This document shows, one piece after another, positions 1-64,000 of a stretch of 64,000 nt of DNA. The stretch's first letter is position 1. Each line of letters starts with the position of its first letter. A program made the position numbers and the translations under genes. The notes under the pieces were generated by a model. That model saw only the letters and a list, made by a program, of their open reading frames with translations, had not been told where the DNA came from and searched no databases. The stretch comes from Mucilaginibacter arboris (GTDB lineage: Bacteria > Bacteroidota > Bacteroidia > Sphingobacteriales > Sphingobacteriaceae), in the NCBI RefSeq assembly GCF_009754915.1, contig NZ_WPIK01000003.1:248001-312000 (forward strand), given 5' to 3'.

Positions 1-219
1 TTGAAATTCTTTGGTAATTTCTCCGCCTACTTTTTGTGTAGGCGAATTTGGATCGAGCAGTCCCGGATACTGCTTTTCCAATGCGGCAAGTTCCTTTAGT
101 TTATAATCAAAATCCTGATCAGAAATAGTTGGCTGCGCCAGCACGTAGTAATTGTAATTGTGTTGTTTCAGTTCGGCAGCTAAGGTTTCCACCCGCTCTT
201 TGGCTTCTGTAAAAGTCAT
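1..219 (-). CDS. ligA: NAD-dependent DNA ligase, N-terminal part (partial)
   Basis: The gene runs off the left edge of the window; only the first 73 codons are present, read leftward from the ATG at 217-219. The translation starts MTFTEAKERVETLAAEL and continues with HNYNYYVL, a step later ISDQDFDYKLKEL and SPTQKVGG. These match the adenylation-domain Ia region of bacterial NAD+-dependent DNA ligases, which binds the NMN half of NAD+ and precedes the catalytic lysine (beyond the edge here). LigA seals nicks during replication and repair. The catalytic core cannot be checked, but the N-terminal pattern is distinctive. Confidence 0.9.
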   Translation of the reverse strand, partial: MTFTEAKERVETLAAELKQHNYNYYVLAQPTISDQDFDYKLKELAALEKQYPGLLDPNSPTQKVGGEITKEFQ

Positions 220-237
220 AGCACGAAGATACCTTTT

Positions 238-366
238 AAGTTGTAAGTTGTAAGTTTCGAGTTGCAAGTTTCTTTCGCCTTTCAACCCTTAACCTTTCGC
301 CTTTAACCTTTCAACCTTTCACCTTTCAACCTTTCACCTTTCAACCCTTCGCCTTTCCGCCTTTCC
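238..366. repeat. Low-complexity spacer: AAGTTGTAAGTT units then CCTTTCAA/CCTTTCGC tandem units
   Basis: Between the ligA start and the DUF1634 gene lie two degenerate arrays. 238-272 holds variations of AAGTTGTAAGTT. From about 276 to 366 there is a run of roughly ten 8-9 bp units of the form CCTTTCAA, CCTTTCAC or CCTTTCGC. No reading frame or promoter is apparent. The first array type recurs at 11849-11932 and 47961-47995. Confidence 0.75.
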
Positions 367-759
367 TCATCCCCCAATCCCGCTTAACATGCTAAATAAG
401 ATTATACCAAAAACAATCAGTGTAATTACAACATACAAATAATCTTTTTCAAGCACAAAACTTACTATCGAAAGTAGTATGCGGGCAATAGGCGTAGCAA
501 TCAGCAATAAAATGCCCAATTGTATGATTGCCCTTCCTTTTATGGCGGCCACGCCCTGTAAAATACCCGAAATTGTTTTTAAAAAGCCGGGTTCGCCGTT
601 AAAAGTATGGTAAGCAGGCTTTTCTTGTCCGTGCCGGTACACGTAAATTATACCTCCTATAAAAACAACCGACATGGCCAGGATAACGCCCCAGCGCAGC
701 AGCGAACCAATGTAAAACTGCACATCAGACTCTTTAAAAACCTTTTTTTCGCGGCTCAT
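367..759 (-). CDS. DUF1634 family membrane protein
   Basis: A 130-residue integral membrane protein with three hydrophobic segments (about residues 22-41, 76-98 and 106-128) and a short charged N-terminus (MSREKKVFKESDVQ). Length and layout fit the DUF1634 family, whose genes are regularly found beside TauE/SafE-type exporters, as here. Its ATG overlaps the stop of the upstream TauE/SafE gene by 4 nt (756-759), so the two are probably translationally coupled and may form one transporter unit. The biochemical role of DUF1634 is not established; partnership with the exporter is inferred from gene order. Confidence 0.8.
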   Translation of the reverse strand: MSREKKVFKESDVQFYIGSLLRWGVILAMSVVFIGGIIYVYRHGQEKPAYHTFNGEPGFLKTISGILQGVAAIKGRAIIQLGILLLIATPIARILLSIVSFVLEKDYLYVVITLIVFGIILFSMLSGIGG

Positions 760-1592
760 ATTTTTCCGGTTAGTCCTTTATAAATCATTTGTATGGCCAC
801 TACGGAGATCACGATAGCAAAAATGACTTTAAGCGATTTGGAATTTGCTTTTACCAGGATTTTTGAACCGGTAACTGCGCCTAAAACTACGCCTAACATT
901 ACCGGCATAGAAAGTCCGGGATCAATATAACCACGCTGCAAATAAACCACTGCGCTTGCTGCTGCGGTAACGCCGATCATGAAATTACTGGTCGTGGTAG
1001 AAACTTTAAAAGGAATGCGCATGATGTTATCCATCGCAACCACTTTTAAAGAACCGGAACCAATGCCTAATAAGCCAGAAATCATACCGGCAAAACTCAT
1101 CAGTCCAAATCCGCCAAAAATATTACGGACACTGTACGCAACCATTTTTCCATCCTGGCCCGGATAAGTATTAGCGAGTTTAAAAAAAGTTGCCGGTTTG
1201 CTTGAGGTAGGATCGGCCTGCGAATTTTTCTTTACAAAAGACATGATAGCCGAGAAAAGCAAAATCAAGCCAAAAATAACAGCAATGGTTGGTGCAGAAA
1301 TATAACTTGCTAAATAAGCACCTAAAACAGCGCCAACAGTGGTTGCAATTTCCAGGAACATACCTAAACGCATGTTCGTAATGCCTTCTTTTACATACGC
1401 TGCAGCCGAACCGGAAGAAGTTGCGATAACCGAAACCAGCGATGCGCCGATGGCATAATGAATATCTACATCAAGCACCAGCGTAAGAAACGGAATGATA
1501 ACAACACCGCCGCCTAAACCAGTTAAAGAGCCGAGCAAACCGGCAAAATATGCGCCAAGCAAAATATACAGGGTTAAAAGAAGTATGGTCAT
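756..1592 (-). CDS. TauE/SafE family anion (sulfite-type) exporter
   Basis: A 278-residue polytopic membrane protein with about eight predicted hydrophobic segments in two halves. The glycine-rich signature GSLTGLGGGVVIIPFL near residue 21 and its counterpart SGLLGIGSGSLKV near residue 170 are typical of the TauE/SafE (DUF81) family, which exports sulfite, sulfoacetate or related organic anions. The substrate cannot be told from sequence. It is first in a two-gene operon with the DUF1634 gene (4-nt overlap). The start codon region encodes MTILLLTL and contains the T-variant of the dispersed motif (1575-1586, TAAAAGAAGTAT on the plus strand). Confidence 0.87.
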   Translation of the reverse strand: MTILLLTLYILLGAYFAGLLGSLTGLGGGVVIIPFLTLVLDVDIHYAIGASLVSVIATSSGSAAAYVKEGITNMRLGMFLEIATTVGAVLGAYLASYISAPTIAVIFGLILLFSAIMSFVKKNSQADPTSSKPATFFKLANTYPGQDGKMVAYSVRNIFGGFGLMSFAGMISGLLGIGSGSLKVVAMDNIMRIPFKVSTTTSNFMIGVTAAASAVVYLQRGYIDPGLSMPVMLGVVLGAVTGSKILVKANSKSLKVIFAIVISVVAIQMIYKGLTGKI

Positions 1593-1617
1593 TCCGGTTG
1601 TAAGATTAATACTTTAA

Positions 1618-1631
1618 ATGCTTCTTTTATC
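1618..1631 (-). repeat. Dispersed motif copy (GATAAAAGAAGCAT)
   Basis: An exact 14-bp copy, read on the minus strand, in the 48-bp gap between the MpaB-like gene end and the TauE/SafE gene start. Together with the T-variant at 1575-1586 in the opposite orientation it makes an inverted pair across the TauE start. Confidence 0.9.
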
Positions 1632-1640
1632 GATGTTTTT

Positions 1641-2738
1641 TTAAGAAGTTAAACCAGCAGGTAAAGTGTAAGGCTGAGGTTTTGGAATGAGCGGTAAAGA
1701 GCGCGTTTTTTTAAAGGCAAAACGCTGCTGCTGGTAAGCAAACCTGGAACTTGTTTTTCCTAATAATTGAAAGTTATTAATCAGCTTTAAAAAATAGACT
1801 GTTGAAAGTGGTGCTGATTGCGGCGGAAGTGCCAATAAATCTGCAACTTCATTTCCTAACAGATAACGCATCAATTGCATGGTTTCTTTTTGAGGAAAAG
1901 ATGCATCAACAGATGAAAAATAATTAATTAAAGACCGGGTTAAAGCCTGGCCATGAGCAGAACTCTTAAAATTCCTGGTGCTGATCGCTTCGTCCAACAA
2001 CAACGCTTCTTTTCCGGTTTCCGGCAGCAAACGTTCATCTACACCAAGCAAAAAGCCAATTACATTCCACAAGTGCATAAATGCTTGCTGGTCTTCGTAA
2101 TTTATAGATAAACCGAATTTTCGTAAACCTCTAATCGCCAATAATGAAAAAGAAAGATTTGTACCAGCCATATCTTCCTGGTTTACCGGTAAGCCCCAAT
2201 CATCATTCCATTTGCTACTTTTACCGGTATAAAACCGGATGGCTGCATGCATTAACCGTACTTTTAAAATGCTTACAAAGCCTTTTCCTTCGGGTTTAAA
2301 GGCGTCTGGCGCCATTACCTCCCAAACAAAATCTGCTGTTTCGCCTAAACGGTGTTCTGGTTTATTTTTAATCCGTTCTGATAAATCCAACACACGCGCA
2401 CCATCGGCCGCAGCGTAACAATAGGGGAGGGAAAGCAAACCAAGCAAATTCATGATGGCTGTGGCATGAACAGCAAAAAAAGCTGTGCCTCGCTTCATCA
2501 GCTTTTGATCTGCCCAGTCAGGTAATTTTGTTGGTTGGACAAATGCTTCTTTTAGGGCATAAAAATCATCAACCTGATTGAGTTGGGTATTGGAATTTAA
2601 AGAATCAAGTATTGACCTAAAAGCTGATTTTTGGGTATCATCAGTAAAAACTTTTGAAATGAGACTGTCGGCAGCTAAATCTCCCTGTCGGTGCATGGAA
2701 GAAAGAAAATCATAACTATAACTTACTGCTGGCTTCAT
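1641..2738 (-). CDS. Oxygenase MpaB family protein (DUF2236)
   Basis: A 365-residue soluble protein of the MpaB / rubber-oxygenase (DUF2236) family. The conserved core is visible: LMHAAIRFY (about residue 163), then WGLPVNQEDMAGTNL about 20 residues on, and LWNVIGFLLGVDERLLP near residue 224. In characterised relatives (latex-clearing protein, Mpa enzymes) the conserved histidines bind b-type haem; the His of LMHAA and that of MHLW are candidates here. No signal peptide is seen. The physiological substrate is unknown. A copy of the dispersed motif (2543-2555) lies inside the gene. The downstream TauE/SafE gene starts 48 bp after its stop. Confidence 0.85.
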   Translation of the reverse strand: MKPAVSYSYDFLSSMHRQGDLAADSLISKVFTDDTQKSAFRSILDSLNSNTQLNQVDDFYALKEAFVQPTKLPDWADQKLMKRGTAFFAVHATAIMNLLGLLSLPYCYAAADGARVLDLSERIKNKPEHRLGETADFVWEVMAPDAFKPEGKGFVSILKVRLMHAAIRFYTGKSSKWNDDWGLPVNQEDMAGTNLSFSLLAIRGLRKFGLSINYEDQQAFMHLWNVIGFLLGVDERLLPETGKEALLLDEAISTRNFKSSAHGQALTRSLINYFSSVDASFPQKETMQLMRYLLGNEVADLLALPPQSAPLSTVYFLKLINNFQLLGKTSSRFAYQQQRFAFKKTRSLPLIPKPQPYTLPAGLTS

Positions 2739-2816
2739 TTCACAAGTTTATTGATAAAATGAATACCAGCAGAAATAGTTTGATTTGAAGAAAAGAGATA
2801 TTAAAATATGCTAACT

Positions 2817-3305
2817 ACTTAGCCGGACTTTAGCCAAATCAGGTAATGAGAGGGGCGTACCGAGCCGCGGTAAATGCCTTTGGCTTTTATCTTTGCGCCC
2901 CGTCTGCGCTCTATCGTTTCATCTATGCCAAACACCAAAGGCCCATCTGGCCTGCAGAAATTTTTAGCCAGCAGGCCAAGCAAGATTCGGGATGCTTTCG
3001 GGCCGCCCCACTTTGTCCTGCTTAAAAAGCGGTGGTACTTATGAAAAGCTTTCTCTGTTCCTAAGCCGCAAAAGCGCAATGCTGTACAAATAGTCCTGGG
3101 GCCCGGTTGCCAAAAGGGCACCTGGCAAAAGCGTTTGCAACAAGATAAAAGTCCGCTTGGTAAAAACAGAACGAAATGATATTATTGTATTTGGCCCTCG
3201 GCCCGTAGTGCTGCCATGTTTTAAAAGTTTAACCACTCCTTAAACACAAGGGGCCACTTTCGGTTGAAGGGGGCCCCCTCTTTTTTGGCTAAAGTCCAGC
3301 TAAGT
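2817..3305 (-). mobile_element. Deleted insertion-sequence remnant with terminal inverted repeats
   Basis: A 489-bp element bounded by near-perfect 22-bp inverted repeats at 2817-2838 (ACTTAGCCGGACTTTAGCC...) and 3284-3305 (reverse complement ACTTAGCTGGACTTTAGCC...), with 21 of 22 positions matching. Inside, on the minus strand, are pieces of a DDE transposase. The size is about one third of a normal element, so a large part of the transposase is gone. Flanking direct repeats could not be identified with confidence. It sits between the MpaB-like gene and manC. Confidence 0.82.
2819..3236 (-). pseudogene. IS701/IS4-type transposase remnant (frameshifted, truncated)
   Basis: Two overlapping minus-strand reading frames together give a recognisable transposase N-terminal half. 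The 3039-3236 frame ends in LLPGALLATGP, and the 2819-3121 frame continues with RTICTALRFCGLG, HRFLSRTKWGG, LVFGIDETIERRRG and KAKGIYRGSVRPSH. The segment GIDETIERRRGAKIKAKGIY is characteristic of the DDE-type transposases annotated IS701-like; its D would be the first acidic catalytic residue. A frameshift near 3100 and loss of everything after about residue 170 mean it cannot be functional. Family assignment is from remembered motifs. Confidence 0.78.
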
Positions 3306-3455
3306 TTATTTTTTTTGTAAACAACAAAAAGGAGATCTAAAAAATAAAATTAATCTTAAAGTATCTATCACAACATTTATTTAAAAGCTGTATAAGTACC
3401 GTTCTGTTATTTCGTAAATCAACCCTCGCATCTCAGGCTCCACTCCCCGCACCTC

Positions 3456-4541
3456 TCAAATATAAACCGTTCCGAATTTCTGCTTCACATCAGCAACTAC
3501 CTTTTTTACATTTTGCTCCTGGTCTCTAGGGCAGATGAGCAGAGTGTTATTGGCTTCGACAACGATATAATCGTTCAAGCCCTGAATGATCACTAATTTT
3601 TCATCCGGCACATTGACCATACAATTAGTTGAATTATACAGAATTACTTTTTCGGATGGGATTGCTGCATTTCCTTCATTGTCTTTTTCTGCCAGTTGAT
3701 AAATAGAAGCCCAGGTGCCTAAATCAGACCAGCCAAACTCTGATGGGATTACATAAACATTATCAGCTTTTTCCATAATACCATAATCAATTGAGATGTT
3801 GGTACATTGTTGGTAAACCTGAGAAACATAAGCTTTTTCAGCATCCGTATTATAAACAGCATTAGCTTCATCAAAAATCTCGTGCATCTCCGGCAAATAT
3901 TGTTCAAAAGCTTTAGTAATAGCTTTGGCCGTCCAAACAAAAATCCCTGCGTTCCATAAAAAATCACCACTTTGAATAAAGGTAGTGGCAATATCAAGGG
4001 TAGGTTTTTCGGTAAAGGTTTTTACCTTATAAAAAGAGCTGTCGATAGCTTCTTCAGTATATTGAATATAGCCATAACCAGTGTCTGGCCGTGAAGGTTT
4101 AATGCCTAAAGTAATCAGGCTTTGGTGCCTTTCTGCAGTTACTAACGCCTGGTTAATCGTATTTACAAAGCCTGCTTCATCCAAAATTAAATGGTCTGAA
4201 GGCGCAACGGTAATTACCGCATCAGCATCAGCATTTAAAATTTTAAAACAGCCATAAGCTATACATGGTGCCGTGTTGCGCATAACAGGTTCGCCTAAAA
4301 TCTGGCTGTATTCCATGTCTGGCAATTGCGTTTTTACCAGATCAATATAAATATCGTTGGTAACTACATAAATATTTTCTTTCGGACAGATTTTTAAAAA
4401 GCGGTCGTAAGTACTCTGGATCAAAGTTTTTCCGGTACCTAAAATATCTATAAATTGTTTGGGATAAGAAGTCCTGCTGATGGGCCAAAAACGGCTTCCA
4501 ATGCCACCGGCCATAATAATGGCATAATAATTCTTATTCAT
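3456..4541 (-). CDS. manC: Mannose-1-phosphate guanylyltransferase
   Basis: A 361-residue nucleotidyltransferase making GDP-mannose from mannose-1-phosphate and GTP for surface polysaccharides. The family signature is at the N-terminus: MAGGIGSRFWPISR with YPKQF shortly after, followed by VAPSDH and FTEKP and then WNAGIF. Only the pyrophosphorylase domain is present; there is no C-terminal cupin isomerase domain. The open frame extends upstream to 4649, but the ATG at 4539-4541 (MNKNYYAIIMAGG) gives the usual family length and is preferred. It is a single gene, divergent from recQ. Confidence 0.92.
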   Translation of the reverse strand: MNKNYYAIIMAGGIGSRFWPISRTSYPKQFIDILGTGKTLIQSTYDRFLKICPKENIYVVTNDIYIDLVKTQLPDMEYSQILGEPVMRNTAPCIAYGCFKILNADADAVITVAPSDHLILDEAGFVNTINQALVTAERHQSLITLGIKPSRPDTGYGYIQYTEEAIDSSFYKVKTFTEKPTLDIATTFIQSGDFLWNAGIFVWTAKAITKAFEQYLPEMHEIFDEANAVYNTDAEKAYVSQVYQQCTNISIDYGIMEKADNVYVIPSEFGWSDLGTWASIYQLAEKDNEGNAAIPSEKVILYNSTNCMVNVPDEKLVIIQGLNDYIVVEANNTLLICPRDQEQNVKKVVADVKQKFGTVYI

Positions 4542-4767
4542 AGAAGTTAAATATTGCAGATAAATTTTGATGTGAAGATGTGAAAAAATATTAATAACAA
4601 TGTATTTATTCAATAGCCTTGCTGCTGATTCAGCAAAATTTATCATCATTTTACGGTATAAGTTTAAAAAGGGTACTGGTTTTATTGAGCAAAAAAGTTA
4701 AATTCGCATACGATTTTTCTTTCAATTAATTCGTTTTAAATTGAAAGTTAATAACTCAATAATTTTT

Positions 4768-4772
4768 AGGAG
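4768..4772 (+). promoter_or_regulatory. Ribosome-binding site of recQ
   Basis: AGGAG three bases before the recQ ATG (4776). A clear purine-rich Shine-Dalgarno sequence is unusual among the starts in this window and supports this start; the spacing is shorter than ideal. Confidence 0.45.
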
Positions 4773-4775
4773 ATA

Positions 4776-6968
4776 ATGACAGAGACAAAACAATCGCTTT
4801 TTGATAATTTACAGAACTTTTTTGGTTTCAATAATTTCAAAGGCGATCAGGAAATAATTATAGAAAACATTTTGGCAGACAAAGATACATTTGTTATTAT
4901 GCCAACAGGCGGCGGCAAATCTATGTGTTACCAGTTGCCCGCTTTAATGAGTGAAGGAACAGCCATCGTAATTTCTCCTTTAATTGCGCTGATGAAAAAC
5001 CAGGTTGACCAGTTGCGTTCCTTCGGCGGATCGGATAGTATTGCGCATTTCCTCAATTCATCCTTAAACAAAACAGAAATTGCAAGGGTAAAAGAAGATG
5101 TAATTACAGGCAAAACCAAACTGCTTTATGTTGCACCGGAATCTTTAACCAAACTGGAAAATATAGAATTTTTGCAACTGGTTAAATTATCATTTGTTGC
5201 GGTTGATGAAGCACATTGTATTTCTGAATGGGGACACGATTTTCGTCCGGAATACCGAAAAATCCGTCAGGTTATTAGCAATATCGGCGAAAATATTCCA
5301 ATTATCGCTTTAACAGCAACCGCTACGCCGAAAGTACAGCAGGATATCCAGAAGAACCTGCAAATGAACAATGCTTTGCTGTATAAATCTTCTTTCAACC
5401 GTACCAATTTATATTATGAAGTCCGCGCTAAGCGAAACGTGATCAAAGAGATTGTGCGTTTTGTAAAGCAGCATCAGGGCAAATCTGGCATTATCTATTG
5501 CCTCAGCCGTAAAAAAGTAGAAGAAGTTGCAGAAGCTTTAAACTTAAACGGTATCAAAGCTTTACCTTATCACGCTGGTTTAGACCCTAAAGTCCGTGCA
5601 GACACACAGGATAAATTCCTGATGGAAGATGTGGATGTAATTGTTGCTACCATTGCCTTCGGGATGGGAATTGATAAACCGGATGTTCGTTACGTAATCC
5701 ATCACGATGTGCCTAAAAGCATGGAAGGTTATTACCAGGAAACCGGACGTGCCGGACGTGATGGCGGCGAAGGCATTTGTTTGTCTTTTTATTCTGAAAA
5801 GGATATTGATAAACTGCAAAAGTTTATGAAAGATAAACCGGTTGCCGAGCGCGAAATTGGTACGCAGATTTTAAAAGAAGTAATTGATTATGCAGAATCT
5901 GCTGTTTGTCGCCGCAAACAAATCCTGCATTATTTTGGCGAGAACTTTGACGCAAAAGACTGCCACAACATGTGCGATAATTGTCGGGCACAAAAAGAAT
6001 TTTTTAGTGTAGAAGGGCCCTTAATTAAAGCTTTAAAATTAGTGCAGCAGTTAGGCGAAAAGTTTGACGATCAACATATCATCAGCGTTTTAATGGGTGT
6101 TGATGATCCGCAGATACATAATTACGAACATCATTTGCTGCCGGAGTTTGGCTTAGGGAAAGAAGATGGCGAGAACCTTTGGAAATCTCTGATGCGCCAG
6201 GCTTTGCTTAATAATTACCTGGCAAAAGATATTGATTATTACGGATTATTACGCTTAACAGATAAGGGTAAAGAATATATTGAAAACCCTTACGAATTAA
6301 AATGGGTTTTAAACCGGCCAATGGGCGCAACAGATGATGATGCAGAAGATGAAGCGCCGCAAGGTTCTGGTGTTTTAGACACGCAACTTTTGCAAATGCT
6401 AAAAGACCTGCGTAAAAAAATCGCGAAGCAAAAAAACCTGCCGCCGTTTGTGATTTTCCAGGATCCTTCCTTAGAAGAAATGTGCACGCATTATCCAATC
6501 ACTTTGGATGAGATGAAACAGATTTCGGGCGTTGGTTCCGGAAAAGCCATGAAATTTGGTACTGCTTTTACCGAGCTGATTAAGAAATATGTAGAGGAAA
6601 ACGACATCGACCGGCCGATTGATCTGGTGATTAAATCTGCTGCCAATAAATCTGCTATTAAAGTTTCCATCATTCAAAATATTGACCGGCAAATCGCTTT
6701 AGAAGATATTGCTTCTTCCAAAGGTTTATCTTATGAAGATATTTTGCGCGAAATAGAATCTATCGTAAACTCTGGTACGAAGTTAAATTTGAGTTATTAT
6801 ATTGATGATTTAATTGATGAAGACCGGCAGGAAGAAGTTTTCGGTTACTTCCGCACAGCCGAAGCTGATTCTATCGAAGATGCTTTAAAAGAATTGGGTT
6901 CTGATGATTATACACATGAAGAATTGCAGTTGATGCGCATTAAATTTATGTCGGAATTAGGAAATTAA
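4776..6968 (+). CDS. recQ: ATP-dependent DNA helicase RecQ
   Basis: A 730-residue 3'-5' DNA helicase of recombinational repair. Domains in order: SF2 helicase core with Walker A PTGGGKSMCYQLP (about residue 43) and the DEAH box followed by CISEWGHDFRPEYR (about 144); helicase motif VI region QETGRAGRDG; zinc-binding cysteines from about residue 378 (CRRKQILHYFG, then CHNMCDNC); a winged-helix RQC region; an HRDC domain about 530-605 (LPPFVIFQDPSLEEM); and a C-terminal extension with a helix-turn-helix-like segment (IALEDIASSKGLSYEDIL), common in Bacteroidota RecQ. All key motifs are intact. It converges on the OmpA-family gene, with motif-pair terminators between. Confidence 0.95.
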   Translation: MTETKQSLFDNLQNFFGFNNFKGDQEIIIENILADKDTFVIMPTGGGKSMCYQLPALMSEGTAIVISPLIALMKNQVDQLRSFGGSDSIAHFLNSSLNKTEIARVKEDVITGKTKLLYVAPESLTKLENIEFLQLVKLSFVAVDEAHCISEWGHDFRPEYRKIRQVISNIGENIPIIALTATATPKVQQDIQKNLQMNNALLYKSSFNRTNLYYEVRAKRNVIKEIVRFVKQHQGKSGIIYCLSRKKVEEVAEALNLNGIKALPYHAGLDPKVRADTQDKFLMEDVDVIVATIAFGMGIDKPDVRYVIHHDVPKSMEGYYQETGRAGRDGGEGICLSFYSEKDIDKLQKFMKDKPVAEREIGTQILKEVIDYAESAVCRRKQILHYFGENFDAKDCHNMCDNCRAQKEFFSVEGPLIKALKLVQQLGEKFDDQHIISVLMGVDDPQIHNYEHHLLPEFGLGKEDGENLWKSLMRQALLNNYLAKDIDYYGLLRLTDKGKEYIENPYELKWVLNRPMGATDDDAEDEAPQGSGVLDTQLLQMLKDLRKKIAKQKNLPPFVIFQDPSLEEMCTHYPITLDEMKQISGVGSGKAMKFGTAFTELIKKYVEENDIDRPIDLVIKSAANKSAIKVSIIQNIDRQIALEDIASSKGLSYEDILREIESIVNSGTKLNLSYYIDDLIDEDRQEEVFGYFRTAEADSIEDALKELGSDDYTHEELQLMRIKFMSELGN

Positions 6969-6972
6969 TATC

Positions 6973-7012
6973 GATAAAAGAAGCATTGCATTTATGCTAA
7001 TGCTTCTTTTAT
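6973..7012. terminator. Inverted pair of the dispersed motif after recQ (probable terminator)
   Basis: Five bases past the recQ stop, GATAAAAGAAGCAT (6973-6986) is followed by ATGCTTCTTTTAT (7000-7012). The two halves can form a 13-bp stem with a 13-nt loop ending in a T-run. The palindrome suits termination in both directions, and is made entirely from two opposite copies of the repeat. Confidence 0.75.
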
Positions 7013-7053
7013 GCCTGTAAAATTCATATCAATTACTAAAATACAGCTTATTG

Positions 7054-7077
7054 TTTTTTAGGTGATAAAAGAAGTAT
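7054..7077 (+). repeat. Dispersed motif, full-length form (T-variant core)
   Basis: A T6-AGGT run (7054-7063) leads directly into GATAAAAGAAGTAT (7064-7077). It lies four bases from the stop codon of the convergent OmpA-family gene, and is one of the fullest copies in the window. Confidence 0.88.
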
Positions 7078-7081
7078 CAGC

Positions 7082-8974
7082 TTAATCAGACACAACCTTA
7101 AATTCTGTCCGGCGGTTCCGCCTTCTGCCTTCTTCTGTGGTGTTTGATGCCATCGGTTGAGTAGCGCCGTAACCTTTAAAAGTTAACCTTGCTGCAGCAA
7201 TTTTATTTGTAACTAAATATTGATAAACTGCTTTTGCCCGGTTTTCTGATAGTAGCTGGTTTGATTTTGCATCGCCAACATTATCTGTAAACCCTGAAAT
7301 TTCAATAATAACTTTCGGATTTATACTTAAAAACACAATCAGTTTTTCCAGTTCCGATTTTGATTCCGGTTTTAAAGTAAACTTATTTGTATCAAAAAAA
7401 ATATTTCTAAGCACCGACTTTTTGCCGGCTTCTATTCCCTGCAAGTCAACATCAATTAAAAATGGTTTTCCTGTTTTTTGATTGCTGAGTGAAAAATTCT
7501 CCGAATAAAACAAGTAGCCCGGACGGGAAATATTTAAACCATAATCTTTTCCAACATTTAGCGTAGCTAAAAACTGTCCTTGGTTTAGGGCATTTACATT
7601 TTTAAAGATGGTTTGGTTCGTTTTCAAATCTACAATTTGCACATCCGCATCAATTGGTTGTTTGGTTTTTGCATCTTTTACCGTGCCTTTTACATAAGTT
7701 ACCATGTTTGGACGAAGCTTTTCAGGCAATTCAAAAGTATAAATATCATAACCGCCGGCACCTTTTAAATTATTGGACGAAAAAAAAGCATAAGCACCAT
7801 TTGCCGTAAGCGTTAAACCGTTTTCATCTCCGCTGGAATTTATTGGATAACCTAAGTTTTCCGGCTTTTGCCATTTTCCGTCTGCACCTTTTCGGCTTAA
7901 AAACAAATCTTTACTGCCTAAACCCGGCCAGCCGTTGGAGGAAAAATAAAGTGTCTGGTCATCAGGATGAATAAAAGGCGATTGCTCATCACCAGGCGTA
8001 TTAATGTTTGGGCCGAGGTTTTCCGGTTCGCTCCAACCTTTATCCGTAATCGTCGATTTCCAAATATCATATCCACCATAACCACCTTTTCTCAAACTTA
8101 CAAAATATAAAGTCCTCCCATCCGCACTAATAGAAGGCTGCGATTCCCAGCCAGGCGTATTTATTGGCGGACCTAAATTAAAAGGTTTGTCCCAATCGGT
8201 ACTGTTTTTATGGGATAAAAATATATCACATCGACCTAATCCATCAGGACGCATACAACCTGTAAAAAAAAGGTACTGGCCATCCTGCGTAAGCGATTGC
8301 GCACCTTCGTTATAATCTGGCGTATTAATATTTCTGCTTAATCCAGTTGCAGTTGTCCACTTTCCATTCAGCTTTTTGCTTTGATAAAAATCTTCATTAT
8401 TGCCAATTTTACGGGTGAAAATCAAAGTGCTTTCATCCGCCGTAACATTAGGCAAATATTCATCCGCATTGGTATTGATGGAAGTTCCCAGATTTTCAGG
8501 TTTAAAAATAACCGGATGCTGTATAGCCTGTATGCTAAAATCACAATCTGCAATTAGCTTCTGTGCCGTTGCCCTGTCTTTCGCCATGATTTCATTAAAG
8601 CTGGTATATTTTTGTAAGGCTTCTTTTGCGTCTGCATATTTGCCTAACATGATATCAACGTTGCCTAAATTTAAATAAACAGCACGGTTAAAATTGGGGT
8701 TGAGGGCAATGGTTTTGAGATATTGGGCCCATGCTTCGGGGTACTGCTGCGTATAGAGATAAACTGCGCCCAATTGGTAATGCGCTTCTGTAAACTGATC
8801 GTCCGCAGCTATTGCCTGTTTAAGCAACTCGGCAGCCTTTTCGTATTGCTGATAATTTATACTTTCGTCAGCCAAAGCATAAAATTTTATAGCTTCTTTA
8901 TTATTAGTCGAATATTGCCGCTGTGCAGAAGCACAAAAAGGAAGGGATAAAAGAAGCATCAACAGATATCGCAT
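7082..8974 (-). CDS. OmpA-family protein with TPR and PD40 (WD40-like) repeats
   Basis: A 630-residue exported protein starting MRYLLMLLLSLPFCASAQ (signal peptide). Residues about 25-150 form TPR-like helices (FTEAHYQLGAVYLYTQQYPEAW). Residues about 165-400 contain PD40 repeats of the type ESTLIFTRK, GQYLFFTGC, GRTLYFVSLRKGGYGGYDIW and DQTLYFSSNGWPGLG. A carboxypeptidase-regulatory-like domain (about 425-500) follows, then a C-terminal OmpA peptidoglycan-binding domain (about 515-630: IFFDTNKFTLKPES, ISGFTDNVGD, RRRNRRTEF). This layout is common in Bacteroidota outer-membrane proteins, some linked to gliding/T9SS (PorE/SprE-like); a specific role is not shown. A dispersed-motif copy lies in the signal-peptide codons (8946-8959). 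Confidence 0.9.
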   Translation of the reverse strand: MRYLLMLLLSLPFCASAQRQYSTNNKEAIKFYALADESINYQQYEKAAELLKQAIAADDQFTEAHYQLGAVYLYTQQYPEAWAQYLKTIALNPNFNRAVYLNLGNVDIMLGKYADAKEALQKYTSFNEIMAKDRATAQKLIADCDFSIQAIQHPVIFKPENLGTSINTNADEYLPNVTADESTLIFTRKIGNNEDFYQSKKLNGKWTTATGLSRNINTPDYNEGAQSLTQDGQYLFFTGCMRPDGLGRCDIFLSHKNSTDWDKPFNLGPPINTPGWESQPSISADGRTLYFVSLRKGGYGGYDIWKSTITDKGWSEPENLGPNINTPGDEQSPFIHPDDQTLYFSSNGWPGLGSKDLFLSRKGADGKWQKPENLGYPINSSGDENGLTLTANGAYAFFSSNNLKGAGGYDIYTFELPEKLRPNMVTYVKGTVKDAKTKQPIDADVQIVDLKTNQTIFKNVNALNQGQFLATLNVGKDYGLNISRPGYLFYSENFSLSNQKTGKPFLIDVDLQGIEAGKKSVLRNIFFDTNKFTLKPESKSELEKLIVFLSINPKVIIEISGFTDNVGDAKSNQLLSENRAKAVYQYLVTNKIAAARLTFKGYGATQPMASNTTEEGRRRNRRTEFKVVSD

Positions 8975-9008
8975 AATACAGGTTTATACGAACCAAGTTA
9001 GAAACTTA

Positions 9009-9632
9009 TTAAGGAATGTTCAAATATTTATGTGTTTGCAGCGAAACTTCCCATTTCGGGTTTTGCATCACGTAATCTACAATCATCGGTGTAACAATTG
9101 CCGCTTTAGACCATTCTGGCTGCAAGTATAATTTGCAGTTTGGAGAAACCAAAGCAGCATGTTCTTCGGCCCATTTAAAATCCGACTGGTTAAAAACGAT
9201 CACTTTCAGTTCATCAGCAACAGCTAAAACAGAAGGTGTTGGTGCTTTAAATTTCTTCGGAGAAAGACAAATCCAATCCCAAAAACCAGAGATTGGATAA
9301 GCGCCGGAAGTTTCAATAAAAGTTTTAATGCCGTTCCTTTTTAATTCGGCAGTCAGATAATCTAAATTGTAAATCAAAGGTTCGCCGCCGGTAATCACAA
9401 CTGCTTTTGCCGGATGTTTTGCAGCATTTGCCACAATCGTATCTGCGGAAGTAAGCGGATGCCGGTCCGCATCCCAGCTTTCTTTTACATCGCACCAGGG
9501 GCAACCTACATCGCATCCACCTAAACGGATAAAATAAGCTGCTTTTCCGGTGTTAAACCCTTCGCCCTGAATGGTATAAAATTCTTCCATTAAAGGAAGC
9601 ATTGTTCCGGTTGCCGGTATGGTTACTGTCAT
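9009..9632 (-). CDS. queE: 7-carboxy-7-deazaguanine synthase
   Basis: A radical SAM enzyme converting 6-carboxytetrahydropterin to 7-carboxy-7-deazaguanine in queuosine biosynthesis. Visible features are LMEEFYTIQGEG near the N-terminus, the iron-sulfur cysteines CDVGCPWC (a CX3CX2C spacing), and AVVITGGEPL, the SAM-binding GGE motif. The frame is open to an ATG at 9695, but the Met at 9632 (MTVTIPATGTML) gives about 207 residues, the usual size, and leaves a larger space to the divergent lipoprotein gene. The OmpA-family gene follows 34 bp downstream on the same strand. Confidence 0.92.
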   Translation of the reverse strand: MTVTIPATGTMLPLMEEFYTIQGEGFNTGKAAYFIRLGGCDVGCPWCDVKESWDADRHPLTSADTIVANAAKHPAKAVVITGGEPLIYNLDYLTAELKRNGIKTFIETSGAYPISGFWDWICLSPKKFKAPTPSVLAVADELKVIVFNQSDFKWAEEHAALVSPNCKLYLQPEWSKAAIVTPMIVDYVMQNPKWEVSLQTHKYLNIP

Positions 9633-9751
9633 TTCCAAGCTGCAAATATAAACATTCTGCCTGCAACGGTTTTGGGCGAGAAAGTTTTCCGACATTCATT
9701 TTACTTAAATACCCATCAAAGTTGTATAATTACTTCCAAATTAGAAATTGG

Positions 9752-10516
9752 ATGAAGAAACTTTACTTTTTGGTGCTGATGCTTCTTTTATCGGTAATTT
9801 CTTCGTGTGTGAACGTGGAGGAACGATACACTTTTTTAAAAGACGGCGCCTGTAAAATCGATTACCGTTTTAATATGGGCAAAGCAATTTCGGTACTTTC
9901 TAATTTGCTGCCAGATTCTGTTAAGCAAACGCCTTCATATCTTGTGGCAAAAGATACAGCCATTAATTTTTTGAGTGATCTTTCGGATAGCACACGCAGA
10001 AAGTTAAGCAGTGAACAGGTCAACTTAGCGCGCGCAACCATGCTTCACCTTAAAATAAACCTGAAAAACAACCTAATGCTGGCCACGTTGCAATATGAAG
10101 CCAAAAGTCCGAAAGAGGTCAAATATTTTTTAACCCATATTTCTAAACTCGCACAAAAACAGCAATTAGGCCAGCTGCTTAATAGTCCGCAAATGGTTTC
10201 GCCGGCAACCAGCAGGGGTATGGTTATCAGTCAGGATTATTTTAATTACGATATCAGCAGCAAACGGTTTTTCCGAAAGGTAGATACGGTTAAGTTCAGG
10301 AAATATTTTAAGCAGAATGAAGCCATGTTTAATATGGCAAAAGCAGCGCTGATTGATATGCCTTACAGCGTGGTGATGCATTTTCCGCGGCCAGTAAAAA
10401 AGACTGGAAACATCAGGGCAAAATTATCGGCAGATAAAAAACAACTTACTTTAAGCACCAACCTGGAAGAAATTTCCAAATCACCACAGATCATGAATTT
10501 AAAAGTGGAATACTGA
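9752..10516 (+). CDS. Hypothetical lipoprotein
   Basis: A 254-residue protein beginning MKKLYFLVLMLLLSVISSC, a lipoprotein signal with the lipobox cysteine at residue 19. The rest has no motif I recognise; it is mixed alpha/beta with several TSR/DS-rich stretches and a C-terminal segment (RPVKKTGNIRAKLSADKKQL). The frame is open back to 9602, but the ATG at 9752 is chosen because it creates the signal peptide. The codons for LMLLLS are a dispersed-motif copy (9779-9792). It overlaps the Rieske gene by one base (TGATG), suggesting coupled translation. Function unknown. Confidence 0.8.
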   Translation: MKKLYFLVLMLLLSVISSCVNVEERYTFLKDGACKIDYRFNMGKAISVLSNLLPDSVKQTPSYLVAKDTAINFLSDLSDSTRRKLSSEQVNLARATMLHLKINLKNNLMLATLQYEAKSPKEVKYFLTHISKLAQKQQLGQLLNSPQMVSPATSRGMVISQDYFNYDISSKRFFRKVDTVKFRKYFKQNEAMFNMAKAALIDMPYSVVMHFPRPVKKTGNIRAKLSADKKQLTLSTNLEEISKSPQIMNLKVEY

Positions 10517-10842
10517 TGCTGGAATGGGTAAAGGTTTCTGAAAATATAGGGATAAAAGAAGCATTTATCAAAAAAGTAAAAGCCGGAAACCGTCATGTTT
10601 GTTTAGTTGGTTTTGAAGGAAAAATTTATGCAGTTTCGGCACAATGCCCACATGCAGGAGGCGAATTAGCCGAAGGCTGGTGCAAAGATGGACAAATTAT
10701 TTGTCCGGTCCATCGTTACCAATATGATTTAAAAACCGGAAGGGGCGCCAAAGGACAAGGTGATTATATCGATACTTTTCCGGTAGAAGTACGGGAAGAC
10801 GGAATTTATGTGCAGGTTAAAAAGCGATGGAATTTGTTTTAA
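10516..10842 (+). CDS. Rieske 2Fe-2S protein (NirD/ferredoxin-like)
   Basis: A 108-residue soluble Rieske-type iron-sulfur protein. The two ligand motifs are plain: CPHAGG (CxH) about residue 43 and CPVHRYQYD (CxxH) about residue 62, the spacing of small NirD-like or dioxygenase-ferredoxin Rieske proteins. There is no signal peptide, so it is likely cytoplasmic and an electron carrier, though no partner oxygenase or reductase is adjacent. Its start overlaps the stop of the upstream lipoprotein gene. Codons for IKEA near residue 14 contain an exact dispersed-motif copy (10551-10564). Confidence 0.9.
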   Translation: MLEWVKVSENIGIKEAFIKKVKAGNRHVCLVGFEGKIYAVSAQCPHAGGELAEGWCKDGQIICPVHRYQYDLKTGRGAKGQGDYIDTFPVEVREDGIYVQVKKRWNLF

Positions 10843-10845
10843 TCG

Positions 10846-10938
10846 ATTGTCATCTCCGCAGGGAGAGATTTTCTTCAAAGCAGTTCAATGATGTATTTAT
10901 AATTCGATGAAGATTTCTCCCGTTAGCCGAAACGACAG
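10846..10938. repeat. Imperfect palindromic intergenic element
   Basis: The left arm holds TCATCTCCGCAGGGAGAG and TTTTCTTC. The right arm, on the opposite strand, reads CTGTCGTTTCGGCTAACGGG then AGAAATCTTCATC. The two arms are related inverted copies separated by an AT-rich centre. A similar sequence (CCGCAGGGAGAAATCTTC) occurs at 59760-59780, so this is a repeated intergenic element. It lies between convergent genes and could fold in RNA. Confidence 0.6.
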
Positions 10939-10940
10939 AA

Positions 10941-10954
10941 ATGCTTCTTTTACC
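10941..10954 (-). repeat. Dispersed motif copy (GGTAAAAGAAGCAT)
   Basis: A copy of the motif on the minus strand, just downstream of the folD stop, immediately preceded on that strand by AAAAAGAGGT, a weak form of the T-run/AGGT arm. Confidence 0.85.
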
Positions 10955-10962
10955 ACCTCTTT

Positions 10963-11844
10963 TTAAGCATAAATTTCTTTTCGTGCCGATGCCAGCGTGT
11001 TTTTTAACAAACCAATAATCGTCATTAAACCAACTCCGCCCGGAACCGGCGTAATCCAGGAAGCTTTTGGCGCTACGTTTTCAAAATCGACATCGCCATA
11101 CAATTTATAGCCTGATTTAGTTACGGTTGATATTTCCCGGTTCATTCCAACATCAATTACAATTACGCCATCTTTTACCATATCAGCCGTAATAAAATTC
11201 TTTTTACCGATGGCAACAATCAGAATATCAGCTTCCAAAGTATATTTCTTAATATCCGGTGTGCGGCTGTGGCAAATGGTAACGGTACAGTTTCCGGGAT
11301 GTGCATTACGCGACATCAACACACTCATCGGCGAACCAACAATCGTGCTTCTGCCAACCACAACACAATGCATTCCTGTCGTTTCAACACCATATTCTTT
11401 CAGCAATAAAGTAATTCCATAAGGCGTAGCCGGAATAAAGGAAGGTAAATTGCGCAGCATTCTGCCCAGGTTTACCGGATGAAAACCATCTACATCCTTG
11501 CGGAAATCAATCAGATCAGTTACTTTATCAGGATTGATGTGTTTAGGTAAAGGCAATTGTACAATGATTCCGTCAATTGTATCATCAGAATTTAATTCAG
11601 CAACTTTCTCCAGTAATTCTTCTTCAGTTACATCATCTTCATACCGAAAAAGAGAAGATTTAAAGCCAACCTTTTCGCAGTTGCGCATTTTGCTGGCTAC
11701 GTAAGTTTCGCTGCCGCCATCATGTCCAACTAAAACTGCTACCAAATGTGGTTTGCGGCCAATTTGTGTTAAAACCTCAGCAGCTTCCTGCGCGATTTCA
11801 ATTTTTAGTTTTTCGGATACGTATTTACCGTCGAGGATTTGCAT
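10963..11844 (-). CDS. folD: Bifunctional methylenetetrahydrofolate dehydrogenase / cyclohydrolase
   Basis: A 293-residue cytoplasmic enzyme interconverting 5,10-methylene-, methenyl- and 10-formyl-THF for one-carbon metabolism. Signatures: [13 protein letters not shown] containing the catalytic lysine (about residue 54), [11 protein letters not shown] and [10 protein letters not shown] (about 95-123), the NAD(P)-binding [10 protein letters not shown] (about 165) and [10 protein letters not shown] near the C-terminus. Length is normal. It is followed downstream by a dispersed-motif copy and a palindromic element shared with the convergent Rieske gene. Confidence 0.96.
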
Positions 11845-11848
11845 TGTT

Positions 11849-11932
11849 TAAGTTGTAAGTTATGAGTTGTACGTTGTAAGTTAGAGGTATAAGTTTTCAA
11901 CTTAAAACCTGCAACTTACCACTTAAAACTCT
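11849..11932. repeat. AAGTTGTAAGTT repeat cluster with an inverted half
   Basis: Direct variations of AAGTTGTAAGTT (11849-11882) are followed by their reverse complements, such as CAACTTAAAACC and CAACTTACCACTT (11899-11925), so the transcript could form a long imperfect hairpin. It fills the gap between the lepA stop and the folD start codon region; related arrays are at 238-272 and 47961-47995. Confidence 0.7.
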
Positions 11933-11934
11933 TC

Positions 11935-13722
11935 TCAATCTAATTTCAGTACCGCCATAAACGCTGATTGCGGAATTTCCACATTACCAACCTGGCGCAT
12001 TCGTTTTTTACCTTTTTTCTGTTTTTCCAGTAATTTACGTTTACGGGAAATATCACCGCCGTAACATTTTGCCGTTACATCTTTACGTAAAGCTTTTACG
12101 GTTTCGCGGGCGATAATTTTTGCACCGATAGAAGCCTGGACGATAATTTCAAACTGTTGGCGCGGAATCAGTTCTTTTAGTTTTTCGCAAATTTTCTTGC
12201 CAAAATCATAGGAATTACTTCTGTGGATTAAGGAAGAAAGCGCATCAACCGGCTCACCGTTTAAACGAATATCCAAACGAACTAAATCTGATTGACGATA
12301 ACCAATTTGTGTATAATCAAAAGAAGCGTAACCTTTGGAAATCGTTTTGAGTTTATCGTAAAAATCAAACACAATTTCCCCCATTGGCATTTCAAAAATC
12401 AGTTCAACACGATCAGAAGTCAGGTAAGATTGGTTCACGATCGTTCCACGTTTTTGGATACAAAGCGACATCACCGGACCAACAAATTCTGATTTCGTAA
12501 TGATATTAGCTTTGATATAAGGTTCTTCCACAAAATCCAGTTTACTTGGATCAGGCAAATCGGATGGATTGTGAACTTGCAATTCATCGCCTTTGGTAGT
12601 ATAAGCTAAGTAAGAAACGTTAGGGACCGTGGTAATTACCGTCATGTCGAACTCGCGTTCCAAACGTTCCTGGATAATTTCCATGTGCAGCATCCCCAGG
12701 AAACCGCAACGGAAACCAAAACCCAAAGCCGCAGATGATTCCGGTTCAAAAACCAATGAAGCATCGTTCAGCTGCAATTTGGCCATGCTTTCGCGCAGCT
12801 CTTCGAAATCATCTGTATCAACCGGATAAATTCCAGCAAAAACCATCGGTTTTACTTCCTCAAAACCCTGGATCCCTGCAGTCGCGGGACGTTCGATCAA
12901 GGTAATGGTATCACCTACTTTAACTTCACGTGCTTCTTTTATGCCCGAAATAATGTAACCTACATCGCCGGTTTTTATAACATCTTTCGGAACCGGGCTT
13001 AACTTTAAAGTTCCCACTTCATCAGCAATATATTCTTTGCCGGTAGCCATAAACTTCACCTTGGTATTTTTCCTGATCTCGCCGTTCACCACCTTAAAAT
13101 AAGCAATAATACCACGGAAGGAATTAAAAACAGAGTCGAAAATTAATGCTTGTAAAGGAGCATCCGGATCGCCAACAGGAGCCGGAATGCGTTTTACAAT
13201 TGCTTCCAGAATTTCGTGCACACCCAAACCGGTTTTACCGGATGCAGCCAAAATATCGTCGCGTTTGCAACCAATCAGTTCCACAATCTGGTCTTTCACT
13301 TCTTCCGGCATTGCGCCCGGCAAATCCATTTTATTTAAAACCGGAATAATCTCCAAATCGTTTTCCAGTGCCAGATACAAGTTAGAAATGGTTTGTGCCT
13401 GAATCCCTTGTGAAGCGTCCACAATCAGCAAAGCGCCTTCGCAGGCAGCAATGGAACGGGAAACTTCGTACGAAAAATCAACGTGGCCGGGCGTATCGAT
13501 CAGGTTTAAAACATAAGGTTGCCCGTCCAAAACATAATCCATCTGGATGGCGTGGCTTTTGATGGTGATCCCGCGTTCGCGCTCCAGATCCATATCGTCA
13601 AGCAATTGCGCCTGCGATTCGCGTTTGGTAACTGTGTTGGTATATTCGAGCAGACGATCGGCCAAAGTACTTTTACCATGATCAATATGTGCGATGATAC
13701 AGAAATTGCGGATGTGCTTCAT
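11935..13722 (-). CDS. lepA: Elongation factor 4 (LepA), back-translocating GTPase
   Basis: A 595-residue translational GTPase. G-domain motifs are intact: [15 protein letters not shown] (P-loop, residue about 10), [18 protein letters not shown] and NKMDLP. It then has EF-G-like domains II, III and V, and the LepA-specific C-terminal domain ending [15 protein letters not shown], which occurs only in LepA. Full length. It modulates ribosome movement under stress. The sense codons for KEAR carry a one-mismatch copy of the dispersed motif (12931-12942). Confidence 0.97.
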
Positions 13723-13866
13723 TTGAACCGCAAAAATAGCGTTTTAGAGGGATAATCTAAGGTTATTCTTTTGGATGATTTATAAACAACTTATAAATGA
13801 TTTTACAGCATTTTAGCTAAGGAATTTTTGATAATGAATGTTGGTAACCGTGTTCACCTTATTTTG

Positions 13867-13879
13867 ATGCTTCTTTTAG
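13867..13879 (-). repeat. Dispersed motif copy (CTAAAAGAAGCAT)
   Basis: An intergenic copy of the 12-bp core, 145 bp upstream of the lepA start and 48 bp before the decayed antitoxin gene. Confidence 0.85.
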
Positions 13880-13926
13880 CATTAAAAAATTGTGGTTGAA
13901 CTACAAACAATTATTAAATTTGATTT

Positions 13927-14127
13927 ATGGAAACATTGATTGTTCGCCCTAAAAATCAAAAGCAATTAGCAGCTGTTGAAGCAGTTTTATAGGCTTTAAA
14001 TGTAGCTTTTCAAAAAGAAGAAGAAAATGATTACAATCCCGTTTTTGTAGAAAAAATTAAAAGGTCTGAAAAAAACTTTGAAGAAGGCAAATATACTATT
14101 CTGAAAGTCGAAGACTTATGGAAGTAG
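13927..14127 (+). pseudogene. Antitoxin-like gene with an internal stop
   Basis: An ATG frame gives METLIVRPKNQKQLAAVEAVL, then a TAG (13990-13992, codon 22), then ALNVAFQKEEEND and VFVEKIKRSEKNF, ending KVEDLWK at 14125-14127. Size (66 codons) and style resemble small type II antitoxins that accompany YoeB/RelE-type toxins in Bacteroidota, and the toxin remnant overlaps its end. The stop would cut the protein to 21 residues unless read through. Confidence 0.7.
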
Positions 14128-14386
14128 CTTTCGATGAGATTGCTTTAGAAGACTTAAAAATTTTGGAGAAAATCAGGAAATCTGGTTGTTCAGAAGAAAA
14201 TTCAAAAACTAATTTTAGCTATAAAAGAATCGCCTTATACAGGTATCGGCAAACCGGAAGCATTAAAATATTCTCTTAGCGGAAAATCGTCAAGGAGGAT
14301 TGATGAAGAACATCGCATTATTTATATATAAAGTTGTTGAAAATGTACTCTATATCTATTCGTTAAGAGGGCATTATAAAATTTAA
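14118..14386 (+). pseudogene. YoeB/Txe-type toxin remnant (frameshifted)
   Basis: It starts MEVAFDEIALEDLK in one frame. Downstream the recognisable protein is split across frames: PYTGIGKPEALKYSLSG, then SSRRIDEEHRIIY, and a final LYIYSLRGHYKI before TAA at 14384-14386. These are the conserved core of YoeB-family mRNA endonucleases (GxGKPEpLk.lsG.wSrRI..eHRlvY, C-terminal RgHY). The 269-nt length is not a multiple of three and at least two frame changes are needed, so it is inactive. Overlap with the antitoxin frame is normal for such pairs. Confidence 0.8.
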
Positions 14387-14419
14387 GGTTTTCCTGCTGA
14401 TGATTTTAACAGTTAGATC

Positions 14420-15307
14420 ATGAAAAATTTTACAGCAGCGTTTAAAGGGGAACTGGAAAGTATATTACACCAAAAATCAGGTGGTAAAAGCAGCATCCAC
14501 GAAATTATAGAAGTTCCGGGCGGAAGCATTAATGAAGTTTACCGTTTGCAAACGGCTGCCGGTTTTTTCATTTTAAAGCTGAACAATGCCCAGCATTACC
14601 CGCAATTATTTGAACGCGAAGCAGCAGGTTTGGCAGCCATCCGCCAAACCCAAACAGTTGCCGTACCGGAAGTGATTGCAGCCGGGCATTTGGGTTACAA
14701 CAGTTTTTTGCTGATGGAATACGTGGAAACAGGAAGTAAAACGCCTGCTGCCATGCAGAAATTAGGTTTGCAATTAGCGCAAATGCACCAAAATACTGCC
14801 CCTCATTTTGGTTTTGAAAAGGATAATTACATGGGTTCATTGCCGCAATCCAATCAAAAACATACAACCTGGAAATCGTTTTTTATAGAAGAGCGTTTAA
14901 AGCCGATGGTGAAACTGGCTTTTGATGCTTCTTTTATCGACCAAAAATTGGTGTCGGATTTTGAGAAACTGTATGAAAAGCTGGGCGAACTTTTTGAGGA
15001 AGAAAAGCCATCCTTAATCCATGGAGATTTATGGGGAGGAAATTATCTGATCAGCAGTGAAGGGAAACCATATTTAATTGATCCTGCCGTCAGTTTTGGT
15101 TTCCGGGAGTTTGATCTGGCCATGACGCATCTTTTTGGTGGTTTTAACACTGATTTTTATCAGGCATATCAGGAAGCGTTTCCTTTGCAGAAAGGCTGGC
15201 AGCAGCGTGTTGATTTATGGAATTTATATCCGCTGTTGCTGCATTTGAATTTATTTGGAACAGGATATTTAGGGCAGGTGAGGAGTGGGTTGAAGAATTT
15301 TATTTGA
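14420..15307 (+). CDS. Fructosamine kinase family protein
   Basis: A 295-residue protein-kinase-fold phosphotransferase (Fructosamin_kin). Key features: N-terminal lobe FFILKLNN with the ATP-contacting lysine (about residue 52), LLMEYVETG hinge, the catalytic loop LIHGDLWGGNYL (about 198) and the metal-binding YLIDPAVSFGFREFDLAM (about 216). Relatives phosphorylate fructosamines or ribulosamines on glycated proteins, releasing the sugar. No signal peptide. An exact dispersed-motif copy encodes DASFID (14925-14938). Its last eight bases overlap the convergent hicA fragment. Confidence 0.9.
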   Translation: MKNFTAAFKGELESILHQKSGGKSSIHEIIEVPGGSINEVYRLQTAAGFFILKLNNAQHYPQLFEREAAGLAAIRQTQTVAVPEVIAAGHLGYNSFLLMEYVETGSKTPAAMQKLGLQLAQMHQNTAPHFGFEKDNYMGSLPQSNQKHTTWKSFFIEERLKPMVKLAFDASFIDQKLVSDFEKLYEKLGELFEEEKPSLIHGDLWGGNYLISSEGKPYLIDPAVSFGFREFDLAMTHLFGGFNTDFYQAYQEAFPLQKGWQQRVDLWNLYPLLLHLNLFGTGYLGQVRSGLKNFI

Positions 15308-15431
15308 AATCAGTTTCAGTTAATCCAGCTTGTTTTAAAATTGAACGAAATGTTCCGATAAGCATTTCTTTTAGTTCTGCCGGAATGATAACGGTTAAAG
15401 TTGGTTCTCCAAATTTATGCAGCTTGATATA
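15300..15431 (-). pseudogene. hicA toxin fragment (C-terminal half only)
   Basis: Minus-strand codons read KLHKFGEPTLTVIIPAELKE, then IGTFRSILKQAGLTETDF and stop. This matches the second half of HicA mRNA interferases, with the (K/P)GTLRSIL+QAGL signature. The first half, including the RNA-cleaving GxH motif, is missing: the frame hits a TAA just upstream (about 15435). A TlpA-like gene occupies the place where the rest of hicA and the junction with hicB (16692-16913) would be. Confidence 0.72.
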
Positions 15432-15442
15432 TTAAACAAAAT

Positions 15443-16636
15443 TTAAACCGGCTTATGATTTTTTAGTTTTATTTTGTTCGATTCCATAATTCTTTTGATG
15501 CTATCCAAACTTACATCTCTCCCGATAAATTTACCATCGCTATCGATTAAATAATTTGACGGGATACTTTTTATTACAAAGTTTCTGATGTTTTTAGAAT
15601 CTTCCTGTTCCTTTAGTTCACTAATGTTGTACCAAGGTAACTGATCAATAGATGAGGCATGTTTCCACTTTTTGACATCTTCATCAATGGAAACGGATAT
15701 AATTTCCAAGCCTTCTGCTTTGTATTTCTTGTATAACTGTTTAAGTTCTGGCACTTGTTCGCGGCAAGGGCCACAATAGGATGCCCAGAAGTCAATCAAC
15801 GTTATTTTATTCTTCTTGTAATCTATATTTAAAGGATTTCCCTTTACATCTTTTCCATAAATATCAGGAGCTTTAGCTCCTACATATATTTTTTTAACAG
15901 ACCCCAATAGTTCAGCTGCCTCATCATAATATTTTGATTTTTTTACTTCAGGGCTTAATTTATCTAATATACTTTGATATAAAGAGTGATTCTCAAACAA
16001 ATCTGAAAGCTTACTCATTAAATAAGGCGTAACTAGTGTTTTTGGATTGTTTTTTATAAACTGCTGAATACTTGCACGGTAAGAAAGGGAAAGCTTGTCA
16101 TCCATCATGATTATCGTATCATTGTAAGCATTATAAAGCTGACTTTGGTTGCTTGTAAGAGCCTTATCAGCCAGGGTTAAATACAGCTTCTTTTTATAAA
16201 TTAAAGAGTCTCTTATATGGTTATTTAGTATGTTAAATTCGTTCAGCTTTTTTTGATTAAAAGATGTGGTGTGCAAATTGTACCTTTCATAAAATATTGA
16301 TGAAGGACCATTTGCAATAAGCTTGTATCTGGCATTATTTTCAATGTATAAAGCGATAAAACTCATCCATCCTGTAAGATGATTTATTGCCACTGGGTAA
16401 GTACATTTAAAATCTAATGTATAAAATCCATTTTCGGGAACGGTTGAATGAAGTGTAAATTTATTGTCTTTGATAATAGTCGAATCGTAAACTACTGTAA
16501 AATTATTATTTATTACTCTTACCAAAGTTCCATTTGCACTATCCACAACACCAACAATTGTAACTGTTGCGCTTTTTTTACAGGATAATAAAGAAAGGAT
16601 TAATGATAAGATGATTAATACAAGTGGTGTTTTCAT
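15443..16636 (-). CDS. TlpA-like thioredoxin-fold lipoprotein (DUF4369-type N-domain)
   Basis: A 397-residue lipoprotein: the signal LVLIILSLILSLLSC gives the lipidated cysteine at residue 19. Residues about 25-240 resemble the beta-rich then helical DUF4369-type region found in front of Bacteroidota thioredoxin-like proteins. Residues about 250-390 form the thioredoxin/AhpC-TSA domain with active site WASYCGPCREQ (about 286) and cis-proline region SIPSNYLID. It is likely periplasm-facing and reduces disulfides. It lies between hicB and the hicA fragment, out of keeping with normal hicAB order. Confidence 0.87.
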   Translation of the reverse strand: MKTPLVLIILSLILSLLSCKKSATVTIVGVVDSANGTLVRVINNNFTVVYDSTIIKDNKFTLHSTVPENGFYTLDFKCTYPVAINHLTGWMSFIALYIENNARYKLIANGPSSIFYERYNLHTTSFNQKKLNEFNILNNHIRDSLIYKKKLYLTLADKALTSNQSQLYNAYNDTIIMMDDKLSLSYRASIQQFIKNNPKTLVTPYLMSKLSDLFENHSLYQSILDKLSPEVKKSKYYDEAAELLGSVKKIYVGAKAPDIYGKDVKGNPLNIDYKKNKITLIDFWASYCGPCREQVPELKQLYKKYKAEGLEIISVSIDEDVKKWKHASSIDQLPWYNISELKEQEDSKNIRNFVIKSIPSNYLIDSDGKFIGRDVSLDSIKRIMESNKIKLKNHKPV

Positions 16637-16691
16637 GATAAAGAATCAATTATAATTTAATTTGCAAAAATCACTGGAGCGAATGCAATAC

Positions 16692-16913
16692 TCATGCTTG
16701 TTTTGATTCTGAAATGTCTAACGATTCCGTAGATTCAACCGGTGTTAAATCAATGACTTCTTCATCCTCAAAATACAACTCCAACGCTTCCTGTAAATTG
16801 GCCAAAGCTTCTTCTTTCGATTCACCAAAGCTGGAAACTTCCACATTTAAACATTTGGCAACATAATATTTATCTTCTTTCCAGACTATATTTTCTAACC
16901 CAACTGTCTTCAT
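16692..16913 (-). CDS. hicB: HicB-family antitoxin-like protein
   Basis: A 73-residue protein with the compact HicB partial-RNase-H-like fold: ENIVWKEDKYYVAKCLNVEV, then SFGESKEEALANLQEALELYFED. The C-terminal tail is acidic and has no clear DNA-binding helix, as in short HicB-like antitoxins. The toxin partner would be expected directly downstream, but only a fragment survives beyond the TlpA-like gene. It may be an orphan antitoxin now. It is divergent from the PIF1-like helicase gene. Confidence 0.82.
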   Translation of the reverse strand: MKTVGLENIVWKEDKYYVAKCLNVEVSSFGESKEEALANLQEALELYFEDEEVIDLTPVESTESLDISESKQA

Positions 16914-17030
16914 TGTTTTTTATTTGAAAATAGGAATTATTATCTGCAATGAAAGCACATTTCAAATGATATTTCTTTGAACGATAAAAAATTATGTTTT
17001 AAATGAATGCTAAATTCTTATCATTGCTTT

Positions 17031-19511
17031 ATGCAGCAAAACCCGCAACTTGAACTCGCCAATAACTTTGTACAGCATACCAACCGTAACATTTTTTTAA
17101 CCGGGAAAGCCGGAACGGGTAAAACTACGTTCCTACATCAGTTGAAGAAAACATCGCACAAACGGATGGCAGTGGTTGCGCCAACAGGTGTAGCGGCTAT
17201 AAATGCGGGCGGCGTTACCATTCATTCGCTGTTCCAGCTGCCGTTTGGTCCGTATATCCCTCAGCAGGAAAATACAGACAGAAATAGTCAGTATAAAAAG
17301 CAGTTTAACCGGGAAAAAATCAACCTGATTCGCAGTTTGGATTTATTGGTTATTGATGAGATCAGTATGGTGCGCGCCGATGTTTTGGATGCTATCGATG
17401 ATGTTTTGCGCCGTTACCGCAACCGTTCCAAACCTTTTGGCGGCGTGCAGTTGCTGATGATTGGCGATCTGCACCAGCTTTCGCCCATTGCAAATAAGGA
17501 AGAATTGCAATTGCTTAAACCTTATTACGATACCTTGTATTTTTTTGCGAGTAAAGCCTTGCAGCAAACACCATTAGTCAACATCGAACTAAAACATATT
17601 TACCGGCAGGCCGATACTGCTTTTATCGGTCTTTTAAATGCAGTTCGCGAAAACCGGATCAGCAAGCAGATTTTAGAAGATTTAAACCGGCGTTTTGTCC
17701 CTCATTTTAAAACAAATGAAGCTGAAGGTTACATCACTTTAACCACGCACAACAACAGCGCGCAGCGTTTGAACGATCAAAAGTTAGCGGAAATAAAGGA
17801 AACCACATATCATTTTAAAGCGGTGGTTCAGGGTGATTTTCCGGAATATGCCTATCCAACTGTTGCTGATCTGGAATTGAAAGTTGGCGCACAGGTAATG
17901 TTTGTGAAGAACGACAGTTCGCGCGATAAGCTTTTTTATAACGGTAAAATCGGTAAAGTTGTGCGTATTGCGGATGAAGTGATTTATATAAAATGTGCAG
18001 GCGAACAAGATGAAATTGGCGTTGGACCGATGGTTTGGCAAAACATCAAATACGCTTTAAATACAGCAACAAAAGAAGTTCAGGAAAACGTGATCGGCAG
18101 TTTTACGCAGCATCCGCTCCGGCTGGCTTGGGCAATAACCATTCATAAAAGCCAGGGTTTAACGTTTGAAAAAGCCATTATTGATGCGGAAGACGCCTTT
18201 ACGCACGGACAGGTTTACGTGGCTTTAAGCCGGTGCAAAACATTGGAGGGCATGGTTTTAAGTTCGCCGCTAAAAAGTAAAAGTGTTATTACCGACAGTA
18301 CGATTGCTGCTTATACAAGTGAGAGCGAACGCAATGAACCCAATGAAAATATCCTGAACGAAGCCAAAAAAACTTTCCAGGAAACTTTGCTTCGCGAATT
18401 ATTTGATTTCAACCTGATGAAATTCAAATATTTTTCGCTTCTGAAATCAGCAGAAGAAAACGATCAGGCTTTAGTAGGAAACTTTGCACAAACTTTACAT
18501 GAAATTAAAGCCGCTGCCGAAAAAGAAATTTATGCAGTAGCGCAAAAATTTCAAACGGAATTAAACCAGTTATTACAGCAGCCTGAGCTGCCGGAAAACC
18601 ATGAAGCGTTGCAGGAACGTGTAAAAAAAGCAAGTACTTATTTTGCTTCCAAATTAGAGCAAATGCTGTTTTTACCACTAAAAAAAATGGCGGTAGAAAC
18701 GGATAATAAAGCTATCCGGAAAAGTGTTCAGGGCGCATTGACTGGTTTAAAACAGGAAGTAACCGTTAAACTTTACATAATCAAGCAAGCAGCAATAAAT
18801 GGTTTTAATGCACTGGCTTATCTGCAAAATAAAGCAAACGCAGCTATTGATTTAAGTACGGCTGAGGATAAAACCAGTGCTTCATCACAAAACCAAACAG
18901 CAGCAGCGGTTGTAAATGTAGATCATCCTGAATTATTTACCACACTTCGTAACTGGCGGAACCAGGTGGCGGATGAAAAGAATATACCGCCTTTCCATAT
19001 TTTTTCGCAAAAAGTATTAACCGAAATGGTTACGCTTCTGCCATCTACCTTAGCAGAACTGGAAAGCATAAAAGGGATGGGGCCAGTTAAAGTAAAGCAA
19101 TACGGCGAGGAGATTTTAAAGCTGATTAACGCTTATAGTGAAGAGAAGCAAATACAAAGGCAGCGCATTGATTTGAATGTTCCGAAGGAAAACGTAACAT
19201 CAGAAACCAAACAAGTTTCTTTCGGTTTATTTCGGGCAGGAAAAACTATTGCTGAAATTGCTGCAGAACGCAACCTGACAGCAGGTACAATTGAAGGACA
19301 TTTATTACATTTTGTTGCTTTAGGAGAACTGGAAATTTCACAGGTTTTTTCGCAGGATGTGGTAGCGCAGATCAGCAATTACCTCAGCAAAAACCAGCCG
19401 GAAAGTTTAACGGAAGCGAAAAATGCGCTGGGCGATGCAGTTTCTTACAACGCGCTACGCGCTGTACTTAAACACTTAAACTATCAGTACCCGCAGCGGG
19501 CAGACGGGTAA
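17031..19511 (+). CDS. PIF1-like helicase with HRDC and HTH C-terminal domains
   Basis: An SF1 helicase of about 826 residues. Motifs: Walker A TGKAGTGKTTFLH (about residue 25), VVAPTGVAAINAGG, VIDEISMVRADVLD (Walker B), QLLMIGDLHQLSPI (motif III), LRLAWAITIHKSQGLTFEKAIID and QVYVALSRCKTLEG (UvrD_C_2-type end of the core). After a coiled, Ala/Glu-rich linker (about 445-640) there is an HRDC domain (IPPFHIFSQKVLTEM) and a C-terminal helix-turn-helix segment (FRAGKTIAEIAAERNLTAGTI). The open frame starts at 17007; the Met at 17031 (MQQNPQLELANNF) is the more likely start because homology begins there. It probably acts in repair or replication. Confidence 0.9.
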   Translation: MQQNPQLELANNFVQHTNRNIFLTGKAGTGKTTFLHQLKKTSHKRMAVVAPTGVAAINAGGVTIHSLFQLPFGPYIPQQENTDRNSQYKKQFNREKINLIRSLDLLVIDEISMVRADVLDAIDDVLRRYRNRSKPFGGVQLLMIGDLHQLSPIANKEELQLLKPYYDTLYFFASKALQQTPLVNIELKHIYRQADTAFIGLLNAVRENRISKQILEDLNRRFVPHFKTNEAEGYITLTTHNNSAQRLNDQKLAEIKETTYHFKAVVQGDFPEYAYPTVADLELKVGAQVMFVKNDSSRDKLFYNGKIGKVVRIADEVIYIKCAGEQDEIGVGPMVWQNIKYALNTATKEVQENVIGSFTQHPLRLAWAITIHKSQGLTFEKAIIDAEDAFTHGQVYVALSRCKTLEGMVLSSPLKSKSVITDSTIAAYTSESERNEPNENILNEAKKTFQETLLRELFDFNLMKFKYFSLLKSAEENDQALVGNFAQTLHEIKAAAEKEIYAVAQKFQTELNQLLQQPELPENHEALQERVKKASTYFASKLEQMLFLPLKKMAVETDNKAIRKSVQGALTGLKQEVTVKLYIIKQAAINGFNALAYLQNKANAAIDLSTAEDKTSASSQNQTAAAVVNVDHPELFTTLRNWRNQVADEKNIPPFHIFSQKVLTEMVTLLPSTLAELESIKGMGPVKVKQYGEEILKLINAYSEEKQIQRQRIDLNVPKENVTSETKQVSFGLFRAGKTIAEIAAERNLTAGTIEGHLLHFVALGELEISQVFSQDVVAQISNYLSKNQPESLTEAKNALGDAVSYNALRAVLKHLNYQYPQRADG

Positions 19512-19517
19512 AAAAGG

Positions 19518-20810
19518 TTAATTCTCGCCCGGCATCAAATAATCCAGCTCGGTTAAATCTTTTACACAACCAAAACCAATTACATCGGCAACCACTTTGC
19601 CATCGGTCACTTCAACGGCACGTTTTAATTTATCGGCCCCAAATTTTTGCTGAATGGCATACATCGTTTTTCGCGCGGTTTCGCCCCGGTTTACATCTTC
19701 AAAAAGGCTGTACATCATTTTTCCTGTGTTTACAAAATCGGTTACCATGATCCGCAAACCGCTTATTTTATCGTTAAAAACAGGTGCAGCCTGGGTTTTT
19801 TCTTCAAACTGCATAATTCTTTTTTTGATCATCCGCATCAAACTGATTGCATCCTGGATTGGAATGCTGATCGAAAAGCCATCGTCCCAGCGGCTGTCAT
19901 CGGTATATTTCACCGTAAAACCAATATTCTTACAATAAAAATGGTGATGCACCATGCGTTTTTCCAAGGTAGTGCAAAGTGTTAAAAACAATTGCTCAAT
20001 GTATTCAGGATTGCTTCTTTTATCGGCAGAAATTTGTCGCATGGCCTGCATGCCTTTGTAATCTGTTACCGACATGCCGGTTTCGATAAAGTTGAGTTTA
20101 TAATGCCAGTAAACGCCTTCAATACTTTTAAAAACTGCTTTCAACCTTTCTGGTGCGGTGTAGCGCATTTGCAGCGGCGTTGTAATTCCGGCACGTTCTA
20201 AACGGTAAGCCATATTTTTGCCGATGCCGGGCAGGTCGGAGAGTTTAAGCGAGGCCAGTTTATCATCGATATTTTGGGTGGTGATGATTTGCAAACCATC
20301 AAAACCGCCCATATCAGAACCTAATTTAGCCAGAAAAGCGTTCGGCGCAATGCCAATAGAACAGGTTAGCCAGTCGCCAACTTCCCGTTTAATATCTTCC
20401 TTAATTTTTTTGGCGATAAAAACAGCATCAGGGTAAACCATTTTGTAATTGGTGAGGTTAACGATGGCTTCATCAATACTTTTCGGAATTACTTCCGGAC
20501 AATATCGTTTTAAGATATTGATAATTTTGGTATGATACTGCCGGTAACGCGGCGGATTGCTTTCCAGCGGGATCAGTTCCGGACAAAGTTTCATCGCTTC
20601 ATTTAAACGCATTCCCGTTTTTACGCCCATTCTTTTCGCTTCTACAGAAAGGGCAATGGCAAAACCGTATTGGCCGGTATAAACGCAAACGGCAACTGGC
20701 CTGCCGCGTAGCCAGTAATTGTCCTGCTGTTCACATCGCGCAAAAAAGCTGTTCATATCTACAAACAATACGCGCGGTTCGGTTTGTACTTTGATGGAGT
20801 TCTGGTTCAC
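19518..20810 (-). CDS. Y-family DNA polymerase (DinB/UmuC-like)
   Basis: A 430-residue translesion polymerase. Palm-domain signatures: VLFVDMNSFFARCEQ with the metal-binding Asp (about residue 17), then RPVAVCV, and the second acidic motif KSIDEAIVNL (about 110). A helix-hairpin-helix region LSDLPGIGKNMAYRLERAGI (about 195) and a little-finger domain follow. The C-terminus has no beta-clamp motif I can name with confidence. It copies past lesions and costs fidelity. It converges with the PIF1-like helicase with only six bases between stops. A dispersed-motif variant lies at 20012-20024. Confidence 0.9.
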   Translation of the reverse strand: MNQNSIKVQTEPRVLFVDMNSFFARCEQQDNYWLRGRPVAVCVYTGQYGFAIALSVEAKRMGVKTGMRLNEAMKLCPELIPLESNPPRYRQYHTKIINILKRYCPEVIPKSIDEAIVNLTNYKMVYPDAVFIAKKIKEDIKREVGDWLTCSIGIAPNAFLAKLGSDMGGFDGLQIITTQNIDDKLASLKLSDLPGIGKNMAYRLERAGITTPLQMRYTAPERLKAVFKSIEGVYWHYKLNFIETGMSVTDYKGMQAMRQISADKRSNPEYIEQLFLTLCTTLEKRMVHHHFYCKNIGFTVKYTDDSRWDDGFSISIPIQDAISLMRMIKKRIMQFEEKTQAAPVFNDKISGLRIMVTDFVNTGKMMYSLFEDVNRGETARKTMYAIQQKFGADKLKRAVEVTDGKVVADVIGFGCVKDLTELDYLMPGEN

Positions 20811-21208
20811 AATAACAAAAATACTAATAATTTTAGTAAAAATAATTAATGTGGAAAAATTTATAGTAAAAGAAGTACTGGCGCCATGCTTCTTTTATCA
20901 AGGAAGTTGTTTAAACTTTTTTTCTGGCCGATGCTTCTTTTATCACCTAAAAAATCACTAAAGACCTATAAGGTTTTCAAAATTTTTTTCCATTTATTTT
21001 ATTGGCGATGCTTCTTTTATCACCTAAAAATCAGAATATCCATTTGCTTTTTGTACAGGCAGTAAGTGATGAACAAAGATTTTATAGTGATAAAAGAAGC
21101 ATCAGGATTTTTTCCCGGGACCAATTTAAACAGGAAATATTAACGGTTTCTTTTAAGGCAGGTTGAAACCTCGCTGCCGCAACTTTGTTCTGGATAAAAA
21201 CGGTATTT
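20811..21208. other. Gene-free interval carrying five dispersed-motif copies
   Basis: No convincing reading frame occupies this roughly 400-bp stretch between the polymerase start and the NUDIX gene. It holds the densest set of motif copies in the window: GTAAAAGAAGTAC (20866-20878), and opposite-strand copies at 20886-20899, 20931-20944 and 21008-21021 (the last two extended by ACCTAAAAA), and GATAAAAGAAGCATC (21089-21103). The first two form an inverted pair with a short loop; the third or fourth can pair with the last. Both flanking promoters must lie within or beside these copies. Confidence 0.85.
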
Positions 21209-21802
21209 ATGTCATCTGTCAAAATCATCAAACGCGAAAATCTTGCTCCTCAAAGCAAATACAGGTTAGAAAATATTACGTACGAAACGTCTGGAAGAGA
21301 CGGAAAGCCACAGGAAAACCAATGCGAAATTTATCACCGTCCATCTGGCGCAGTTTTGTTATTGTTTGATCCGACAAGGAAAAAGTTATTGCTAACCAAG
21401 CAATTACGTATTCCAACTTATTTTAACGGAAATGAGTCTGGCGATTTGATCGAAGTTTGTGCAGGAATTACAGATGAAGGCGAAACGGTGGAAGAAGGCG
21501 CTATCCGCGAAGCAAAAGAGGAATTGGGCTACGAGTTGAAAGGAATAACAAAAGTGGCAGAAGTATATCTTTCGCCCGGTGGCGATGTTGAATTAGCACA
21601 TTTTTTTATTGCAGAATATCATCCGGATATGAAAGTTGGAAAAGGCGGCGGTTTGGAAGAAGAAGGCGAAGATGTAACAGCGATAGAAATGGACTATGCC
21701 GAAGCCCGGCAAAAGTTACAGCAAGGCGAATTTCGTGACGCTAAAACCCTGATTTTATTACAACATTTTTTTATGAATAATCCTGATTTTGCCGGATATT
21801 GA
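21209..21802 (+). CDS. NUDIX hydrolase (NudK/ADP-sugar pyrophosphatase-like)
   Basis: A 197-residue enzyme with an intact Nudix box, GITDEGETVEEGAIREAKEELGY (GX5EX7REUXEEXGU), at about residues 87-109. Flanking motifs GDLIEVCAG and YLSPGGDVELAHFF match the NudK/NudF branch that cleaves GDP-mannose or ADP-ribose type substrates; the exact substrate is not determined, though manC (GDP-mannose synthesis) is in the same window. The open frame begins at 21185, but MSSVKIIKREN at 21209 fits the family start and length (NudK is about 191 residues). Confidence 0.88.
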   Translation: MSSVKIIKRENLAPQSKYRLENITYETSGRDGKPQENQCEIYHRPSGAVLLLFDPTRKKLLLTKQLRIPTYFNGNESGDLIEVCAGITDEGETVEEGAIREAKEELGYELKGITKVAEVYLSPGGDVELAHFFIAEYHPDMKVGKGGGLEEEGEDVTAIEMDYAEARQKLQQGEFRDAKTLILLQHFFMNNPDFAGY

Positions 21803-21807
21803 TTTTC

Positions 21808-21835
21808 TGTCATGCCGAAAAAATTCAGCATGACA
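21808..21835. terminator. Hairpin between convergent genes
   Basis: TGTCATGC (21808-21815) and GCATGACA (21828-21835) form an 8-bp stem, with inner GAA/TTC pairing around an A-rich loop. It lies six bases after the NUDIX stop and eight before the DUF1080 stop, so it may serve both as a terminator. The TGTCATGC...GAA...TTC form resembles intergenic repeats I associate with this bacterial group. Confidence 0.6.
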
Positions 21836-21842
21836 ACGCGCA

Positions 21843-22727
21843 CTACCGTTCAAAATAAGCAGCGTACTTTGCCGGAATTTCCTTAATGTTTTGTATTTGT
21901 ATATCTTTATAAAACAACTCCGCAGCTTCACTTTGCAATTGGATTTTGCCATGCGTTAATGGTTTACGCTGATTGTCCTCTTTATAACTCGAATTGGTAA
22001 GCGCCATTACCACATGTCCGTTTACAATATGTAAGCTTTTGCCGCCAAAGCTAATCAATTCCAATTCGTTCCATTCGCCTTTCGGGCTTTCATAATTACC
22101 GCTGGCCATAATAAAATTTTTGCCGCTGCCGGTCGTAATCATTTCGCCTTTTGGGTTGAATTTAAGGGAATCTTTTTTGGGAGAATAATTAACACGGACA
22201 TCGGCCTGCGAATTGGCAATGCACCAGTAATCGCCCATCGAATTGCCTTTTTCGTGTTCCGAAACCTGGAACTCCTGGCTCAGCATCCACGAATGCCAGT
22301 AATCTACTCCGGCCGGCCCTTGAGAATTGTATAAAATCCCGGAATCCATCGGTTCATTTAATCTTGGGACCCATTTTTTGTTTCCCCATTTTACTTTCAG
22401 CTTCAAATCGTAGTTTTCAAAATCCTGTTTGGTATAAATACAACCGTAAATTTCGCCGGTAATATGCAAAACCGGTTCGCCATTTTGCATTTCTACTGAA
22501 AATACTCTTGCTTCGTTTTTATTATAACCAATTGGCGGAACAGGTTTGCCGTTCGCATCCAGCAAAACTTCGCCTTTGTAACCCACTTTGTGACGGTAAC
22601 TCTGGTAAATTTCCCATTTCGACAGGTTTTTATCCAGCAGGTCCGTCCATTCTTTTTGTGTTTGGAAGGACGTTGTTAGCAGGAGGAGGAACACGCTGGC
22701 AGATAGCAGTTTCAGGATTGGTTTCAT
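21843..22727 (-). CDS. DUF1080 (3-keto-disaccharide hydrolase type) secreted protein
   Basis: A 294-residue exported protein, signal peptide MKPILKLLSASVFLLLLTTSFQ. The DUF1080 jelly-roll domain fills the rest: WTDLLDKNLSKWEIY at the start, YTKQDFENYDLKLKVKWG, DSGILYNS, LSQEFQVSEHEKG, GEWNELELISFGGKSLHIVNGHVV and a final IQLQSEAAELFYKDIQIQ. This fold is concanavalin-like and found in 3-keto-glycoside hydrolases and many carbohydrate-associated proteins of Bacteroidota. Activity for this one is inferred only from family. It is monocistronic, between a hairpin and a dispersed-motif copy. Confidence 0.87.
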   Translation of the reverse strand: MKPILKLLSASVFLLLLTTSFQTQKEWTDLLDKNLSKWEIYQSYRHKVGYKGEVLLDANGKPVPPIGYNKNEARVFSVEMQNGEPVLHITGEIYGCIYTKQDFENYDLKLKVKWGNKKWVPRLNEPMDSGILYNSQGPAGVDYWHSWMLSQEFQVSEHEKGNSMGDYWCIANSQADVRVNYSPKKDSLKFNPKGEMITTGSGKNFIMASGNYESPKGEWNELELISFGGKSLHIVNGHVVMALTNSSYKEDNQRKPLTHGKIQLQSEAAELFYKDIQIQNIKEIPAKYAAYFER

Positions 22728-22851
22728 TTGGTTTAGGTTGAAAGTAACAGAGGTTTACCTTTGGTTTATGTACTGGGTTCTATCGCACTAAACTAAAACT
22801 ATTTTAATAGAAATTTGAAAAAAATTGATGGTTAGGCGCTTATTTTTCTAT

Positions 22852-22866
22852 GCTAAAAGAAGCATC
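22852..22866 (+). repeat. Dispersed motif copy (GCTAAAAGAAGCATC)
   Basis: An intergenic copy between the divergent DUF1080 and haemoglobin genes, just upstream of the haemoglobin promoter-like element. Confidence 0.85.
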
Positions 22867-22899
22867 ATAATGATGAAGTGCGGACATGCTCAATACTTA

Positions 22900-22907
22900 T
22901 ATCTTTG
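22900..22907 (+). promoter_or_regulatory. Possible -7 promoter element for the haemoglobin gene
   Basis: TATCTTTG matches the Bacteroidota -7 consensus TAnnTTTG, 40 bp ahead of the chosen start. A good -33 TTTG at the expected spacing is not present, so the call is tentative. Confidence 0.4.
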
Positions 22908-22946
22908 CTTAGCAAAGTTAAATTTGATCGGATTAGATTTGATAGT

Positions 22947-23324
22947 ATGAAAGATATACAAAACAGGGAAGATATAATGCTTTTGGTCAATAGTTTTTAT
23001 ACCAAAGCAATAGCTGATCCTTTGATCGGACATTTTTTTACAGAAACCAATTTTTCGTTAGAAGGGCATATTCCAATAATGGTTTCATTTTGGGAAACGG
23101 TTTTGCTCGGAGGAAAATCTTATCATGGAAACCCAATGATTAAGCATTTTAAGCTGAATGATAATTACCCGATGCAAAAACAGCATTTTGAAAGATGGTT
23201 AATCCTTTGGAAAGAAACTATTTATGAAAACTTTAGTGGAGAAAATGCCGACGAAGCGTTGTTCCGCGGAAAATCTATTGCCCAGATCATAGACTATAAA
23301 GTAAACGGAGAACGCGTTCTTTAA
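22947..23324 (+). CDS. Group III truncated haemoglobin
   Basis: A 125-residue globin. Features of group III truncated haemoglobins: FYTKAIADPLIGHFF in the N-terminal helices, the conserved MVSFWETVLLGGKSYHGNPM segment, and QKQHFERWLILWKETI containing the proximal histidine (QHF) and the WL motif. It binds O2/NO-type ligands; the physiological role is not known for most members. The frame is open back to 22878, but MKDIQNREDI at 22947 gives the normal size and leaves room for the promoter element. It is followed by a dispersed-motif copy at 23339-23352. Confidence 0.92.
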   Translation: MKDIQNREDIMLLVNSFYTKAIADPLIGHFFTETNFSLEGHIPIMVSFWETVLLGGKSYHGNPMIKHFKLNDNYPMQKQHFERWLILWKETIYENFSGENADEALFRGKSIAQIIDYKVNGERVL

Positions 23325-23338
23325 CAAGATTTTATGCC

Positions 23339-23352
23339 GATAAAAGAAGCAT
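23339..23352 (+). repeat. Dispersed motif copy (GATAAAAGAAGCAT)
   Basis: An exact copy 15 bp after the haemoglobin stop. A T-variant in the opposite orientation lies at 23421-23433 (ATACTTCTTTTAT), giving a wider inverted pair. The remaining gap to 23565 contains no gene that I can see. Confidence 0.88.
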
Positions 23353-23565
23353 TGTAAAGTTTTAAAAATTTCTTCTACAGAAAATCCGGAAGGATCTTTG
23401 GATAGTTATCCTCTTTAATTATACTTCTTTTATAAAATAACACAAAAACCACTTAAAAAGCAGCAACACCAATTGTGCCCCATAATTTCGCCTTGCTATT
23501 TTAATAGGGTACCAGTGGGAAAAGTTGAACCTGCCGTTAAATATTTTAGCGACTAATAAGAATTT

Positions 23566-23916
23566 CTATCTAACCTGATGTTGCAAAGCAAAAGATAAAA
23601 AGCTGCCATCAATAGCCAAAGCAAAAGCCAAAACCAGGGCAGGTGTAAACCCTTTAATTTCAAAGCCGGAAAATATTGCGTCTGCTATTTTAACTACAAT
23701 TGCGGTAACAAATAACCGGATCACAAAAGAGAGTAATCCAAGCGTAAGCAGGTTTAAGGGAAAGCGGATAACAGCGCCGATGGTTGCATTGAGCAAACCA
23801 ATTACCAACGCAACCAAAATAGCGGTCCCGAAATTGCGGATGATAATGGTTGGCAAAAAATGAGAAAGCAACAGGATGATGCCCGCGTTTACAAATAATT
23901 CGATAATAAAGTGCAT
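23566..23916 (-). CDS. Phage-holin-4 superfamily membrane protein
   Basis: A 116-residue protein with four hydrophobic segments (about residues 3-20, 27-45, 55-75, 85-108). The pattern VALVIGLLNATIGAVIRFPLNLLTLG is typical of the 'phage holin family / YvlD-like' (4_2 type) membrane proteins, which in free-living bacteria are ordinary chromosomal genes of unknown function. Nothing around it is phage-like, so no lysis role is implied. Confidence 0.82.
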   Translation of the reverse strand: MHFIIELFVNAGIILLLSHFLPTIIIRNFGTAILVALVIGLLNATIGAVIRFPLNLLTLGLLSFVIRLFVTAIVVKIADAIFSGFEIKGFTPALVLAFALAIDGSFLSFALQHQVR

Positions 23917-24049
23917 TGAAATTTTTTTTAGAATTTATAGTTAAGCAATGGTTAAAGCTAAAAATTTCTAGCATAAAAACTTCCACTGCTAATTCTTATC
24001 GAACTTTAACTGTTTCGGAAAGGTATCTGGCCCAGTAAAAGGTATTTAA

Positions 24050-24077
24050 CAAAAAAGCCGGAAAAAATTCCCGGCCT
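24050..24077 (-). terminator. Rho-independent terminator of the NtrC-type regulator
   Basis: Read on the minus strand, GCCGG, then GAATTTTTT, then CCGGC is followed at once by TTTTTT. This is a canonical stem and U-run downstream of the regulator's stop at 24116. A motif copy (24094-24107) lies between. Confidence 0.75.
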
Positions 24078-24084
24078 TCACTAA

Positions 24085-24107
24085 TTTTTAGTTGCTAAAA
24101 GAAGCAT
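24085..24107 (+). repeat. Dispersed motif, extended form
   Basis: TTTTTAGTT followed by GCTAAAAGAAGCAT, with the T-run arm, immediately downstream of the regulator gene on the opposite strand. Confidence 0.87.
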
Positions 24108-24115
24108 TGCCTATT

Positions 24116-25495
24116 TTAATTCTCGCCGCGCTTTAAACCATATTTTTCTATTTTACTGTACAAATGGCTGCGCTGGATGTCAATATCATCAGCAGTTTTA
24201 GATACGTTCCAGCCATTTTTTTCCAGCTTGAATTTGATGTATTCGCGCTCTGCAAAATCCTTGTATTCCTGGAAGCTTTTAAAGTTATCAAAATCAGGGT
24301 GCGCTGCAGCCACCTGATGTGTTTCTGCAACCGGGGCAGACGGATTGGCAAAAGTTTTTACATCTGCATCGGTAATGGTTTTATCACTTAAAATAATTAA
24401 ACGCTCAATCATGTTGCGCAGTTCGCGGATGTTGCCCGTCCAGGGCAAAGCTTTCAGTGCTTCCATACCTGCTTCTGATACTTTTTTTGCCGGCATGCCG
24501 TATTCGGTACAAATTTCTTCCAGAAAACTTTTGGTAAGCAGCGGAATATCGTCCCGGCGTTCGCTTAATGGTGGCACATGGATCAGGATCACACTTAAAC
24601 GGTGGTACAAATCCATTCGGAAATTGCCCGCTTCAATTTCTTTCTGCAAATCTTTATTGGTTGCTGCAATTACGCGTACATCCACATCAATTTCCTTTTC
24701 GCCGCCAACGCGGGTAATTTTATTTTCCTGCAAGGCGCGCAATACTTTGGCTTGTGCGGAGAGGCTCATATCGCCAATCTCGTCTAAAAATAAAGTACCG
24801 CCGCTGGCAGATTCAAACTTACCGATCCGTTGTTTTACTGCGGAAGTAAAAGAGCCTTTTTCGTGGCCAAAAAGTTCGCTTTCAATTAATTCCGAAGGAA
24901 TAGCTGCGCAATTTACTTCAATTAAAGCAGCATTAGAGCGGTGCGATTTTTCGTGCAGCCAGCGGGCAACTAATTCCTTGCCGCTTCCGTTTGCGCCGGT
25001 TACCAGCACACGGGCTTCGGTAGGGGCAACACGGTCAATCGTTTCTTTTATCTTACCAATTGCCTGAGATCCGCCCAGGATTTCGCGTGTTTTAGAAACC
25101 TTTTTCTTTAAGACTTTGGTTTCTGTAACTAAAGAACCACGGTCTAAAGCATTTCGTACCGTAATCAACAAACGGTTCAGATCAGGTGGTTTGCTGATAA
25201 AATCAAACGCGCCTTTTTTACTTGCTTCTACCGCCGTTTCTACCGTGCCGTGGCCAGAAATCATGATAAAAGGAAGGTCGGGTTTATAAGCTAAACCATC
25301 TGTAAGCACTTCCAGCCCGTCCATACGGTTCATCTTGATATCGCACAGCACTAAATTATAATCCCCTCTTTTAATCAGGTTAAGCCCGTCAACGCCATTG
25401 TCCACATCATCCACCTGATAATCTTCGTACTCTAAAATTTCCCGAAGGGTACTTCGTATAGCACGTTCATCATCTATAATCAGAATTTTCGACAT
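24116..25495 (-). CDS. NtrC-family response regulator with altered GAFTGA loop
   Basis: A 459-residue regulator. Receiver domain 1-120 with IIDDE and phospho-acceptor Asp52 (LVLCDIKM); AAA+ domain about 140-370 with Walker A GANGSGKE (167-174), GGTLFLDEIGDM (Walker B) and an arginine-finger region; C-terminal Fis-type helix-turn-helix (KNGWNVSKTADDIDIQRSHLYSKI). The L1 loop that contacts sigma-54 is normally GAFTGA; here it is GSFTSA (214-219). It may still act with sigma-54 in this group or may not. No histidine kinase gene is adjacent. A rho-independent terminator follows. Confidence 0.93.
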   Translation of the reverse strand: MSKILIIDDERAIRSTLREILEYEDYQVDDVDNGVDGLNLIKRGDYNLVLCDIKMNRMDGLEVLTDGLAYKPDLPFIMISGHGTVETAVEASKKGAFDFISKPPDLNRLLITVRNALDRGSLVTETKVLKKKVSKTREILGGSQAIGKIKETIDRVAPTEARVLVTGANGSGKELVARWLHEKSHRSNAALIEVNCAAIPSELIESELFGHEKGSFTSAVKQRIGKFESASGGTLFLDEIGDMSLSAQAKVLRALQENKITRVGGEKEIDVDVRVIAATNKDLQKEIEAGNFRMDLYHRLSVILIHVPPLSERRDDIPLLTKSFLEEICTEYGMPAKKVSEAGMEALKALPWTGNIRELRNMIERLIILSDKTITDADVKTFANPSAPVAETHQVAAAHPDFDNFKSFQEYKDFAEREYIKFKLEKNGWNVSKTADDIDIQRSHLYSKIEKYGLKRGEN

Positions 25496-25555
25496 TAATT
25501 TTTATTGCTTAAAAGGAGTAGTGAATTTGGGCGCTAAGATAGAAGTTTTGTTAAT

Positions 25556-25596
25556 TAAAAAGACAAACCCTTCTCCTGTTAGGGAAAAGGGTTTGA
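25556..25596 (-). terminator. Rho-independent terminator of rnpB
   Basis: On the minus strand CAAACCCTT, then TTCCCTAACAGGAG, then AAGGGTTTG is followed by TCTTTTAATT. The stem of nine base pairs directly follows the 3' end of the RNase P RNA. Confidence 0.75.
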
Positions 25597-25604
25597 TGTA
25601 AAAA

Positions 25605-25998
25605 ACCGGATGCAAACCTGTAAGCCGGGTTCTGTGCCCGGTTTCCCGGGTTTCTGCCATTTATCTGGGATGATGGTTGCCCATCACCTCAATCAGCCTA
25701 CCCGTTCCGGCGTTACTGCTGCCAGTAACGGAAGCGGGCCGCTTCCTGTAATTGCCGGAACCTATTTGGCCTTTCAGCTCCTGAGGTTTACCGCAAGGCA
25801 TGTTGCCATGCCAGGCCGTGCGCTCTTACCGCACATTTTCACCCTTACCGGCATTGCTGCGGCGGTTTATTTTCTGTGGCACTTGCTGTCGCCCATCCGG
25901 AGTGGCGCCTTCCCGTTAGGAAGCAGGATGCCCTGTGCTGCCCGGACTTTCCTCCCCGAAGGAAAAACCAGCGGAGCGGCAGAACGTTTTGCTGTGGC
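25605..25998 (-). ncRNA. rnpB: RNase P RNA (bacterial type A)
   Basis: The catalytic RNA of RNase P, which trims tRNA 5' leaders. On the minus strand the universally conserved pieces are visible in order: GAGGAAAGTCCGGGC (conserved region I, near 25940-25955), GGTAAGGGTGAAAATGTG with CGGTAAGAGCGCACG (conserved regions II-III, near 25826-25860), and the 3' end ACAGAACCCGGCTTACAGG (about 25614-25632), which pairs back to the start. Exact ends are estimates. A plus-strand open frame across it is spurious. Confidence 0.93.
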
Positions 25999-26005
25999 GA
26001 AGATA

Positions 26006-26236
26006 GGAAATAGGTTTGAGAGTGGGGTGAGCGGTGAGCGGGGTGAGAGGAGCGGGGTGCGGGGTTTTGGGTTCGGGGATTTAGGGGAGAGAGCGACAGG
26101 CCGAATGCTAAAATTAAAGCAAAGGCGGAAAGATTATGCTCGTATTGGCCGCTCCTCGTTCCTCAAACCTCACTCCTCTAAAAACAAATCATTTTTAACT
26201 TAGTTATAGCATTCAGAACTGATAAAAAACTAAAAC
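26006..26236. other. Gene-free leader, G-rich then AT-rich
   Basis: About 230 bp between rnpB and the DUF4142 gene. The first part (26017-26095) is a purine-rich, low-complexity run of GGGGTGAGCGGTGAGC-like units. No reading frame, motif copy or clear promoter is seen. Confidence 0.5.
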
Positions 26237-26836
26237 ATGAAAAAATATAACCACATTTTACTGATTGCTGCTTCTGTATTTATTGTTTCTTGCGGGCAAA
26301 GTGATTCTAAAAAAGCTGAGGCACAAAAAGAAGCTTTGGCTGATACCACAAAAACAACGGATTTAGTACAGATAAATACTAATGATATGGGTTTTGTTAA
26401 CGAAGCGGCACAAGGTAGCATGATGGAAGTACAATTAGGCCAATTGGCACAACGCAATGCTTTGAACCAGCAAGTAAAAGAATTTGGTGCGATGATGGTA
26501 AAAGACCATACCAAAGCAAGTGTTGAACTTAAAAATATAGCAAACGGTAAAAAATTAGGGCTTCCGGTTAGTTTGGATAAAGACATGCAAGACCGTGTAG
26601 ATTCTATGAGTATGCAAAGCAGTGCGGGCTTTGATTTGAAATATATGGATATAATGGTTGCCGCGCATAAAAAAGATGTAGCTGCTTTTGAACATGCCAC
26701 GACCGCTTTAAAAGATCCGGATTTAAAAGCTTTTGCGGTTAAAACATTGCCTGTTTTAAAAATGCACTTGGCAGATGCAGAAAAATTAGATGCTGCCATT
26801 AATAAAAAGAATACTGCCAACAATAACAAAATGTAA
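26237..26836 (+). CDS. DUF4142 family lipoprotein
   Basis: A 199-residue protein with lipoprotein signal MKKYNHILLIAASVFIVSC (Cys19). After a Lys/Ala/Thr-rich linker, the four-helix ferritin-like DUF4142 domain occupies about 50-190: NDMGFVNEAAQGSMMEVQLG, FGAMMVKDHTKASVEL and VAAHKKDVAAFEHAT. The family is widespread in Bacteroidota cell envelopes, and its function is not established. The MMVKDHTKA histidine and related positions are conserved in the family. It is followed by a strong terminator. Confidence 0.9.
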   Translation: MKKYNHILLIAASVFIVSCGQSDSKKAEAQKEALADTTKTTDLVQINTNDMGFVNEAAQGSMMEVQLGQLAQRNALNQQVKEFGAMMVKDHTKASVELKNIANGKKLGLPVSLDKDMQDRVDSMSMQSSAGFDLKYMDIMVAAHKKDVAAFEHATTALKDPDLKAFAVKTLPVLKMHLADAEKLDAAINKKNTANNNKM

Positions 26837-26874
26837 GCGTATTTAAGTTTGTAAAAGCGGCTGTTACTTATTTT

Positions 26875-26944
26875 AAAGCTGGATTTTCCTGAAACAATTA
26901 TTTGTTTTTCGGAAGGTTCAGCTTTGTTTTTTTAGTTAATTTAG
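26875..26944 (+). terminator. Rho-independent-type terminator after the DUF4142 gene
   Basis: AAAGCTG (26875-26881) pairs with CAGCTTT (26929-26935), and inner TTCC pairs with GGAA. The hairpin is followed by GTTTTTTT. It lies 40 bp after the stop codon. Confidence 0.7.
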
Positions 26945-26948
26945 GGTA

Positions 26949-27004
26949 GATAAAAGAAGCAGGGCCAACGCCTGTTTTAGCCGGAAACCAATACTGTTTT
27001 TATC
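26949..27004. repeat. Dispersed motif: one standard copy and one CAG-variant, inverted
   Basis: GATAAAAGAAGCAG (26949-26962) has one mismatch at its last base. ATACTGTTTTTATC (26991-27004) is the opposite-strand form of the GATAAAAACAGTAT subfamily also seen at 35892 and 56304. Confidence 0.7.
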
Positions 27005-27096
27005 GGGTTAGTTTAACTTCTTTATCAAAAAAATAAATTGCTAATATTTTTAGTAAAACTCTATTTAAACCTTTACTTTTATAAAAAATTATCAGC

Positions 27097-28641
27097 ATGA
27101 AAACACAACAAAAAGTTGCCCTTAAAGGAAGCTACCGCATGGCTCCGGAAAAAACAGAACTTAAAAAAGTAGATCCGGAAAAGTTTATAGAGGTTACAGT
27201 ACGTATCCGCAGAAAAAAATCAATTGATGAAGCACTTGCTTCCGGGCAAACCATTAGCCGGGAAGATTATGAAAAGGAATTTGGCGCTTCGCAGGAGGAT
27301 GCAGACGCAGTAGAAACTTATGCACAGGAACATCATCTTACTACTGTTGAAGTACATTTGGCCAGAAGAAGTGTGATTTTAAAAGGTAAAATCAGTGATT
27401 TTGCAGAAGCATTTGCTGTAGATCTACACGGTATTGAAAGTGAACCGGGTGTACAAACTCGTATCAGAACGGGTGACATTCATGTCCCTACAAACCTGGA
27501 AGCTATTATTACCGGCGTTTTTGGTTTTGATGAACGTCCGGCTGCAAGGCCAATGTTTCAAATTTATAAACAGGAAAATAAAATTGTGGACCATGCTGCA
27601 GCGCCTTCAGCTTATACAGCAGACCAGTTGGCAAAAATATACGGTTTTCCAACAGGCGTAACCGGAAAAGGACAAAGTATTGCCATTATCGAATTAGGCG
27701 GAGGTTACAAAACTGTTGATATTACCAACTACTTTAAAAGCCTGGGCATTAAAAAACCTACGGTAAAAGCAGTATCGGTTGATGGCGGAAAAAATGCACC
27801 GACAACGCCTGATAGTGCCGATGGCGAAGTTTTGCTGGATATTGAAGTAGCAGGCGCTGTAGCACCCGAAGCAACAATTGTAGTTTATTTTGCGCCAAAT
27901 ACTGATCAAGGTTTTTTAGATGCCATTACCAAAGCCGTACATGACACTACCAACAAACCTTCGGTAGTTTCTATTAGCTGGGGTTCGGCAGAAGTAAACT
28001 GGACGCAACAGGCGATGACCAACTTTAACGAATCTTTTAAAGCTGCTGCCCTGCTTGGCGTAACCATTTGTGTTGCTGCCGGAGATGCAGGTTCAAGCGA
28101 TGGTGTAACAGATGGTAAAGTGCATGTAGATTTTCCGGCTTCCAGTCCGTATGCTTTAGCTTGCGGCGGTACAAAATTAACAACTGATGGCAGTAATAAA
28201 ATCACTTCCGAAACCGTATGGCACGCTGCAAGCGATTCGGCAACTGGTGGTGGCGTAAGCGATTTTTTTCCGCTACCAGATTACCAGGCAAATGCAAAAA
28301 TCCCGGTTTCGTTAAATACTAACTTTAAAGGCCGTGGTTTGCCTGATGTTGCCGGCGATGCTGATCCAAGTACAGGTTATAAAGTTTTGGTTGACGGGCA
28401 GCAATATGTAATTGGCGGAACCAGTGCTGTTGCTCCGCTAATGGCCGGATTACTTGCCTTAATTAATCAGCAGAAAGGAAAACCTGTTGGCTTTATCAAT
28501 CCAACTTTGTATTCCACACCTAATTTATGCCGTGATATTACCAGCGGCGATAATAAAACTACGCAAACTAAAACTGGCTACGCAGCCGGCAAAGGATGGG
28601 ACGCTTGTACTGGCTGGGGCGTATTATCGAAATTGCCATAA
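27097..28641 (+). CDS. S53 family serine peptidase (kumamolisin/sedolisin-like)
   Basis: A 514-residue pepstatin-insensitive carboxyl-serine peptidase. Residues about 1-165 form the pro-domain (EVTVRIRRKK, EVHLARRSVILKGK). The catalytic domain has the Glu/Asp pair in DGEVLLDIEVAG (E-x3-D, about residue 246), the oxyanion Asp in VAAGDAGSSDG (about 330), the serine in GGTSAVAPLMAG (about 443), and a C-terminal calcium site around CRDITSGDN and GWDACTGWG. All catalytic residues are present. No signal peptide is seen, as is usual for kumamolisin-like precursors, so the export route is unclear. Confidence 0.94.
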   Translation: MKTQQKVALKGSYRMAPEKTELKKVDPEKFIEVTVRIRRKKSIDEALASGQTISREDYEKEFGASQEDADAVETYAQEHHLTTVEVHLARRSVILKGKISDFAEAFAVDLHGIESEPGVQTRIRTGDIHVPTNLEAIITGVFGFDERPAARPMFQIYKQENKIVDHAAAPSAYTADQLAKIYGFPTGVTGKGQSIAIIELGGGYKTVDITNYFKSLGIKKPTVKAVSVDGGKNAPTTPDSADGEVLLDIEVAGAVAPEATIVVYFAPNTDQGFLDAITKAVHDTTNKPSVVSISWGSAEVNWTQQAMTNFNESFKAAALLGVTICVAAGDAGSSDGVTDGKVHVDFPASSPYALACGGTKLTTDGSNKITSETVWHAASDSATGGGVSDFFPLPDYQANAKIPVSLNTNFKGRGLPDVAGDADPSTGYKVLVDGQQYVIGGTSAVAPLMAGLLALINQQKGKPVGFINPTLYSTPNLCRDITSGDNKTTQTKTGYAAGKGWDACTGWGVLSKLP

Positions 28642-28664
28642 TTTTTTAGTGGTAAAAGAAGCAT
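28642..28664 (+). repeat. Dispersed motif, extended form
   Basis: TTTTTTAGTG followed by GTAAAAGAAGCAT begins on the base after the peptidase stop codon. Confidence 0.88.
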
Positions 28665-28686
28665 CTGCAATAGGTGCTGTAAGAAT

Positions 28687-28731
28687 AACGAAACCTTCTT
28701 CATTCTAATTAGGATTGAAGAAGGTTTCGTT
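28687..28731. terminator. Strong bidirectional hairpin terminator
   Basis: A perfect 16-bp stem, AACGAAACCTTCTTCA (28687-28702) with its complement at 28716-28731 and a 13-nt loop. It is followed by TGTTTTAAG. It lies between the convergent peptidase and SGNH-like genes. Confidence 0.82.
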
Positions 28732-28777
28732 GTTTTAAGAATTACTGTAGAATTTATTGAAAGAATAAAAGATCAGA

Positions 28778-29710
28778 TTATCTTTTAACCACTTTTTTTA
28801 AATCTCCAATTAAAAGTCCGGTCCGGTAATCTACTCCTTTTTTGGTTAGATGATAAGGTGTATCAAACATTAAACTATCAGGCATCATGTATTCTTCAGG
28901 CGTAGAAATTAATAGAAACCGGTGTTCTTTTAATTGCTGTTCAACTTGTTTGATAGCTGCAACAGAAACTTTATAAGATGAATATTGATAGCCCGGAAAA
29001 GTTATATATAATTTTGCTTTTTTCTGCTCAACTGCATTTCTAAAATTGATCAAAGCTTTTAATGCATCATTGTTAAAACTTTTTGTAATTGCAGGGTATG
29101 GTTTTGGGTTTTCTCCGGGTAACTTCCAATGTACACAAGCATCGCCAAAAGTATTAAAAGCTTTGCGGTCATAAATCCCAACAATGGTATCTTTTGGATA
29201 CTTGTAAAATAAAAATAAAGGTTGAAGTTTGGATTGTGCATACTCGGGAAGCAACAGCAGAAGTTTTAAATATTGCCTATTACCTAACAAGTTTTTACTT
29301 TTTGGTACAATATCCGTTACTAACGAAAAAAGTTCTCCTTCACCATCTGCCAAGTTTCCGTAAAATTGCTGGTATTCAGCAGCTAAAATAATAATATCGC
29401 CCTCTTTAATATATTGCAATGTATTAGAAAGCATATATTTTAAACCAATGTTAATGTGGATGCCTGTATTAATTGGATTTAAGTGTAACGAGTCTTTAAT
29501 CAGTTTACTATCCAAACCAAAAGCCAGATTAGAACCACCAATAAATATTATCCTGGGCTTACGTGTATTTTTTAAAAGTTCATTTTTATCAATCTGGGTA
29601 TAAAGCATATTTTCCCTGCTTTGTTTAACGGGCAAAAATATAGCTGCAACCAAAAATGCAAACAGGCTAAAGATTAGGATAAATGCTTTTTGAAAGAAAG
29701 TTTTAACCAT
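28778..29710 (-). CDS. SGNH-like membrane-anchored protein partnered with MBOAT
   Basis: A 310-residue protein with one N-terminal membrane anchor (FILIFSLFAFLVAAIFL). The remainder is an SGNH-hydrolase-like fold: block I IIFIGGSNLAFGLDS (Ser in GGSN), and a possible C-terminal catalytic block DTPYHLTKKGVDYR with an Asp-x-x-His-like DTPYH. Such proteins sit beside MBOAT acyltransferases and complete O-acetyl transfer to extracellular polysaccharides (AlgJ/AlgX or DltD-like logic). Its ATG immediately follows the MBOAT stop, so they are coupled. The exact polymer is unknown. Confidence 0.75.
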   Translation of the reverse strand: MVKTFFQKAFILIFSLFAFLVAAIFLPVKQSRENMLYTQIDKNELLKNTRKPRIIFIGGSNLAFGLDSKLIKDSLHLNPINTGIHINIGLKYMLSNTLQYIKEGDIIILAAEYQQFYGNLADGEGELFSLVTDIVPKSKNLLGNRQYLKLLLLLPEYAQSKLQPLFLFYKYPKDTIVGIYDRKAFNTFGDACVHWKLPGENPKPYPAITKSFNNDALKALINFRNAVEQKKAKLYITFPGYQYSSYKVSVAAIKQVEQQLKEHRFLLISTPEEYMMPDSLMFDTPYHLTKKGVDYRTGLLIGDLKKVVKR

Positions 29711-31156
29711 TTAAAATTGGAAATAAATAAATTGCCTTTGAGAGAATTCCCCAAAAACAGCAATTAAAATTAATAGGATAAAATAAGCAGCAAATCGTAT
29801 ATAAACAGGCTTTTGTGCTATTTTTTGTGCCAGGTTTATTTTGATTTGCAAATATTGTACAAGTTCAAGAAACACGATAAGTAATACACATAAAGCTAAA
29901 TCTTTGTTGTTTAGATTGTATCCTTCCATTAAATGTTGATGGTTTTTTAACAGATCAGGCATACCGGTAAAAATATGTTTAGCAATGTAAAAAGCAGTTT
30001 GCACGTTATCTGCCCGAAAAAATATCCATGCAAAACAAACCAACAAAAATGTAGTCAGCGTAGGCAGAAAGATAATTTTATCGATAAAAAGAGCATTACT
30101 GATTTTTTGACGGAAGTTTTTGGTAACCAAAGCAAAAATTAAGTAAAAGCCATGTAAAGCCCCCCAAATTACATACGTCCAGTTTGCGCCATGCCATAGG
30201 CCACTTACTAAAAAAACTATAAACAGGTTTAAATACCAGCGCGGAATAGTAACGCGGTTTCCTCCTAAAGAAATGTAAAGATAATCGCGGAACCAGGTGG
30301 ATAAAGAGATATGCCAGCGTTGCCAGAACTCATGCAAACTTTTGGCCTGATAAGGTTTGTTAAAGTTAGTGAGCAGTTTAAAACCCATTACCCTGGCTAT
30401 GCCAATGGCCATATCAGAATAACCGGAAAAATCACAAAAAATCTGAAAGGCAAAAAATACAGTTGCCAGAATTAAGCTGAAACTGTTGTAATCTTTTGGA
30501 TGATTATAAACCGTATCAACAACAATAGACAAGCGGTCTGCAATTACTACTTTTTTAAACAAGCCCCAGGCAGCCAGTTTTAATCCGCCAGTAACCTGGT
30601 TATAATTAAAATCGTGCTTCTCCCTAAACTGATATAAAATGTTCTGTGGCCGCTCAATTGGTCCGGCTACCAATTGCGGATAAAACATTACATATAAAGC
30701 ATAAATGCCAAAATGCCGTTCGGCAGGATGATTGCCGCGATATACTTCAATGGTATAACTCATGGCCTGAAAAGTATGAAAAGACAAGCCAATAGGCAAC
30801 AAAATAGACAAGTATGGAAGCTGATAATTTATACCAAAACCCTGAAATAAGTAAGTAAGGTTATGATTAATGAAGTTGAAGTATTTAAAAAAAGCAAGTA
30901 CGCCAATATTGGCAATTAAACTTAACGTTAAAAACAGCTTTCGTTTTTCCCCTTTTGCATTTTCAATCCATATACCTGCAAAATAATCTACTACAATTGT
31001 AAACCCTAAAATCAATATATAAACGGGTACAAATGCCATGTAAAAATAGCAACTGCTTAGCAGGAGCAGTAACCACCTTTTTTGATAAGGAAATATAAAA
31101 TATAACGTGGTTACAATGATGAAAAAAACTAAAAAAGGGTAGGAGTTAAAAAGCAT
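29711..31156 (-). CDS. MBOAT family O-acyltransferase (AlgI-like)
   Basis: A 481-residue polytopic membrane acyltransferase with 10 or more hydrophobic segments. Family signatures: GPIERPQNI (about 167), FCDFSGYSDMAIGIA, FWQRWHISLSTWFRDYLYI and, with the invariant active-site histidine, GLWHGANWTYVIWGALHG (about 322). AlgI-type proteins pass acetyl groups across the membrane for polysaccharide O-acetylation. The adjoining SGNH-like gene is probably its periplasmic partner. Confidence 0.93.
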   Translation of the reverse strand: MLFNSYPFLVFFIIVTTLYFIFPYQKRWLLLLLSSCYFYMAFVPVYILILGFTIVVDYFAGIWIENAKGEKRKLFLTLSLIANIGVLAFFKYFNFINHNLTYLFQGFGINYQLPYLSILLPIGLSFHTFQAMSYTIEVYRGNHPAERHFGIYALYVMFYPQLVAGPIERPQNILYQFREKHDFNYNQVTGGLKLAAWGLFKKVVIADRLSIVVDTVYNHPKDYNSFSLILATVFFAFQIFCDFSGYSDMAIGIARVMGFKLLTNFNKPYQAKSLHEFWQRWHISLSTWFRDYLYISLGGNRVTIPRWYLNLFIVFLVSGLWHGANWTYVIWGALHGFYLIFALVTKNFRQKISNALFIDKIIFLPTLTTFLLVCFAWIFFRADNVQTAFYIAKHIFTGMPDLLKNHQHLMEGYNLNNKDLALCVLLIVFLELVQYLQIKINLAQKIAQKPVYIRFAAYFILLILIAVFGEFSQRQFIYFQF

Positions 31157-31274
31157 GTTTTCGGTATAGCTATTACCAATTTGTTAATCAAATTTAATTG
31201 TGCAATGGTTATAAAAATACGTTAAACTATTACTTTAAACCAATAACAAAGGTTACAGCAGACAAATATTATAA

Positions 31275-32027
31275 TCAGTTTTTAACAGCAGTAACCACAT
31301 AGCTAACCTGTTCTTTTAAATAGATGTTCCAATCAGCCAAGGTTTGTGCTGATGGAATATAATCACCAAAGTTTACAAGCCCTTTACCGGCAAAATAATT
31401 ACAAGGATAAGGTACTGCGTTTATGCCTGCTTTTTTGCAGATTAACAAAGCCCGGCGCATGTGGAAAGCAGAAGTAACCAATACGTAAGGTGGCGGCAAA
31501 TGCTTAGCTGTTAAAATAGTTTTTGAAAATTGTATGTTTTCTTTGGTATTACGTGATTTCTTTTCAAATAGTAAGGTGCTGTCTGGAAAATGAAAAGTAG
31601 TGAGTTCTGATCTGATCCAGTTACCTTCAGTAAAATTAAATTTATCGGGAAGAAGATTGGCACTTCCACCGGTGAAAAGCAAGTGCGTTACTTTTCCGGC
31701 TTCTTTAAGCTTGATTCCCTGGATAAAACGATCAGCAGCCCAATTTAAATAACCTTTACCGGTATCATCTTCCGATACATATCCGCCTAAAATAATTGCA
31801 CAACTATAACTTGGGTTTTTTAAAGATACAGGCGCTACATCCCAATATTTAGCAAACTGGTTTAAAAGGGAAGTATTGGAAAAAATAAGCAGCAACACCA
31901 ACGCCGTTATTAACAGCCTGCGTTTGTACTTGTTATTTTTGATAAAACAAGCACATAACAACAAGACTAAAACCCATGAAACAGGATAGAGAAAATAGAC
32001 CAGTAATTTTGATAGTATAAAAAACAT
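31275..32027 (-). CDS. YdcF/ElyC family (DUF218) membrane protein
   Basis: A 250-residue protein with two N-terminal membrane helices (about 5-22 and 36-54) and a DUF218 domain: CAIILGGYV, KVTHLLFTGGSANLL, NTKENIQFSKTIL, YVLVTSAFHMRRALL and then the C-terminal SAQTLADWNIYLKE. Relatives (ElyC, SanA, YdcF) act in envelope or peptidoglycan precursor metabolism; the substrate here is unknown. It lies in a minus-strand run of envelope genes, 118 bp before the MBOAT gene. Confidence 0.87.
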   Translation of the reverse strand: MFFILSKLLVYFLYPVSWVLVLLLCACFIKNNKYKRRLLITALVLLLIFSNTSLLNQFAKYWDVAPVSLKNPSYSCAIILGGYVSEDDTGKGYLNWAADRFIQGIKLKEAGKVTHLLFTGGSANLLPDKFNFTEGNWIRSELTTFHFPDSTLLFEKKSRNTKENIQFSKTILTAKHLPPPYVLVTSAFHMRRALLICKKAGINAVPYPCNYFAGKGLVNFGDYIPSAQTLADWNIYLKEQVSYVVTAVKN

Positions 32028-32098
32028 GCAATGTTTATTACATTTTTTAGTTAAACCTGATCCTAAAATTGGATAAAAACACTATGAATACTCGCAAA

Positions 32099-32121
32099 TT
32101 TTAGGTTGATAAAAGAAGCAT
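32099..32121 (+). repeat. Dispersed motif, extended form
   Basis: TTTTAGGTT followed by GATAAAAGAAGCAT, seven bases from the stop of the glycosyltransferase gene on the opposite strand. Confidence 0.88.
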
Positions 32122-32127
32122 TAGAAG

Positions 32128-32847
32128 TTATATTTTTAACATGCCGTATTTAACAATGGCATAAATTGCACGAAAACCATCTTTCCATCCAATTTTTTTT
32201 CCTTCCAGATAAGTTCTTCCGTAATAAGAAATGCCTACTTCATAAATCCTGATTCCTGGAATACGTGAAATTTTTGCGGTAATTTCAGGTTCAAAGCCAA
32301 ACCGTTTTTCTTTCAGGATTATTTTTTGGATAATATCTGTTTTAAAAAGTTTGTAGCAGGTTTCCATATCGGTTAAATTTAAGTTAGTACACATATTGGA
32401 AATAAAAGTTAAGAACTTGTTTCCGATAGTATGCCAGAAAAACAAAACACGGTGCGGGTTACTGCCCATAAAACGGGAACCAAAAACCACATCTGCAAAA
32501 CCGGTTACAACAGGTTTAAGCAGATCATTGTATTCGTTCGGGTCATATTCCAAATCAGCATCCTGAACAATTAAATATTCTCCGGTAGCTTTTGATATGC
32601 CTGTATGCAATGCAGCGCCCTTGCCCTGGTTAAATTCATGTTTAAAATAAGTTATAGGCAAATCCTGATTGTTGGATATATAATTCAATAATACTTGTTC
32701 AGTAGCATCGGTCGAACAATCATTAATAATAATAATTTCTTTGCTTATATTATTTACAAGTTCAACTTGTTTTAATTTATTTAGAATGAGGTGTATGGTC
32801 GGTGCTTCATTATAAACTGGTATTATAACAGATAATTTTGTAATCAC
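32128..32847 (-). CDS. Family 2 glycosyltransferase (dolichyl-phosphate-mannose synthase-like)
   Basis: A 239-residue GT-A enzyme. Motifs: LSVIIPVYNEAPTIHLIL at the N-terminus, IIINDCSTDAT, GKGAALHTGISKATGEYLIVQDADLEYDPNEY with the metal-binding DAD, VVFGSRFMG and a C-terminal FGFEPEITAKISR. These match the polyprenyl-phosphate hexose synthases (GT2 DPM1/GtrB-like), though no C-terminal membrane helix is present. It probably loads a sugar onto a lipid carrier for the neighbouring envelope cluster. The donor sugar is not determined; GDP-mannose is possible. Confidence 0.9.
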   Translation of the reverse strand: MITKLSVIIPVYNEAPTIHLILNKLKQVELVNNISKEIIIINDCSTDATEQVLLNYISNNQDLPITYFKHEFNQGKGAALHTGISKATGEYLIVQDADLEYDPNEYNDLLKPVVTGFADVVFGSRFMGSNPHRVLFFWHTIGNKFLTFISNMCTNLNLTDMETCYKLFKTDIIQKIILKEKRFGFEPEITAKISRIPGIRIYEVGISYYGRTYLEGKKIGWKDGFRAIYAIVKYGMLKI

Positions 32848-32971
32848 ATCTAATGTTTAATAAATAATATTTTGATTGACGTATAAATTTCCGAAGATAC
32901 ATTTTTTGTCTTATTGGTTATACTTCAAGCTCTGGTGATTGGTACGCAATTGCTTTTTTTTACAATTCAGG

Positions 32972-33002
32972 TTTGATGTTAAACCTTTGCGGTTTACATT
33001 TG
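32972..33002 (+). promoter_or_regulatory. Bacteroidota-type promoter of the metal-related cluster
   Basis: TTTG (32972-32975), 19 bp spacer, TACATTTG (32995-33002). This matches the -33 TTTG / -7 TAnnTTTG consensus with ideal spacing. The predicted transcription start falls about at 33008-33010, on top of the chosen start codon, so the first gene could be translated without a leader. Confidence 0.7.
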
Positions 33003-33007
33003 CACTT

Positions 33008-33382
33008 ATGATGCTTCGGCGTGTAATATCCCTTTTTCTGCTTGTATCAGTATTATCTGCAAATTTTAGCAGGTTATATGTTTATGCTGGTTTTGAGATG
33101 AACCAAAAATACATCGCCGCAAATTTATGCGAAAACCGGGGCAAGCCATGGCTGCACTGTAACGGGCATTGTTATTTGATGAAAAAAATTAAGCAGGCCG
33201 AAGAGAAGGAAAGGAGCGAAGAACGGCAAATACAAAAAAAACTTTTTCAGGAAAGCGATTTTGTTGCTTCAGCTAAAATTAAGTTTCATACCTCGCTGCT
33301 CCAAATTATTGTAACACCTTATCAATCTGCTTCTCCGACACCAAATCCTGGTGCAATTTTTCGCCCTCCGCAAAAAGGATAA
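33008..33382 (+). CDS. Small Cys/His-rich membrane-anchored protein upstream of TonB receptor
   Basis: A 124-residue protein: a hydrophobic N-terminus (VISLFLLVSVLSANFSRLYVYAGF), a conserved segment NQKYIAANLCENRGKPWLHCNGHCYLMKKI, then a charged coiled-coil-like stretch (KQAEEKERSEERQIQKK) and a loose tail. The pattern C-x10-HCNGHC suggests metal binding. I recall similar small unnamed proteins beside TonB-receptor and copper-related genes in Bacteroidota. The frame is open to 32939, but the double ATG at 33008/33011 starts the hydrophobic segment and follows the promoter. Function unknown. Confidence 0.75.
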   Translation: MMLRRVISLFLLVSVLSANFSRLYVYAGFEMNQKYIAANLCENRGKPWLHCNGHCYLMKKIKQAEEKERSEERQIQKKLFQESDFVASAKIKFHTSLLQIIVTPYQSASPTPNPGAIFRPPQKG

Positions 33383-33438
33383 ATACTTCTTTTAAGGCTA
33401 TTATTTAATTACCGCTTATTTTTTATAAGCAGGATTAT

Positions 33439-33462
33439 GCTTGTATGCTTTGCATTACAAGC
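33439..33462 (+). other. Hairpin in the leader of the TonB receptor gene
   Basis: GCTTGTA, then TGC, TTT, GCA and a bulged T, then TACAAGC form a 10-bp stem 69 bp before the receptor start. No U-run follows, so it is more likely a leader structure than a terminator. The T-variant of the dispersed motif (33383-33395) is just upstream. Confidence 0.5.
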
Positions 33463-33530
33463 CTGGCCTGTAATTGTTTAATTATTCTATTTACTGATCA
33501 TATCCGGAAGGGTTTCTTCTAAACTGTTTC

Positions 33531-35882
33531 ATGAAACGATACTTCTTTTACCTGTTCTTTTTTACATTTTCATCTGTTGCCAGCGCCCAGGATTTGCTGC
33601 GGGGATCGGTTACTGATGCCATTACCCACGAAGCTTTACCGGGTGTAGTGGTTAGTTTTACAAATACTGGTTCGGGTACTTTTAAAGATATTACCCAAAC
33701 CAATGCCCTGGGTAAATATAGTTTGGCATTACCGGCAGGAGCGGTTAAAATCCGTTTTTCGATGACTGGTTATAATACACAAATAGTTGGTCGTACAGTA
33801 TCAACATTAAATATTGAAATGAAACCAGCAATGCTTGATTTGCAGCCGGTTATTGTTTCGGCCAGCCGGGAACAGCAGGCAAGGCAAAATGCACCCATCG
33901 CCATTAGTAAAATCACTTCAACCCAAATTCAGGATACCAAAGCAACAGCGCCTTACCAGTTGCTTAATAAAGTTGCCGGTGTTTACATGGTTGATCTGGG
34001 CAACGAGCAGCACACCATGGCAATCCGCCAGCCTATTACTTACAATGCTTTGTATTTATATATGGAAGATGGTTTACCAATCCGCCCAACCGGGATTTTT
34101 AACCATAATTCTTTGTATGAAATTAACATGGCAGGCGTAAAGGATATTGAAGTGATCAAAGGGCCGGCATCGTCGCTTTACGGAAGTAATTCTATTGGCG
34201 GCGCCATCAATTTTATCACCCAAAACCCACCTGCCGGTTATGCTGGTAATGTGAGTGTTCAGGGCGACAATTACCATTACCGCCGGGTTGATGCCGATGC
34301 TGGTTTTACCAGTGGAAAATTTGGTTTGTTTGCTGGTGGTTACATTGCCCGTCAAAAAAACAGCTGGCAGGATTATTCTGATTTTGATAAGTATTCCGGC
34401 AATTTAAAAGCTACTTATGATTTTGATCGTGCTACGCGTTTAACTGCTGCTGCCAGCTACAATTACCTCAACACACAAACGCCCGGAACGTTAGACAGTG
34501 CACATTTTTATAACCGCAGCTATGGCTCCAACCAGCGTTTTACTTACCGCAAAGTTAACGCTTTCAGGGCAAGCGCAAGGTTGGATCATACCTGGAACGA
34601 AAAGAACAATACTTTTTTTACCGCCTTTTTCCGGGATAATTCTACCGCACAATTGCCCAGTTATTATATTGCTGATGTTCGGAACGCTGCCGGACAATAC
34701 CAGAGTTCTAACGGACAAGTGAACGATCAGAAGTTTCGGAGTTACGGCTTTCTGGCGCAGCACCGATCTGATTTTGATTTCCTGCATGCCCGGTTAATTA
34801 TCGGCGCTTACCTGGATGATAGCCCCAGTTCTTACTATGCGCAATACCTTAGCATTACTAAAGATGTAAAAAACAATTACTACACCGATTTTACCAATAC
34901 AGGCACTTACCTGGATAATTATCAAATTAAATTATTTAACACTGCTGCTTATACACAAGTTGAGATAAAGCCAACTGATGCCTTGCGCATAGTAATGGGT
35001 TTGCGTTATGATAACGTGCATTACAATTTTGCAAACGGTTTGCCGCCAGGCAATACCAAATACAAACAGCAGGAAACCAACAACTTTAACATTGTTGCGC
35101 CCAAACTTGGTTTAACTTATGATTTAGGTAACAATAAAGGTTTTTACGCCAATTACAGTGTTGGTTTCCAACCACCGGAAACAAGTAATTTGTATAGTTC
35201 GCGGCAGTTAGTGCCACTTAAACAAGCTACTTTTAACAATTACGAATTGGGTGGATGGTTCTCGGCATTAAATAAAAAAATGTATTTCGAGCTGAGTTTG
35301 TATGATTTGGAAGGCAACAACGAAATCATCAGTCAGCTTTTGCCTGATAATACTACACAAAACCAAAACGCCGGAGCAACACGGCACCGCGGTATAGAAT
35401 ACAGCATTAATTTTTTACCGGTAAAAGAAGTATCTTTCCGTTTTAGCGGCACAAATGCCCAGCATACTTATGTTGAATACAGCGAAGTAGCAACTAATGC
35501 AGCCGGAAAAACTTATTCCATCAGTTACAACGGCAACCGCATGAACAATGCGCCGGCCTGGATTGCCAATTCTGAAATTACTTACAAACCTATGTATTTA
35601 GAAGGTTTCCGCATAGCAGGAGAGTGGCAGCATATTAATTCTTATTTTACCAATCCCGCCAATACTAAAACCTATCCGGGCTATAACATTTACACCCTGC
35701 GTTTGGGTTACAATTTTAATAAAGAGGTGCTAAAAGGGGCAGGCGTTTGGTTAAACATATTGAATTTAACCGATAAGCTTTATGCAACCACAGTTACCGG
35801 CAATTCTTACGGCGATACTTACAACGCTGCACCTCCCAGAATTTATACTTTAGGTATCAGTTATTCCTTTTCCAAACATTAA
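33531..35882 (+). CDS. TonB-dependent receptor
   Basis: A 783-residue outer-membrane receptor. It has signal peptide MKRYFFYLFFFTFSSVASAQ, a carboxypeptidase-regulatory-like domain (LLRGSVTDAITHEALPGVVV, about 22-105), a plug domain (about 115-235: VIVSASREQQARQNAPIAISKI, GVKDIEVIKGPASSLYGSNSIGGAINFIT) and a 22-stranded barrel ending YTLGISYSFSKH with the terminal aromatic strand. It takes up a scarce ligand using TonB energy. The next gene is a PepSY protein and then metal proteins, so a metal or metal chelate is the likely cargo (inference). Start codons contain ATACTTCTTTTACC. Confidence 0.94.
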   Translation: MKRYFFYLFFFTFSSVASAQDLLRGSVTDAITHEALPGVVVSFTNTGSGTFKDITQTNALGKYSLALPAGAVKIRFSMTGYNTQIVGRTVSTLNIEMKPAMLDLQPVIVSASREQQARQNAPIAISKITSTQIQDTKATAPYQLLNKVAGVYMVDLGNEQHTMAIRQPITYNALYLYMEDGLPIRPTGIFNHNSLYEINMAGVKDIEVIKGPASSLYGSNSIGGAINFITQNPPAGYAGNVSVQGDNYHYRRVDADAGFTSGKFGLFAGGYIARQKNSWQDYSDFDKYSGNLKATYDFDRATRLTAAASYNYLNTQTPGTLDSAHFYNRSYGSNQRFTYRKVNAFRASARLDHTWNEKNNTFFTAFFRDNSTAQLPSYYIADVRNAAGQYQSSNGQVNDQKFRSYGFLAQHRSDFDFLHARLIIGAYLDDSPSSYYAQYLSITKDVKNNYYTDFTNTGTYLDNYQIKLFNTAAYTQVEIKPTDALRIVMGLRYDNVHYNFANGLPPGNTKYKQQETNNFNIVAPKLGLTYDLGNNKGFYANYSVGFQPPETSNLYSSRQLVPLKQATFNNYELGGWFSALNKKMYFELSLYDLEGNNEIISQLLPDNTTQNQNAGATRHRGIEYSINFLPVKEVSFRFSGTNAQHTYVEYSEVATNAAGKTYSISYNGNRMNNAPAWIANSEITYKPMYLEGFRIAGEWQHINSYFTNPANTKTYPGYNIYTLRLGYNFNKEVLKGAGVWLNILNLTDKLYATTVTGNSYGDTYNAAPPRIYTLGISYSFSKH

Positions 35883-35886
35883 TTTT

Positions 35887-37395
35887 ATGTTGATAAAAAC
35901 AGCATCCCCCATACTTTCTCCGCCAGAAAAAACCGGCAAGACTCAATCTCGTGCTAAACGTAATTTTTATAAATGGCACCGGGTTTTAGGTTTGATGGCG
36001 CTGGTCCCGGTAATTTTCTGGACGATTAGTGGCTTGTCGCATCCGTTCATGTCAAACTGGTTCCGCCCTTTTATCCCGCAGGAAGTGTTCAAGCCAAAAT
36101 CACAGGCGGCAATGCAGCCGCAACTTTCTATTCAGGAAGTTATGGATCGAAACCATCTCACAGAAATTATGAATTTCAATCTGCTTAATTTTGATCGAGG
36201 CACTTTTTATCAGGTTTTAAACCGTGATAGTATCTATCAATATTATTCTGCTGATAACGGAAACGTACTTCCTAATGGTGATCGAATTTACGCCGTTTAT
36301 TTAGCCAGATATTTTACAGGCGACAAAAAATCACCGGTAAAAGAAGCACGGCTGCAAACTTCTTTTGATAGGAATTATCAACCAATTAACCATTTATTAC
36401 CTGTTTGGAAAGTTTCTTTTAACCGGCCCGATGGCATGGACATTTATGTTGAAACCAGCCAAAGCCGCCTGGCAACTTTTAACAACAATACACGAAAAGC
36501 TTTTTTGTGGGTTTTTGAACAGTTCCATACCTGGCAATTTCTGGCTGCAATCGGAGGCGAAAAATTCAGGATCATAGTGTTGTTAATTATCGTTAGCGTG
36601 ATGTTTTTATCATTGCTGAGTGGTTTAACGGTTTATGGTTTGTTTTGGAAAAGATTTAAAGCCATCCAACAAAAACGAAAAACCGAAGGCCGGGAAGACA
36701 AACGTTTTCTACATCGTTTTCACCGGCAAATCGGACTGATTGTTTCTTTTGTGCTATTTACTTTTGTTACCAGCGGCGCTTTTCATCTTTTGGTAAAGCT
36801 GCACAATATCGGGCCCTCAAAAATAAATTATTCTCAAATTGTGAACAGAAAAGAGTTGATATTATCGAACTTAAAGCTGTCAGTTCCAGATTCTACTATT
36901 AAAAAAATTGCGGTTGTCCGTTTTCAAAACCGTGTTTATTATCAGGTTTTAAATGATCAGAAACAGATTTTATATTTTGATGCAGCCAATGGACAGGAAT
37001 TGCAGAACGGCGATCAGCAGTATGCTGCTTTTATCAGTAATTTTTATAGAAGCGGTGGCCATCAGCAAAAAGGTCCTCAGCAGAAATTAAGCATTACGCA
37101 GATCAGGCAGTTTGATAACGAATATGGGTTTATCAATAAACGTTTGCCGGTAGAAAAGATCAGTTACCCGGGCCAGGAAAACTGGTATATTGAAACTACA
37201 ACTTCAAAATTAGCCACAACTGTTGCGGGAATTGATCGGGCAGAAGGATTGTCTTTCATCTTTCTGCACAAATATTTTGGCATGACCTGGGCCGGAAAAG
37301 ATGTTCGTGATCTGGTAAGTATGCTTTCTGCTCTCGGCGTTTTAGTAGTTTCGCTTTTTGGCTTTGCTTCTTTTATCAGCAATAAATCTGCTTAA
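35887..37395 (+). CDS. PepSY-associated membrane protein
   Basis: A 502-residue inner-membrane protein with transmembrane segments near residues 30-48, 225-250, 285-305 and 470-495. Two PepSY-like soluble halves are visible (FYQVLNRDSIYQYYSADNG and VYYQVLNDQKQILYFDAANGQ), repeated as in the PepSY_TM family. The N-terminal WHRVLGLMALVPVIFWTISG and LHKYFG region supply conserved histidines and helix packing. Such proteins accompany TonB receptors for siderophores, haem or metals and can act as ferric-chelate reductases. It starts four bases after the receptor stop and begins with GATAAAAACAGCAT (35892-35905). Confidence 0.9.
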   Translation: MLIKTASPILSPPEKTGKTQSRAKRNFYKWHRVLGLMALVPVIFWTISGLSHPFMSNWFRPFIPQEVFKPKSQAAMQPQLSIQEVMDRNHLTEIMNFNLLNFDRGTFYQVLNRDSIYQYYSADNGNVLPNGDRIYAVYLARYFTGDKKSPVKEARLQTSFDRNYQPINHLLPVWKVSFNRPDGMDIYVETSQSRLATFNNNTRKAFLWVFEQFHTWQFLAAIGGEKFRIIVLLIIVSVMFLSLLSGLTVYGLFWKRFKAIQQKRKTEGREDKRFLHRFHRQIGLIVSFVLFTFVTSGAFHLLVKLHNIGPSKINYSQIVNRKELILSNLKLSVPDSTIKKIAVVRFQNRVYYQVLNDQKQILYFDAANGQELQNGDQQYAAFISNFYRSGGHQQKGPQQKLSITQIRQFDNEYGFINKRLPVEKISYPGQENWYIETTTSKLATTVAGIDRAEGLSFIFLHKYFGMTWAGKDVRDLVSMLSALGVLVVSLFGFASFISNKSA

Positions 37396-37408
37396 AATAT
37401 TTTTTAGC

Positions 37409-37615
37409 ATGAAAAAAATAACTTTGTTTGCTTGTTTAATTATTTCGGTTTTGGCTTGTAACCAAAGCAATCAGCAGACTGCACAAAAACAATCAGATTC
37501 AATTTCTGCCGGTAAAAACAGCATTCAATATACTTGCCCGATGCACCCGAAAATTGTTAAAAATAAACCGGGCGTTTGTCCGAAATGCGGAATGGATTTG
37601 GTTGAAAAAGAATAA
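37409..37615 (+). CDS. Lipoprotein with heavy-metal-binding domain
   Basis: A 68-residue lipoprotein with signal MKKITLFACLIISVLAC (Cys17). The mature part ends in the heavy-metal-binding (HMBD) domain: YTCPMHPKIVKNKPGVCPKCGMDLV, with the CPMHP and CPKCGM ligands also found in CopA/CusB-type copper proteins. The frame is open back to 37358; the ATG at 37409 creates the lipoprotein signal. It is probably a periplasmic or outer-membrane copper (or similar metal) carrier, 14 bp downstream of the PepSY gene. A dispersed-motif copy starts at its stop codon. Confidence 0.9.
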   Translation: MKKITLFACLIISVLACNQSNQQTAQKQSDSISAGKNSIQYTCPMHPKIVKNKPGVCPKCGMDLVEKE

Positions 37616-37638
37616 TGCTTCTTTTATCAACCTAAAAA
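37615..37638 (-). repeat. Dispersed motif, extended form
   Basis: ATGCTTCTTTTATC followed by AACCTAAAAA on the plus strand (the minus strand reads T-run, AGGTT, then the core). It overlaps the last base of the preceding stop codon. Confidence 0.88.
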
Positions 37639-37670
37639 CTGTATGAGTTGCTAAATTGCCTAATTAAATT

Positions 37671-38114
37671 ATGATGAAAAATAAACTGATATTTGCCGCT
37701 TTGCTGCTGGTTTTTGCAGCTTGTAAAGACATTAAAAAAGAAGAAAAAGCACTGGAAAGCCAGGTGATGGACTTGCACGAAAAAGTAATGGCCGATGGTG
37801 AAACGGCAATGAAAAATAAGATGAAAATGGATACGCTCATCCTTAAAAAAGACAGTATAAAAAAAGCATTCCCGGCATTGGATACTTCCGCAGAAAACAA
37901 AACAATGCGTAGTTTAAGCAGCCAAATTGTTAAAGCCGATAATGCCATGAGCGATTGGATGCACAATTACAACCCGGATTTTACCGGAAAACCCCATCAG
38001 GAAATTATGCAATATCTGGAACAACAAAAAAAACAGGTCGGGCAAATCAATGTGGAATATAATTCCGTTATCCAGTTATCAAACCAATATTTGTTAAAGT
38101 ATAAAAAGAAATGA
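37671..38114 (+). CDS. Hypothetical lipoprotein in the metal-related cluster
   Basis: A 147-residue protein with lipoprotein signal MMKNKLIFAALLLVFAAC (Cys18). The mature part is highly charged and helical (KKEEKALESQVMDLHEKVMADGE, MKMDTLILKKDSIKK), compatible with a coiled-coil helical hairpin. Met-rich and His-containing stretches (MSDWMHNYNPDF, MQYLEQQKK) might contact metal but this is weak. Its stop overlaps the SCO gene start by four bases. I do not recognise the family. Confidence 0.82.
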   Translation: MMKNKLIFAALLLVFAACKDIKKEEKALESQVMDLHEKVMADGETAMKNKMKMDTLILKKDSIKKAFPALDTSAENKTMRSLSSQIVKADNAMSDWMHNYNPDFTGKPHQEIMQYLEQQKKQVGQINVEYNSVIQLSNQYLLKYKKK

Positions 38115-38764
38115 AAAAACTGATGTGGCCTGTAATGGCCTTGCTTGCTTTTACAGCCTGCAATAATAAAGTTAAAGAAACCAAACTGCCCATTTACGGT
38201 ACACGGGAACCTATTACCAAAATGGTTGGCGGCAAACAGGTAACCGATACGGTTTATGCCACCATTCCGCCTTTTAGTTTTGTTGATCAGGAACGGCAAA
38301 CCATCACCGAAAATGACCTGCATGGAAAAATATATGTGGCCGATTTTTTCTTTACTTCCTGCCCGTCTATCTGTCCGGTTATGCAGCGCAATATGGTTTC
38401 TGTTGCTAAAGCTTACCAGGGCAAGCCAGATTTTAAACTGGTTTCTTTTACCATTGACCCGCGACATGATACTATTCCGGTTTTAAAAGAATATGCGGAG
38501 AAGCTGGGCGCAAAAGCCGATCAGTGGTATTTTTTATTAGGGAAGAAGGAAGATGTTTATCAGTTGGCCGAAAAAAATTATTTGGTTTCGGTTTCCGAAA
38601 GCAATACGGCGCCGGGCGGTTATGTACACCAGGGCTGGTTGGTTTTGGTGGATAAAAAAGGGCGTGTAAGAGGCGCTTATGACGGCACCGATAAAAAGCA
38701 GGTTGATCAATTAATTGTAGATGTTAAAGTGCTGATGGACGAAGAGGAAAACCCGAAAACATGA
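38111..38764 (+). CDS. SCO family copper chaperone
   Basis: A 217-residue thioredoxin-fold lipoprotein (signal MKKLMWPVMALLAFTAC). The SCO1/SenC copper site is intact: FFTSCPSICPVMQ (CxxxC, about residue 81) and the distal histidine in GGYVHQGWLVLVD (about 175), plus FTIDPRHDT. SCO proteins deliver copper to the CuA site of cytochrome c oxidase or handle periplasmic thiols. Four-base overlaps with both neighbours show tight operon coupling. Confidence 0.94.
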   Translation: MKKLMWPVMALLAFTACNNKVKETKLPIYGTREPITKMVGGKQVTDTVYATIPPFSFVDQERQTITENDLHGKIYVADFFFTSCPSICPVMQRNMVSVAKAYQGKPDFKLVSFTIDPRHDTIPVLKEYAEKLGAKADQWYFLLGKKEDVYQLAEKNYLVSVSESNTAPGGYVHQGWLVLVDKKGRVRGAYDGTDKKQVDQLIVDVKVLMDEEENPKT

Positions 38765-39186
38765 AGCGCCTGATCGTTCTCCTTTTACCTTTTACCTTTA
38801 TCCTTACAACCATTTTCGTTTCCTGCCAAAGCGAATCAGAAATTGAATATAAAAGATATTACATTCAGGGACGCAATATTTATCAAACCCAATGTAAAAA
38901 CTGCCATGCCGAAAACGGAGAAGGTTTAGGCGGATTAATTCCGCCGTTACAAGCAGCAGATTATCTCAAGAAAAATAAAGGGCAACTGGCCTGCATTATC
39001 CAAAATGGTTTAAAAGGGGCGATACAGGTAAACGGAAAAACGTATAACGGACAAATGCCTGCACAAACGCAATTATCGCCTATAGAAATTGCCGAAGTAA
39101 TTACTTATATAAGCAATTCTTTTGGAAATAAGCAGGGGATTTATCAGGTTGAAAAAGTGAATGTGGATTTAGGAAATTGCCGATAA
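38761..39186 (+). CDS. c-type cytochrome lipoprotein
   Basis: A 141-residue protein with a lipoprotein-type signal ending VSC (about Cys22). Haem is bound at CKNCHAENGEG (CxxCH, about residue 45) and the distal ligand is probably the Met in YNGQMPAQTQ. PIEIAEVITYISNSFGN is the C-terminal helix of the cytochrome c fold. It probably carries electrons on the periplasmic side. It is the last gene of the seven-gene cluster and is followed by an extended dispersed-motif copy at 39199-39221. Confidence 0.92.
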   Translation: MKRLIVLLLPFTFILTTIFVSCQSESEIEYKRYYIQGRNIYQTQCKNCHAENGEGLGGLIPPLQAADYLKKNKGQLACIIQNGLKGAIQVNGKTYNGQMPAQTQLSPIEIAEVITYISNSFGNKQGIYQVEKVNVDLGNCR

Positions 39187-39198
39187 GTATGCTGTAAA

Positions 39199-39221
39199 TT
39201 TTAGGTAGGTAAAAGAAGCAT
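39199..39221 (+). repeat. Dispersed motif, extended form
   Basis: TTTTAGGTAG followed by GTAAAAGAAGCAT, 13 bp after the cytochrome stop, in the gap between the convergent cytochrome and SecB-like genes. Confidence 0.88.
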
Positions 39222-39285
39222 GTAGCAGTGTAAGGAGTTTTCTTTTACCTGCCTTATATAACCTTAATGCACAATCATAAGGTGT

Positions 39286-39702
39286 TTATTCCTCAACAAT
39301 ATTATTTTTTAGTGTTTCACCAAGATTTGATAAATTAAATGTTGGAATAGTTAAAACGGGAATGCCAGAAAGAGCAGTAAGATTTGTAATGTATGCTCTT
39401 AAATATGGAAAGACAATTGCAGGTGCGTTAATAACAAATAAGCTATTCTTATAAGATTCAAGATTAGCATTTGCTGTGTATTCAAAGATAGATTCTGTTT
39501 CTAAATGGATTTCAAACTTTTCTTCTTCTTCTTTAATATTAACACCAAGCTGTAATTGAAATTGATTAATGTCTTTGAAAACATATCCTTTTGCAGTAAA
39601 GCCAACAGAAATTTTTTGTTTTCCGGGTTCCTTAAAAGTAAGGTGGCTTTCCTTTACTAAAAAATTAACAAATTGAATACTTGCTTCTGGATTATTAATC
39701 AC
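39286..39702 (-). CDS. SecB-like chaperone
   Basis: A 138-residue protein with a SecB-type fold. The conserved C-terminal half is clear: ETESIFEYTANANLES, then INAPAIVFPYLRAYITNLTALSG (the tetramer-interface helix), then IPVLTIPTFNLSNLGETL. The N-terminal half fits alternating beta-strands (LTFKEPGKQKISVGFTAKG, QFQLQLGVNIKEEEEKFEIHLE). Solitary SecB-like proteins also serve in toxin-antitoxin-chaperone modules, where they keep an antitoxin foldable. Here its ATG overlaps the stop of the upstream small gene by four bases and a toxin-like gene precedes both, so that role is favoured over general protein export. Confidence 0.82.
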   Translation of the reverse strand: MINNPEASIQFVNFLVKESHLTFKEPGKQKISVGFTAKGYVFKDINQFQLQLGVNIKEEEEKFEIHLETESIFEYTANANLESYKNSLFVINAPAIVFPYLRAYITNLTALSGIPVLTIPTFNLSNLGETLKNNIVEE

Positions 39703-39929
39703 GCTGCTGTATAATAGGAATTGTTAGATAATAATAAAGTATTTTGATTATTTGGCTGAACTTCGTAGGAAACAGTAGTTGGCTGGGTAAATGTTAAATA
39801 TTCAATTACCTCATCAGCGTGCGGGCCTTGAAAACCTAAATCTTCAATTCCAGCCCAGTCCCGGTCAAATTCTTCCTGGGAAGTATTTGAAAGAATCTCT
39901 TTTAGTTTTTGAGCCATTTCTGAAATCAT
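39699..39929 (-). CDS. Small protein, candidate antitoxin with chaperone-dependent tail
   Basis: A 76-residue protein. The N-terminal half is a helical, charged region (MAQKLKEILSNTSQEEFDRDWAGIEDL, GFQGPHADEVIEYL), a pattern I have seen in small unnamed Bacteroidota proteins. The C-terminal half (TFTQPTTVSYEVQPNN, QNTLLLSNNSYYTAA) is short of charge, polar-aromatic and probably disordered or aggregation-prone, like the chaperone-addiction tails of antitoxins guarded by SecB-like chaperones. It lies between the toxin-like gene (4 bp gap) and the SecB-like gene (4 bp overlap). The antitoxin role is inference from position and tail. Confidence 0.6.
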   Translation of the reverse strand: MISEMAQKLKEILSNTSQEEFDRDWAGIEDLGFQGPHADEVIEYLTFTQPTTVSYEVQPNNQNTLLLSNNSYYTAA

Positions 39930-39933
39930 TTTA

Positions 39934-40478
39934 CTAAGTTAAGTATTTATCCGGATAAATTACCTTAAAAGGCCGTAATATTACCTCTTCTATAGCTATT
40001 ACGCAAACTTGTACCCTTTGGTTTATAAACATGTATTCATGTCTCTTTTCATTAAAATGCATCGTAACTACTTTGTTGTAATTATCATTAGCTCTTATAG
40101 ATTTGTATGGAAATAAACCTTTCAATTTTAAGTATGCGATAATGTTTGGAAGGATAAATTTACTGTCTTCCTTAAGTTTTCCACTTTGTTTCAACACTTC
40201 AATGGTTTGTGCAATATATCCTGCTGGTGATTTACATTACCCATTAAATCATAACAATCTTTTGATAGATCGAGCTGACAACGACCAATAATATACTCTT
40301 TGCCTCTCTTTTTATATGAACCTTCTCCCCAAGCTTTTGCCCAGTCCATATTCGTATCCCAAAAGTAATAACCAAAGCCTAACCAAGCGTCAGCGCGACG
40401 GCACTCATAAGGGCCGTCTGTTTCAATTTCATCAACGTTGTCTTTATCCTCTAAAGTTTGATAGGCAGTAATAATCAT
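39934..40478 (-). pseudogene. Toxin-like protein, frame broken near 40232 (possible ADP-ribosyltransferase-like)
   Basis: Two abutting minus-strand frames belong to one protein of about 181 residues. The first (from ATG 40478) reads MIITAYQTLEDKDNVDEIE, then ECRRADAWLGFGYYFWDTNMDWAKAWGEG and GKEYIIGRCQLDLSKDCYDLMGN. The second, open upstream of its apparent GTG start at 40197, reads SPAGYIAQTIEVLKQSGKLK, FPYKSIRANDN, HEYMFINQRVQVCVI and PFKVIYPDKY. A one-base indel near 40230-40235 joins them. The LGFGYYFWD...WAKAWG pattern recalls the G-x-YF...A..W motif of ADP-ribosyltransferase-like (DUF3990-type) toxins; this is a weak, structural-style resemblance. It is followed by the candidate antitoxin and SecB-like genes. 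Confidence 0.6.
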
Positions 40479-40485
40479 TGTTAGC

Positions 40486-43152
40486 TTATTGTAAGATCAA
40501 GAATTTTAAACTAACAGTTCTATTAACAATGTTATGAGGAATAATCTTGTACTCCCATTTTTTACCATCATGTTTTGTTGTGTATTCTGATGCATACTTG
40601 CAATACTTTTCTGCCGCAATCTTTTTTGCTAAAACCTCATCTGCTTCTACCTGGTTAAACATTTTTGTTTCGAGCATATAAATTGTGTCAGCTGTTTCAA
40701 CGATAAAATCTGGTTCATATCGTTTAGAATTGTTATCCCAATAGATACGAAATTGATTACGAGCAGGTCTAAGCCATTTTAACACTGCCTGATCGTTTTC
40801 TAATATAAAAGCCAAATGCTGTTCTGTTTTAGAATCAAATTTATACTCGAAATGGCAGGCTTTTGTAAATCCTCTGAAAATGTATTTTGTAATTGCACCT
40901 GTTGGTTGTACCGTTTCCCTATAATCTTTGTGTCCATTATTGATTAAAGCTGAGAAATTCCATGGTTCAATTGCTACAAAAGGAAAAATCTTTGGTTCCG
41001 GGTAATCAGGTTCGATAAGTTTAAAGTTGGCTTTCATTTGCCAATAAACCTTTTCGGCAATTGCAGCTTTAAATTGAAAGATTACCTGATCGATATCAGC
41101 GGGATTTGAAAGGTTTGCTTGTAAAGCCTTGTAAGCCTGACCAGCTAATTTATATAGTAAATCTGCATTTTCATCGTAATCAATCTCCGGATAATTAATA
41201 ACCTCAGCAATAATCGTTTTTACAGAATTGCCATAATAACCGCTGCTGCGCGCCGACAATGTTTCTATCTGATTATCCTTCAAACCCATTCTTATGATTT
41301 CCTGATCTAATGCCTGATAAGTTAAACCGGTAGTATCTAAATTAAAATCAGTAAAATAAGCTTGTACATCACCAAGGACTAAATCCATCCTTGGTATTTC
41401 GATAATGTTATTTTTATAATCTGTCACTATTGATTTATAAATAACTTTTGCTTCTTCTAAAATTTGTTTGGCAAATAGATTGCCTTGGCCTCTGTTCAGG
41501 TTTGTTTCGACTTGTGCTATAACCTTTCTCTCAACTTCATCTTTCTTTAAATCATCTACTTTATTTATACCTAACATTGAACTAAAATCAGGTAATACAT
41601 TAATAATGGCTTGTTTTGCATCAAGCGTATTTTGTGCCTGCTGCTTTTGCTGAACGTCAGCTATTTTATTTACTTCCTGCTGTTCTGTATCTAATTTAGT
41701 TTGAACAACTGTTTTTGATGTTACGATTTCTGTTTTAATATTCAAGTCTTCTACAGCTATCTCTATAAAACTGAGTTTGTTTAATACAGAGTTTGGGTTT
41801 TTAGCTGCTTCAATAATACTGTCAAAATTTTCATGTGCTACAATTGTAAGTTTATCAATCTTGTCCACTCCGGTACGTTTTCCGTTGTAAGGAAGCCGCA
41901 ATCCTCTGCCAATGGTTTGTTCTACCAGTACGGAAGCATTTGCAGCCCGAAGCGGCACAATGGTATATAAGTTGGTAACATCCCAACCTTCCTTCAGCAT
42001 GTTAACATGGATAACGATTTCGATTTCGTTATCAGTAGATTCAAGAGTTAAAAACTGTTTTTCAATGTCTTCATCCCGCTTTGTGGTAGAATCTATTTGC
42101 AATACTTTTCCTTTATATTCACCATCATAAAATTCCTCCGAATTAATTAGCTCAAAAATCTCTTTTGCATGAGCTATATCTTTACAAACTACCAGGATAA
42201 AAGGCTTTACTAATTTTACTGCTTCGTTTAAGGCATATATTTCTAATTCCTTTTTAGTATCCTGATGAATGCTGATCGCATCTTCCAACTTTATAATTTC
42301 TAATTGTCTTTCGTCAATTCCTTTAGCATCAAAATTTTTCCGTTTGGCGATTGCAGGGTTCTTTACATACTTACCATCAGCCAATGCCTGCGCTAAAGAA
42401 TATTCATAAACTACGTTTTTAAAATAATTCCCTTTTTCATCAATTGGTGTAGCGGTTAATTCTAAACCTAAAACTGGCTTTAATTCATTAATGGCATTTT
42501 TAGATGCATCTGCATGGTAACGGTGTGCTTCATCCATCAAGATTACCAGATCATCCAAATTTGAAAGATATTCCCAGTAAGATTGCCCCAAATATTCCGA
42601 CAACCGTTTAATACGCGGAGCCAAACTCACGCCATCTTTTTTGCCGCCTTTATTGTCTGAATTAAATTTTGAAATATTGAAGATGTTGATCCGTATTTCA
42701 CTATCACCAAACAAAGCGCCCTGTTGTGTATAATTATCGCCGGTGATGATAATTGGCCGGTTATGTACAAACTCAGAAATACCGTTAAATACATACTTGT
42801 GATAAGCAGGATTGCCAAAATCTTCAATCAGTTTATCGTAAATGGTTAAGTTGGGAGCTAAAACAAAGAAGTTCCGGATTCCCTTTTCCAAGTACAAATA
42901 AGCAATACAAGCACCCATTAAACGGGTTTTGCCTACGCCTGTTGCAATAGAAAAAGCAAGTGATGGAAAGGTCCTTTCAAAATCTTTGCATCCCGGAAAT
43001 TGGACTTGTACTTTACTTAATTCTTCAGCAAGGTTTGCTTCTTTTAGCAGGGAAATTTCATCAGTTATACTTACAACTATATCTAATGCTTTTTGCAGTG
43101 GTTCCCGTAAAGATAAGCGTTGTTTTATATTGTTTGCAATCGTGTTCATCAA
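40486..43152 (-). CDS. res: Type III restriction-like Res subunit (DEAD/DEAH helicase-nuclease)
   Basis: An 888-residue protein: SF2 helicase with Walker A SIATGVGKTRLM (about residue 70), VILMDEAHRYHADA (DEAH, about 209) and LELTATP, then motif V-VI region MLKEGWDV and QTIGRGLRLPY. A long middle region follows, and the C-terminus has a PD-(D/E)XK-type nuclease pattern, YEPDFIVETADTIYMLETK (about 830). It resembles Res subunits of type III restriction enzymes. It lies three bases after the methyltransferase gene. Two candidate starts (MMNTIANN) are adjacent. Confidence 0.88.
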   Translation of the reverse strand: MMNTIANNIKQRLSLREPLQKALDIVVSITDEISLLKEANLAEELSKVQVQFPGCKDFERTFPSLAFSIATGVGKTRLMGACIAYLYLEKGIRNFFVLAPNLTIYDKLIEDFGNPAYHKYVFNGISEFVHNRPIIITGDNYTQQGALFGDSEIRINIFNISKFNSDNKGGKKDGVSLAPRIKRLSEYLGQSYWEYLSNLDDLVILMDEAHRYHADASKNAINELKPVLGLELTATPIDEKGNYFKNVVYEYSLAQALADGKYVKNPAIAKRKNFDAKGIDERQLEIIKLEDAISIHQDTKKELEIYALNEAVKLVKPFILVVCKDIAHAKEIFELINSEEFYDGEYKGKVLQIDSTTKRDEDIEKQFLTLESTDNEIEIVIHVNMLKEGWDVTNLYTIVPLRAANASVLVEQTIGRGLRLPYNGKRTGVDKIDKLTIVAHENFDSIIEAAKNPNSVLNKLSFIEIAVEDLNIKTEIVTSKTVVQTKLDTEQQEVNKIADVQQKQQAQNTLDAKQAIINVLPDFSSMLGINKVDDLKKDEVERKVIAQVETNLNRGQGNLFAKQILEEAKVIYKSIVTDYKNNIIEIPRMDLVLGDVQAYFTDFNLDTTGLTYQALDQEIIRMGLKDNQIETLSARSSGYYGNSVKTIIAEVINYPEIDYDENADLLYKLAGQAYKALQANLSNPADIDQVIFQFKAAIAEKVYWQMKANFKLIEPDYPEPKIFPFVAIEPWNFSALINNGHKDYRETVQPTGAITKYIFRGFTKACHFEYKFDSKTEQHLAFILENDQAVLKWLRPARNQFRIYWDNNSKRYEPDFIVETADTIYMLETKMFNQVEADEVLAKKIAAEKYCKYASEYTTKHDGKKWEYKIIPHNIVNRTVSLKFLILQ

Positions 43153-43155
43153 GGC

Positions 43156-44811
43156 TTATTCGAAAAGGGATTGCTGGTTTTTTGATTTCTTTTTGCTTTT
43201 CTGGTCAGCTATTTCCTGTACAGAAATGGTAGCTTCATTTTCTTCGGATGCTTCTTTTACCGGCATATTTACAATGTTCAAACTGTAATCATCTTTGCCA
43301 AATTCGCAGCGGCCCAATAGCATTTGCGGAATTTTTTTGATGCTGATATTGGCATATTTGTTTTTGCAACCTTGTTGAAAAGCTTTGCAGCAGATTAAAA
43401 GCGTTTCGCCGGCTTGCATTTCGTTATGGATGCGGTCGAGGCTTTCTACAGTTAAAAACTGCGTGGTGGTAAATATAAAATCCTGTTCGGCGGATTGCCC
43501 TTGTTTCCAATAAACGTGTTGGTGTGGCTGGTAACGAAAGCCTTCCTGTTTGGCCATGGCTGCGGCCAGCATTTGTGGGTTGTATTCTTTGGAGATAATC
43601 CAGTTGCCGTATTGGTCCTGGTTGAGCAGGGAAGGTGCCAAAGTGTAAAATTTAAAACCGCCGCCGCCTTGCCAATTTACGGCTTTGCTAATTCCGCCTT
43701 GCTCACCATCAACTACTTGTTTTAAACGCGGGTAACAATGTGTTTTGGCATGTTCTCCTAATTCGATACCGATCCATTTTCTGCCCATTTTGTGCGCCAC
43801 GGCTGCTGTTGTACCTGAACCGAGAAAAGAATCAAGAACAAGATCATTAGGCTTGGTACTTAATTCTAAAATTCGTTGAATTAAACGTTCTGGTTTAGGT
43901 GTTGCAAATACATTATCAGAATTGAATTGTTTAGCTTCTTTTTTTGCATCTTGATTATCACCAACTTCAACACGAAACCAAATCGTTTTAGACACAATCC
44001 CATCTTGCACTTCTGATAGAAACTTTTTTACTGAGGGAACATTGTTTCCAGATTCTCCAAACCAAATTCTATTATCCTTAATTAAAACTTCAAACCTTTC
44101 TTTTGAAGTTACCCAACAACGACTTTGTGGAGGTTTAACGATTCTTCCAGAAGGTAAAGTTATTGGATAATCATTTGTGACAGAATAGGTCTTCACAGAA
44201 AAATCTGCTGCTTTCCAAACACCTCTTAAATCACTATCTGGATTCTTATACCTAGCATTCATTTCATCTGTTCTTGGTAACAAAAATGGCCGCCAGACTT
44301 CTTTACTCTTCGCATAAACTAAAATGTGATCATGGCTATCAGACATCCATTTAGCATCATTTTGAGGTGAATATTTTTTTTCCCAAATAACATTGGAAAC
44401 AAAGTTTATTCGGCCAAAAACTTCATCACAAAGCACTTTTAAATAATGGCTTTCGTCATCATCAATACTAATCCACATTGATCCTTCATCTGATAATAGA
44501 TTGCGGAGAATAGTTAAGCGAGGTTTTATTAAATTCAGCCATAAAGAATGCTCAATTCCGTCATCATAATGTTCAAAAGCATTGCCCGTATTATATGGAG
44601 GATCGATGTAAATACATTTTATTTTCCCTGCGTAATCCTGTTCTAATGCTTTTAAGGCTAAAAGGTTATCGCCGTGAATAATCATATTTTGCGTATCTGC
44701 ATCACCATAAGAATATTCAGGGTTTTCAATCAATATGCGTGGTTCCAGCTTCGGTTCTTCACCTTTGCCAATCCAGGTCAGTTCTAATTTCTGGTGTTTT
44801 TGTTTCGGCAT
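43156..44811 (-). CDS. mod: Type III-like DNA adenine methyltransferase (Mod)
   Basis: A 551-residue N6-adenine methyltransferase of the beta class. Motif IV IYIDPPYNTGN (about residue 69) comes before the target-recognition region, and motif I LDSFLGSGTTAAVAHKMG (about 317) comes after it, followed by WIGIELG. This order and the long recognition domain match type III Mod proteins. It sets the methylation that would protect the host from the neighbouring Res protein. It is preceded by the SNF2-type helicase (3 bp) and followed by res (3 bp). No simple-sequence repeat that would give phase variation is visible. A motif copy (43248-43261) encodes VKEAS near the C-terminus. Confidence 0.92.
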   Translation of the reverse strand: MPKQKHQKLELTWIGKGEEPKLEPRILIENPEYSYGDADTQNMIIHGDNLLALKALEQDYAGKIKCIYIDPPYNTGNAFEHYDDGIEHSLWLNLIKPRLTILRNLLSDEGSMWISIDDDESHYLKVLCDEVFGRINFVSNVIWEKKYSPQNDAKWMSDSHDHILVYAKSKEVWRPFLLPRTDEMNARYKNPDSDLRGVWKAADFSVKTYSVTNDYPITLPSGRIVKPPQSRCWVTSKERFEVLIKDNRIWFGESGNNVPSVKKFLSEVQDGIVSKTIWFRVEVGDNQDAKKEAKQFNSDNVFATPKPERLIQRILELSTKPNDLVLDSFLGSGTTAAVAHKMGRKWIGIELGEHAKTHCYPRLKQVVDGEQGGISKAVNWQGGGGFKFYTLAPSLLNQDQYGNWIISKEYNPQMLAAAMAKQEGFRYQPHQHVYWKQGQSAEQDFIFTTTQFLTVESLDRIHNEMQAGETLLICCKAFQQGCKNKYANISIKKIPQMLLGRCEFGKDDYSLNIVNMPVKEASEENEATISVQEIADQKSKKKSKNQQSLFE

Positions 44812-44814
44812 TCT

Positions 44815-47724
44815 TTAAATCAATTTCCACTTAATGGTAAATAGTTCTTTGGTTCCCACTTTTTGCTGTAAGCGTTTTTCTACGTCGCTAAGTAAGGTTT
44901 CTTTCTTCTCGTCAATTTCATCCTGGGCTTCATATAGAATGCGTCTTTTATCGCCTCTTTTTTTCTCCAGGTCTTTAATTTGCCTTTGCGCTTTTACTTT
45001 TTCTTCCAGGTTAAGCATTTTTTTAGCTTCGGCTTTGCGTAGTTTTATTTCGGCATCAAAATCTTCTATTTCTTTTTGCAGTCCAATTTTCATATCGTCT
45101 GCCCATTGATCAAGTTTCTCGATCTCCACATCAAAAAATTCCCGGTTTCTTTTCGTGTTTTTCTCAACCAGATTTTCCTGCTCGTTGATAAAAATTTCTT
45201 TAAAATGGTTTTTAGTATGATATGGAAGATTGCATTCTTCTCCTTCGGTTGCCGTTAACGAAAAGAAGCGTGCAGATAAACCGGATTCGATAACTTCACC
45301 GTCATCGGTTGTATTAGCGATAACGATATAATCTTCTTCATCAAAAGCGGAAATGGTAATCAGCGAAAGCTGCATCCAGCCTTGTTTGCCAATAAAGTTT
45401 TCTAATGGCGTGCTAACCGTTTGATTTTTAGGATATTCAAAAACTAATTCTTTTGCTACAGTAATACTGTTTTTACAGGCAATTAATAGGCGTTGCGCTA
45501 ATGGATGGCCAACGCGGTAAATGTTGGTATCATCCGGAACATACACTTCCGACTTTTTCTGGCCTTCTTTAGGCTTCAAAACCATATACGGGCCGGGATG
45601 AATATTTTCGGCAGGAAACGGGTTTTTGTTTAATGTAAAAGCATAATTTTCATTGCTAAAAGAAGCATGTCCGTTTAGGTAATATTTGGTTACTTCCCAT
45701 AAATTACGCTCAAAAATATTTAGGTAACCTTTGGTTTTTTCGTAATCTATTCGCAGTTTTTCTCTTACTTCTTCATCAATATTTTCTAAAAGCCTTTTTT
45801 TTGTATCTTCAATACGTTCGGTAATGTCATCTTTTAATTCGTCTTGCAGCTCATCAAAAGCCTGTTCTATACTTGCCGGATCCCTGCAATCGTTATAAAT
45901 TTTGGCAATCCTTTTTTCAAAATCAATTCCGCTTCCAATACTGCCTAAAACCTCATCACTCGCCCCAAAAACGCCATCAAATAGTTTAAACTTTTTATCC
46001 AGCAGTTCATACACTCTTTTATCGGCAGCGTTGGCTTTATTTAAAAAGTTAACCACAACCACGTCGTATAACTGCCCGTAACGATGGCAGCGGCCTATGC
46101 GTTGCTCTATACGTTGTGGGTTCCAGGGCAAATCATAATTAACCACCAAAGAGCAAAACTGCAGGTTTATGCCTTCAGCAGCAGCTTCTGTAGCAATCAT
46201 GATGGTAGCTTCATCCCTAAAATAATCTACTAAAGCAGCTCTTTTGTCCGCAGTAGGAGAGCCGGTAATCCTGTCCGTGCCTTTGTGTTTTTCGAGCCAG
46301 TTGCGATAAATATTGTTTGAATTTTTATCGTTGTTTGTGCCGTTAAAAAGTATGACTTCTCCTTCGTATCCTTTGCCTGGTTCGGATAAAAGGTTAAATA
46401 AATATTCCTGTGTCCGTTTTGATTCTGTAAAAATCAGAGCTTTTTTATTGGCACCTAATTCGGATAATTTTTCAAAGCCTTTGTTTAATGCTGTAAACAG
46501 TTTTTCGGCTTTTGTATTAAATGGGATGTTATCGGCCAGGTCACGAAATGATTTTAGGTCATTTATTTCATCTTTAATTTGTGCAACTGCTTCGTCTGAT
46601 AGTTCAACTGCCGTATTATCCGGAAAATTGTCTTCGTCTGCTTCTGCAGTCCATTCATCTTTTATCTCATCAAATAATTCATAATCGCTTTCGACGCGCT
46701 CCTCAAATATATGCTCCGAAATTTTATCTTCCAGCCTGTTTGCTAAAGCACTAAGTGTACCTGATATGGCATAGGAAGAAGAAGCCAAAAGCTTTCTTAA
46801 TATTAAGGTAATAAGCTGTCTTTGGCCTACCGGTAAAGCAAATAATACATCTCTTTGCAAGTAATCCGACACTAAATCGTAAAGTTTTTGCTCATTTTCA
46901 GAAGGAAAGAATTCCTCAACAATGGCATAACGATTGGTGTAATTGATGTACTCTTTAACCTGCCTTCTTAAAGTTCGCTGGCAAACAGGTTGCAGCCTTT
47001 CTCTTAAAGTATCAAAATTTTCTTTGTCTGCTAATCTTGAAAACTGACTTTTAAAGCTTTTTAAATCACCAAAAACGTAATCATCAATTATGCTTACTAA
47101 TCCGTATAGTTCTAAAATCGAATTTTGAAGTGGTGTTGCTGTAAGCAGTACTTTTTTTCTTTCAGATAAGGCATTTTTAATAGCATTTCCAATCTTATTA
47201 GAAGCTTTGTAAACATTTCTTAATCGGTGCGCTTCATCAATTATTACTAAGTCCCAGGTAACTTTTTTTAAATAAAATTCTTTATTCCTGGCAAAGTGGT
47301 AAGAACAAATAACAATTTTATTTTCCTGGTTAAAAGGATTAGCTACGCCATCTTTAATCATTTGGTTAAACGACTTTGCTTCCAAAATAACAGAAGGAAG
47401 AAAAAATTTGTCCATCAGCTCCTGGTTCCATTGTTTACGAAGATTAGAAGGTGCAATGATTAAAAGTCTTTGTTTTTTTTCTGCCCAATTTTGGGAAAGT
47501 ATAATACCAGCTTCAATTGTTTTGCCTAAACCTACTTCATCAGCTAATATCGCCCCATTAGAAAGCGGAGATTTAAACGCGAACAAAGCGGCATCTACCT
47601 GATGTGGATTTAAGTCGACTTGGGCGTCTTGCAGAGAAGCAGTAAATTTGTTTATATCATTTGCCGGCTTTCTTATAGTTAAATCATAAGCTAAAAATTT
47701 AGCATGATAAGCGGTTAAATTCAT
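44815..47724 (-). CDS. SNF2-type DEAD/DEAH helicase of the restriction operon
   Basis: A 969-residue protein, first gene of the operon. SF2/SNF2 motifs: LADEVGLGKTIEAGIIL (Walker A, about residue 58), LVIIDEAHRLRN (DEAH, about 163), LLTATPLQNS, then ALIFTESKRTQEYL, IMIATEAAAEGINLQFC and NPQRIEQRIGRCHRYGQ (motif VI). The C-terminal third has a RNA-polymerase-associated-like region and ends in long coiled coils (residues about 860-940, DAEIKLRKAEAKKML). Similar helicases precede Mod and Res in some bacterial defence loci and resemble DrmD of DISARM in type. A dispersed-motif copy lies at 45655-45668. Confidence 0.88.
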   Translation of the reverse strand: MNLTAYHAKFLAYDLTIRKPANDINKFTASLQDAQVDLNPHQVDAALFAFKSPLSNGAILADEVGLGKTIEAGIILSQNWAEKKQRLLIIAPSNLRKQWNQELMDKFFLPSVILEAKSFNQMIKDGVANPFNQENKIVICSYHFARNKEFYLKKVTWDLVIIDEAHRLRNVYKASNKIGNAIKNALSERKKVLLTATPLQNSILELYGLVSIIDDYVFGDLKSFKSQFSRLADKENFDTLRERLQPVCQRTLRRQVKEYINYTNRYAIVEEFFPSENEQKLYDLVSDYLQRDVLFALPVGQRQLITLILRKLLASSSYAISGTLSALANRLEDKISEHIFEERVESDYELFDEIKDEWTAEADEDNFPDNTAVELSDEAVAQIKDEINDLKSFRDLADNIPFNTKAEKLFTALNKGFEKLSELGANKKALIFTESKRTQEYLFNLLSEPGKGYEGEVILFNGTNNDKNSNNIYRNWLEKHKGTDRITGSPTADKRAALVDYFRDEATIMIATEAAAEGINLQFCSLVVNYDLPWNPQRIEQRIGRCHRYGQLYDVVVVNFLNKANAADKRVYELLDKKFKLFDGVFGASDEVLGSIGSGIDFEKRIAKIYNDCRDPASIEQAFDELQDELKDDITERIEDTKKRLLENIDEEVREKLRIDYEKTKGYLNIFERNLWEVTKYYLNGHASFSNENYAFTLNKNPFPAENIHPGPYMVLKPKEGQKKSEVYVPDDTNIYRVGHPLAQRLLIACKNSITVAKELVFEYPKNQTVSTPLENFIGKQGWMQLSLITISAFDEEDYIVIANTTDDGEVIESGLSARFFSLTATEGEECNLPYHTKNHFKEIFINEQENLVEKNTKRNREFFDVEIEKLDQWADDMKIGLQKEIEDFDAEIKLRKAEAKKMLNLEEKVKAQRQIKDLEKKRGDKRRILYEAQDEIDEKKETLLSDVEKRLQQKVGTKELFTIKWKLI

Positions 47725-47918
47725 TTTAGTAACTGCTGCTGGTGTTTGTTTCGTTATAAAGAAAAGTATAGCAGTTGCTAAAATTAGTCATTTAATCTAA
47801 TTTTTATAATTGAAATTGACCTTTCTAAATTAAGGGGAAGATTGCTATTAAAAAGTTTGGCCCTGGATTCAATTATCTATTTTTTGTTCGTTGAGCGTTT
47901 TAATGCTTAAAAATGGTT

Positions 47919-47960
47919 GATAAAAGAAGCATGGCTATCAACACTCATACTTCTTTTATC
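47919..47960. terminator. Inverted motif pair after the giant surface-protein gene
   Basis: GATAAAAGAAGCAT (47919-47932) and ATACTTCTTTTATC (47947-47960) form a stem of up to 14 bp with a 14-nt loop, 43 bp from the stop of the giant minus-strand gene. An AACTCAAAACTTACAACTC-type repeat follows (47961-47995). The rest of 47725-48002 contains no gene. Confidence 0.75.
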
Positions 47961-48002
47961 AACTCAAAACTTACAACTCATAACTCACAACCGGCAACCG
48001 AT

Positions 48003-51000
48003 TTACTTGATCAAATGGATCACGCCCGTCCGGCTTGGTGCACTGTTTTTATAGCTCATGCCCATCCATTCATTGCCATTTAAGTAAGTTGCTTCTATTT
48101 CCCAAACGTAAACACCTTGTGGTGCCGGCTGTCCGTTCATCATGCCATCCCAGCCTTCGGCAGGTTCTCCGCGTGCGGTTAGTTTGGTGGTTTCCCAGAT
48201 TACTTGTCCCCACTTATTAAATACCCGCATGTGCCAGCGTTTAATGCCCGAGCCTTTGGCTTTAAACGTAACGATCTCGTTAAATTTACTGGTTGGCATA
48301 AAGGCATTCGGTACAAAAAGCTGTCCCGGAACGCCGGTTATTTGTACGGTATGCGTAATAGAATCGGCACAGCCCTGCAAATTGTAAACAATCAATTGAA
48401 CTTTGTAAATACCCGTATCGCGGTAAGTATGTTCCGGATTTTGTTTGCTTGCACTGATGCCATCGCCAAAATTCCATTTCCATAAAATAGGGTTGTTCGT
48501 GCTTTTATCAGCAAAAGAAAAACTATAATACGGATACGCTATTACACTGTCTGGTTTTGCTGCAAAGGCTGCTTTTGGTGGAAAATAGACATTGATGTAG
48601 TTTTTCATCGTCAGGGTATCGGTACAGCCCAAACCATTTTTGGCAATTAAAGTAATGGTAAAAGGAGTATTCCGGGCAGTAAAAGTATGCGTTGGGTTAG
48701 GGGATACAGCTGTGCCGCCATCACCAAAATCCCACATATAAGTGTTATCTCCAGTAGTTTGGTTTTTAAAGTTAACGGTAAGTTGTTTACAGCCGCTTTG
48801 CACATCCGCAGTAAAGCTTGTTTTTGGCTGCGGATAAACGGTGATAGACTGATAAGTAGAAGTATCGGAACAACCGTTGGTAGCAGACAATTTTACGTTA
48901 AAAACCCCGTCTTTCAGGAAAGTATGGCTTACTACTTCCGGTGCGCTTTGCGTATTTACAATTGTGCCATCACCAAAATCATAAGTAAAATAGGTGCCGC
49001 CTTTGGTATTGTTGTAAAACTGGACTGTCCATGGTGCACAACCTGCTTTCTGGTCTCCGTTTACAACCAATTGCGGGAAAACAGAGTTTGGCGAAATGCG
49101 GATATTATATTGGGTTACACTTGTACCGCATTCATTTGTTGCAGTCATTTTAACTACATAGGTTTTGCTTACTGCAGAAGTATAAATGTGGGCAACGCCC
49201 TGGTTATCGTGGGTAACCAGGGTTTGGCCATCACCAAAATCAAAAGTATAAGTGTTGTTGGTTCCCGGAGAAGTATTGTTAAAGTTTACGGTGAAAGGAG
49301 AGCAGCCAACTGTTTTATCAGGCGTAAAAATAGAGATAGGTTTCGGCCTAACGGTTACACCGGAAGTAAACGTACGGATGCCGCAAGCTGTTAAAGCTTT
49401 CAGCGTAACGGTATAAGTAGTGTCTTTGCCATCAGTACGCGGCAGGAAAGTAACCGGCAGCGGATTTACTTGGGTCGAAGTGCTTCCGTTGCCAAAGTTC
49501 CAGGTATAAGTAGCGGCATTTTGCGGGTTGGAAGTATTGGTGAAAGTTACTGTTAATGGCCCGCATCCTTTGGTTTGATCTTGGGTGAAGCCCGCGGTTA
49601 CTTCTTTTATCGTAGTAAAAGTATGGGTAAAAGAAGCATCAGGGCAACCATATTTGCTTGAAACTACTAATTTAATCACTACCTGTTTATTATCTTCTGT
49701 AATGGTATAACCTGGAAAAGTAAAACCACTTCCAAAGAAAACACCATCTGCATACCAGGTATAAGTATTGTTGCCTGCCGCTGCAGTTGCGTTGATGTTT
49801 TGCGCATCTAATTTAAAAGGGATGCAGCCTAAATCATTTTTGTAAGTATAAGTTGCGTTGGGCAAAGGGTTAACTGTTACGGTGATAATATTACTAACGC
49901 TTTGCTGCGGGCCGTTACATAAAACCGAAGTAACAATTCTGCGGAACTGCGTAGTAACAGTTAAGCTGTTTACCTGGTAATTCGCTGTATTTGCCCCGGA
50001 AATATTTGTCCAGGTGGCACCATTATCAGTACTGCTTTGCCAGTTATAGGTGTAGTTGCCATCGGCACCGGCAGGCGCGCTTCCATTAAGCAGTTTCGGT
50101 GTATTGTTATAGCACACTTCCTGATCGCTTGCTACCGTGTTATTGGTAATTGGAGGTTGTACGATGATATAAACCGGCTGACTGATTTTAGTACAAGGGC
50201 CGGAAGTTACAATTCTTCTGATATACAAGTTTTGCGTTCCGGTGAAGGAATAATCTTTACCCGTTTGATTAGCAATAGTGGTCCAGGTAATTTGATCGGT
50301 ACTGCTTTCCCAGCTATAAACAAAGCTTCCGGTTCCACCAGTTGGCTGATCACCTAAAGCGGTAACCGTTTGTCCGTAACAAACAGCGGTGCTGTTAAAG
50401 CTGATGGTATTGGTTAAATCGCGTAAATCAGAAATTGTTACATCATCCGCAGAAGTAGAACAAGCACCTGTACTGGTAATGGTCCAGCGGAAAGTGTAAC
50501 TCTGGCCCGGCTGTAATCCGTTTACAGTTGTGTTATATTGGGTATCATCTGCAAAACCAACGCCGGTTTGTCCGGAAGTTAAAGTCCATTTTCCGGCAGA
50601 AGGGGCAGGATTGTTCCCCTTTAAAACATAGTTGCTGGCACTACAAATCTGTTCGTCTGCACCAGCGTTTGCTTGCACCGGTTGCGGCAATACGGTAACG
50701 CTTGCATCTACCGTTGGCCCTTCGCAGCCGCCCGGACTAATTGGGGTGATGTGATAAACAATCGTTGCCGCAGTAGTTAAATCAGAAATCAGGATATCAT
50801 CAATCCGTGTGGCAATTACCGGTTGTTGATTAACTGCATTTCCATAGATACCTTGTACATTAGCCGAAGTCCATTTCAGCAAAACACCCGGCGTGTTGGT
50901 AGTAAAAGTGATACCGGTAGGGCTTCCGCTGCAAATCTGGTTTCCTGAATTGGTAAGGGTTACCCTTGGAATTGGCGTAACGGTAACGGTTAGGGTGAAA

Positions 51001-54000
51001 GGCGTGCCCGGACAGTTGTTGTTAATTGGCGTAATGGTATAAGTAACCGTTCCATTGTTGTTCGGATCAGCATTAACCAGTACATCGTTAATATCGCCTG
51101 TTCCGCTTGCACTATTTCCGGTAACAGAAGCAGATGCAGAAGAAACCCAGGTAAAAGAAGTATTATTTTGTTGCGCCGTTGGATGATAACTCAGCGCAGT
51201 TCCGGTACAGATAATTTTGGTTGATGCACTGGTTATGGTGTTGGTATTTGGCGGATTAACCGTTATCGTTACTGCATTGCTGATATTATGCTGAGAACCA
51301 CTGCATAGCGCAGTGCTAACTACCCTCCGATACTGGGTAGTTGCAGTAAGTGCGCCCGGCTGATAAGTGATCGTGTTGCTGTTGCTGATGCCAAGCCAGG
51401 TTGTGCCGCCATCTGTACTGTTTTGCCATTGATAGGTAAAGTTGCCGTCTCCTCCGGTTGGTGTACTTCCGGTTAATAATGCAGGAACATCATTATAACA
51501 AATGCGCTGATCGGCAGTAATGGTGTTATTGGCAATTGGAGGTTGTACAATTACATAAACCGGCTGAGAAACTTTAACGCAAGGGCCGGAACTTACAATT
51601 CTTCTGATGTAAATATTCGCCGTTCCTGTAAAAGACAAATTCCTGCCGTTCTGGCTGGCAATACTTGTCCAGTTAATGCCGTCGCTGCTGCTTTCCCAGC
51701 TATAAACATAGCTGTTGGTCCCGCCTGTTGGCTGATCGCCATTTATGGTAATAGTCTGTCCGTAACAAACAGCCGGACTAACAAAACTGATGTTATTTGT
51801 TAAGTCTAATAAATCAGTAATTATAACATCATCAAGACTTGAAGCGCATTGCGAAGCGCCGGTAATGGTCCAGCGGAAAGTATATTGCTGGCCTGGTTGT
51901 AGTCCGTTTACCGTTGTATTATATTGAGTATAATCAGCAAAACTTATACCTGTTTGTCCGGAAATGATCGTCCAGTTGCCGGAAGAAATCCCCGGATTGT
52001 TCCCTTTTAAAGTATAACTGCTTGTACTGCAAATTTGCTCATCAGGCCCGGCATTAGCTTGTAAAGGTAAAGGCTGAACTGTGATGATTACGGTTACTGG
52101 TACACCTTCGCATCCTGATGCACTTACTGGTATAATCTGGTAAGTTACAGTACCGCTGGCAGTAGAGGAGGAGTTGTTTAAAACATCATCAATCCGGCTG
52201 GCATAAACAGCGGCTTGATTATTATTACCGGAAATGCCTGCCGAAGCAGTACTTGTCCATTTAAACTTTGTACCGCTTAAGTTAGCCGTAAATGTGATAC
52301 CGGTAGGCTGTCCGCTACAAATGGTGTTACTGGTTTGGTTAACGGTAATTACCGGCAGTGGTGTAACGGTAACGGTTAAGGTAAAAGTCCTGCCCGGGCA
52401 GCCACTGTTAAACGGGGTAATTGTATAAGTAACCGTGCCGTTATTGTTTGCATCGGTATTGGTAAGTACATCATTAATGTCACCTGTTCCGCTTGCTGTA
52501 TTTCCGCTAACCGTACCTGATGCAGAAGAAACCCAGGTAAAAGAAGTATTGGCAGCCTGCGCAGTTATATGATAACTAAATGTTGCCCCGGTACAAATAG
52601 TTGCACTGGAAGCACTGGTTACGGTATTTGTATTTTGCGGACTAACCGTTACCGTTACTACGTTACTAACATTTTGCTGTGCACCGCTACAAAGCGCTGT
52701 AGTTACTATCCTGCGAAACTGTGTAGTAGTAATTAAGGATACAGGCTGATAATTGATACTTGTAGCGCCACTAATCGTATTCCAGTTTGCACCGTTATCA
52801 ATACTTTGCTGCCATTGGTAACTATAGCTGCCATCACCTCCGGCAGGTGTACTTCCGTTTAATACAGAGGGAGTATTGTTATAGCATATTTGTTGATTGG
52901 CTGTAACTGTATTGTTGGAAATGGGAGGCTGTACCTGAATATAAATAACGTTACTGGTTTTAACACAAGGGCCGGAAGTTACTATCCGCCTGAAATAAAT
53001 AGAACTGGTTAAAAGCATAGAAAGGTTAGCGCCAGATTGTCCGCTTACACTGGCCCAGTTAAGCCCGTCGCTGCTGCTTTCCCAGCTGTAAACGTAGCTA
53101 TTGGTCCCGCCGGTTGGCAAATCTCCGCTTACTGTAACGGTTTGTCCTGAGCAGACAGCCGGACTGGCAAAGCTGATGGTATTGGTTAGATCTGACAGGT
53201 CATTAACAATTACATCATCAGAAGTTACAGCACACTGTGCAGCGCCGGTAATCGTCCAGCGGAAAGTATAGGACTGGCCGCCCTGTAACCCGCTAACTGT
53301 AGTATTATATTGAGTGGCATCTGCAAAAACCACTCCTGTTTGGCTGGAAACCAAACTCCATCTGCCAGAAGAAATTCCCGGATTATTTCCTTGTAAAACA
53401 TAAGTCGGAGCAGAACAAATTTGCCCGTCCGGCCCTGCATTGGCCTGTACCGGCAAAGGCTGTACGGTTATGGTAACGGTAACGGGCGTTCCTTCACAGC
53501 CCGAAGGGCCAATAGGCGTAATGGTATAAGTTGCAGTGCCCGCAGCAGTAGTGGAAGTATTGGACAGAACATCATCAACGCGGCTGGCAACTACAGGAGA
53601 TTGACTATTATTTCCATAAATACCACTTGAAGCAGAAGTTGTCCATTTAAAAGTCGTCCCGCTCAAGTTAGAAGTAAAAGTGATACCGGCAGGTTGTCCG
53701 CTGCAAATGGTATTAGCAGTTGAATTTACTGTGATGATCGGCCGTGGCGTTACCGTAACTGTTAATGTAAAAGAAGTACCCGGACAGCCATTGCTGCTTG
53801 GAGTAATAGTATAAGTAACTGTTCCGTTGTTTAAAGGATCGGAATTGGTAAGTACATCATTGATGTCGCCCGAACCAGTTGCCGTATTTCCGGTAACAGT
53901 GGCAGAGGCAGAAGAAGTCCAGGTAAACGTACTTGCGGTAACTTGTGCCGTTGGGTGATAACCTACCGTATTTCCGGTACAAATGCTTTGACTTGAAGAA

Positions 54001-56183
54001 CTGGTAACCGAATTTCGCGGATTAATAGTAATGATTATTTCATCCGAAAGCTGGTCACAAGGTACAGGATTGCCAGTTATTACCACCAATGTTAATTTTA
54101 CCTGCCCGGCATCAATTTCAGCGTTTGAAGGCGTATAAGTTGCTGTTAAAGAAGTTCTGCCAGGCGAAAATGTTCCGTTTCCGCCAGTCCATTGGTAGCT
54201 TTGTGCCGGCGGACCGGTAATTGTACCTGCAAGTTGTACTATACCATTAGGACAAATGGTTTGATCCGGCCCTGCATTTATAGTTGGTGATTGCTTAAAA
54301 TTAAGCTGTTGTGAAGCAGAAGCCGAACCGCAATTATTGGTTTCTGTAGCGGTAACCGTATAAACACCAAAATCTGTAAATAAAATTTGGGGATACTTTG
54401 AACTGGCGCTTGTTCCGTTCTGGTAGCTGTAAGCACCTCCGGTTACCGTCCAGCTATAAGTATTTGCCTGGTCTGTAGTTGTACCCGTAAATATGGTTTG
54501 GGTATCGCCGACGTTATTGGCAAAAGTAAGTGTCTGGTTAGTTCCGCAATAATCTTTATTAGGTGATAAAGTAACCGTTGGTGTGGTATTTACAGTAATG
54601 GTTTGGGATGTACTAACGGCACCGCAATTTTCTGTTCCTATAGATAGAGTAAGGGTATAAATTCCGGGAGAAGAAAACTTGATCTGAGGATTATGACTTG
54701 CAGGAGTTGTATTGTTAATAAAAGCTGCTGTTGCCGGCCCGGTTACAGACCAGGTATAAGCATTATTTTGCGGAATGTTATCACAAGAAGGATCAATGGT
54801 TGATTGATCTGTTGGAGAAACTACATCATTGCTGCAAATTGTTGATGCAGCCAAAGCAAACTGTGGCTGGGGTTTAGCTAAAACACAAATGGTTTTGGTT
54901 ACGTCCGAGGCCCCGCATGCACCGCTGCTTCCATTTTGCAGTTTTAAGGTAACAGTATGCTGGCCTGGTGAAGTAAATGTATAGGTAAAAGGAGTTCCTA
55001 AAGTATAATTAAATTGTATGGCAACCCCATCTACAAACCAGGTATATTTTGCATTATTATTACTGCAGTTTGCACTTGATGCATCCTGCCCGGGATCTGA
55101 AGTATTGGTAAACGAAACGGGTTCATTTAAGCAGGCACTAAGCTGCGCTGTAAAATTATTGGATGGAGGACGGACTACCTTTGCATAAACACTTGTAGGC
55201 GAACCCAATGTACCGCAAATCCTACTGCTTACCTGAGCATTAACCTGGAAACTGTTGGTTTGGCCACCTCCTGTATAACCGCATGAACTTTGAGTATAGT
55301 CATGCGTTAATCTCCCGCTTAAATTAATAATATCACACAAAGTGTAAATGGTTGTGCTTCCGTCTCCCCAATTAACAACATAAAGGTTCCCTGGATAATT
55401 ATATTCAATACCGTTAGGTGAGGTATAATCAACAGTATAACTTAAAGTACCATGTCCGCCGCTTAAACAAACTGTATTACTACCCGAAGTACCAAAATTA
55501 GTATTTAGATTATTGTTAATTAGCTGATAGGCTTTTGTTCCTTCATGCCCACCCTGTGTAGCTTTAACAAGAATGGTGTAATTAGCGTAATTGGCATTAA
55601 AAGCAGTGCTTGGGTTCAGGGTAACAGTAGTTTCATTAGTTTGGGTTAGTTCGTTACGAAAGGTTGCAGTTACGGCAGAGCCGGAAGTAGACGCATTTCC
55701 GAAATAATACGGATCAGTTGTCCCGGAACAATTGCCAAATATCTCAGGGTTATCACTATTGATGCTTGAACCGGCTATTGCCGCCTGTACAGCAGTTCCG
55801 GCAACTATATTGATACTTGCAGTGGAAGAGGTAACCGCCGGAAGGCTTGATTTTATTGCTAAATTATAGCCATTTCCTGGTGCCAGGTTAGCAGGAATGG
55901 TACCGTTAAGAAAGGTTGCATAAAAGCCCGTATAACTGCCAATCTCTATATCAGGGGTTCCACCCGGAACAGAAGAAATATACAGCTTATAAACATTGTC
56001 AGGACTGATACAGTTATTGCCAGAGGTAATTGTAAACGGCACCGCAATACTCGAACCAGGCGTATAAGGGCCGGCATCAACAGTGCTAATTGTTAAAGTT
56101 TGTGCTTTAGATAAAGTAGCAAAAAGTGTGAAGAACGCAACCAAAAAAATTACTTTTTGCAGCATATAGTAAAATTGTTTCAT
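48003..56183 (-). CDS. Giant T9SS-secreted PKD-repeat surface protein
   Basis: A 2726-residue secreted protein. Signal peptide MLQKVIFLVAFFTLFATLSKAQ; Ig/PKD-like modules to about residue 720 (YVVNWGDGSTTIY); then three tandem units of 462 residues (about 725-2110), each with SYHPTAQ, TGDINDVL, TYTITP, CEGTPVTVTITVQPLP, NAGPDEQICS and QPGQSYTFRWTIT elements; then about six PKD domains with WNFGNGS / FDFGDGQ / YDFGDGT / WDFGDGG signatures (about 2115-2620); and finally a CHU_C / type-B T9SS sorting domain (FVPNAFMPT, MRVFNKWGQVIW, GVYVWEIEA). It is probably a surface adhesin or gliding-associated protein. Monocistronic, minus strand. Confidence 0.93.
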   Translation of the reverse strand: MKQFYYMLQKVIFLVAFFTLFATLSKAQTLTISTVDAGPYTPGSSIAVPFTITSGNNCISPDNVYKLYISSVPGGTPDIEIGSYTGFYATFLNGTIPANLAPGNGYNLAIKSSLPAVTSSTASINIVAGTAVQAAIAGSSINSDNPEIFGNCSGTTDPYYFGNASTSGSAVTATFRNELTQTNETTVTLNPSTAFNANYANYTILVKATQGGHEGTKAYQLINNNLNTNFGTSGSNTVCLSGGHGTLSYTVDYTSPNGIEYNYPGNLYVVNWGDGSTTIYTLCDIINLSGRLTHDYTQSSCGYTGGGQTNSFQVNAQVSSRICGTLGSPTSVYAKVVRPPSNNFTAQLSACLNEPVSFTNTSDPGQDASSANCSNNNAKYTWFVDGVAIQFNYTLGTPFTYTFTSPGQHTVTLKLQNGSSGACGASDVTKTICVLAKPQPQFALAASTICSNDVVSPTDQSTIDPSCDNIPQNNAYTWSVTGPATAAFINNTTPASHNPQIKFSSPGIYTLTLSIGTENCGAVSTSQTITVNTTPTVTLSPNKDYCGTNQTLTFANNVGDTQTIFTGTTTDQANTYSWTVTGGAYSYQNGTSASSKYPQILFTDFGVYTVTATETNNCGSASASQQLNFKQSPTINAGPDQTICPNGIVQLAGTITGPPAQSYQWTGGNGTFSPGRTSLTATYTPSNAEIDAGQVKLTLVVITGNPVPCDQLSDEIIITINPRNSVTSSSSQSICTGNTVGYHPTAQVTASTFTWTSSASATVTGNTATGSGDINDVLTNSDPLNNGTVTYTITPSSNGCPGTSFTLTVTVTPRPIITVNSTANTICSGQPAGITFTSNLSGTTFKWTTSASSGIYGNNSQSPVVASRVDDVLSNTSTTAAGTATYTITPIGPSGCEGTPVTVTITVQPLPVQANAGPDGQICSAPTYVLQGNNPGISSGRWSLVSSQTGVVFADATQYNTTVSGLQGGQSYTFRWTITGAAQCAVTSDDVIVNDLSDLTNTISFASPAVCSGQTVTVSGDLPTGGTNSYVYSWESSSDGLNWASVSGQSGANLSMLLTSSIYFRRIVTSGPCVKTSNVIYIQVQPPISNNTVTANQQICYNNTPSVLNGSTPAGGDGSYSYQWQQSIDNGANWNTISGATSINYQPVSLITTTQFRRIVTTALCSGAQQNVSNVVTVTVSPQNTNTVTSASSATICTGATFSYHITAQAANTSFTWVSSASGTVSGNTASGTGDINDVLTNTDANNNGTVTYTITPFNSGCPGRTFTLTVTVTPLPVITVNQTSNTICSGQPTGITFTANLSGTKFKWTSTASAGISGNNNQAAVYASRIDDVLNNSSSTASGTVTYQIIPVSASGCEGVPVTVIITVQPLPLQANAGPDEQICSTSSYTLKGNNPGISSGNWTIISGQTGISFADYTQYNTTVNGLQPGQQYTFRWTITGASQCASSLDDVIITDLLDLTNNISFVSPAVCYGQTITINGDQPTGGTNSYVYSWESSSDGINWTSIASQNGRNLSFTGTANIYIRRIVSSGPCVKVSQPVYVIVQPPIANNTITADQRICYNDVPALLTGSTPTGGDGNFTYQWQNSTDGGTTWLGISNSNTITYQPGALTATTQYRRVVSTALCSGSQHNISNAVTITVNPPNTNTITSASTKIICTGTALSYHPTAQQNNTSFTWVSSASASVTGNSASGTGDINDVLVNADPNNNGTVTYTITPINNNCPGTPFTLTVTVTPIPRVTLTNSGNQICSGSPTGITFTTNTPGVLLKWTSANVQGIYGNAVNQQPVIATRIDDILISDLTTAATIVYHITPISPGGCEGPTVDASVTVLPQPVQANAGADEQICSASNYVLKGNNPAPSAGKWTLTSGQTGVGFADDTQYNTTVNGLQPGQSYTFRWTITSTGACSTSADDVTISDLRDLTNTISFNSTAVCYGQTVTALGDQPTGGTGSFVYSWESSTDQITWTTIANQTGKDYSFTGTQNLYIRRIVTSGPCTKISQPVYIIVQPPITNNTVASDQEVCYNNTPKLLNGSAPAGADGNYTYNWQSSTDNGATWTNISGANTANYQVNSLTVTTQFRRIVTSVLCNGPQQSVSNIITVTVNPLPNATYTYKNDLGCIPFKLDAQNINATAAAGNNTYTWYADGVFFGSGFTFPGYTITEDNKQVVIKLVVSSKYGCPDASFTHTFTTIKEVTAGFTQDQTKGCGPLTVTFTNTSNPQNAATYTWNFGNGSTSTQVNPLPVTFLPRTDGKDTTYTVTLKALTACGIRTFTSGVTVRPKPISIFTPDKTVGCSPFTVNFNNTSPGTNNTYTFDFGDGQTLVTHDNQGVAHIYTSAVSKTYVVKMTATNECGTSVTQYNIRISPNSVFPQLVVNGDQKAGCAPWTVQFYNNTKGGTYFTYDFGDGTIVNTQSAPEVVSHTFLKDGVFNVKLSATNGCSDTSTYQSITVYPQPKTSFTADVQSGCKQLTVNFKNQTTGDNTYMWDFGDGGTAVSPNPTHTFTARNTPFTITLIAKNGLGCTDTLTMKNYINVYFPPKAAFAAKPDSVIAYPYYSFSFADKSTNNPILWKWNFGDGISASKQNPEHTYRDTGIYKVQLIVYNLQGCADSITHTVQITGVPGQLFVPNAFMPTSKFNEIVTFKAKGSGIKRWHMRVFNKWGQVIWETTKLTARGEPAEGWDGMMNGQPAPQGVYVWEIEATYLNGNEWMGMSYKNSAPSRTGVIHLIK
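49857..54015 (-). repeat. Three tandem 1386-bp coding repeats inside the giant gene
   Basis: Equivalent positions recur every 1386 bp (462 codons): the CCCAGGTAAAAGAAGTATT segment at 51147 and 52533 has its counterpart at 53919 (changed to CCAGGTAAACGTACTTG). The protein units differ by substitutions but share order and length, so the copies are diverged paralogous repeats. Boundaries are estimates. Confidence 0.85.
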
Positions 56184-56564
56184 TCCTTCATCAGCTTAAA
56201 AAGTTCAAATGAGGTTGTACGTTTTTTAATACAGCAGGTTTCGATGATAATTTTCTACAGCTTTAAACCGGGTAACATAAAAATTACGATACGTTTTTTA
56301 GGTGATAAAAACAGTATAGTGAATTGTTAATGAAATAATTAGAAAATAATGGGCAATGCGGCAGGCGAGTACAGGATGCAGCTTCGTTTTATTTTACAGA
56401 TTTTGATCGCTGATTATAAACCAAGCCCGGCAACAGCTTTATTAATGGCGATATAAAACCAGAACTACTGATGGTAAAAGCAATTTTATGATTTGTAATG
56501 AATTTTGGAAAACGAGGATTAAAGCAGGATTTGGTAAAGCTGACCGGGGGATAAAAATGAAATT
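56184..56564. other. Gene-free interval with an extended motif variant
   Basis: About 380 bp between the giant gene's start and the GH28 gene. No convincing reading frame. 56294-56317 holds the T-run arm TTTTTTAGGT followed by GATAAAAACAGTAT, the CAG-type variant of the dispersed motif. No standard Bacteroidota promoter was identified for either flanking gene. Confidence 0.7.
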
Positions 56565-58040
56565 ATGGGCCGTATAAACTGTATATCAAATGTTTTTTTA
56601 GGTGCTAAAAGAAGCATGTTGTTTTTGCTGTGTACTTCTTTTATCGGCCAAAAATTGATGGCACAAACCGCAGGCACCAAAATGGATTGGGTCAGCAAAG
56701 TTGGCGCGCATTCATCTCCCATAAAAAAAACAGAATTTAAAGTAAATGCTTACGGTGTTGTAAATGATAGCACGGCTTTAAATACAAAAGCCATCCAAAA
56801 AGCTATTGATGCCTGTGCAGCAAAAGGCGGCGGAATAGTAACTTTTGCTCCCGGAAAATATTTGACCGGCTCTGTTTTTTTAAAAAAAGGTGTTCAGCTA
56901 CGTTTGGATAAAGGCGTAGAAATTAAAGGCAGTCAGGATATTAAAGATTACCCGGAAATTGATACGCGCATTGCCGGTATCGAAATGAAATGGCCTGCTG
57001 CATTAATTAATGTTCTCGACCAACAGCAGGTTGCCGTAACCGGGGAAGGATTGGTTAACGCCCAGGGAAAAGTTTTCTGGGATTACTACTGGAATTTAAG
57101 GAAGGAATACGATCCGAAAGGCCTGCGCTGGATTGTAGATTATGATGCCAAAAGGCCCCGCACTTTGCTGGTTTCCAACTCTTCGGATGTAACTATAAAA
57201 GGAATTACTTTACAACAGGCCGGTTTCTGGACGGTGCAGCTTTTGTACTCCAAAAACGTAACGGTTGATGGCATTACGATCCGGAACAATATTGGCGGCC
57301 ATGGCCCTTCAACTGATGGAATTGACGTGGATTCTTCTTCCTGGGTTTTAATCCAGAATTGTGATATTGATTGTAACGATGATGATTTCTGTTTGAAAGC
57401 TGGCCGCGATTGGGATGGTTTGCGGGTAAACCGGCCAACGGAATATGTAGTGATCCGCGATTGTGTTGCCCGAAAAGGTGCCGGATTATTAACACTTGGA
57501 AGTGAAACTTCAGGCAGCATCAGGCATGTTTTGGCAACTAATTTAGTTGGAAACGGAACCAGCAACGGCTTAAATATCAAATCGGCAACAACGCGCGGTG
57601 GTACAATTGAAGATATTCACTTTGAAAACATCACCATGAACGGCGTTGGAACAGCGATGCAAATTACCATGAACTGGAACCCGAGCTACAGCTATTCTAA
57701 ATTGCCGGAAGGTTATACGGAAGAAACTTTGCCGCCGCATTGGAAAAAAATGCTGACCAAAGTAGAACCGGCATCCAAAGGAATACCTCATTTTAAAGAC
57801 GTTTTTTTAGAAAACGTTAAAGTTACCGATGCCAAAAAAGCAATCAATGCAATTGGTTTGCAGGAATCGGAACTGATCAATTTCAACCTGAAAAATGTTA
57901 CGATAGAAGCAGCAACTGCAGGCGATATTGAATTAGCGCAAGGCTGGAAGTTCGATCAGGTATCCATTAAAACAAAAGACAACTCGCAGCTTGGGGTTAA
58001 AAGTTCTTCCAACATGAAAATTGCAATGTCAGAAAAGTAA
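56565..58040 (+). CDS. GH28-family pectinase (polygalacturonase-like)
   Basis: A 491-residue secreted right-handed beta-helix hydrolase. GH28 signatures: GPSTDGIDVDSSSWVLIQNCDID, NDDDFCLKAGRDWDG (catalytic Asp residues), and SETSGSIRHVLATNLVG. It starts by hydrolysing galacturonan or rhamnogalacturonan backbones. The frame begins MGRINCISNVFLGAKRS and then MLFLLCTSFIGQKLMAQ, the hydrophobic signal; starting at 56616 is possible, but the upstream KR supplies the positive n-region so 56565 is kept. The N-terminal codons are built from an inverted motif pair (56593-56617 and 56633-56645). Confidence 0.9.
   Translation: MGRINCISNVFLGAKRSMLFLLCTSFIGQKLMAQTAGTKMDWVSKVGAHSSPIKKTEFKVNAYGVVNDSTALNTKAIQKAIDACAAKGGGIVTFAPGKYLTGSVFLKKGVQLRLDKGVEIKGSQDIKDYPEIDTRIAGIEMKWPAALINVLDQQQVAVTGEGLVNAQGKVFWDYYWNLRKEYDPKGLRWIVDYDAKRPRTLLVSNSSDVTIKGITLQQAGFWTVQLLYSKNVTVDGITIRNNIGGHGPSTDGIDVDSSSWVLIQNCDIDCNDDDFCLKAGRDWDGLRVNRPTEYVVIRDCVARKGAGLLTLGSETSGSIRHVLATNLVGNGTSNGLNIKSATTRGGTIEDIHFENITMNGVGTAMQITMNWNPSYSYSKLPEGYTEETLPPHWKKMLTKVEPASKGIPHFKDVFLENVKVTDAKKAINAIGLQESELINFNLKNVTIEAATAGDIELAQGWKFDQVSIKTKDNSQLGVKSSSNMKIAMSEK
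56593..56645. repeat. Inverted dispersed-motif pair inside the GH28 signal sequence
   Basis: T7-AGGT then GCTAAAAGAAGCAT (56593-56617), followed by TACTTCTTTTATC (56633-56645) and GGCCAAAAA. It encodes FLGAKRSM...CTSFIG. The layout matches the one at 63842-63892. Confidence 0.85.
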
Positions 58041-58046
58041 GATAAC

Positions 58047-59741
58047 ATGAAAATACTTGTACAAAAACTGTTATTGCTTGCTTTTACACTTGCTGTTTTT
58101 AACACGGTAAAAGCTCAAAATACTTCGCCGGTTTCCATACAAGTTGATTTTAATAAGGAAACCGGTCCAATGAAATCAGTTTGGGCATGGTTTGGAAACG
58201 ATGAACCAAACTATGCTTACATGAAAGACGGGCAAAAGCTGTTAACAGAACTGGCTGCTTTAAGTCCGGTCCCGGTTTATTTAAGAACACATAATTTAAT
58301 GACTTCCGGTGATGGTACGCCTGCTTTAAAATGGGGTTCAACGAATATTTATACGGAAGATAAAAACGGCAATCCAGTTTATAATTTCACCATTGTTGAC
58401 CGGATTTTTGATGCCTACATCAAACGAGGAATGAAGCCACTGGCACAGATTGGTTTTATGCCCGAAGCTTTATCCACGCATCCGGAACCTTATCAGCATC
58501 ACTGGCGGGCAGAAGCTGGTTATCAGCAAATTACAACCGGCTGGGCTTATCCTCCGAAAGATTATCAGAAATGGGGCGAATTGGTTTATCAATGGGTGAA
58601 ACACTGCGTGGAGCGTTACGGCAAAAAAGAAGTGGAAAGCTGGTACTGGGAAGTTTGGAACGAACCAAACGGTTATTACTGGAAAGGCACCGTTCCGGAA
58701 TTTTACAAACTGTATGATTATGCTGCTGCTGGTTTAAAACGCGCTTTACCGACAGCAAAAATTGGCGGGCCAAACGTTGCAGGAACAGGCGGAGCAGGCG
58801 GAAGCAAATTTTTAAGAGGTTTTATAGAACACTGTATTTCGGATACCAACTTCGTTACCGGCAAAATAGGTTCTCCGCTGGATGCGGTTTTGTTTCATGC
58901 AAAAGGTTCGCCAAAATTTAAAAACGGCATAGTAGAAATGAATATGGCACCGCAACTTCGCGATATTGAAACCGGATTTAAAATAGTAAGGTCTTATCCT
59001 CAAACTCAAAATCTCCCTGTTATTCTGGGCGAATCTGATCCGGAAGGCTGCGCAGCTTGCGGTATTCAAACCAATCCTGAAAACGCTTACCGCAACGGAA
59101 CGATGTTTTCCAGTTACACCGCTGCTTCTTTTGCAAGGGAATATTTATTGGCGGATGAATACCAAGTCAATTTTAAAGGAGCAGTTTCCTGGTCGTTCGA
59201 GTTTGAAAACCAGCCTTGGTTTGCCGGTTTCCGTGATGTAGCTACAAATGGCGTAGATAAACCCGTTCTAAACATTTTTCGGATGTTCGGGAAGATGAGC
59301 GGAACGCGCGTTCAAGTAACAGGCACCAATTTTTACCCGCTAAAAACAGTACACGATTCCAGCGTTAGGAACCAAACGGATATTGGCGGACTGGCTTCAA
59401 AAGATAAAAACACTGCTGCGGTAATGATTTGGAATTATCATGATGATGATCGTTTAGAACCTGCAACTCCTGTTAATATCAGCCTAAATGGTTTACCAGC
59501 TAAAACGGTAAAAGTAACCCGATATTTAATCGATCAAAGCCACAGCAATTCCTACAATATCTGGAAAAAAATGGGATCGCCGCAAAAACCAACCACAGCA
59601 CAAATTACAGCACTTGAAAAAGCAGGAATGCTGCAAACGGATGGAAACCCGCAGCAAATGTTGGTGGCAAATGGACAACTAAAAATGAATATTAATTTGG
59701 AACGGCAAGGTGTTGAACTGATTAAACTGGACTGGAAATGA
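58047..59741 (+). CDS. GH39-like glycoside hydrolase
   Basis: A 564-residue secreted TIM-barrel enzyme with signal peptide MKILVQKLLLLAFTLAVFNTVKAQ. Clan GH-A features are present: general acid/base in YWEVWNEPNGYYW (about residue 205) and a nucleophile candidate in LPVILGESDPEG (about 329), the arrangement of GH39 beta-xylosidases/iduronidases. A beta-sandwich domain follows to the C-terminus (TAAVMIWNYHDDD, TPVNISLNGL). It starts six bases after the GH28 gene and probably removes xylose or a related side-chain sugar from pectin. The sugar specificity is inference. Confidence 0.85.
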   Translation: MKILVQKLLLLAFTLAVFNTVKAQNTSPVSIQVDFNKETGPMKSVWAWFGNDEPNYAYMKDGQKLLTELAALSPVPVYLRTHNLMTSGDGTPALKWGSTNIYTEDKNGNPVYNFTIVDRIFDAYIKRGMKPLAQIGFMPEALSTHPEPYQHHWRAEAGYQQITTGWAYPPKDYQKWGELVYQWVKHCVERYGKKEVESWYWEVWNEPNGYYWKGTVPEFYKLYDYAAAGLKRALPTAKIGGPNVAGTGGAGGSKFLRGFIEHCISDTNFVTGKIGSPLDAVLFHAKGSPKFKNGIVEMNMAPQLRDIETGFKIVRSYPQTQNLPVILGESDPEGCAACGIQTNPENAYRNGTMFSSYTAASFAREYLLADEYQVNFKGAVSWSFEFENQPWFAGFRDVATNGVDKPVLNIFRMFGKMSGTRVQVTGTNFYPLKTVHDSSVRNQTDIGGLASKDKNTAAVMIWNYHDDDRLEPATPVNISLNGLPAKTVKVTRYLIDQSHSNSYNIWKKMGSPQKPTTAQITALEKAGMLQTDGNPQQMLVANGQLKMNINLERQGVELIKLDWK

Positions 59742-59748
59742 GGTTAGT

Positions 59749-59830
59749 TCTGTTATCGACCGCAGGGAGAAATCTTCATCAAAGAAGAATTACTTATTAG
59801 ATGAAGGTCCTTCGACAGGCTCAGGATGAC
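59749..59830. repeat. Palindromic intergenic element (CCGCAGGGAGAAATC / GTCATCCTGAGCC type)
   Basis: TCGACCGCAGGGAGAAATC and TTCATC are followed, on the other strand, by TGTCATCCTGAGCCTG then TCGAAGGACCTTCATC. Left and right arms share the TTCATC end in inverted orientation. The left arm resembles 10846-10871. It is a BIME-like repeated element and breaks the spacing between the GH39-like and PL11 genes. The rest of the gap to 59955 shows no gene. Confidence 0.6.
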
Positions 59831-59955
59831 AAGGCGCATATCTTGCAATGCCAAAAAAGAACGCCAAGAAAAAAGAACGCACAAAGAAATAGAGGTTCAT
59901 CCGCAATATTTTAATAAAGTTTTAGGATGACAGAACGAAATATTTTAGATTAAAA

Positions 59956-61920
59956 ATGAATCAAAATTTACGCTTTTGCTTGCTATTGATCTTGCTGCCA
60001 TGCTGTTTTTATGCAGAAAAAACTTGTGCGCAACGGCAAATGGAAAACCTTGGCCGGGGCGTAATTGCTGTTCGTAAAAGTGCCGATTCAGTTTATGTAG
60101 GATGGCGTTTGCTGGGAACTGATCCTGATGAAATAACCTTTAACCTGTATCGTCAATCAGGAAATGCAAGTCCTGTTAAACTCAACTCTTCTCCAATAAA
60201 ACAAACTACTGATTTTATCGATGTAAAAGCAAACTCGTCCGAACCCAATTCCTATTTTGTAAAACCGGTACTAAAAGGAGCAGAGCAGCAGGCGGGTAAA
60301 GCTTATACGCTGGCAGCAAATTCGCCCATTCGGCAATATATTTCTATTCCAATTCAAGCTCCTCCTCCCGGAGAAGTGATGGGAAGCAAATTTTCGTATA
60401 GCGCTAACGATGTTTCTGTTGGAGATTTAGATGGTGACGGCGAGTACGAGCTAATTTTAAAATGGGACCCTTCCAATTCTAAAAATCCACCGCAAAAAGG
60501 CTTTACCGGAAACCAGATTTTAGATGCTTACAAAATGGATGGAACAAGGCTTTGGCGTATTGATCTTGGTAAAAATATTCGTTCCGGAGCAGCTTATACG
60601 CAGTTTTTGGTTTATGATTTGGATGGAGATGGCAAAGCAGAAATAGTTTGTAAAACTGCTGATGGAACGATAGACGGACAAGGAAAAATCATTGGCGATG
60701 CTACGAAAGACTGGCGGTTTAAAGAACCGGAAAGCGACCCGAAATACGGAAAAATTGTAGAAGGGCCGGAGTATTTAACCGTTTTTAACGGATTAACCGG
60801 AGCGGCTTTAGCGACAGAAAATTATACGCCAAACCGTTATCCGTTAGATGGTTGGGGCGGGATTGGCGGAAACGGCGGAAACGATAATACCGGAGGCAGG
60901 CCGGATCGGTTTAGCGCTTGTGTTGCCTATTTAGATGGCGTGTACCCAAGCGTAGTAATGGTCCGTGGTTGGTATGGCCGTTCGGCTTTATCTGCCTGGG
61001 ATTTTAGGAACGGAAAATTAACGCAGCGTTGGATTTTTGATTCTAAGGATGCTAAAAATCCTTATTCCGGTATGGGCAACCATAATTTAAGTGTTGCAGA
61101 TATGGACGGTGATGGAAAAGATGAAATTTGCATTGGCGCCATGACAGTGGATGATAACGGAAAAGGTTTGTACACAACAGGTTTGCGCCATGGCGATGCT
61201 TTACATGTAAGTGCGATGGATCCGTCAAAATCAGGTTTACAAGTTTTTGGCATCCACGAAAGTGAAGAAAAAACGCTTGCATTAAAAACGCCAGGTGTGG
61301 CAATGTTTGATGCTAAAACAGGAAAAATTCTATGGAGTTTAGGGCCGGGAGTTGATGTAGGAAGAGGAGTTGCTGCTGATATCGATCCAACTCATGCTGG
61401 TTTTGAAAATTGGGGCGGGCCTGGCGGTTTACGAGATATAAATGGTAAAACCATCACAGAAAAAGCACCTTCATCAACTAATTTTCTGGTTTGGTGGGAT
61501 GCGGATTTAACGCGCGAATTATTAGATAAAAATCACATTGATAAATGGAATTGGAAAACTGAAACAACTGACCGCTTATTGACTGCTGAAAATTGCGTTT
61601 CTAACAACGGCACCAAAGCTACACCTTGTTTAAGCGCAGACTTGTTTGGCGATTGGCGTGAAGAAGTGGTCTGGCGAACAGCAGATAACAAAGAACTTCG
61701 AATTTACACAACCACTATTCCTGCTAAAAACCGCATTTACACTTTAATGCATAACCCGGAATATCGGCTAAGTATTGCCTGGCAAAATGTAGCTTATAAT
61801 CAACCGCCTCATACAGATTTTTTTCTGGGAGAAGGTATGGCAAAACCACCCCGGCCTAAAATTTATGTGCTAAAAGAAGCATCAGTTCAAATTAAAAATA
61901 TCAAACCTGCAAAACCATAA
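59956..61920 (+). CDS. Rhamnogalacturonan lyase, PL11 (first paralogue)
   Basis: A 654-residue secreted beta-propeller lyase with signal MNQNLRFCLLLILLPCCFYAEKTCAQ. It eliminates across rhamnogalacturonan I backbones. Typical PL11 features: RQMENLGRGVIAV at the mature start, Ca2+ loops DLDGDGEYELILKWDPSN and DLDGDGKAEIVCKTADGT, GGNDNTGGRPDRF, DMDGDGKDEICIGAM, ARHGDALHVSAMD-type GDALHV, and a C-terminal LSADLFGDWREEVVWR. The conserved LKWDPSN loop is kept, as in endo-type YesW-like enzymes. The second paralogue begins three bases later. Confidence 0.95.
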   Translation: MNQNLRFCLLLILLPCCFYAEKTCAQRQMENLGRGVIAVRKSADSVYVGWRLLGTDPDEITFNLYRQSGNASPVKLNSSPIKQTTDFIDVKANSSEPNSYFVKPVLKGAEQQAGKAYTLAANSPIRQYISIPIQAPPPGEVMGSKFSYSANDVSVGDLDGDGEYELILKWDPSNSKNPPQKGFTGNQILDAYKMDGTRLWRIDLGKNIRSGAAYTQFLVYDLDGDGKAEIVCKTADGTIDGQGKIIGDATKDWRFKEPESDPKYGKIVEGPEYLTVFNGLTGAALATENYTPNRYPLDGWGGIGGNGGNDNTGGRPDRFSACVAYLDGVYPSVVMVRGWYGRSALSAWDFRNGKLTQRWIFDSKDAKNPYSGMGNHNLSVADMDGDGKDEICIGAMTVDDNGKGLYTTGLRHGDALHVSAMDPSKSGLQVFGIHESEEKTLALKTPGVAMFDAKTGKILWSLGPGVDVGRGVAADIDPTHAGFENWGGPGGLRDINGKTITEKAPSSTNFLVWWDADLTRELLDKNHIDKWNWKTETTDRLLTAENCVSNNGTKATPCLSADLFGDWREEVVWRTADNKELRIYTTTIPAKNRIYTLMHNPEYRLSIAWQNVAYNQPPHTDFFLGEGMAKPPRPKIYVLKEASVQIKNIKPAKP

Positions 61921-61923
61921 GTT

Positions 61924-63816
61924 ATGAATCAAAAATTACGCTTCTGCTTTTTATTGTTTTTTGTGCCATGCTGTTTTTATGCACCTAAAATTAGTGCGCA
62001 ACGGCAAATGGAAAACCTGGGCCGTGGTATCATCGCCGTACATAAAAGTGCTGATTCTGTTTTTGTAAGCTGGCGCATGTTAGGCACGGAGCCGCAGGAT
62101 ATTGCCTTTAATTTGTATCGTAAAACAGGAAATGCAGCGCCTGTAAAACTCAACAAAACACCAATAACAGAAAGTACAAATTATGAAGATGCCAGGGTAA
62201 ATTTCTCTCAACCCAATACTTATTTTGTAAAACCGGTTTTAAAAGGCGCGGAGCAGGAAGCGGGCAAACCTTATACATTGGCAGCAAATGCGCCGGTGCA
62301 GCAGTACATCAATATTCCACTTAAAACACCGCAAGGTTATACGCCCAATGATGCTTCTGTAGGCGACCTGGATGGTGATGGCGAGTACGAAATTATCCTG
62401 CACCAAACCGGCCGCGGCCGCGATACGCCTTCGCCTGGGCTTACAGATCCTCCTATTTTCCAGGCTTATAAGATGGACGGAACATTATTGTGGACGATCA
62501 ATCTCGGTAAAAACATCCGCGAAGGCGCGCACTACACCCAGTTTATGGTTTATGATTTAGATGGAGATGGCATAGCAGAATTTGCCTGTAAAACCGCAGA
62601 CGGAACGGTAGATGGAAAAGGAAAAGTAATCGGCGATTCTACCAAAGACTGGCGTACATTAAATGTTGAACCAAGAAACGTGATGTACGGGAAAATAATG
62701 AACGGACCGGAATACTTTACCATCTTTAGCGGCAAAACCGGCGAAGCTTTGGCTACTACCGATTATATTCCAAGCCGTTATCCAACCAATGGCTGGAACG
62801 GTCATGGTGGTAATGGCGGCCACGATGATACTGGTAACCGTGTTGATCGTTTTACGGCTTGTATTGCTTATCTCGATGGCGTTCATCCCAGCGTTGTAAT
62901 GTGCCGTGGTTATTATGGCAGGTCAGTTTTGGCTGCCTGGGATTGGCGGAATGGAAAACTGACTTCACGTTGGGTTTTTGATAGTAAAGATGGCGAAAAT
63001 CCGTATTCCGGCCAGGGTTATCATAATTTGAGCGTAGCAGATGTGGATGGCGATGGCAAAGATGAAATTGTTTACGGATCGATGGTGGTGGATGATAATG
63101 GCAAAGGGCTTTTTAGTACCGGTTACCGTCATGGCGATGCGTTGCATGTTTCCGATCTGGATATTTCAAGGCCGGGTTTAGAAGTTTTCGGCATCCACGA
63201 AATTGAAGAAGGGACAAAAGGGCCAGGCGTTACGGTTTATGATGCCAGAACAGGAGAAACTTTATTTAAAGGTTCCATGGACCAGGATGTGGGAAGAGGC
63301 GTTGCCGACGATATTGATCCGGCTTATCCCGGAGCAGAAATGTGGTGGTCGGGCTCCAACGGTTTATACACCATAAAAGGGGTACGAATTGGAGATGCGC
63401 CCAGATCAACCAACTTTTTAAGCTGGTGGGATGGCGATTTAAACAGAGAATTGCTTGATGGCAATCACATTGATAAATACAAAGGCGGCAGATTATTAAC
63501 GGCGGAAGGCTGCGTTTCCAACAACGGAACCAAATCAACACCTGCTTTAAGCGCTGATTTATTTGGCGACTGGCGCGAAGAAGTGATGTTCCGCACGGCC
63601 GATAACCAGAATTTAAGAATTTATACCACAACCATTCCTACCAAACATAAAATTTATACGTTGATGCACGACCCGCAATACCGGTTAAGTATCGCCTGGC
63701 AAAACGTGGGTTACAACCAGCCGCCGCATACGGGTTTTTATTTGGGAAGTGATATGAAAATGTTGCCGAAACCCAATATTGTGTTGGTAAAAAAAGCATC
63801 AGCACAAAAGAAATAA
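61924..63816 (+). CDS. Rhamnogalacturonan lyase, PL11 (second paralogue)
   Basis: A 630-residue secreted lyase, tandem paralogue of the preceding gene, sharing the start (MNQKLRFCFLLFFVPCCFYAP), RQMENLGRGIIAV, the Ca2+ loops (DLDGDGEYEIILHQ, DLDGDGIAEFACKTADGT, DVDGDGKDEIVYGS), GDALHV and LSADLFGDWREEVMFR. It differs in the loop after the first calcium site, where LKWDPSN is replaced by LHQTGRGRDT, and by shorter segments around it. This suggests a different cleavage mode or substrate, perhaps exo-type. It is followed by a dispersed-motif pair. Confidence 0.94.
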   Translation: MNQKLRFCFLLFFVPCCFYAPKISAQRQMENLGRGIIAVHKSADSVFVSWRMLGTEPQDIAFNLYRKTGNAAPVKLNKTPITESTNYEDARVNFSQPNTYFVKPVLKGAEQEAGKPYTLAANAPVQQYINIPLKTPQGYTPNDASVGDLDGDGEYEIILHQTGRGRDTPSPGLTDPPIFQAYKMDGTLLWTINLGKNIREGAHYTQFMVYDLDGDGIAEFACKTADGTVDGKGKVIGDSTKDWRTLNVEPRNVMYGKIMNGPEYFTIFSGKTGEALATTDYIPSRYPTNGWNGHGGNGGHDDTGNRVDRFTACIAYLDGVHPSVVMCRGYYGRSVLAAWDWRNGKLTSRWVFDSKDGENPYSGQGYHNLSVADVDGDGKDEIVYGSMVVDDNGKGLFSTGYRHGDALHVSDLDISRPGLEVFGIHEIEEGTKGPGVTVYDARTGETLFKGSMDQDVGRGVADDIDPAYPGAEMWWSGSNGLYTIKGVRIGDAPRSTNFLSWWDGDLNRELLDGNHIDKYKGGRLLTAEGCVSNNGTKSTPALSADLFGDWREEVMFRTADNQNLRIYTTTIPTKHKIYTLMHDPQYRLSIAWQNVGYNQPPHTGFYLGSDMKMLPKPNIVLVKKASAQKK

Positions 63817-63841
63817 GCACCATGAACAGCAACAGATGGAG

Positions 63842-63892
63842 TTTTTTAGGTGGTAAAAGAAGCATGCTTCCTGCTGTCATGCTTCTTTTATC
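63842..63892. terminator. Inverted dispersed-motif pair after the lyase operon
   Basis: T6-AGGTG then GTAAAAGAAGCAT (63842-63865) and ATGCTTCTTTTATC (63879-63892) give a stem of about 13 bp with a 13-nt loop, 26 bp after the second lyase stop. A 29-codon frame from 63822 runs through it but looks incidental. Confidence 0.72.
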
Positions 63893-63937
63893 AGACAAAA
63901 GCTCAACTTAAAAACCTAAATCATTAAACTTATCACT

Positions 63938-64000
63938 ATGTTATTTTTTACAAGATCAATTCAGTTAAAAACCAGGAGCAAATGGATGGTTCCGGTGCTT
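63938..64000 (+). CDS. Start of a further gene (partial)
   Basis: ATG at 63938 opens a frame to the window end, reading MLFFTRSIQLKTRSKWMVPVL. The basic stretch followed by the beginning of a hydrophobic run looks like a signal peptide, so another exported protein of the pectin cluster is likely. The product cannot be named from 21 codons. Confidence 0.5.
   Translation, partial: MLFFTRSIQLKTRSKWMVPVL

Follow-up and report, generated by a model that had tools for sequence, protein, structure and literature searches.

Strong preference for DNA carrying a short motif during uptake is described for two bacterial families, Pasteurellaceae and Neisseriaceae (PMC7811141). In Haemophilus influenzae 86-028NP, close pairs of the Pasteurellaceae sequence (USS) in opposite orientation form two sharp classes of spacing, 69 pairs at 0-3 bp and 40 at 10-14 bp; such pairs are usually found where genes end and work as terminators (PMC7811141). 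Inverted copies of the Neisseriaceae sequence (DUS) serve as terminators in Neisseria (PMC2397512), so the remark in the preliminary description of this DNA that Neisseria and Haemophilus pairs double as terminators is in line with both papers (PMC2397512, PMC7811141). A minor pilin of the type IV kind acts as receptor for DUS (PMC4906244). DUS are under-represented in mobile islands, and this helps to find conjugative elements (PMC7371117). Competence of another kind, with no pili detected, occurs in Riemerella anatipestifer, where it requires ComEC, DprA, a ComF-family protein and RecA, together with a helix-hairpin-helix protein, a DUF1343 protein and two outer-surface proteins (PMC8459023). 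Riemerella tonB mutants show lower transformation (PMC8383284). No uptake sequence is mentioned in the available parts of these two Riemerella papers (PMC8459023, PMC8383284). A search of mostly open-access literature, preprints excluded, found no report combining an uptake sequence with Bacteroidetes, Bacteroidota or Mucilaginibacter, and a search for the string AAAAGAAGCAT returned unrelated titles only.

The window, by which we mean the whole stretch of 64,000 nucleotides of Mucilaginibacter arboris that was analysed, holds 63 matches to ATAAAAGAAGCAT with up to two mismatches (5.24 expected) and 64 to AAAAGAAG (6.21 expected). Genome-wide there are 993 copies of ATAAAAGAAGCAT and a single copy of the reversed control. 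The full element, derived from 832 AAAAGAAG copies in 857 kb plus 495 TAAAAGAAGCA copies, has the consensus A/T tract, short spacer, then YGRTAAAA(GA or AC)AGCAT. Counting from the T of TAAAA, the tract occupies -12 to -7 and is followed by a few loose positions, after which come Y, G, R and TAAAAGAAG(C/T)AT. The tract has a C+G frequency of 0.00-0.01 at -10 to -8 beside TAAAAGAAGCA and amounts to a phased A/T flank of the USS type; the whole bipartite site spans approximately 26 bp. A second core, TAAAAACAGCA (the AC type, 114 copies), carries the same flanks as the GA type. Counted with the pattern TAAAA(GA or AC)AG(C/T)A, the two cores add up to 802 sites over 857 kb, close to one per kb, with an even, near-exponential spacing of mean gap 1.07 kb. 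There are three motif-free gaps longer than 7 kb (1.15 expected) and eight longer than 5 kb (7.45 expected). Several of the longest (for example 107.3-118.1 kb of contig C23, L034) contain neighbouring genes that, judged by size, resemble SusC/SusD, and the motif may be scarce in loci of this kind. These first statistics cover 857 kb of the 4.16 Mb genome that contains the window (G000); 372 kb of the same genome (making 1.23 Mb) and 395 kb of two sister genomes (G001 and G002) were added later, giving 1.62 Mb. All three assemblies may be drafts, and genes were called as greedy open reading frames of at least 80 codons.

The motif is confined to one genus. Among 399 family genomes counted, the exact 13-mer has 993, 940 and 545 copies in the three genomes of the genus and at most six, near the chance level, in each of the other 396. 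The AC core follows suit, with 382, 337 and 359 copies in the genus against no more than 20 in 118 other genomes, and of 80 recQ loci only L049 and L050, those of the sister genomes, have many copies of TAAAAGAAG (12 and 6; 0-3 in the remaining 78). Nor do relatives display a comparable 9-mer of their own in the 32-40 kb surveyed from each of 18 genomes in 14 genera, where the top z is at most 5.9; the same survey inside the genus gives top z of 12.8-17.8, the stretches having been picked where earlier matches showed a long contig and not at random. The motif is also scarce on a 78-kb conjugative contig of G000 (C8), a single case, which has five sites when 114 other complete 10-kb windows have 2-18 each. 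This contig (L201-L204) yields a TraM-family match and more conjugation-type reading frames are recognised by eye. The five sites all fall at 35.0-38.4 kb, in frames that, again by eye, look like hsdM, hsdS and the beginning of hsdR from a type I restriction system; this apparent restriction-modification locus at 34.8-40.5 kb looks as if derived from the chromosome of the genus itself. The facing-pair pattern discussed below has no exact match among IMG/VR viral contigs.

Comparison between sister genomes covers approximately 149 kb of alignment and 104 sites in aligned blocks; it starts from G000 sites and so leans towards presence. The motif is kept at 85 of these sites (56 of 65 coding, 29 of 39 intergenic). 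In the 19 others there are 14 with one to three substitutions only, four with partial gaps and one deletion: the motif changes mostly by substitution, not insertion. It is conserved beyond coding need, since third-codon positions are identical at 286 of 309 (0.93) inside the motif and at 0.61 elsewhere. AAAAGAAG itself is kept at 50 of 77 coding and 31 of 44 intergenic positions; the corresponding fractions are 0.21 in both classes for 8-mers in general, and 0.35 (coding) and 0.18 (intergenic) when its letters are reordered. The GA and AC cores are interchanged at nine orthologous sites. AAAACAGC, a word also found outside the motif, is kept less often (16 of 45 coding, 1 of 7 intergenic), so strong constraint on AAAACAGC alone is not favoured.

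Within the genome the element prefers intergenic DNA. Of the GA-type sites, 374 of 605 are intergenic and 231 coding, yet 84-91% of each sampled piece is coding; the coding sites lie 136 on the strand of the gene and 95 on the opposite strand. Density falls from 6.07 sites per kb in convergent gaps to 4.11 in tandem and 3.26 in divergent ones, the last holding 92 sites between two 5' ends. Since density is highest between convergent and lowest between divergent genes the motif is not promoter-centred, and sites for a promoter-centred regulator were rejected on this ground. There is no strand bias with GC skew taken in 10-kb windows on draft contigs (419 sites follow the G-rich strand and 376 oppose it, p=0.14), nor by contig.

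Restriction to one genus, change by substitution, a third-codon identity of 0.93, neutrality as to strand and scarcity on the conjugative contig together make up the profile of an uptake sequence. We give about an even chance to the explanation that the motif is an uptake-type signal accumulated by preferential import, and that the facing pairs found after genes would be two-way terminators. Competent cells of the genus would preferentially bind or take up motif-bearing DNA, and the motif would accumulate as a consequence; facing pairs would then be retained where a terminator is useful. The label 'uptake sequence' is inferred from the behaviour of the motif.

The import route would be of a Bacteroidota type, working without type IV pili and ending in ComEC and DprA. 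Both proteins are over the profile cut-off in G000, G001 and G002, although ComEC is not specific to the genus because it is also present in all 11 other family genomes searched. NamZ_N/DUF1343 is present in the genus as well. The T2SSE/pilus ATPase family PF00437 has no match over cut-off in the three genomes, with weak sub-cut-off matches in G000 and G002, and so the receptor type of the known uptake sequences is not seen, as judged from this one family. DUF5689, the family of a Riemerella uptake gene, likewise has no match in the three genomes. In one relative (G020, L155/L168) a DUF5689 gene and comEC share a contig and lie approximately 7 kb apart, which recalls the Riemerella uptake gene cluster. 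A candidate for a further DNA-import part is encoded beside comEC. In L160 comEC lies at 14823-16943 on the minus strand and a gene for a 682-residue protein occupies 16947-18995 on the same strand; it has homologues in 13 of the 14 family genomes searched, each within approximately 3 kb of the comEC match. The protein matches no Pfam family at E<=0.01, and by eye shows a helix-hairpin-helix-like start with an outer-membrane-barrel-like remainder, features that would suit such a role.

The main rival to the uptake reading holds that a genus-specific chromosome-organising or nucleoid protein binds the motif, hairpins being a by-product or a secondary use. We judge this rather unlikely. Chromosome-organising systems are known with tens to hundreds of sites, not with thousands. 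A mark of resident DNA would nevertheless fit the even spacing, the two-part site and the scarcity on the conjugative contig, and also the preferred spacings of sites placed back to back. These favour gaps of 5-6 (10 pairs), 18-21 (11 pairs) and 64-73 (27 pairs). Of the 17 pairs at gaps 5-7, 13 combine a GA with an AC core, four are AC/AC and none is GA/GA; at gaps 18-22, 17 of 18 are GA/GA. On our reading the T-run of one core falls, at the short spacing, on the tract position of its partner, a place which the AC core with its five Ts fills better, and near gap 20 the two sites share one tract. Tandem neighbours within 40 nucleotides are nearly excluded (4 against 26.8 or 22.4 expected under two null models), as anticipated if each element needs its own tract. 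In the window a back-to-back pair of gap 18 lies within the giant gene described below, at 49598-49639.

The preliminary description had noted four inverted pairs in the window as terminator hairpins, and all four are present where it placed them. The first, at 6973-7012 (arms 6974-6986 and 7000-7012), lies between recQ on the plus strand and a convergent OmpA/PD40 gene on the minus strand; a further single copy on the plus strand, ATAAAAGAAGTAT, at 7065-7077, precedes the convergent gene. The second, at 20866-20899 (arms 20866-20878 and 20886-20898), has a left arm that departs from the consensus and is flanked by a pol IV-type gene (19518-20810, minus strand) and a NUDIX gene (21185-21802, plus strand), with a single motif copy on the minus strand in the same gap at 20931-20943. 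The third, at 47919-47960 (arms 47920-47932 and 47947-47959), is 3' of a giant gene for a PKD/CHU_C protein (2,726 residues, 48003-56183, minus strand). The fourth, at 63842-63892 (arms 63853-63865 and 63879-63891), is 3' of the RGL11 (PL11) lyase gene, with the motif T tract upstream. The spacers are 13, 7, 14 and 13 bases respectively, within the 7-14 bases first described. Placement at gene ends holds for the recQ, giant-gene and PL11 pairs; the polymerase-NUDIX pair is not at a gene end because it lies between the starts of its two neighbours. The T-run said to end each stem is present, but inside the 3' arm (CTTCTTTTAT) and not after it, where the letters are GCC, CAA or CAG with an A-run rather than a T-run in three of the four pairs.

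Minimum free energy folding, proposed in the preliminary description as a check, places three of the pairs far beyond chance and leaves the fourth weak. As RNA, plus and minus strands in turn, the recQ pair gives -19.1 and -18.6 kcal/mol (z -5.7 and -6.4), the giant-gene pair -19.5 and -25.7 kcal/mol (z -7.3 and -7.8), the PL11 pair -21.7 and -17.8 kcal/mol (z -4.6 and -4.2) and the polymerase-NUDIX pair -11.9 and -7.4 kcal/mol (z -2.6 and -1.3). It is likely that the recQ pair is a two-way terminator and that the giant-gene and PL11 pairs are terminators. In the mechanism we propose, GAAGCAT-loop-ATGCTTC would close as the stem, UUUUA of the 3' arm would serve as the U-tract and AAAA of the 5' arm would supply the U-tract on the other strand, making facing pairs after genes two-way intrinsic terminators. 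A fifth facing pair, at 56605-56644 in the start of a GH28 reading frame, folds no better than chance on the plus strand (z -1.0) and is unlikely to be a terminator. There an in-frame ATG within the motif (GCATG), which could be the real start codon, is followed by what appears by eye to be a signal-peptide-like stretch. Further facing pairs are a wider one at 1574-1630 (gap 33 by 11-base cores) and one at 26950-27002 that combines a GA-type with an AC-type core (gap 30).

Close pairs are commoner than random placement would give, about twofold at gaps of 0-20 when inverted pairs are counted across 857 kb. There are 19 intergenic facing pairs (GCAT inside) at these gaps. Re-placing sites within their own intergenic regions gives 7.9 +/- 2.7, with none of 300 simulations reaching 19, and keeping element footprints apart gives 9.6 +/- 2.8, with two of 300 doing so. 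The excess is concentrated at gaps 11-20 (11 pairs against 3.4 or 4.1 under the two nulls); gaps 0-10 are not significant (8 against 4.5 or 5.6) and gaps 21-40 show no enrichment in the 857 kb (5 against 5.6 or 6.6).

The arms of close facing pairs match each other beyond the shared consensus. In 30 such pairs of gap 0-30 from 1.23 Mb of G000 the flanks at -1 to -7 match at 119 positions against 81.7 +/- 6.4 when partners are shuffled, a value reached in none of 5000 shuffles; inner positions match at 38 against 25.2 (28 of 5000) and 28 of the 30 pairs carry the same core variant. Leaving out five pairs of gap below 4, the outer flanks retain the effect (90 against 68.6, 3 of 5000 shuffles) and the inner positions lose significance (38 against 30.4, 353 of 5000). 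A control of 180 distant facing pairs shows 459 outer matches against 446.1 (1087 of 5000), with the same variant in 104. Pooling with the sister genomes (1.62 Mb) gives 36 pairs and 138 matches against 96.8 +/- 7.4, some of these pairs being counted more than once as orthologues. Arm matching could also come from inverted duplication.

Closeness to stop codons tells less. Among 23 intergenic facing pairs of gap up to 30, 11 are within 20 nucleotides of a stop codon and 16 within 60, with 37% and 52% the corresponding figures for 293 single sites and 13% and 27% for 5302 random intergenic positions. As single copies are likewise concentrated after stop codons, position alone is no proof of termination; the extra shift of pairs beyond singles is modest, and arm matching is the stronger evidence. 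The pairs may result from the gene-end bias of single copies plus chance, the excess being only about twofold. In a strict scan for a hairpin plus T-tail, 7 of 20 gene ends with a pair pass, and in all seven the hairpin is formed by that pair; gene ends with single sites pass in 36 of 179 cases, those lacking sites in 32 of 223 and shuffled sequences in 3 of 200.

Of the four window pairs, those after recQ and the giant gene were compared with sister genomes, and each persists in one with an altered loop. The recQ pair is kept in L049, where the hairpin occurs twice in tandem (5190-5420) with a motif pair in each; in L050 one site only is found. After recQ in L050 (about 5210-5370) a minisatellite of TAGTATTTA-like units stands in place of the second arm. 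G002 retains the giant-gene pair, at a position taken from the alignment, and its loop is shorter there; another pair, at 89218 of contig C1, is degenerate in G002. Outside the genus an ordinary hairpin with a T-run is visible by eye after recQ in six of seven loci printed (L051, L052, L054, L057, L060 and L071; not L053).

The terminator claim thus draws support from short-gap enrichment, proximity to stop codons, arm matching and the ordinary hairpins after recQ in relatives, and is tempered by the singles that also follow stop codons, the strict scan (7 of 20) and the one pair away from a gene end. We consider that facing pairs after genes probably act as terminators because short gaps are enriched about twofold, the arms match beyond the consensus and two pairs persist with altered loops. 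It is improbable that terminating transcription or marking 3' ends is the primary role of the element, its single copies being half-terminators or remnants. Pairs and singles do cluster after stop codons and density does peak between convergent genes at 6.07 per kb, but the 1428 sites of the 1.62 Mb include just 36 facing pairs of gap 0-30, a hairpin does not require the upstream A/T tract, 231 of 605 GA-type sites are coding and 92 sites occupy divergent 5'-5' gaps.

The back-to-back pairs of gap 64-73 form a dispersed repeat class. The 27 examples in 857 kb hold 54 of the 802 sites and define a double element of approximately 150 bp, with TTTAAAC-type inverted ends in many copies (for example L012, C1 74609-74759 of G000); a rough pattern for whole double elements finds five. 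The window has a member at 21008-21102 (gap 71), which folds with z -5.8. For two copies both flanks lie in a sister contig: at C1 74635 the site is uninterrupted in G002, and the other case is not clean. Given that uninterrupted site, the double element looks like a MITE carrying two uptake-like signals. That a mobile element of REP/MITE type spread the motif as a whole, pairs being its ends, is a largely refuted and very improbable extension of this dispersal, given that 748 of 802 sites lie outside the class, that 231 of 605 GA-type sites sit in coding sequence and that the 104 aligned sites comprise 85 kept, 14 with substitutions only, four partial gaps and one deletion. Insertion elements were on the same evidence rejected as the source of ordinary sites, which change by substitution with one deletion in 104. 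Least credible of all is a polar recombination or segregation signal like Chi or KOPS, which would suit the high copy number and lineage restriction and was rejected for want of strand polarity (419 against 376, p=0.14, and none by contig), the strong intergenic preference (374 of 605 GA-type sites) and a site of approximately 26 bp, longer than Chi and KOPS signals, also standing against it.

Returning to preferential import, a broader proposal would be that genome-wide uptake signals were invented independently for a third time, in a Bacteroidota genus without type IV pili, that the pairs became two-way terminators secondarily and that a small two-signal mobile element possibly hitch-hikes on transformation; for this whole chain we place the chance a little under even. 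If true, it would supply a clean case of an uptake signal in another phylum, in one genus and with no pilus ATPase detected. One could then study the origin of uptake specificity where pilins are lacking and learn whether biased import generally makes such motifs accumulate, and it would offer a way towards the outer-membrane DNA receptor that competent Bacteroidota use. If the motif is not for uptake, a two-part element at about one per kb that is read by some protein is still unexplained biology.

How then does the element compare with known systems? As a hairpin it resembles an intrinsic (rho-independent) terminator in its stem-loop, U-rich 3' side and position shortly after stop codons, and differs in that the U-run is within the arm, the spacers are often long and the stem is only moderately G+C-rich. 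Like pilus-independent R. anatipestifer the genus has ComEC, DprA and DUF1343 homologues; unlike it, the genus is without DUF5689. With DUS of the Neisseriaceae it shares lineage-specific variants, inverted repeats and scarcity in mobile DNA, here on one contig. An A/T tract is not known to be part of DUS, however, and a search with the single family PF00437 detected no type IV pilus apparatus over cut-off here. The resemblance to USS of H. influenzae and the Pasteurellaceae extends to a core with an A/T-rich flank, a density near one copy per kb, evolution through point mutation and close opposite pairs at preferred spacings located at gene ends, which are terminators in the case of USS and probably here too. 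The differences are an A/T tract on one side, another phylum and the lack of PF00437 over cut-off in the genus; the USS core letters are unrelated to the motif. Since the pilus apparatus was not detected with the one family tested, we describe the motif as working like an uptake sequence and not as a proven member of USS or DUS: its profile is that of an uptake sequence and we call it uptake-sequence-like.
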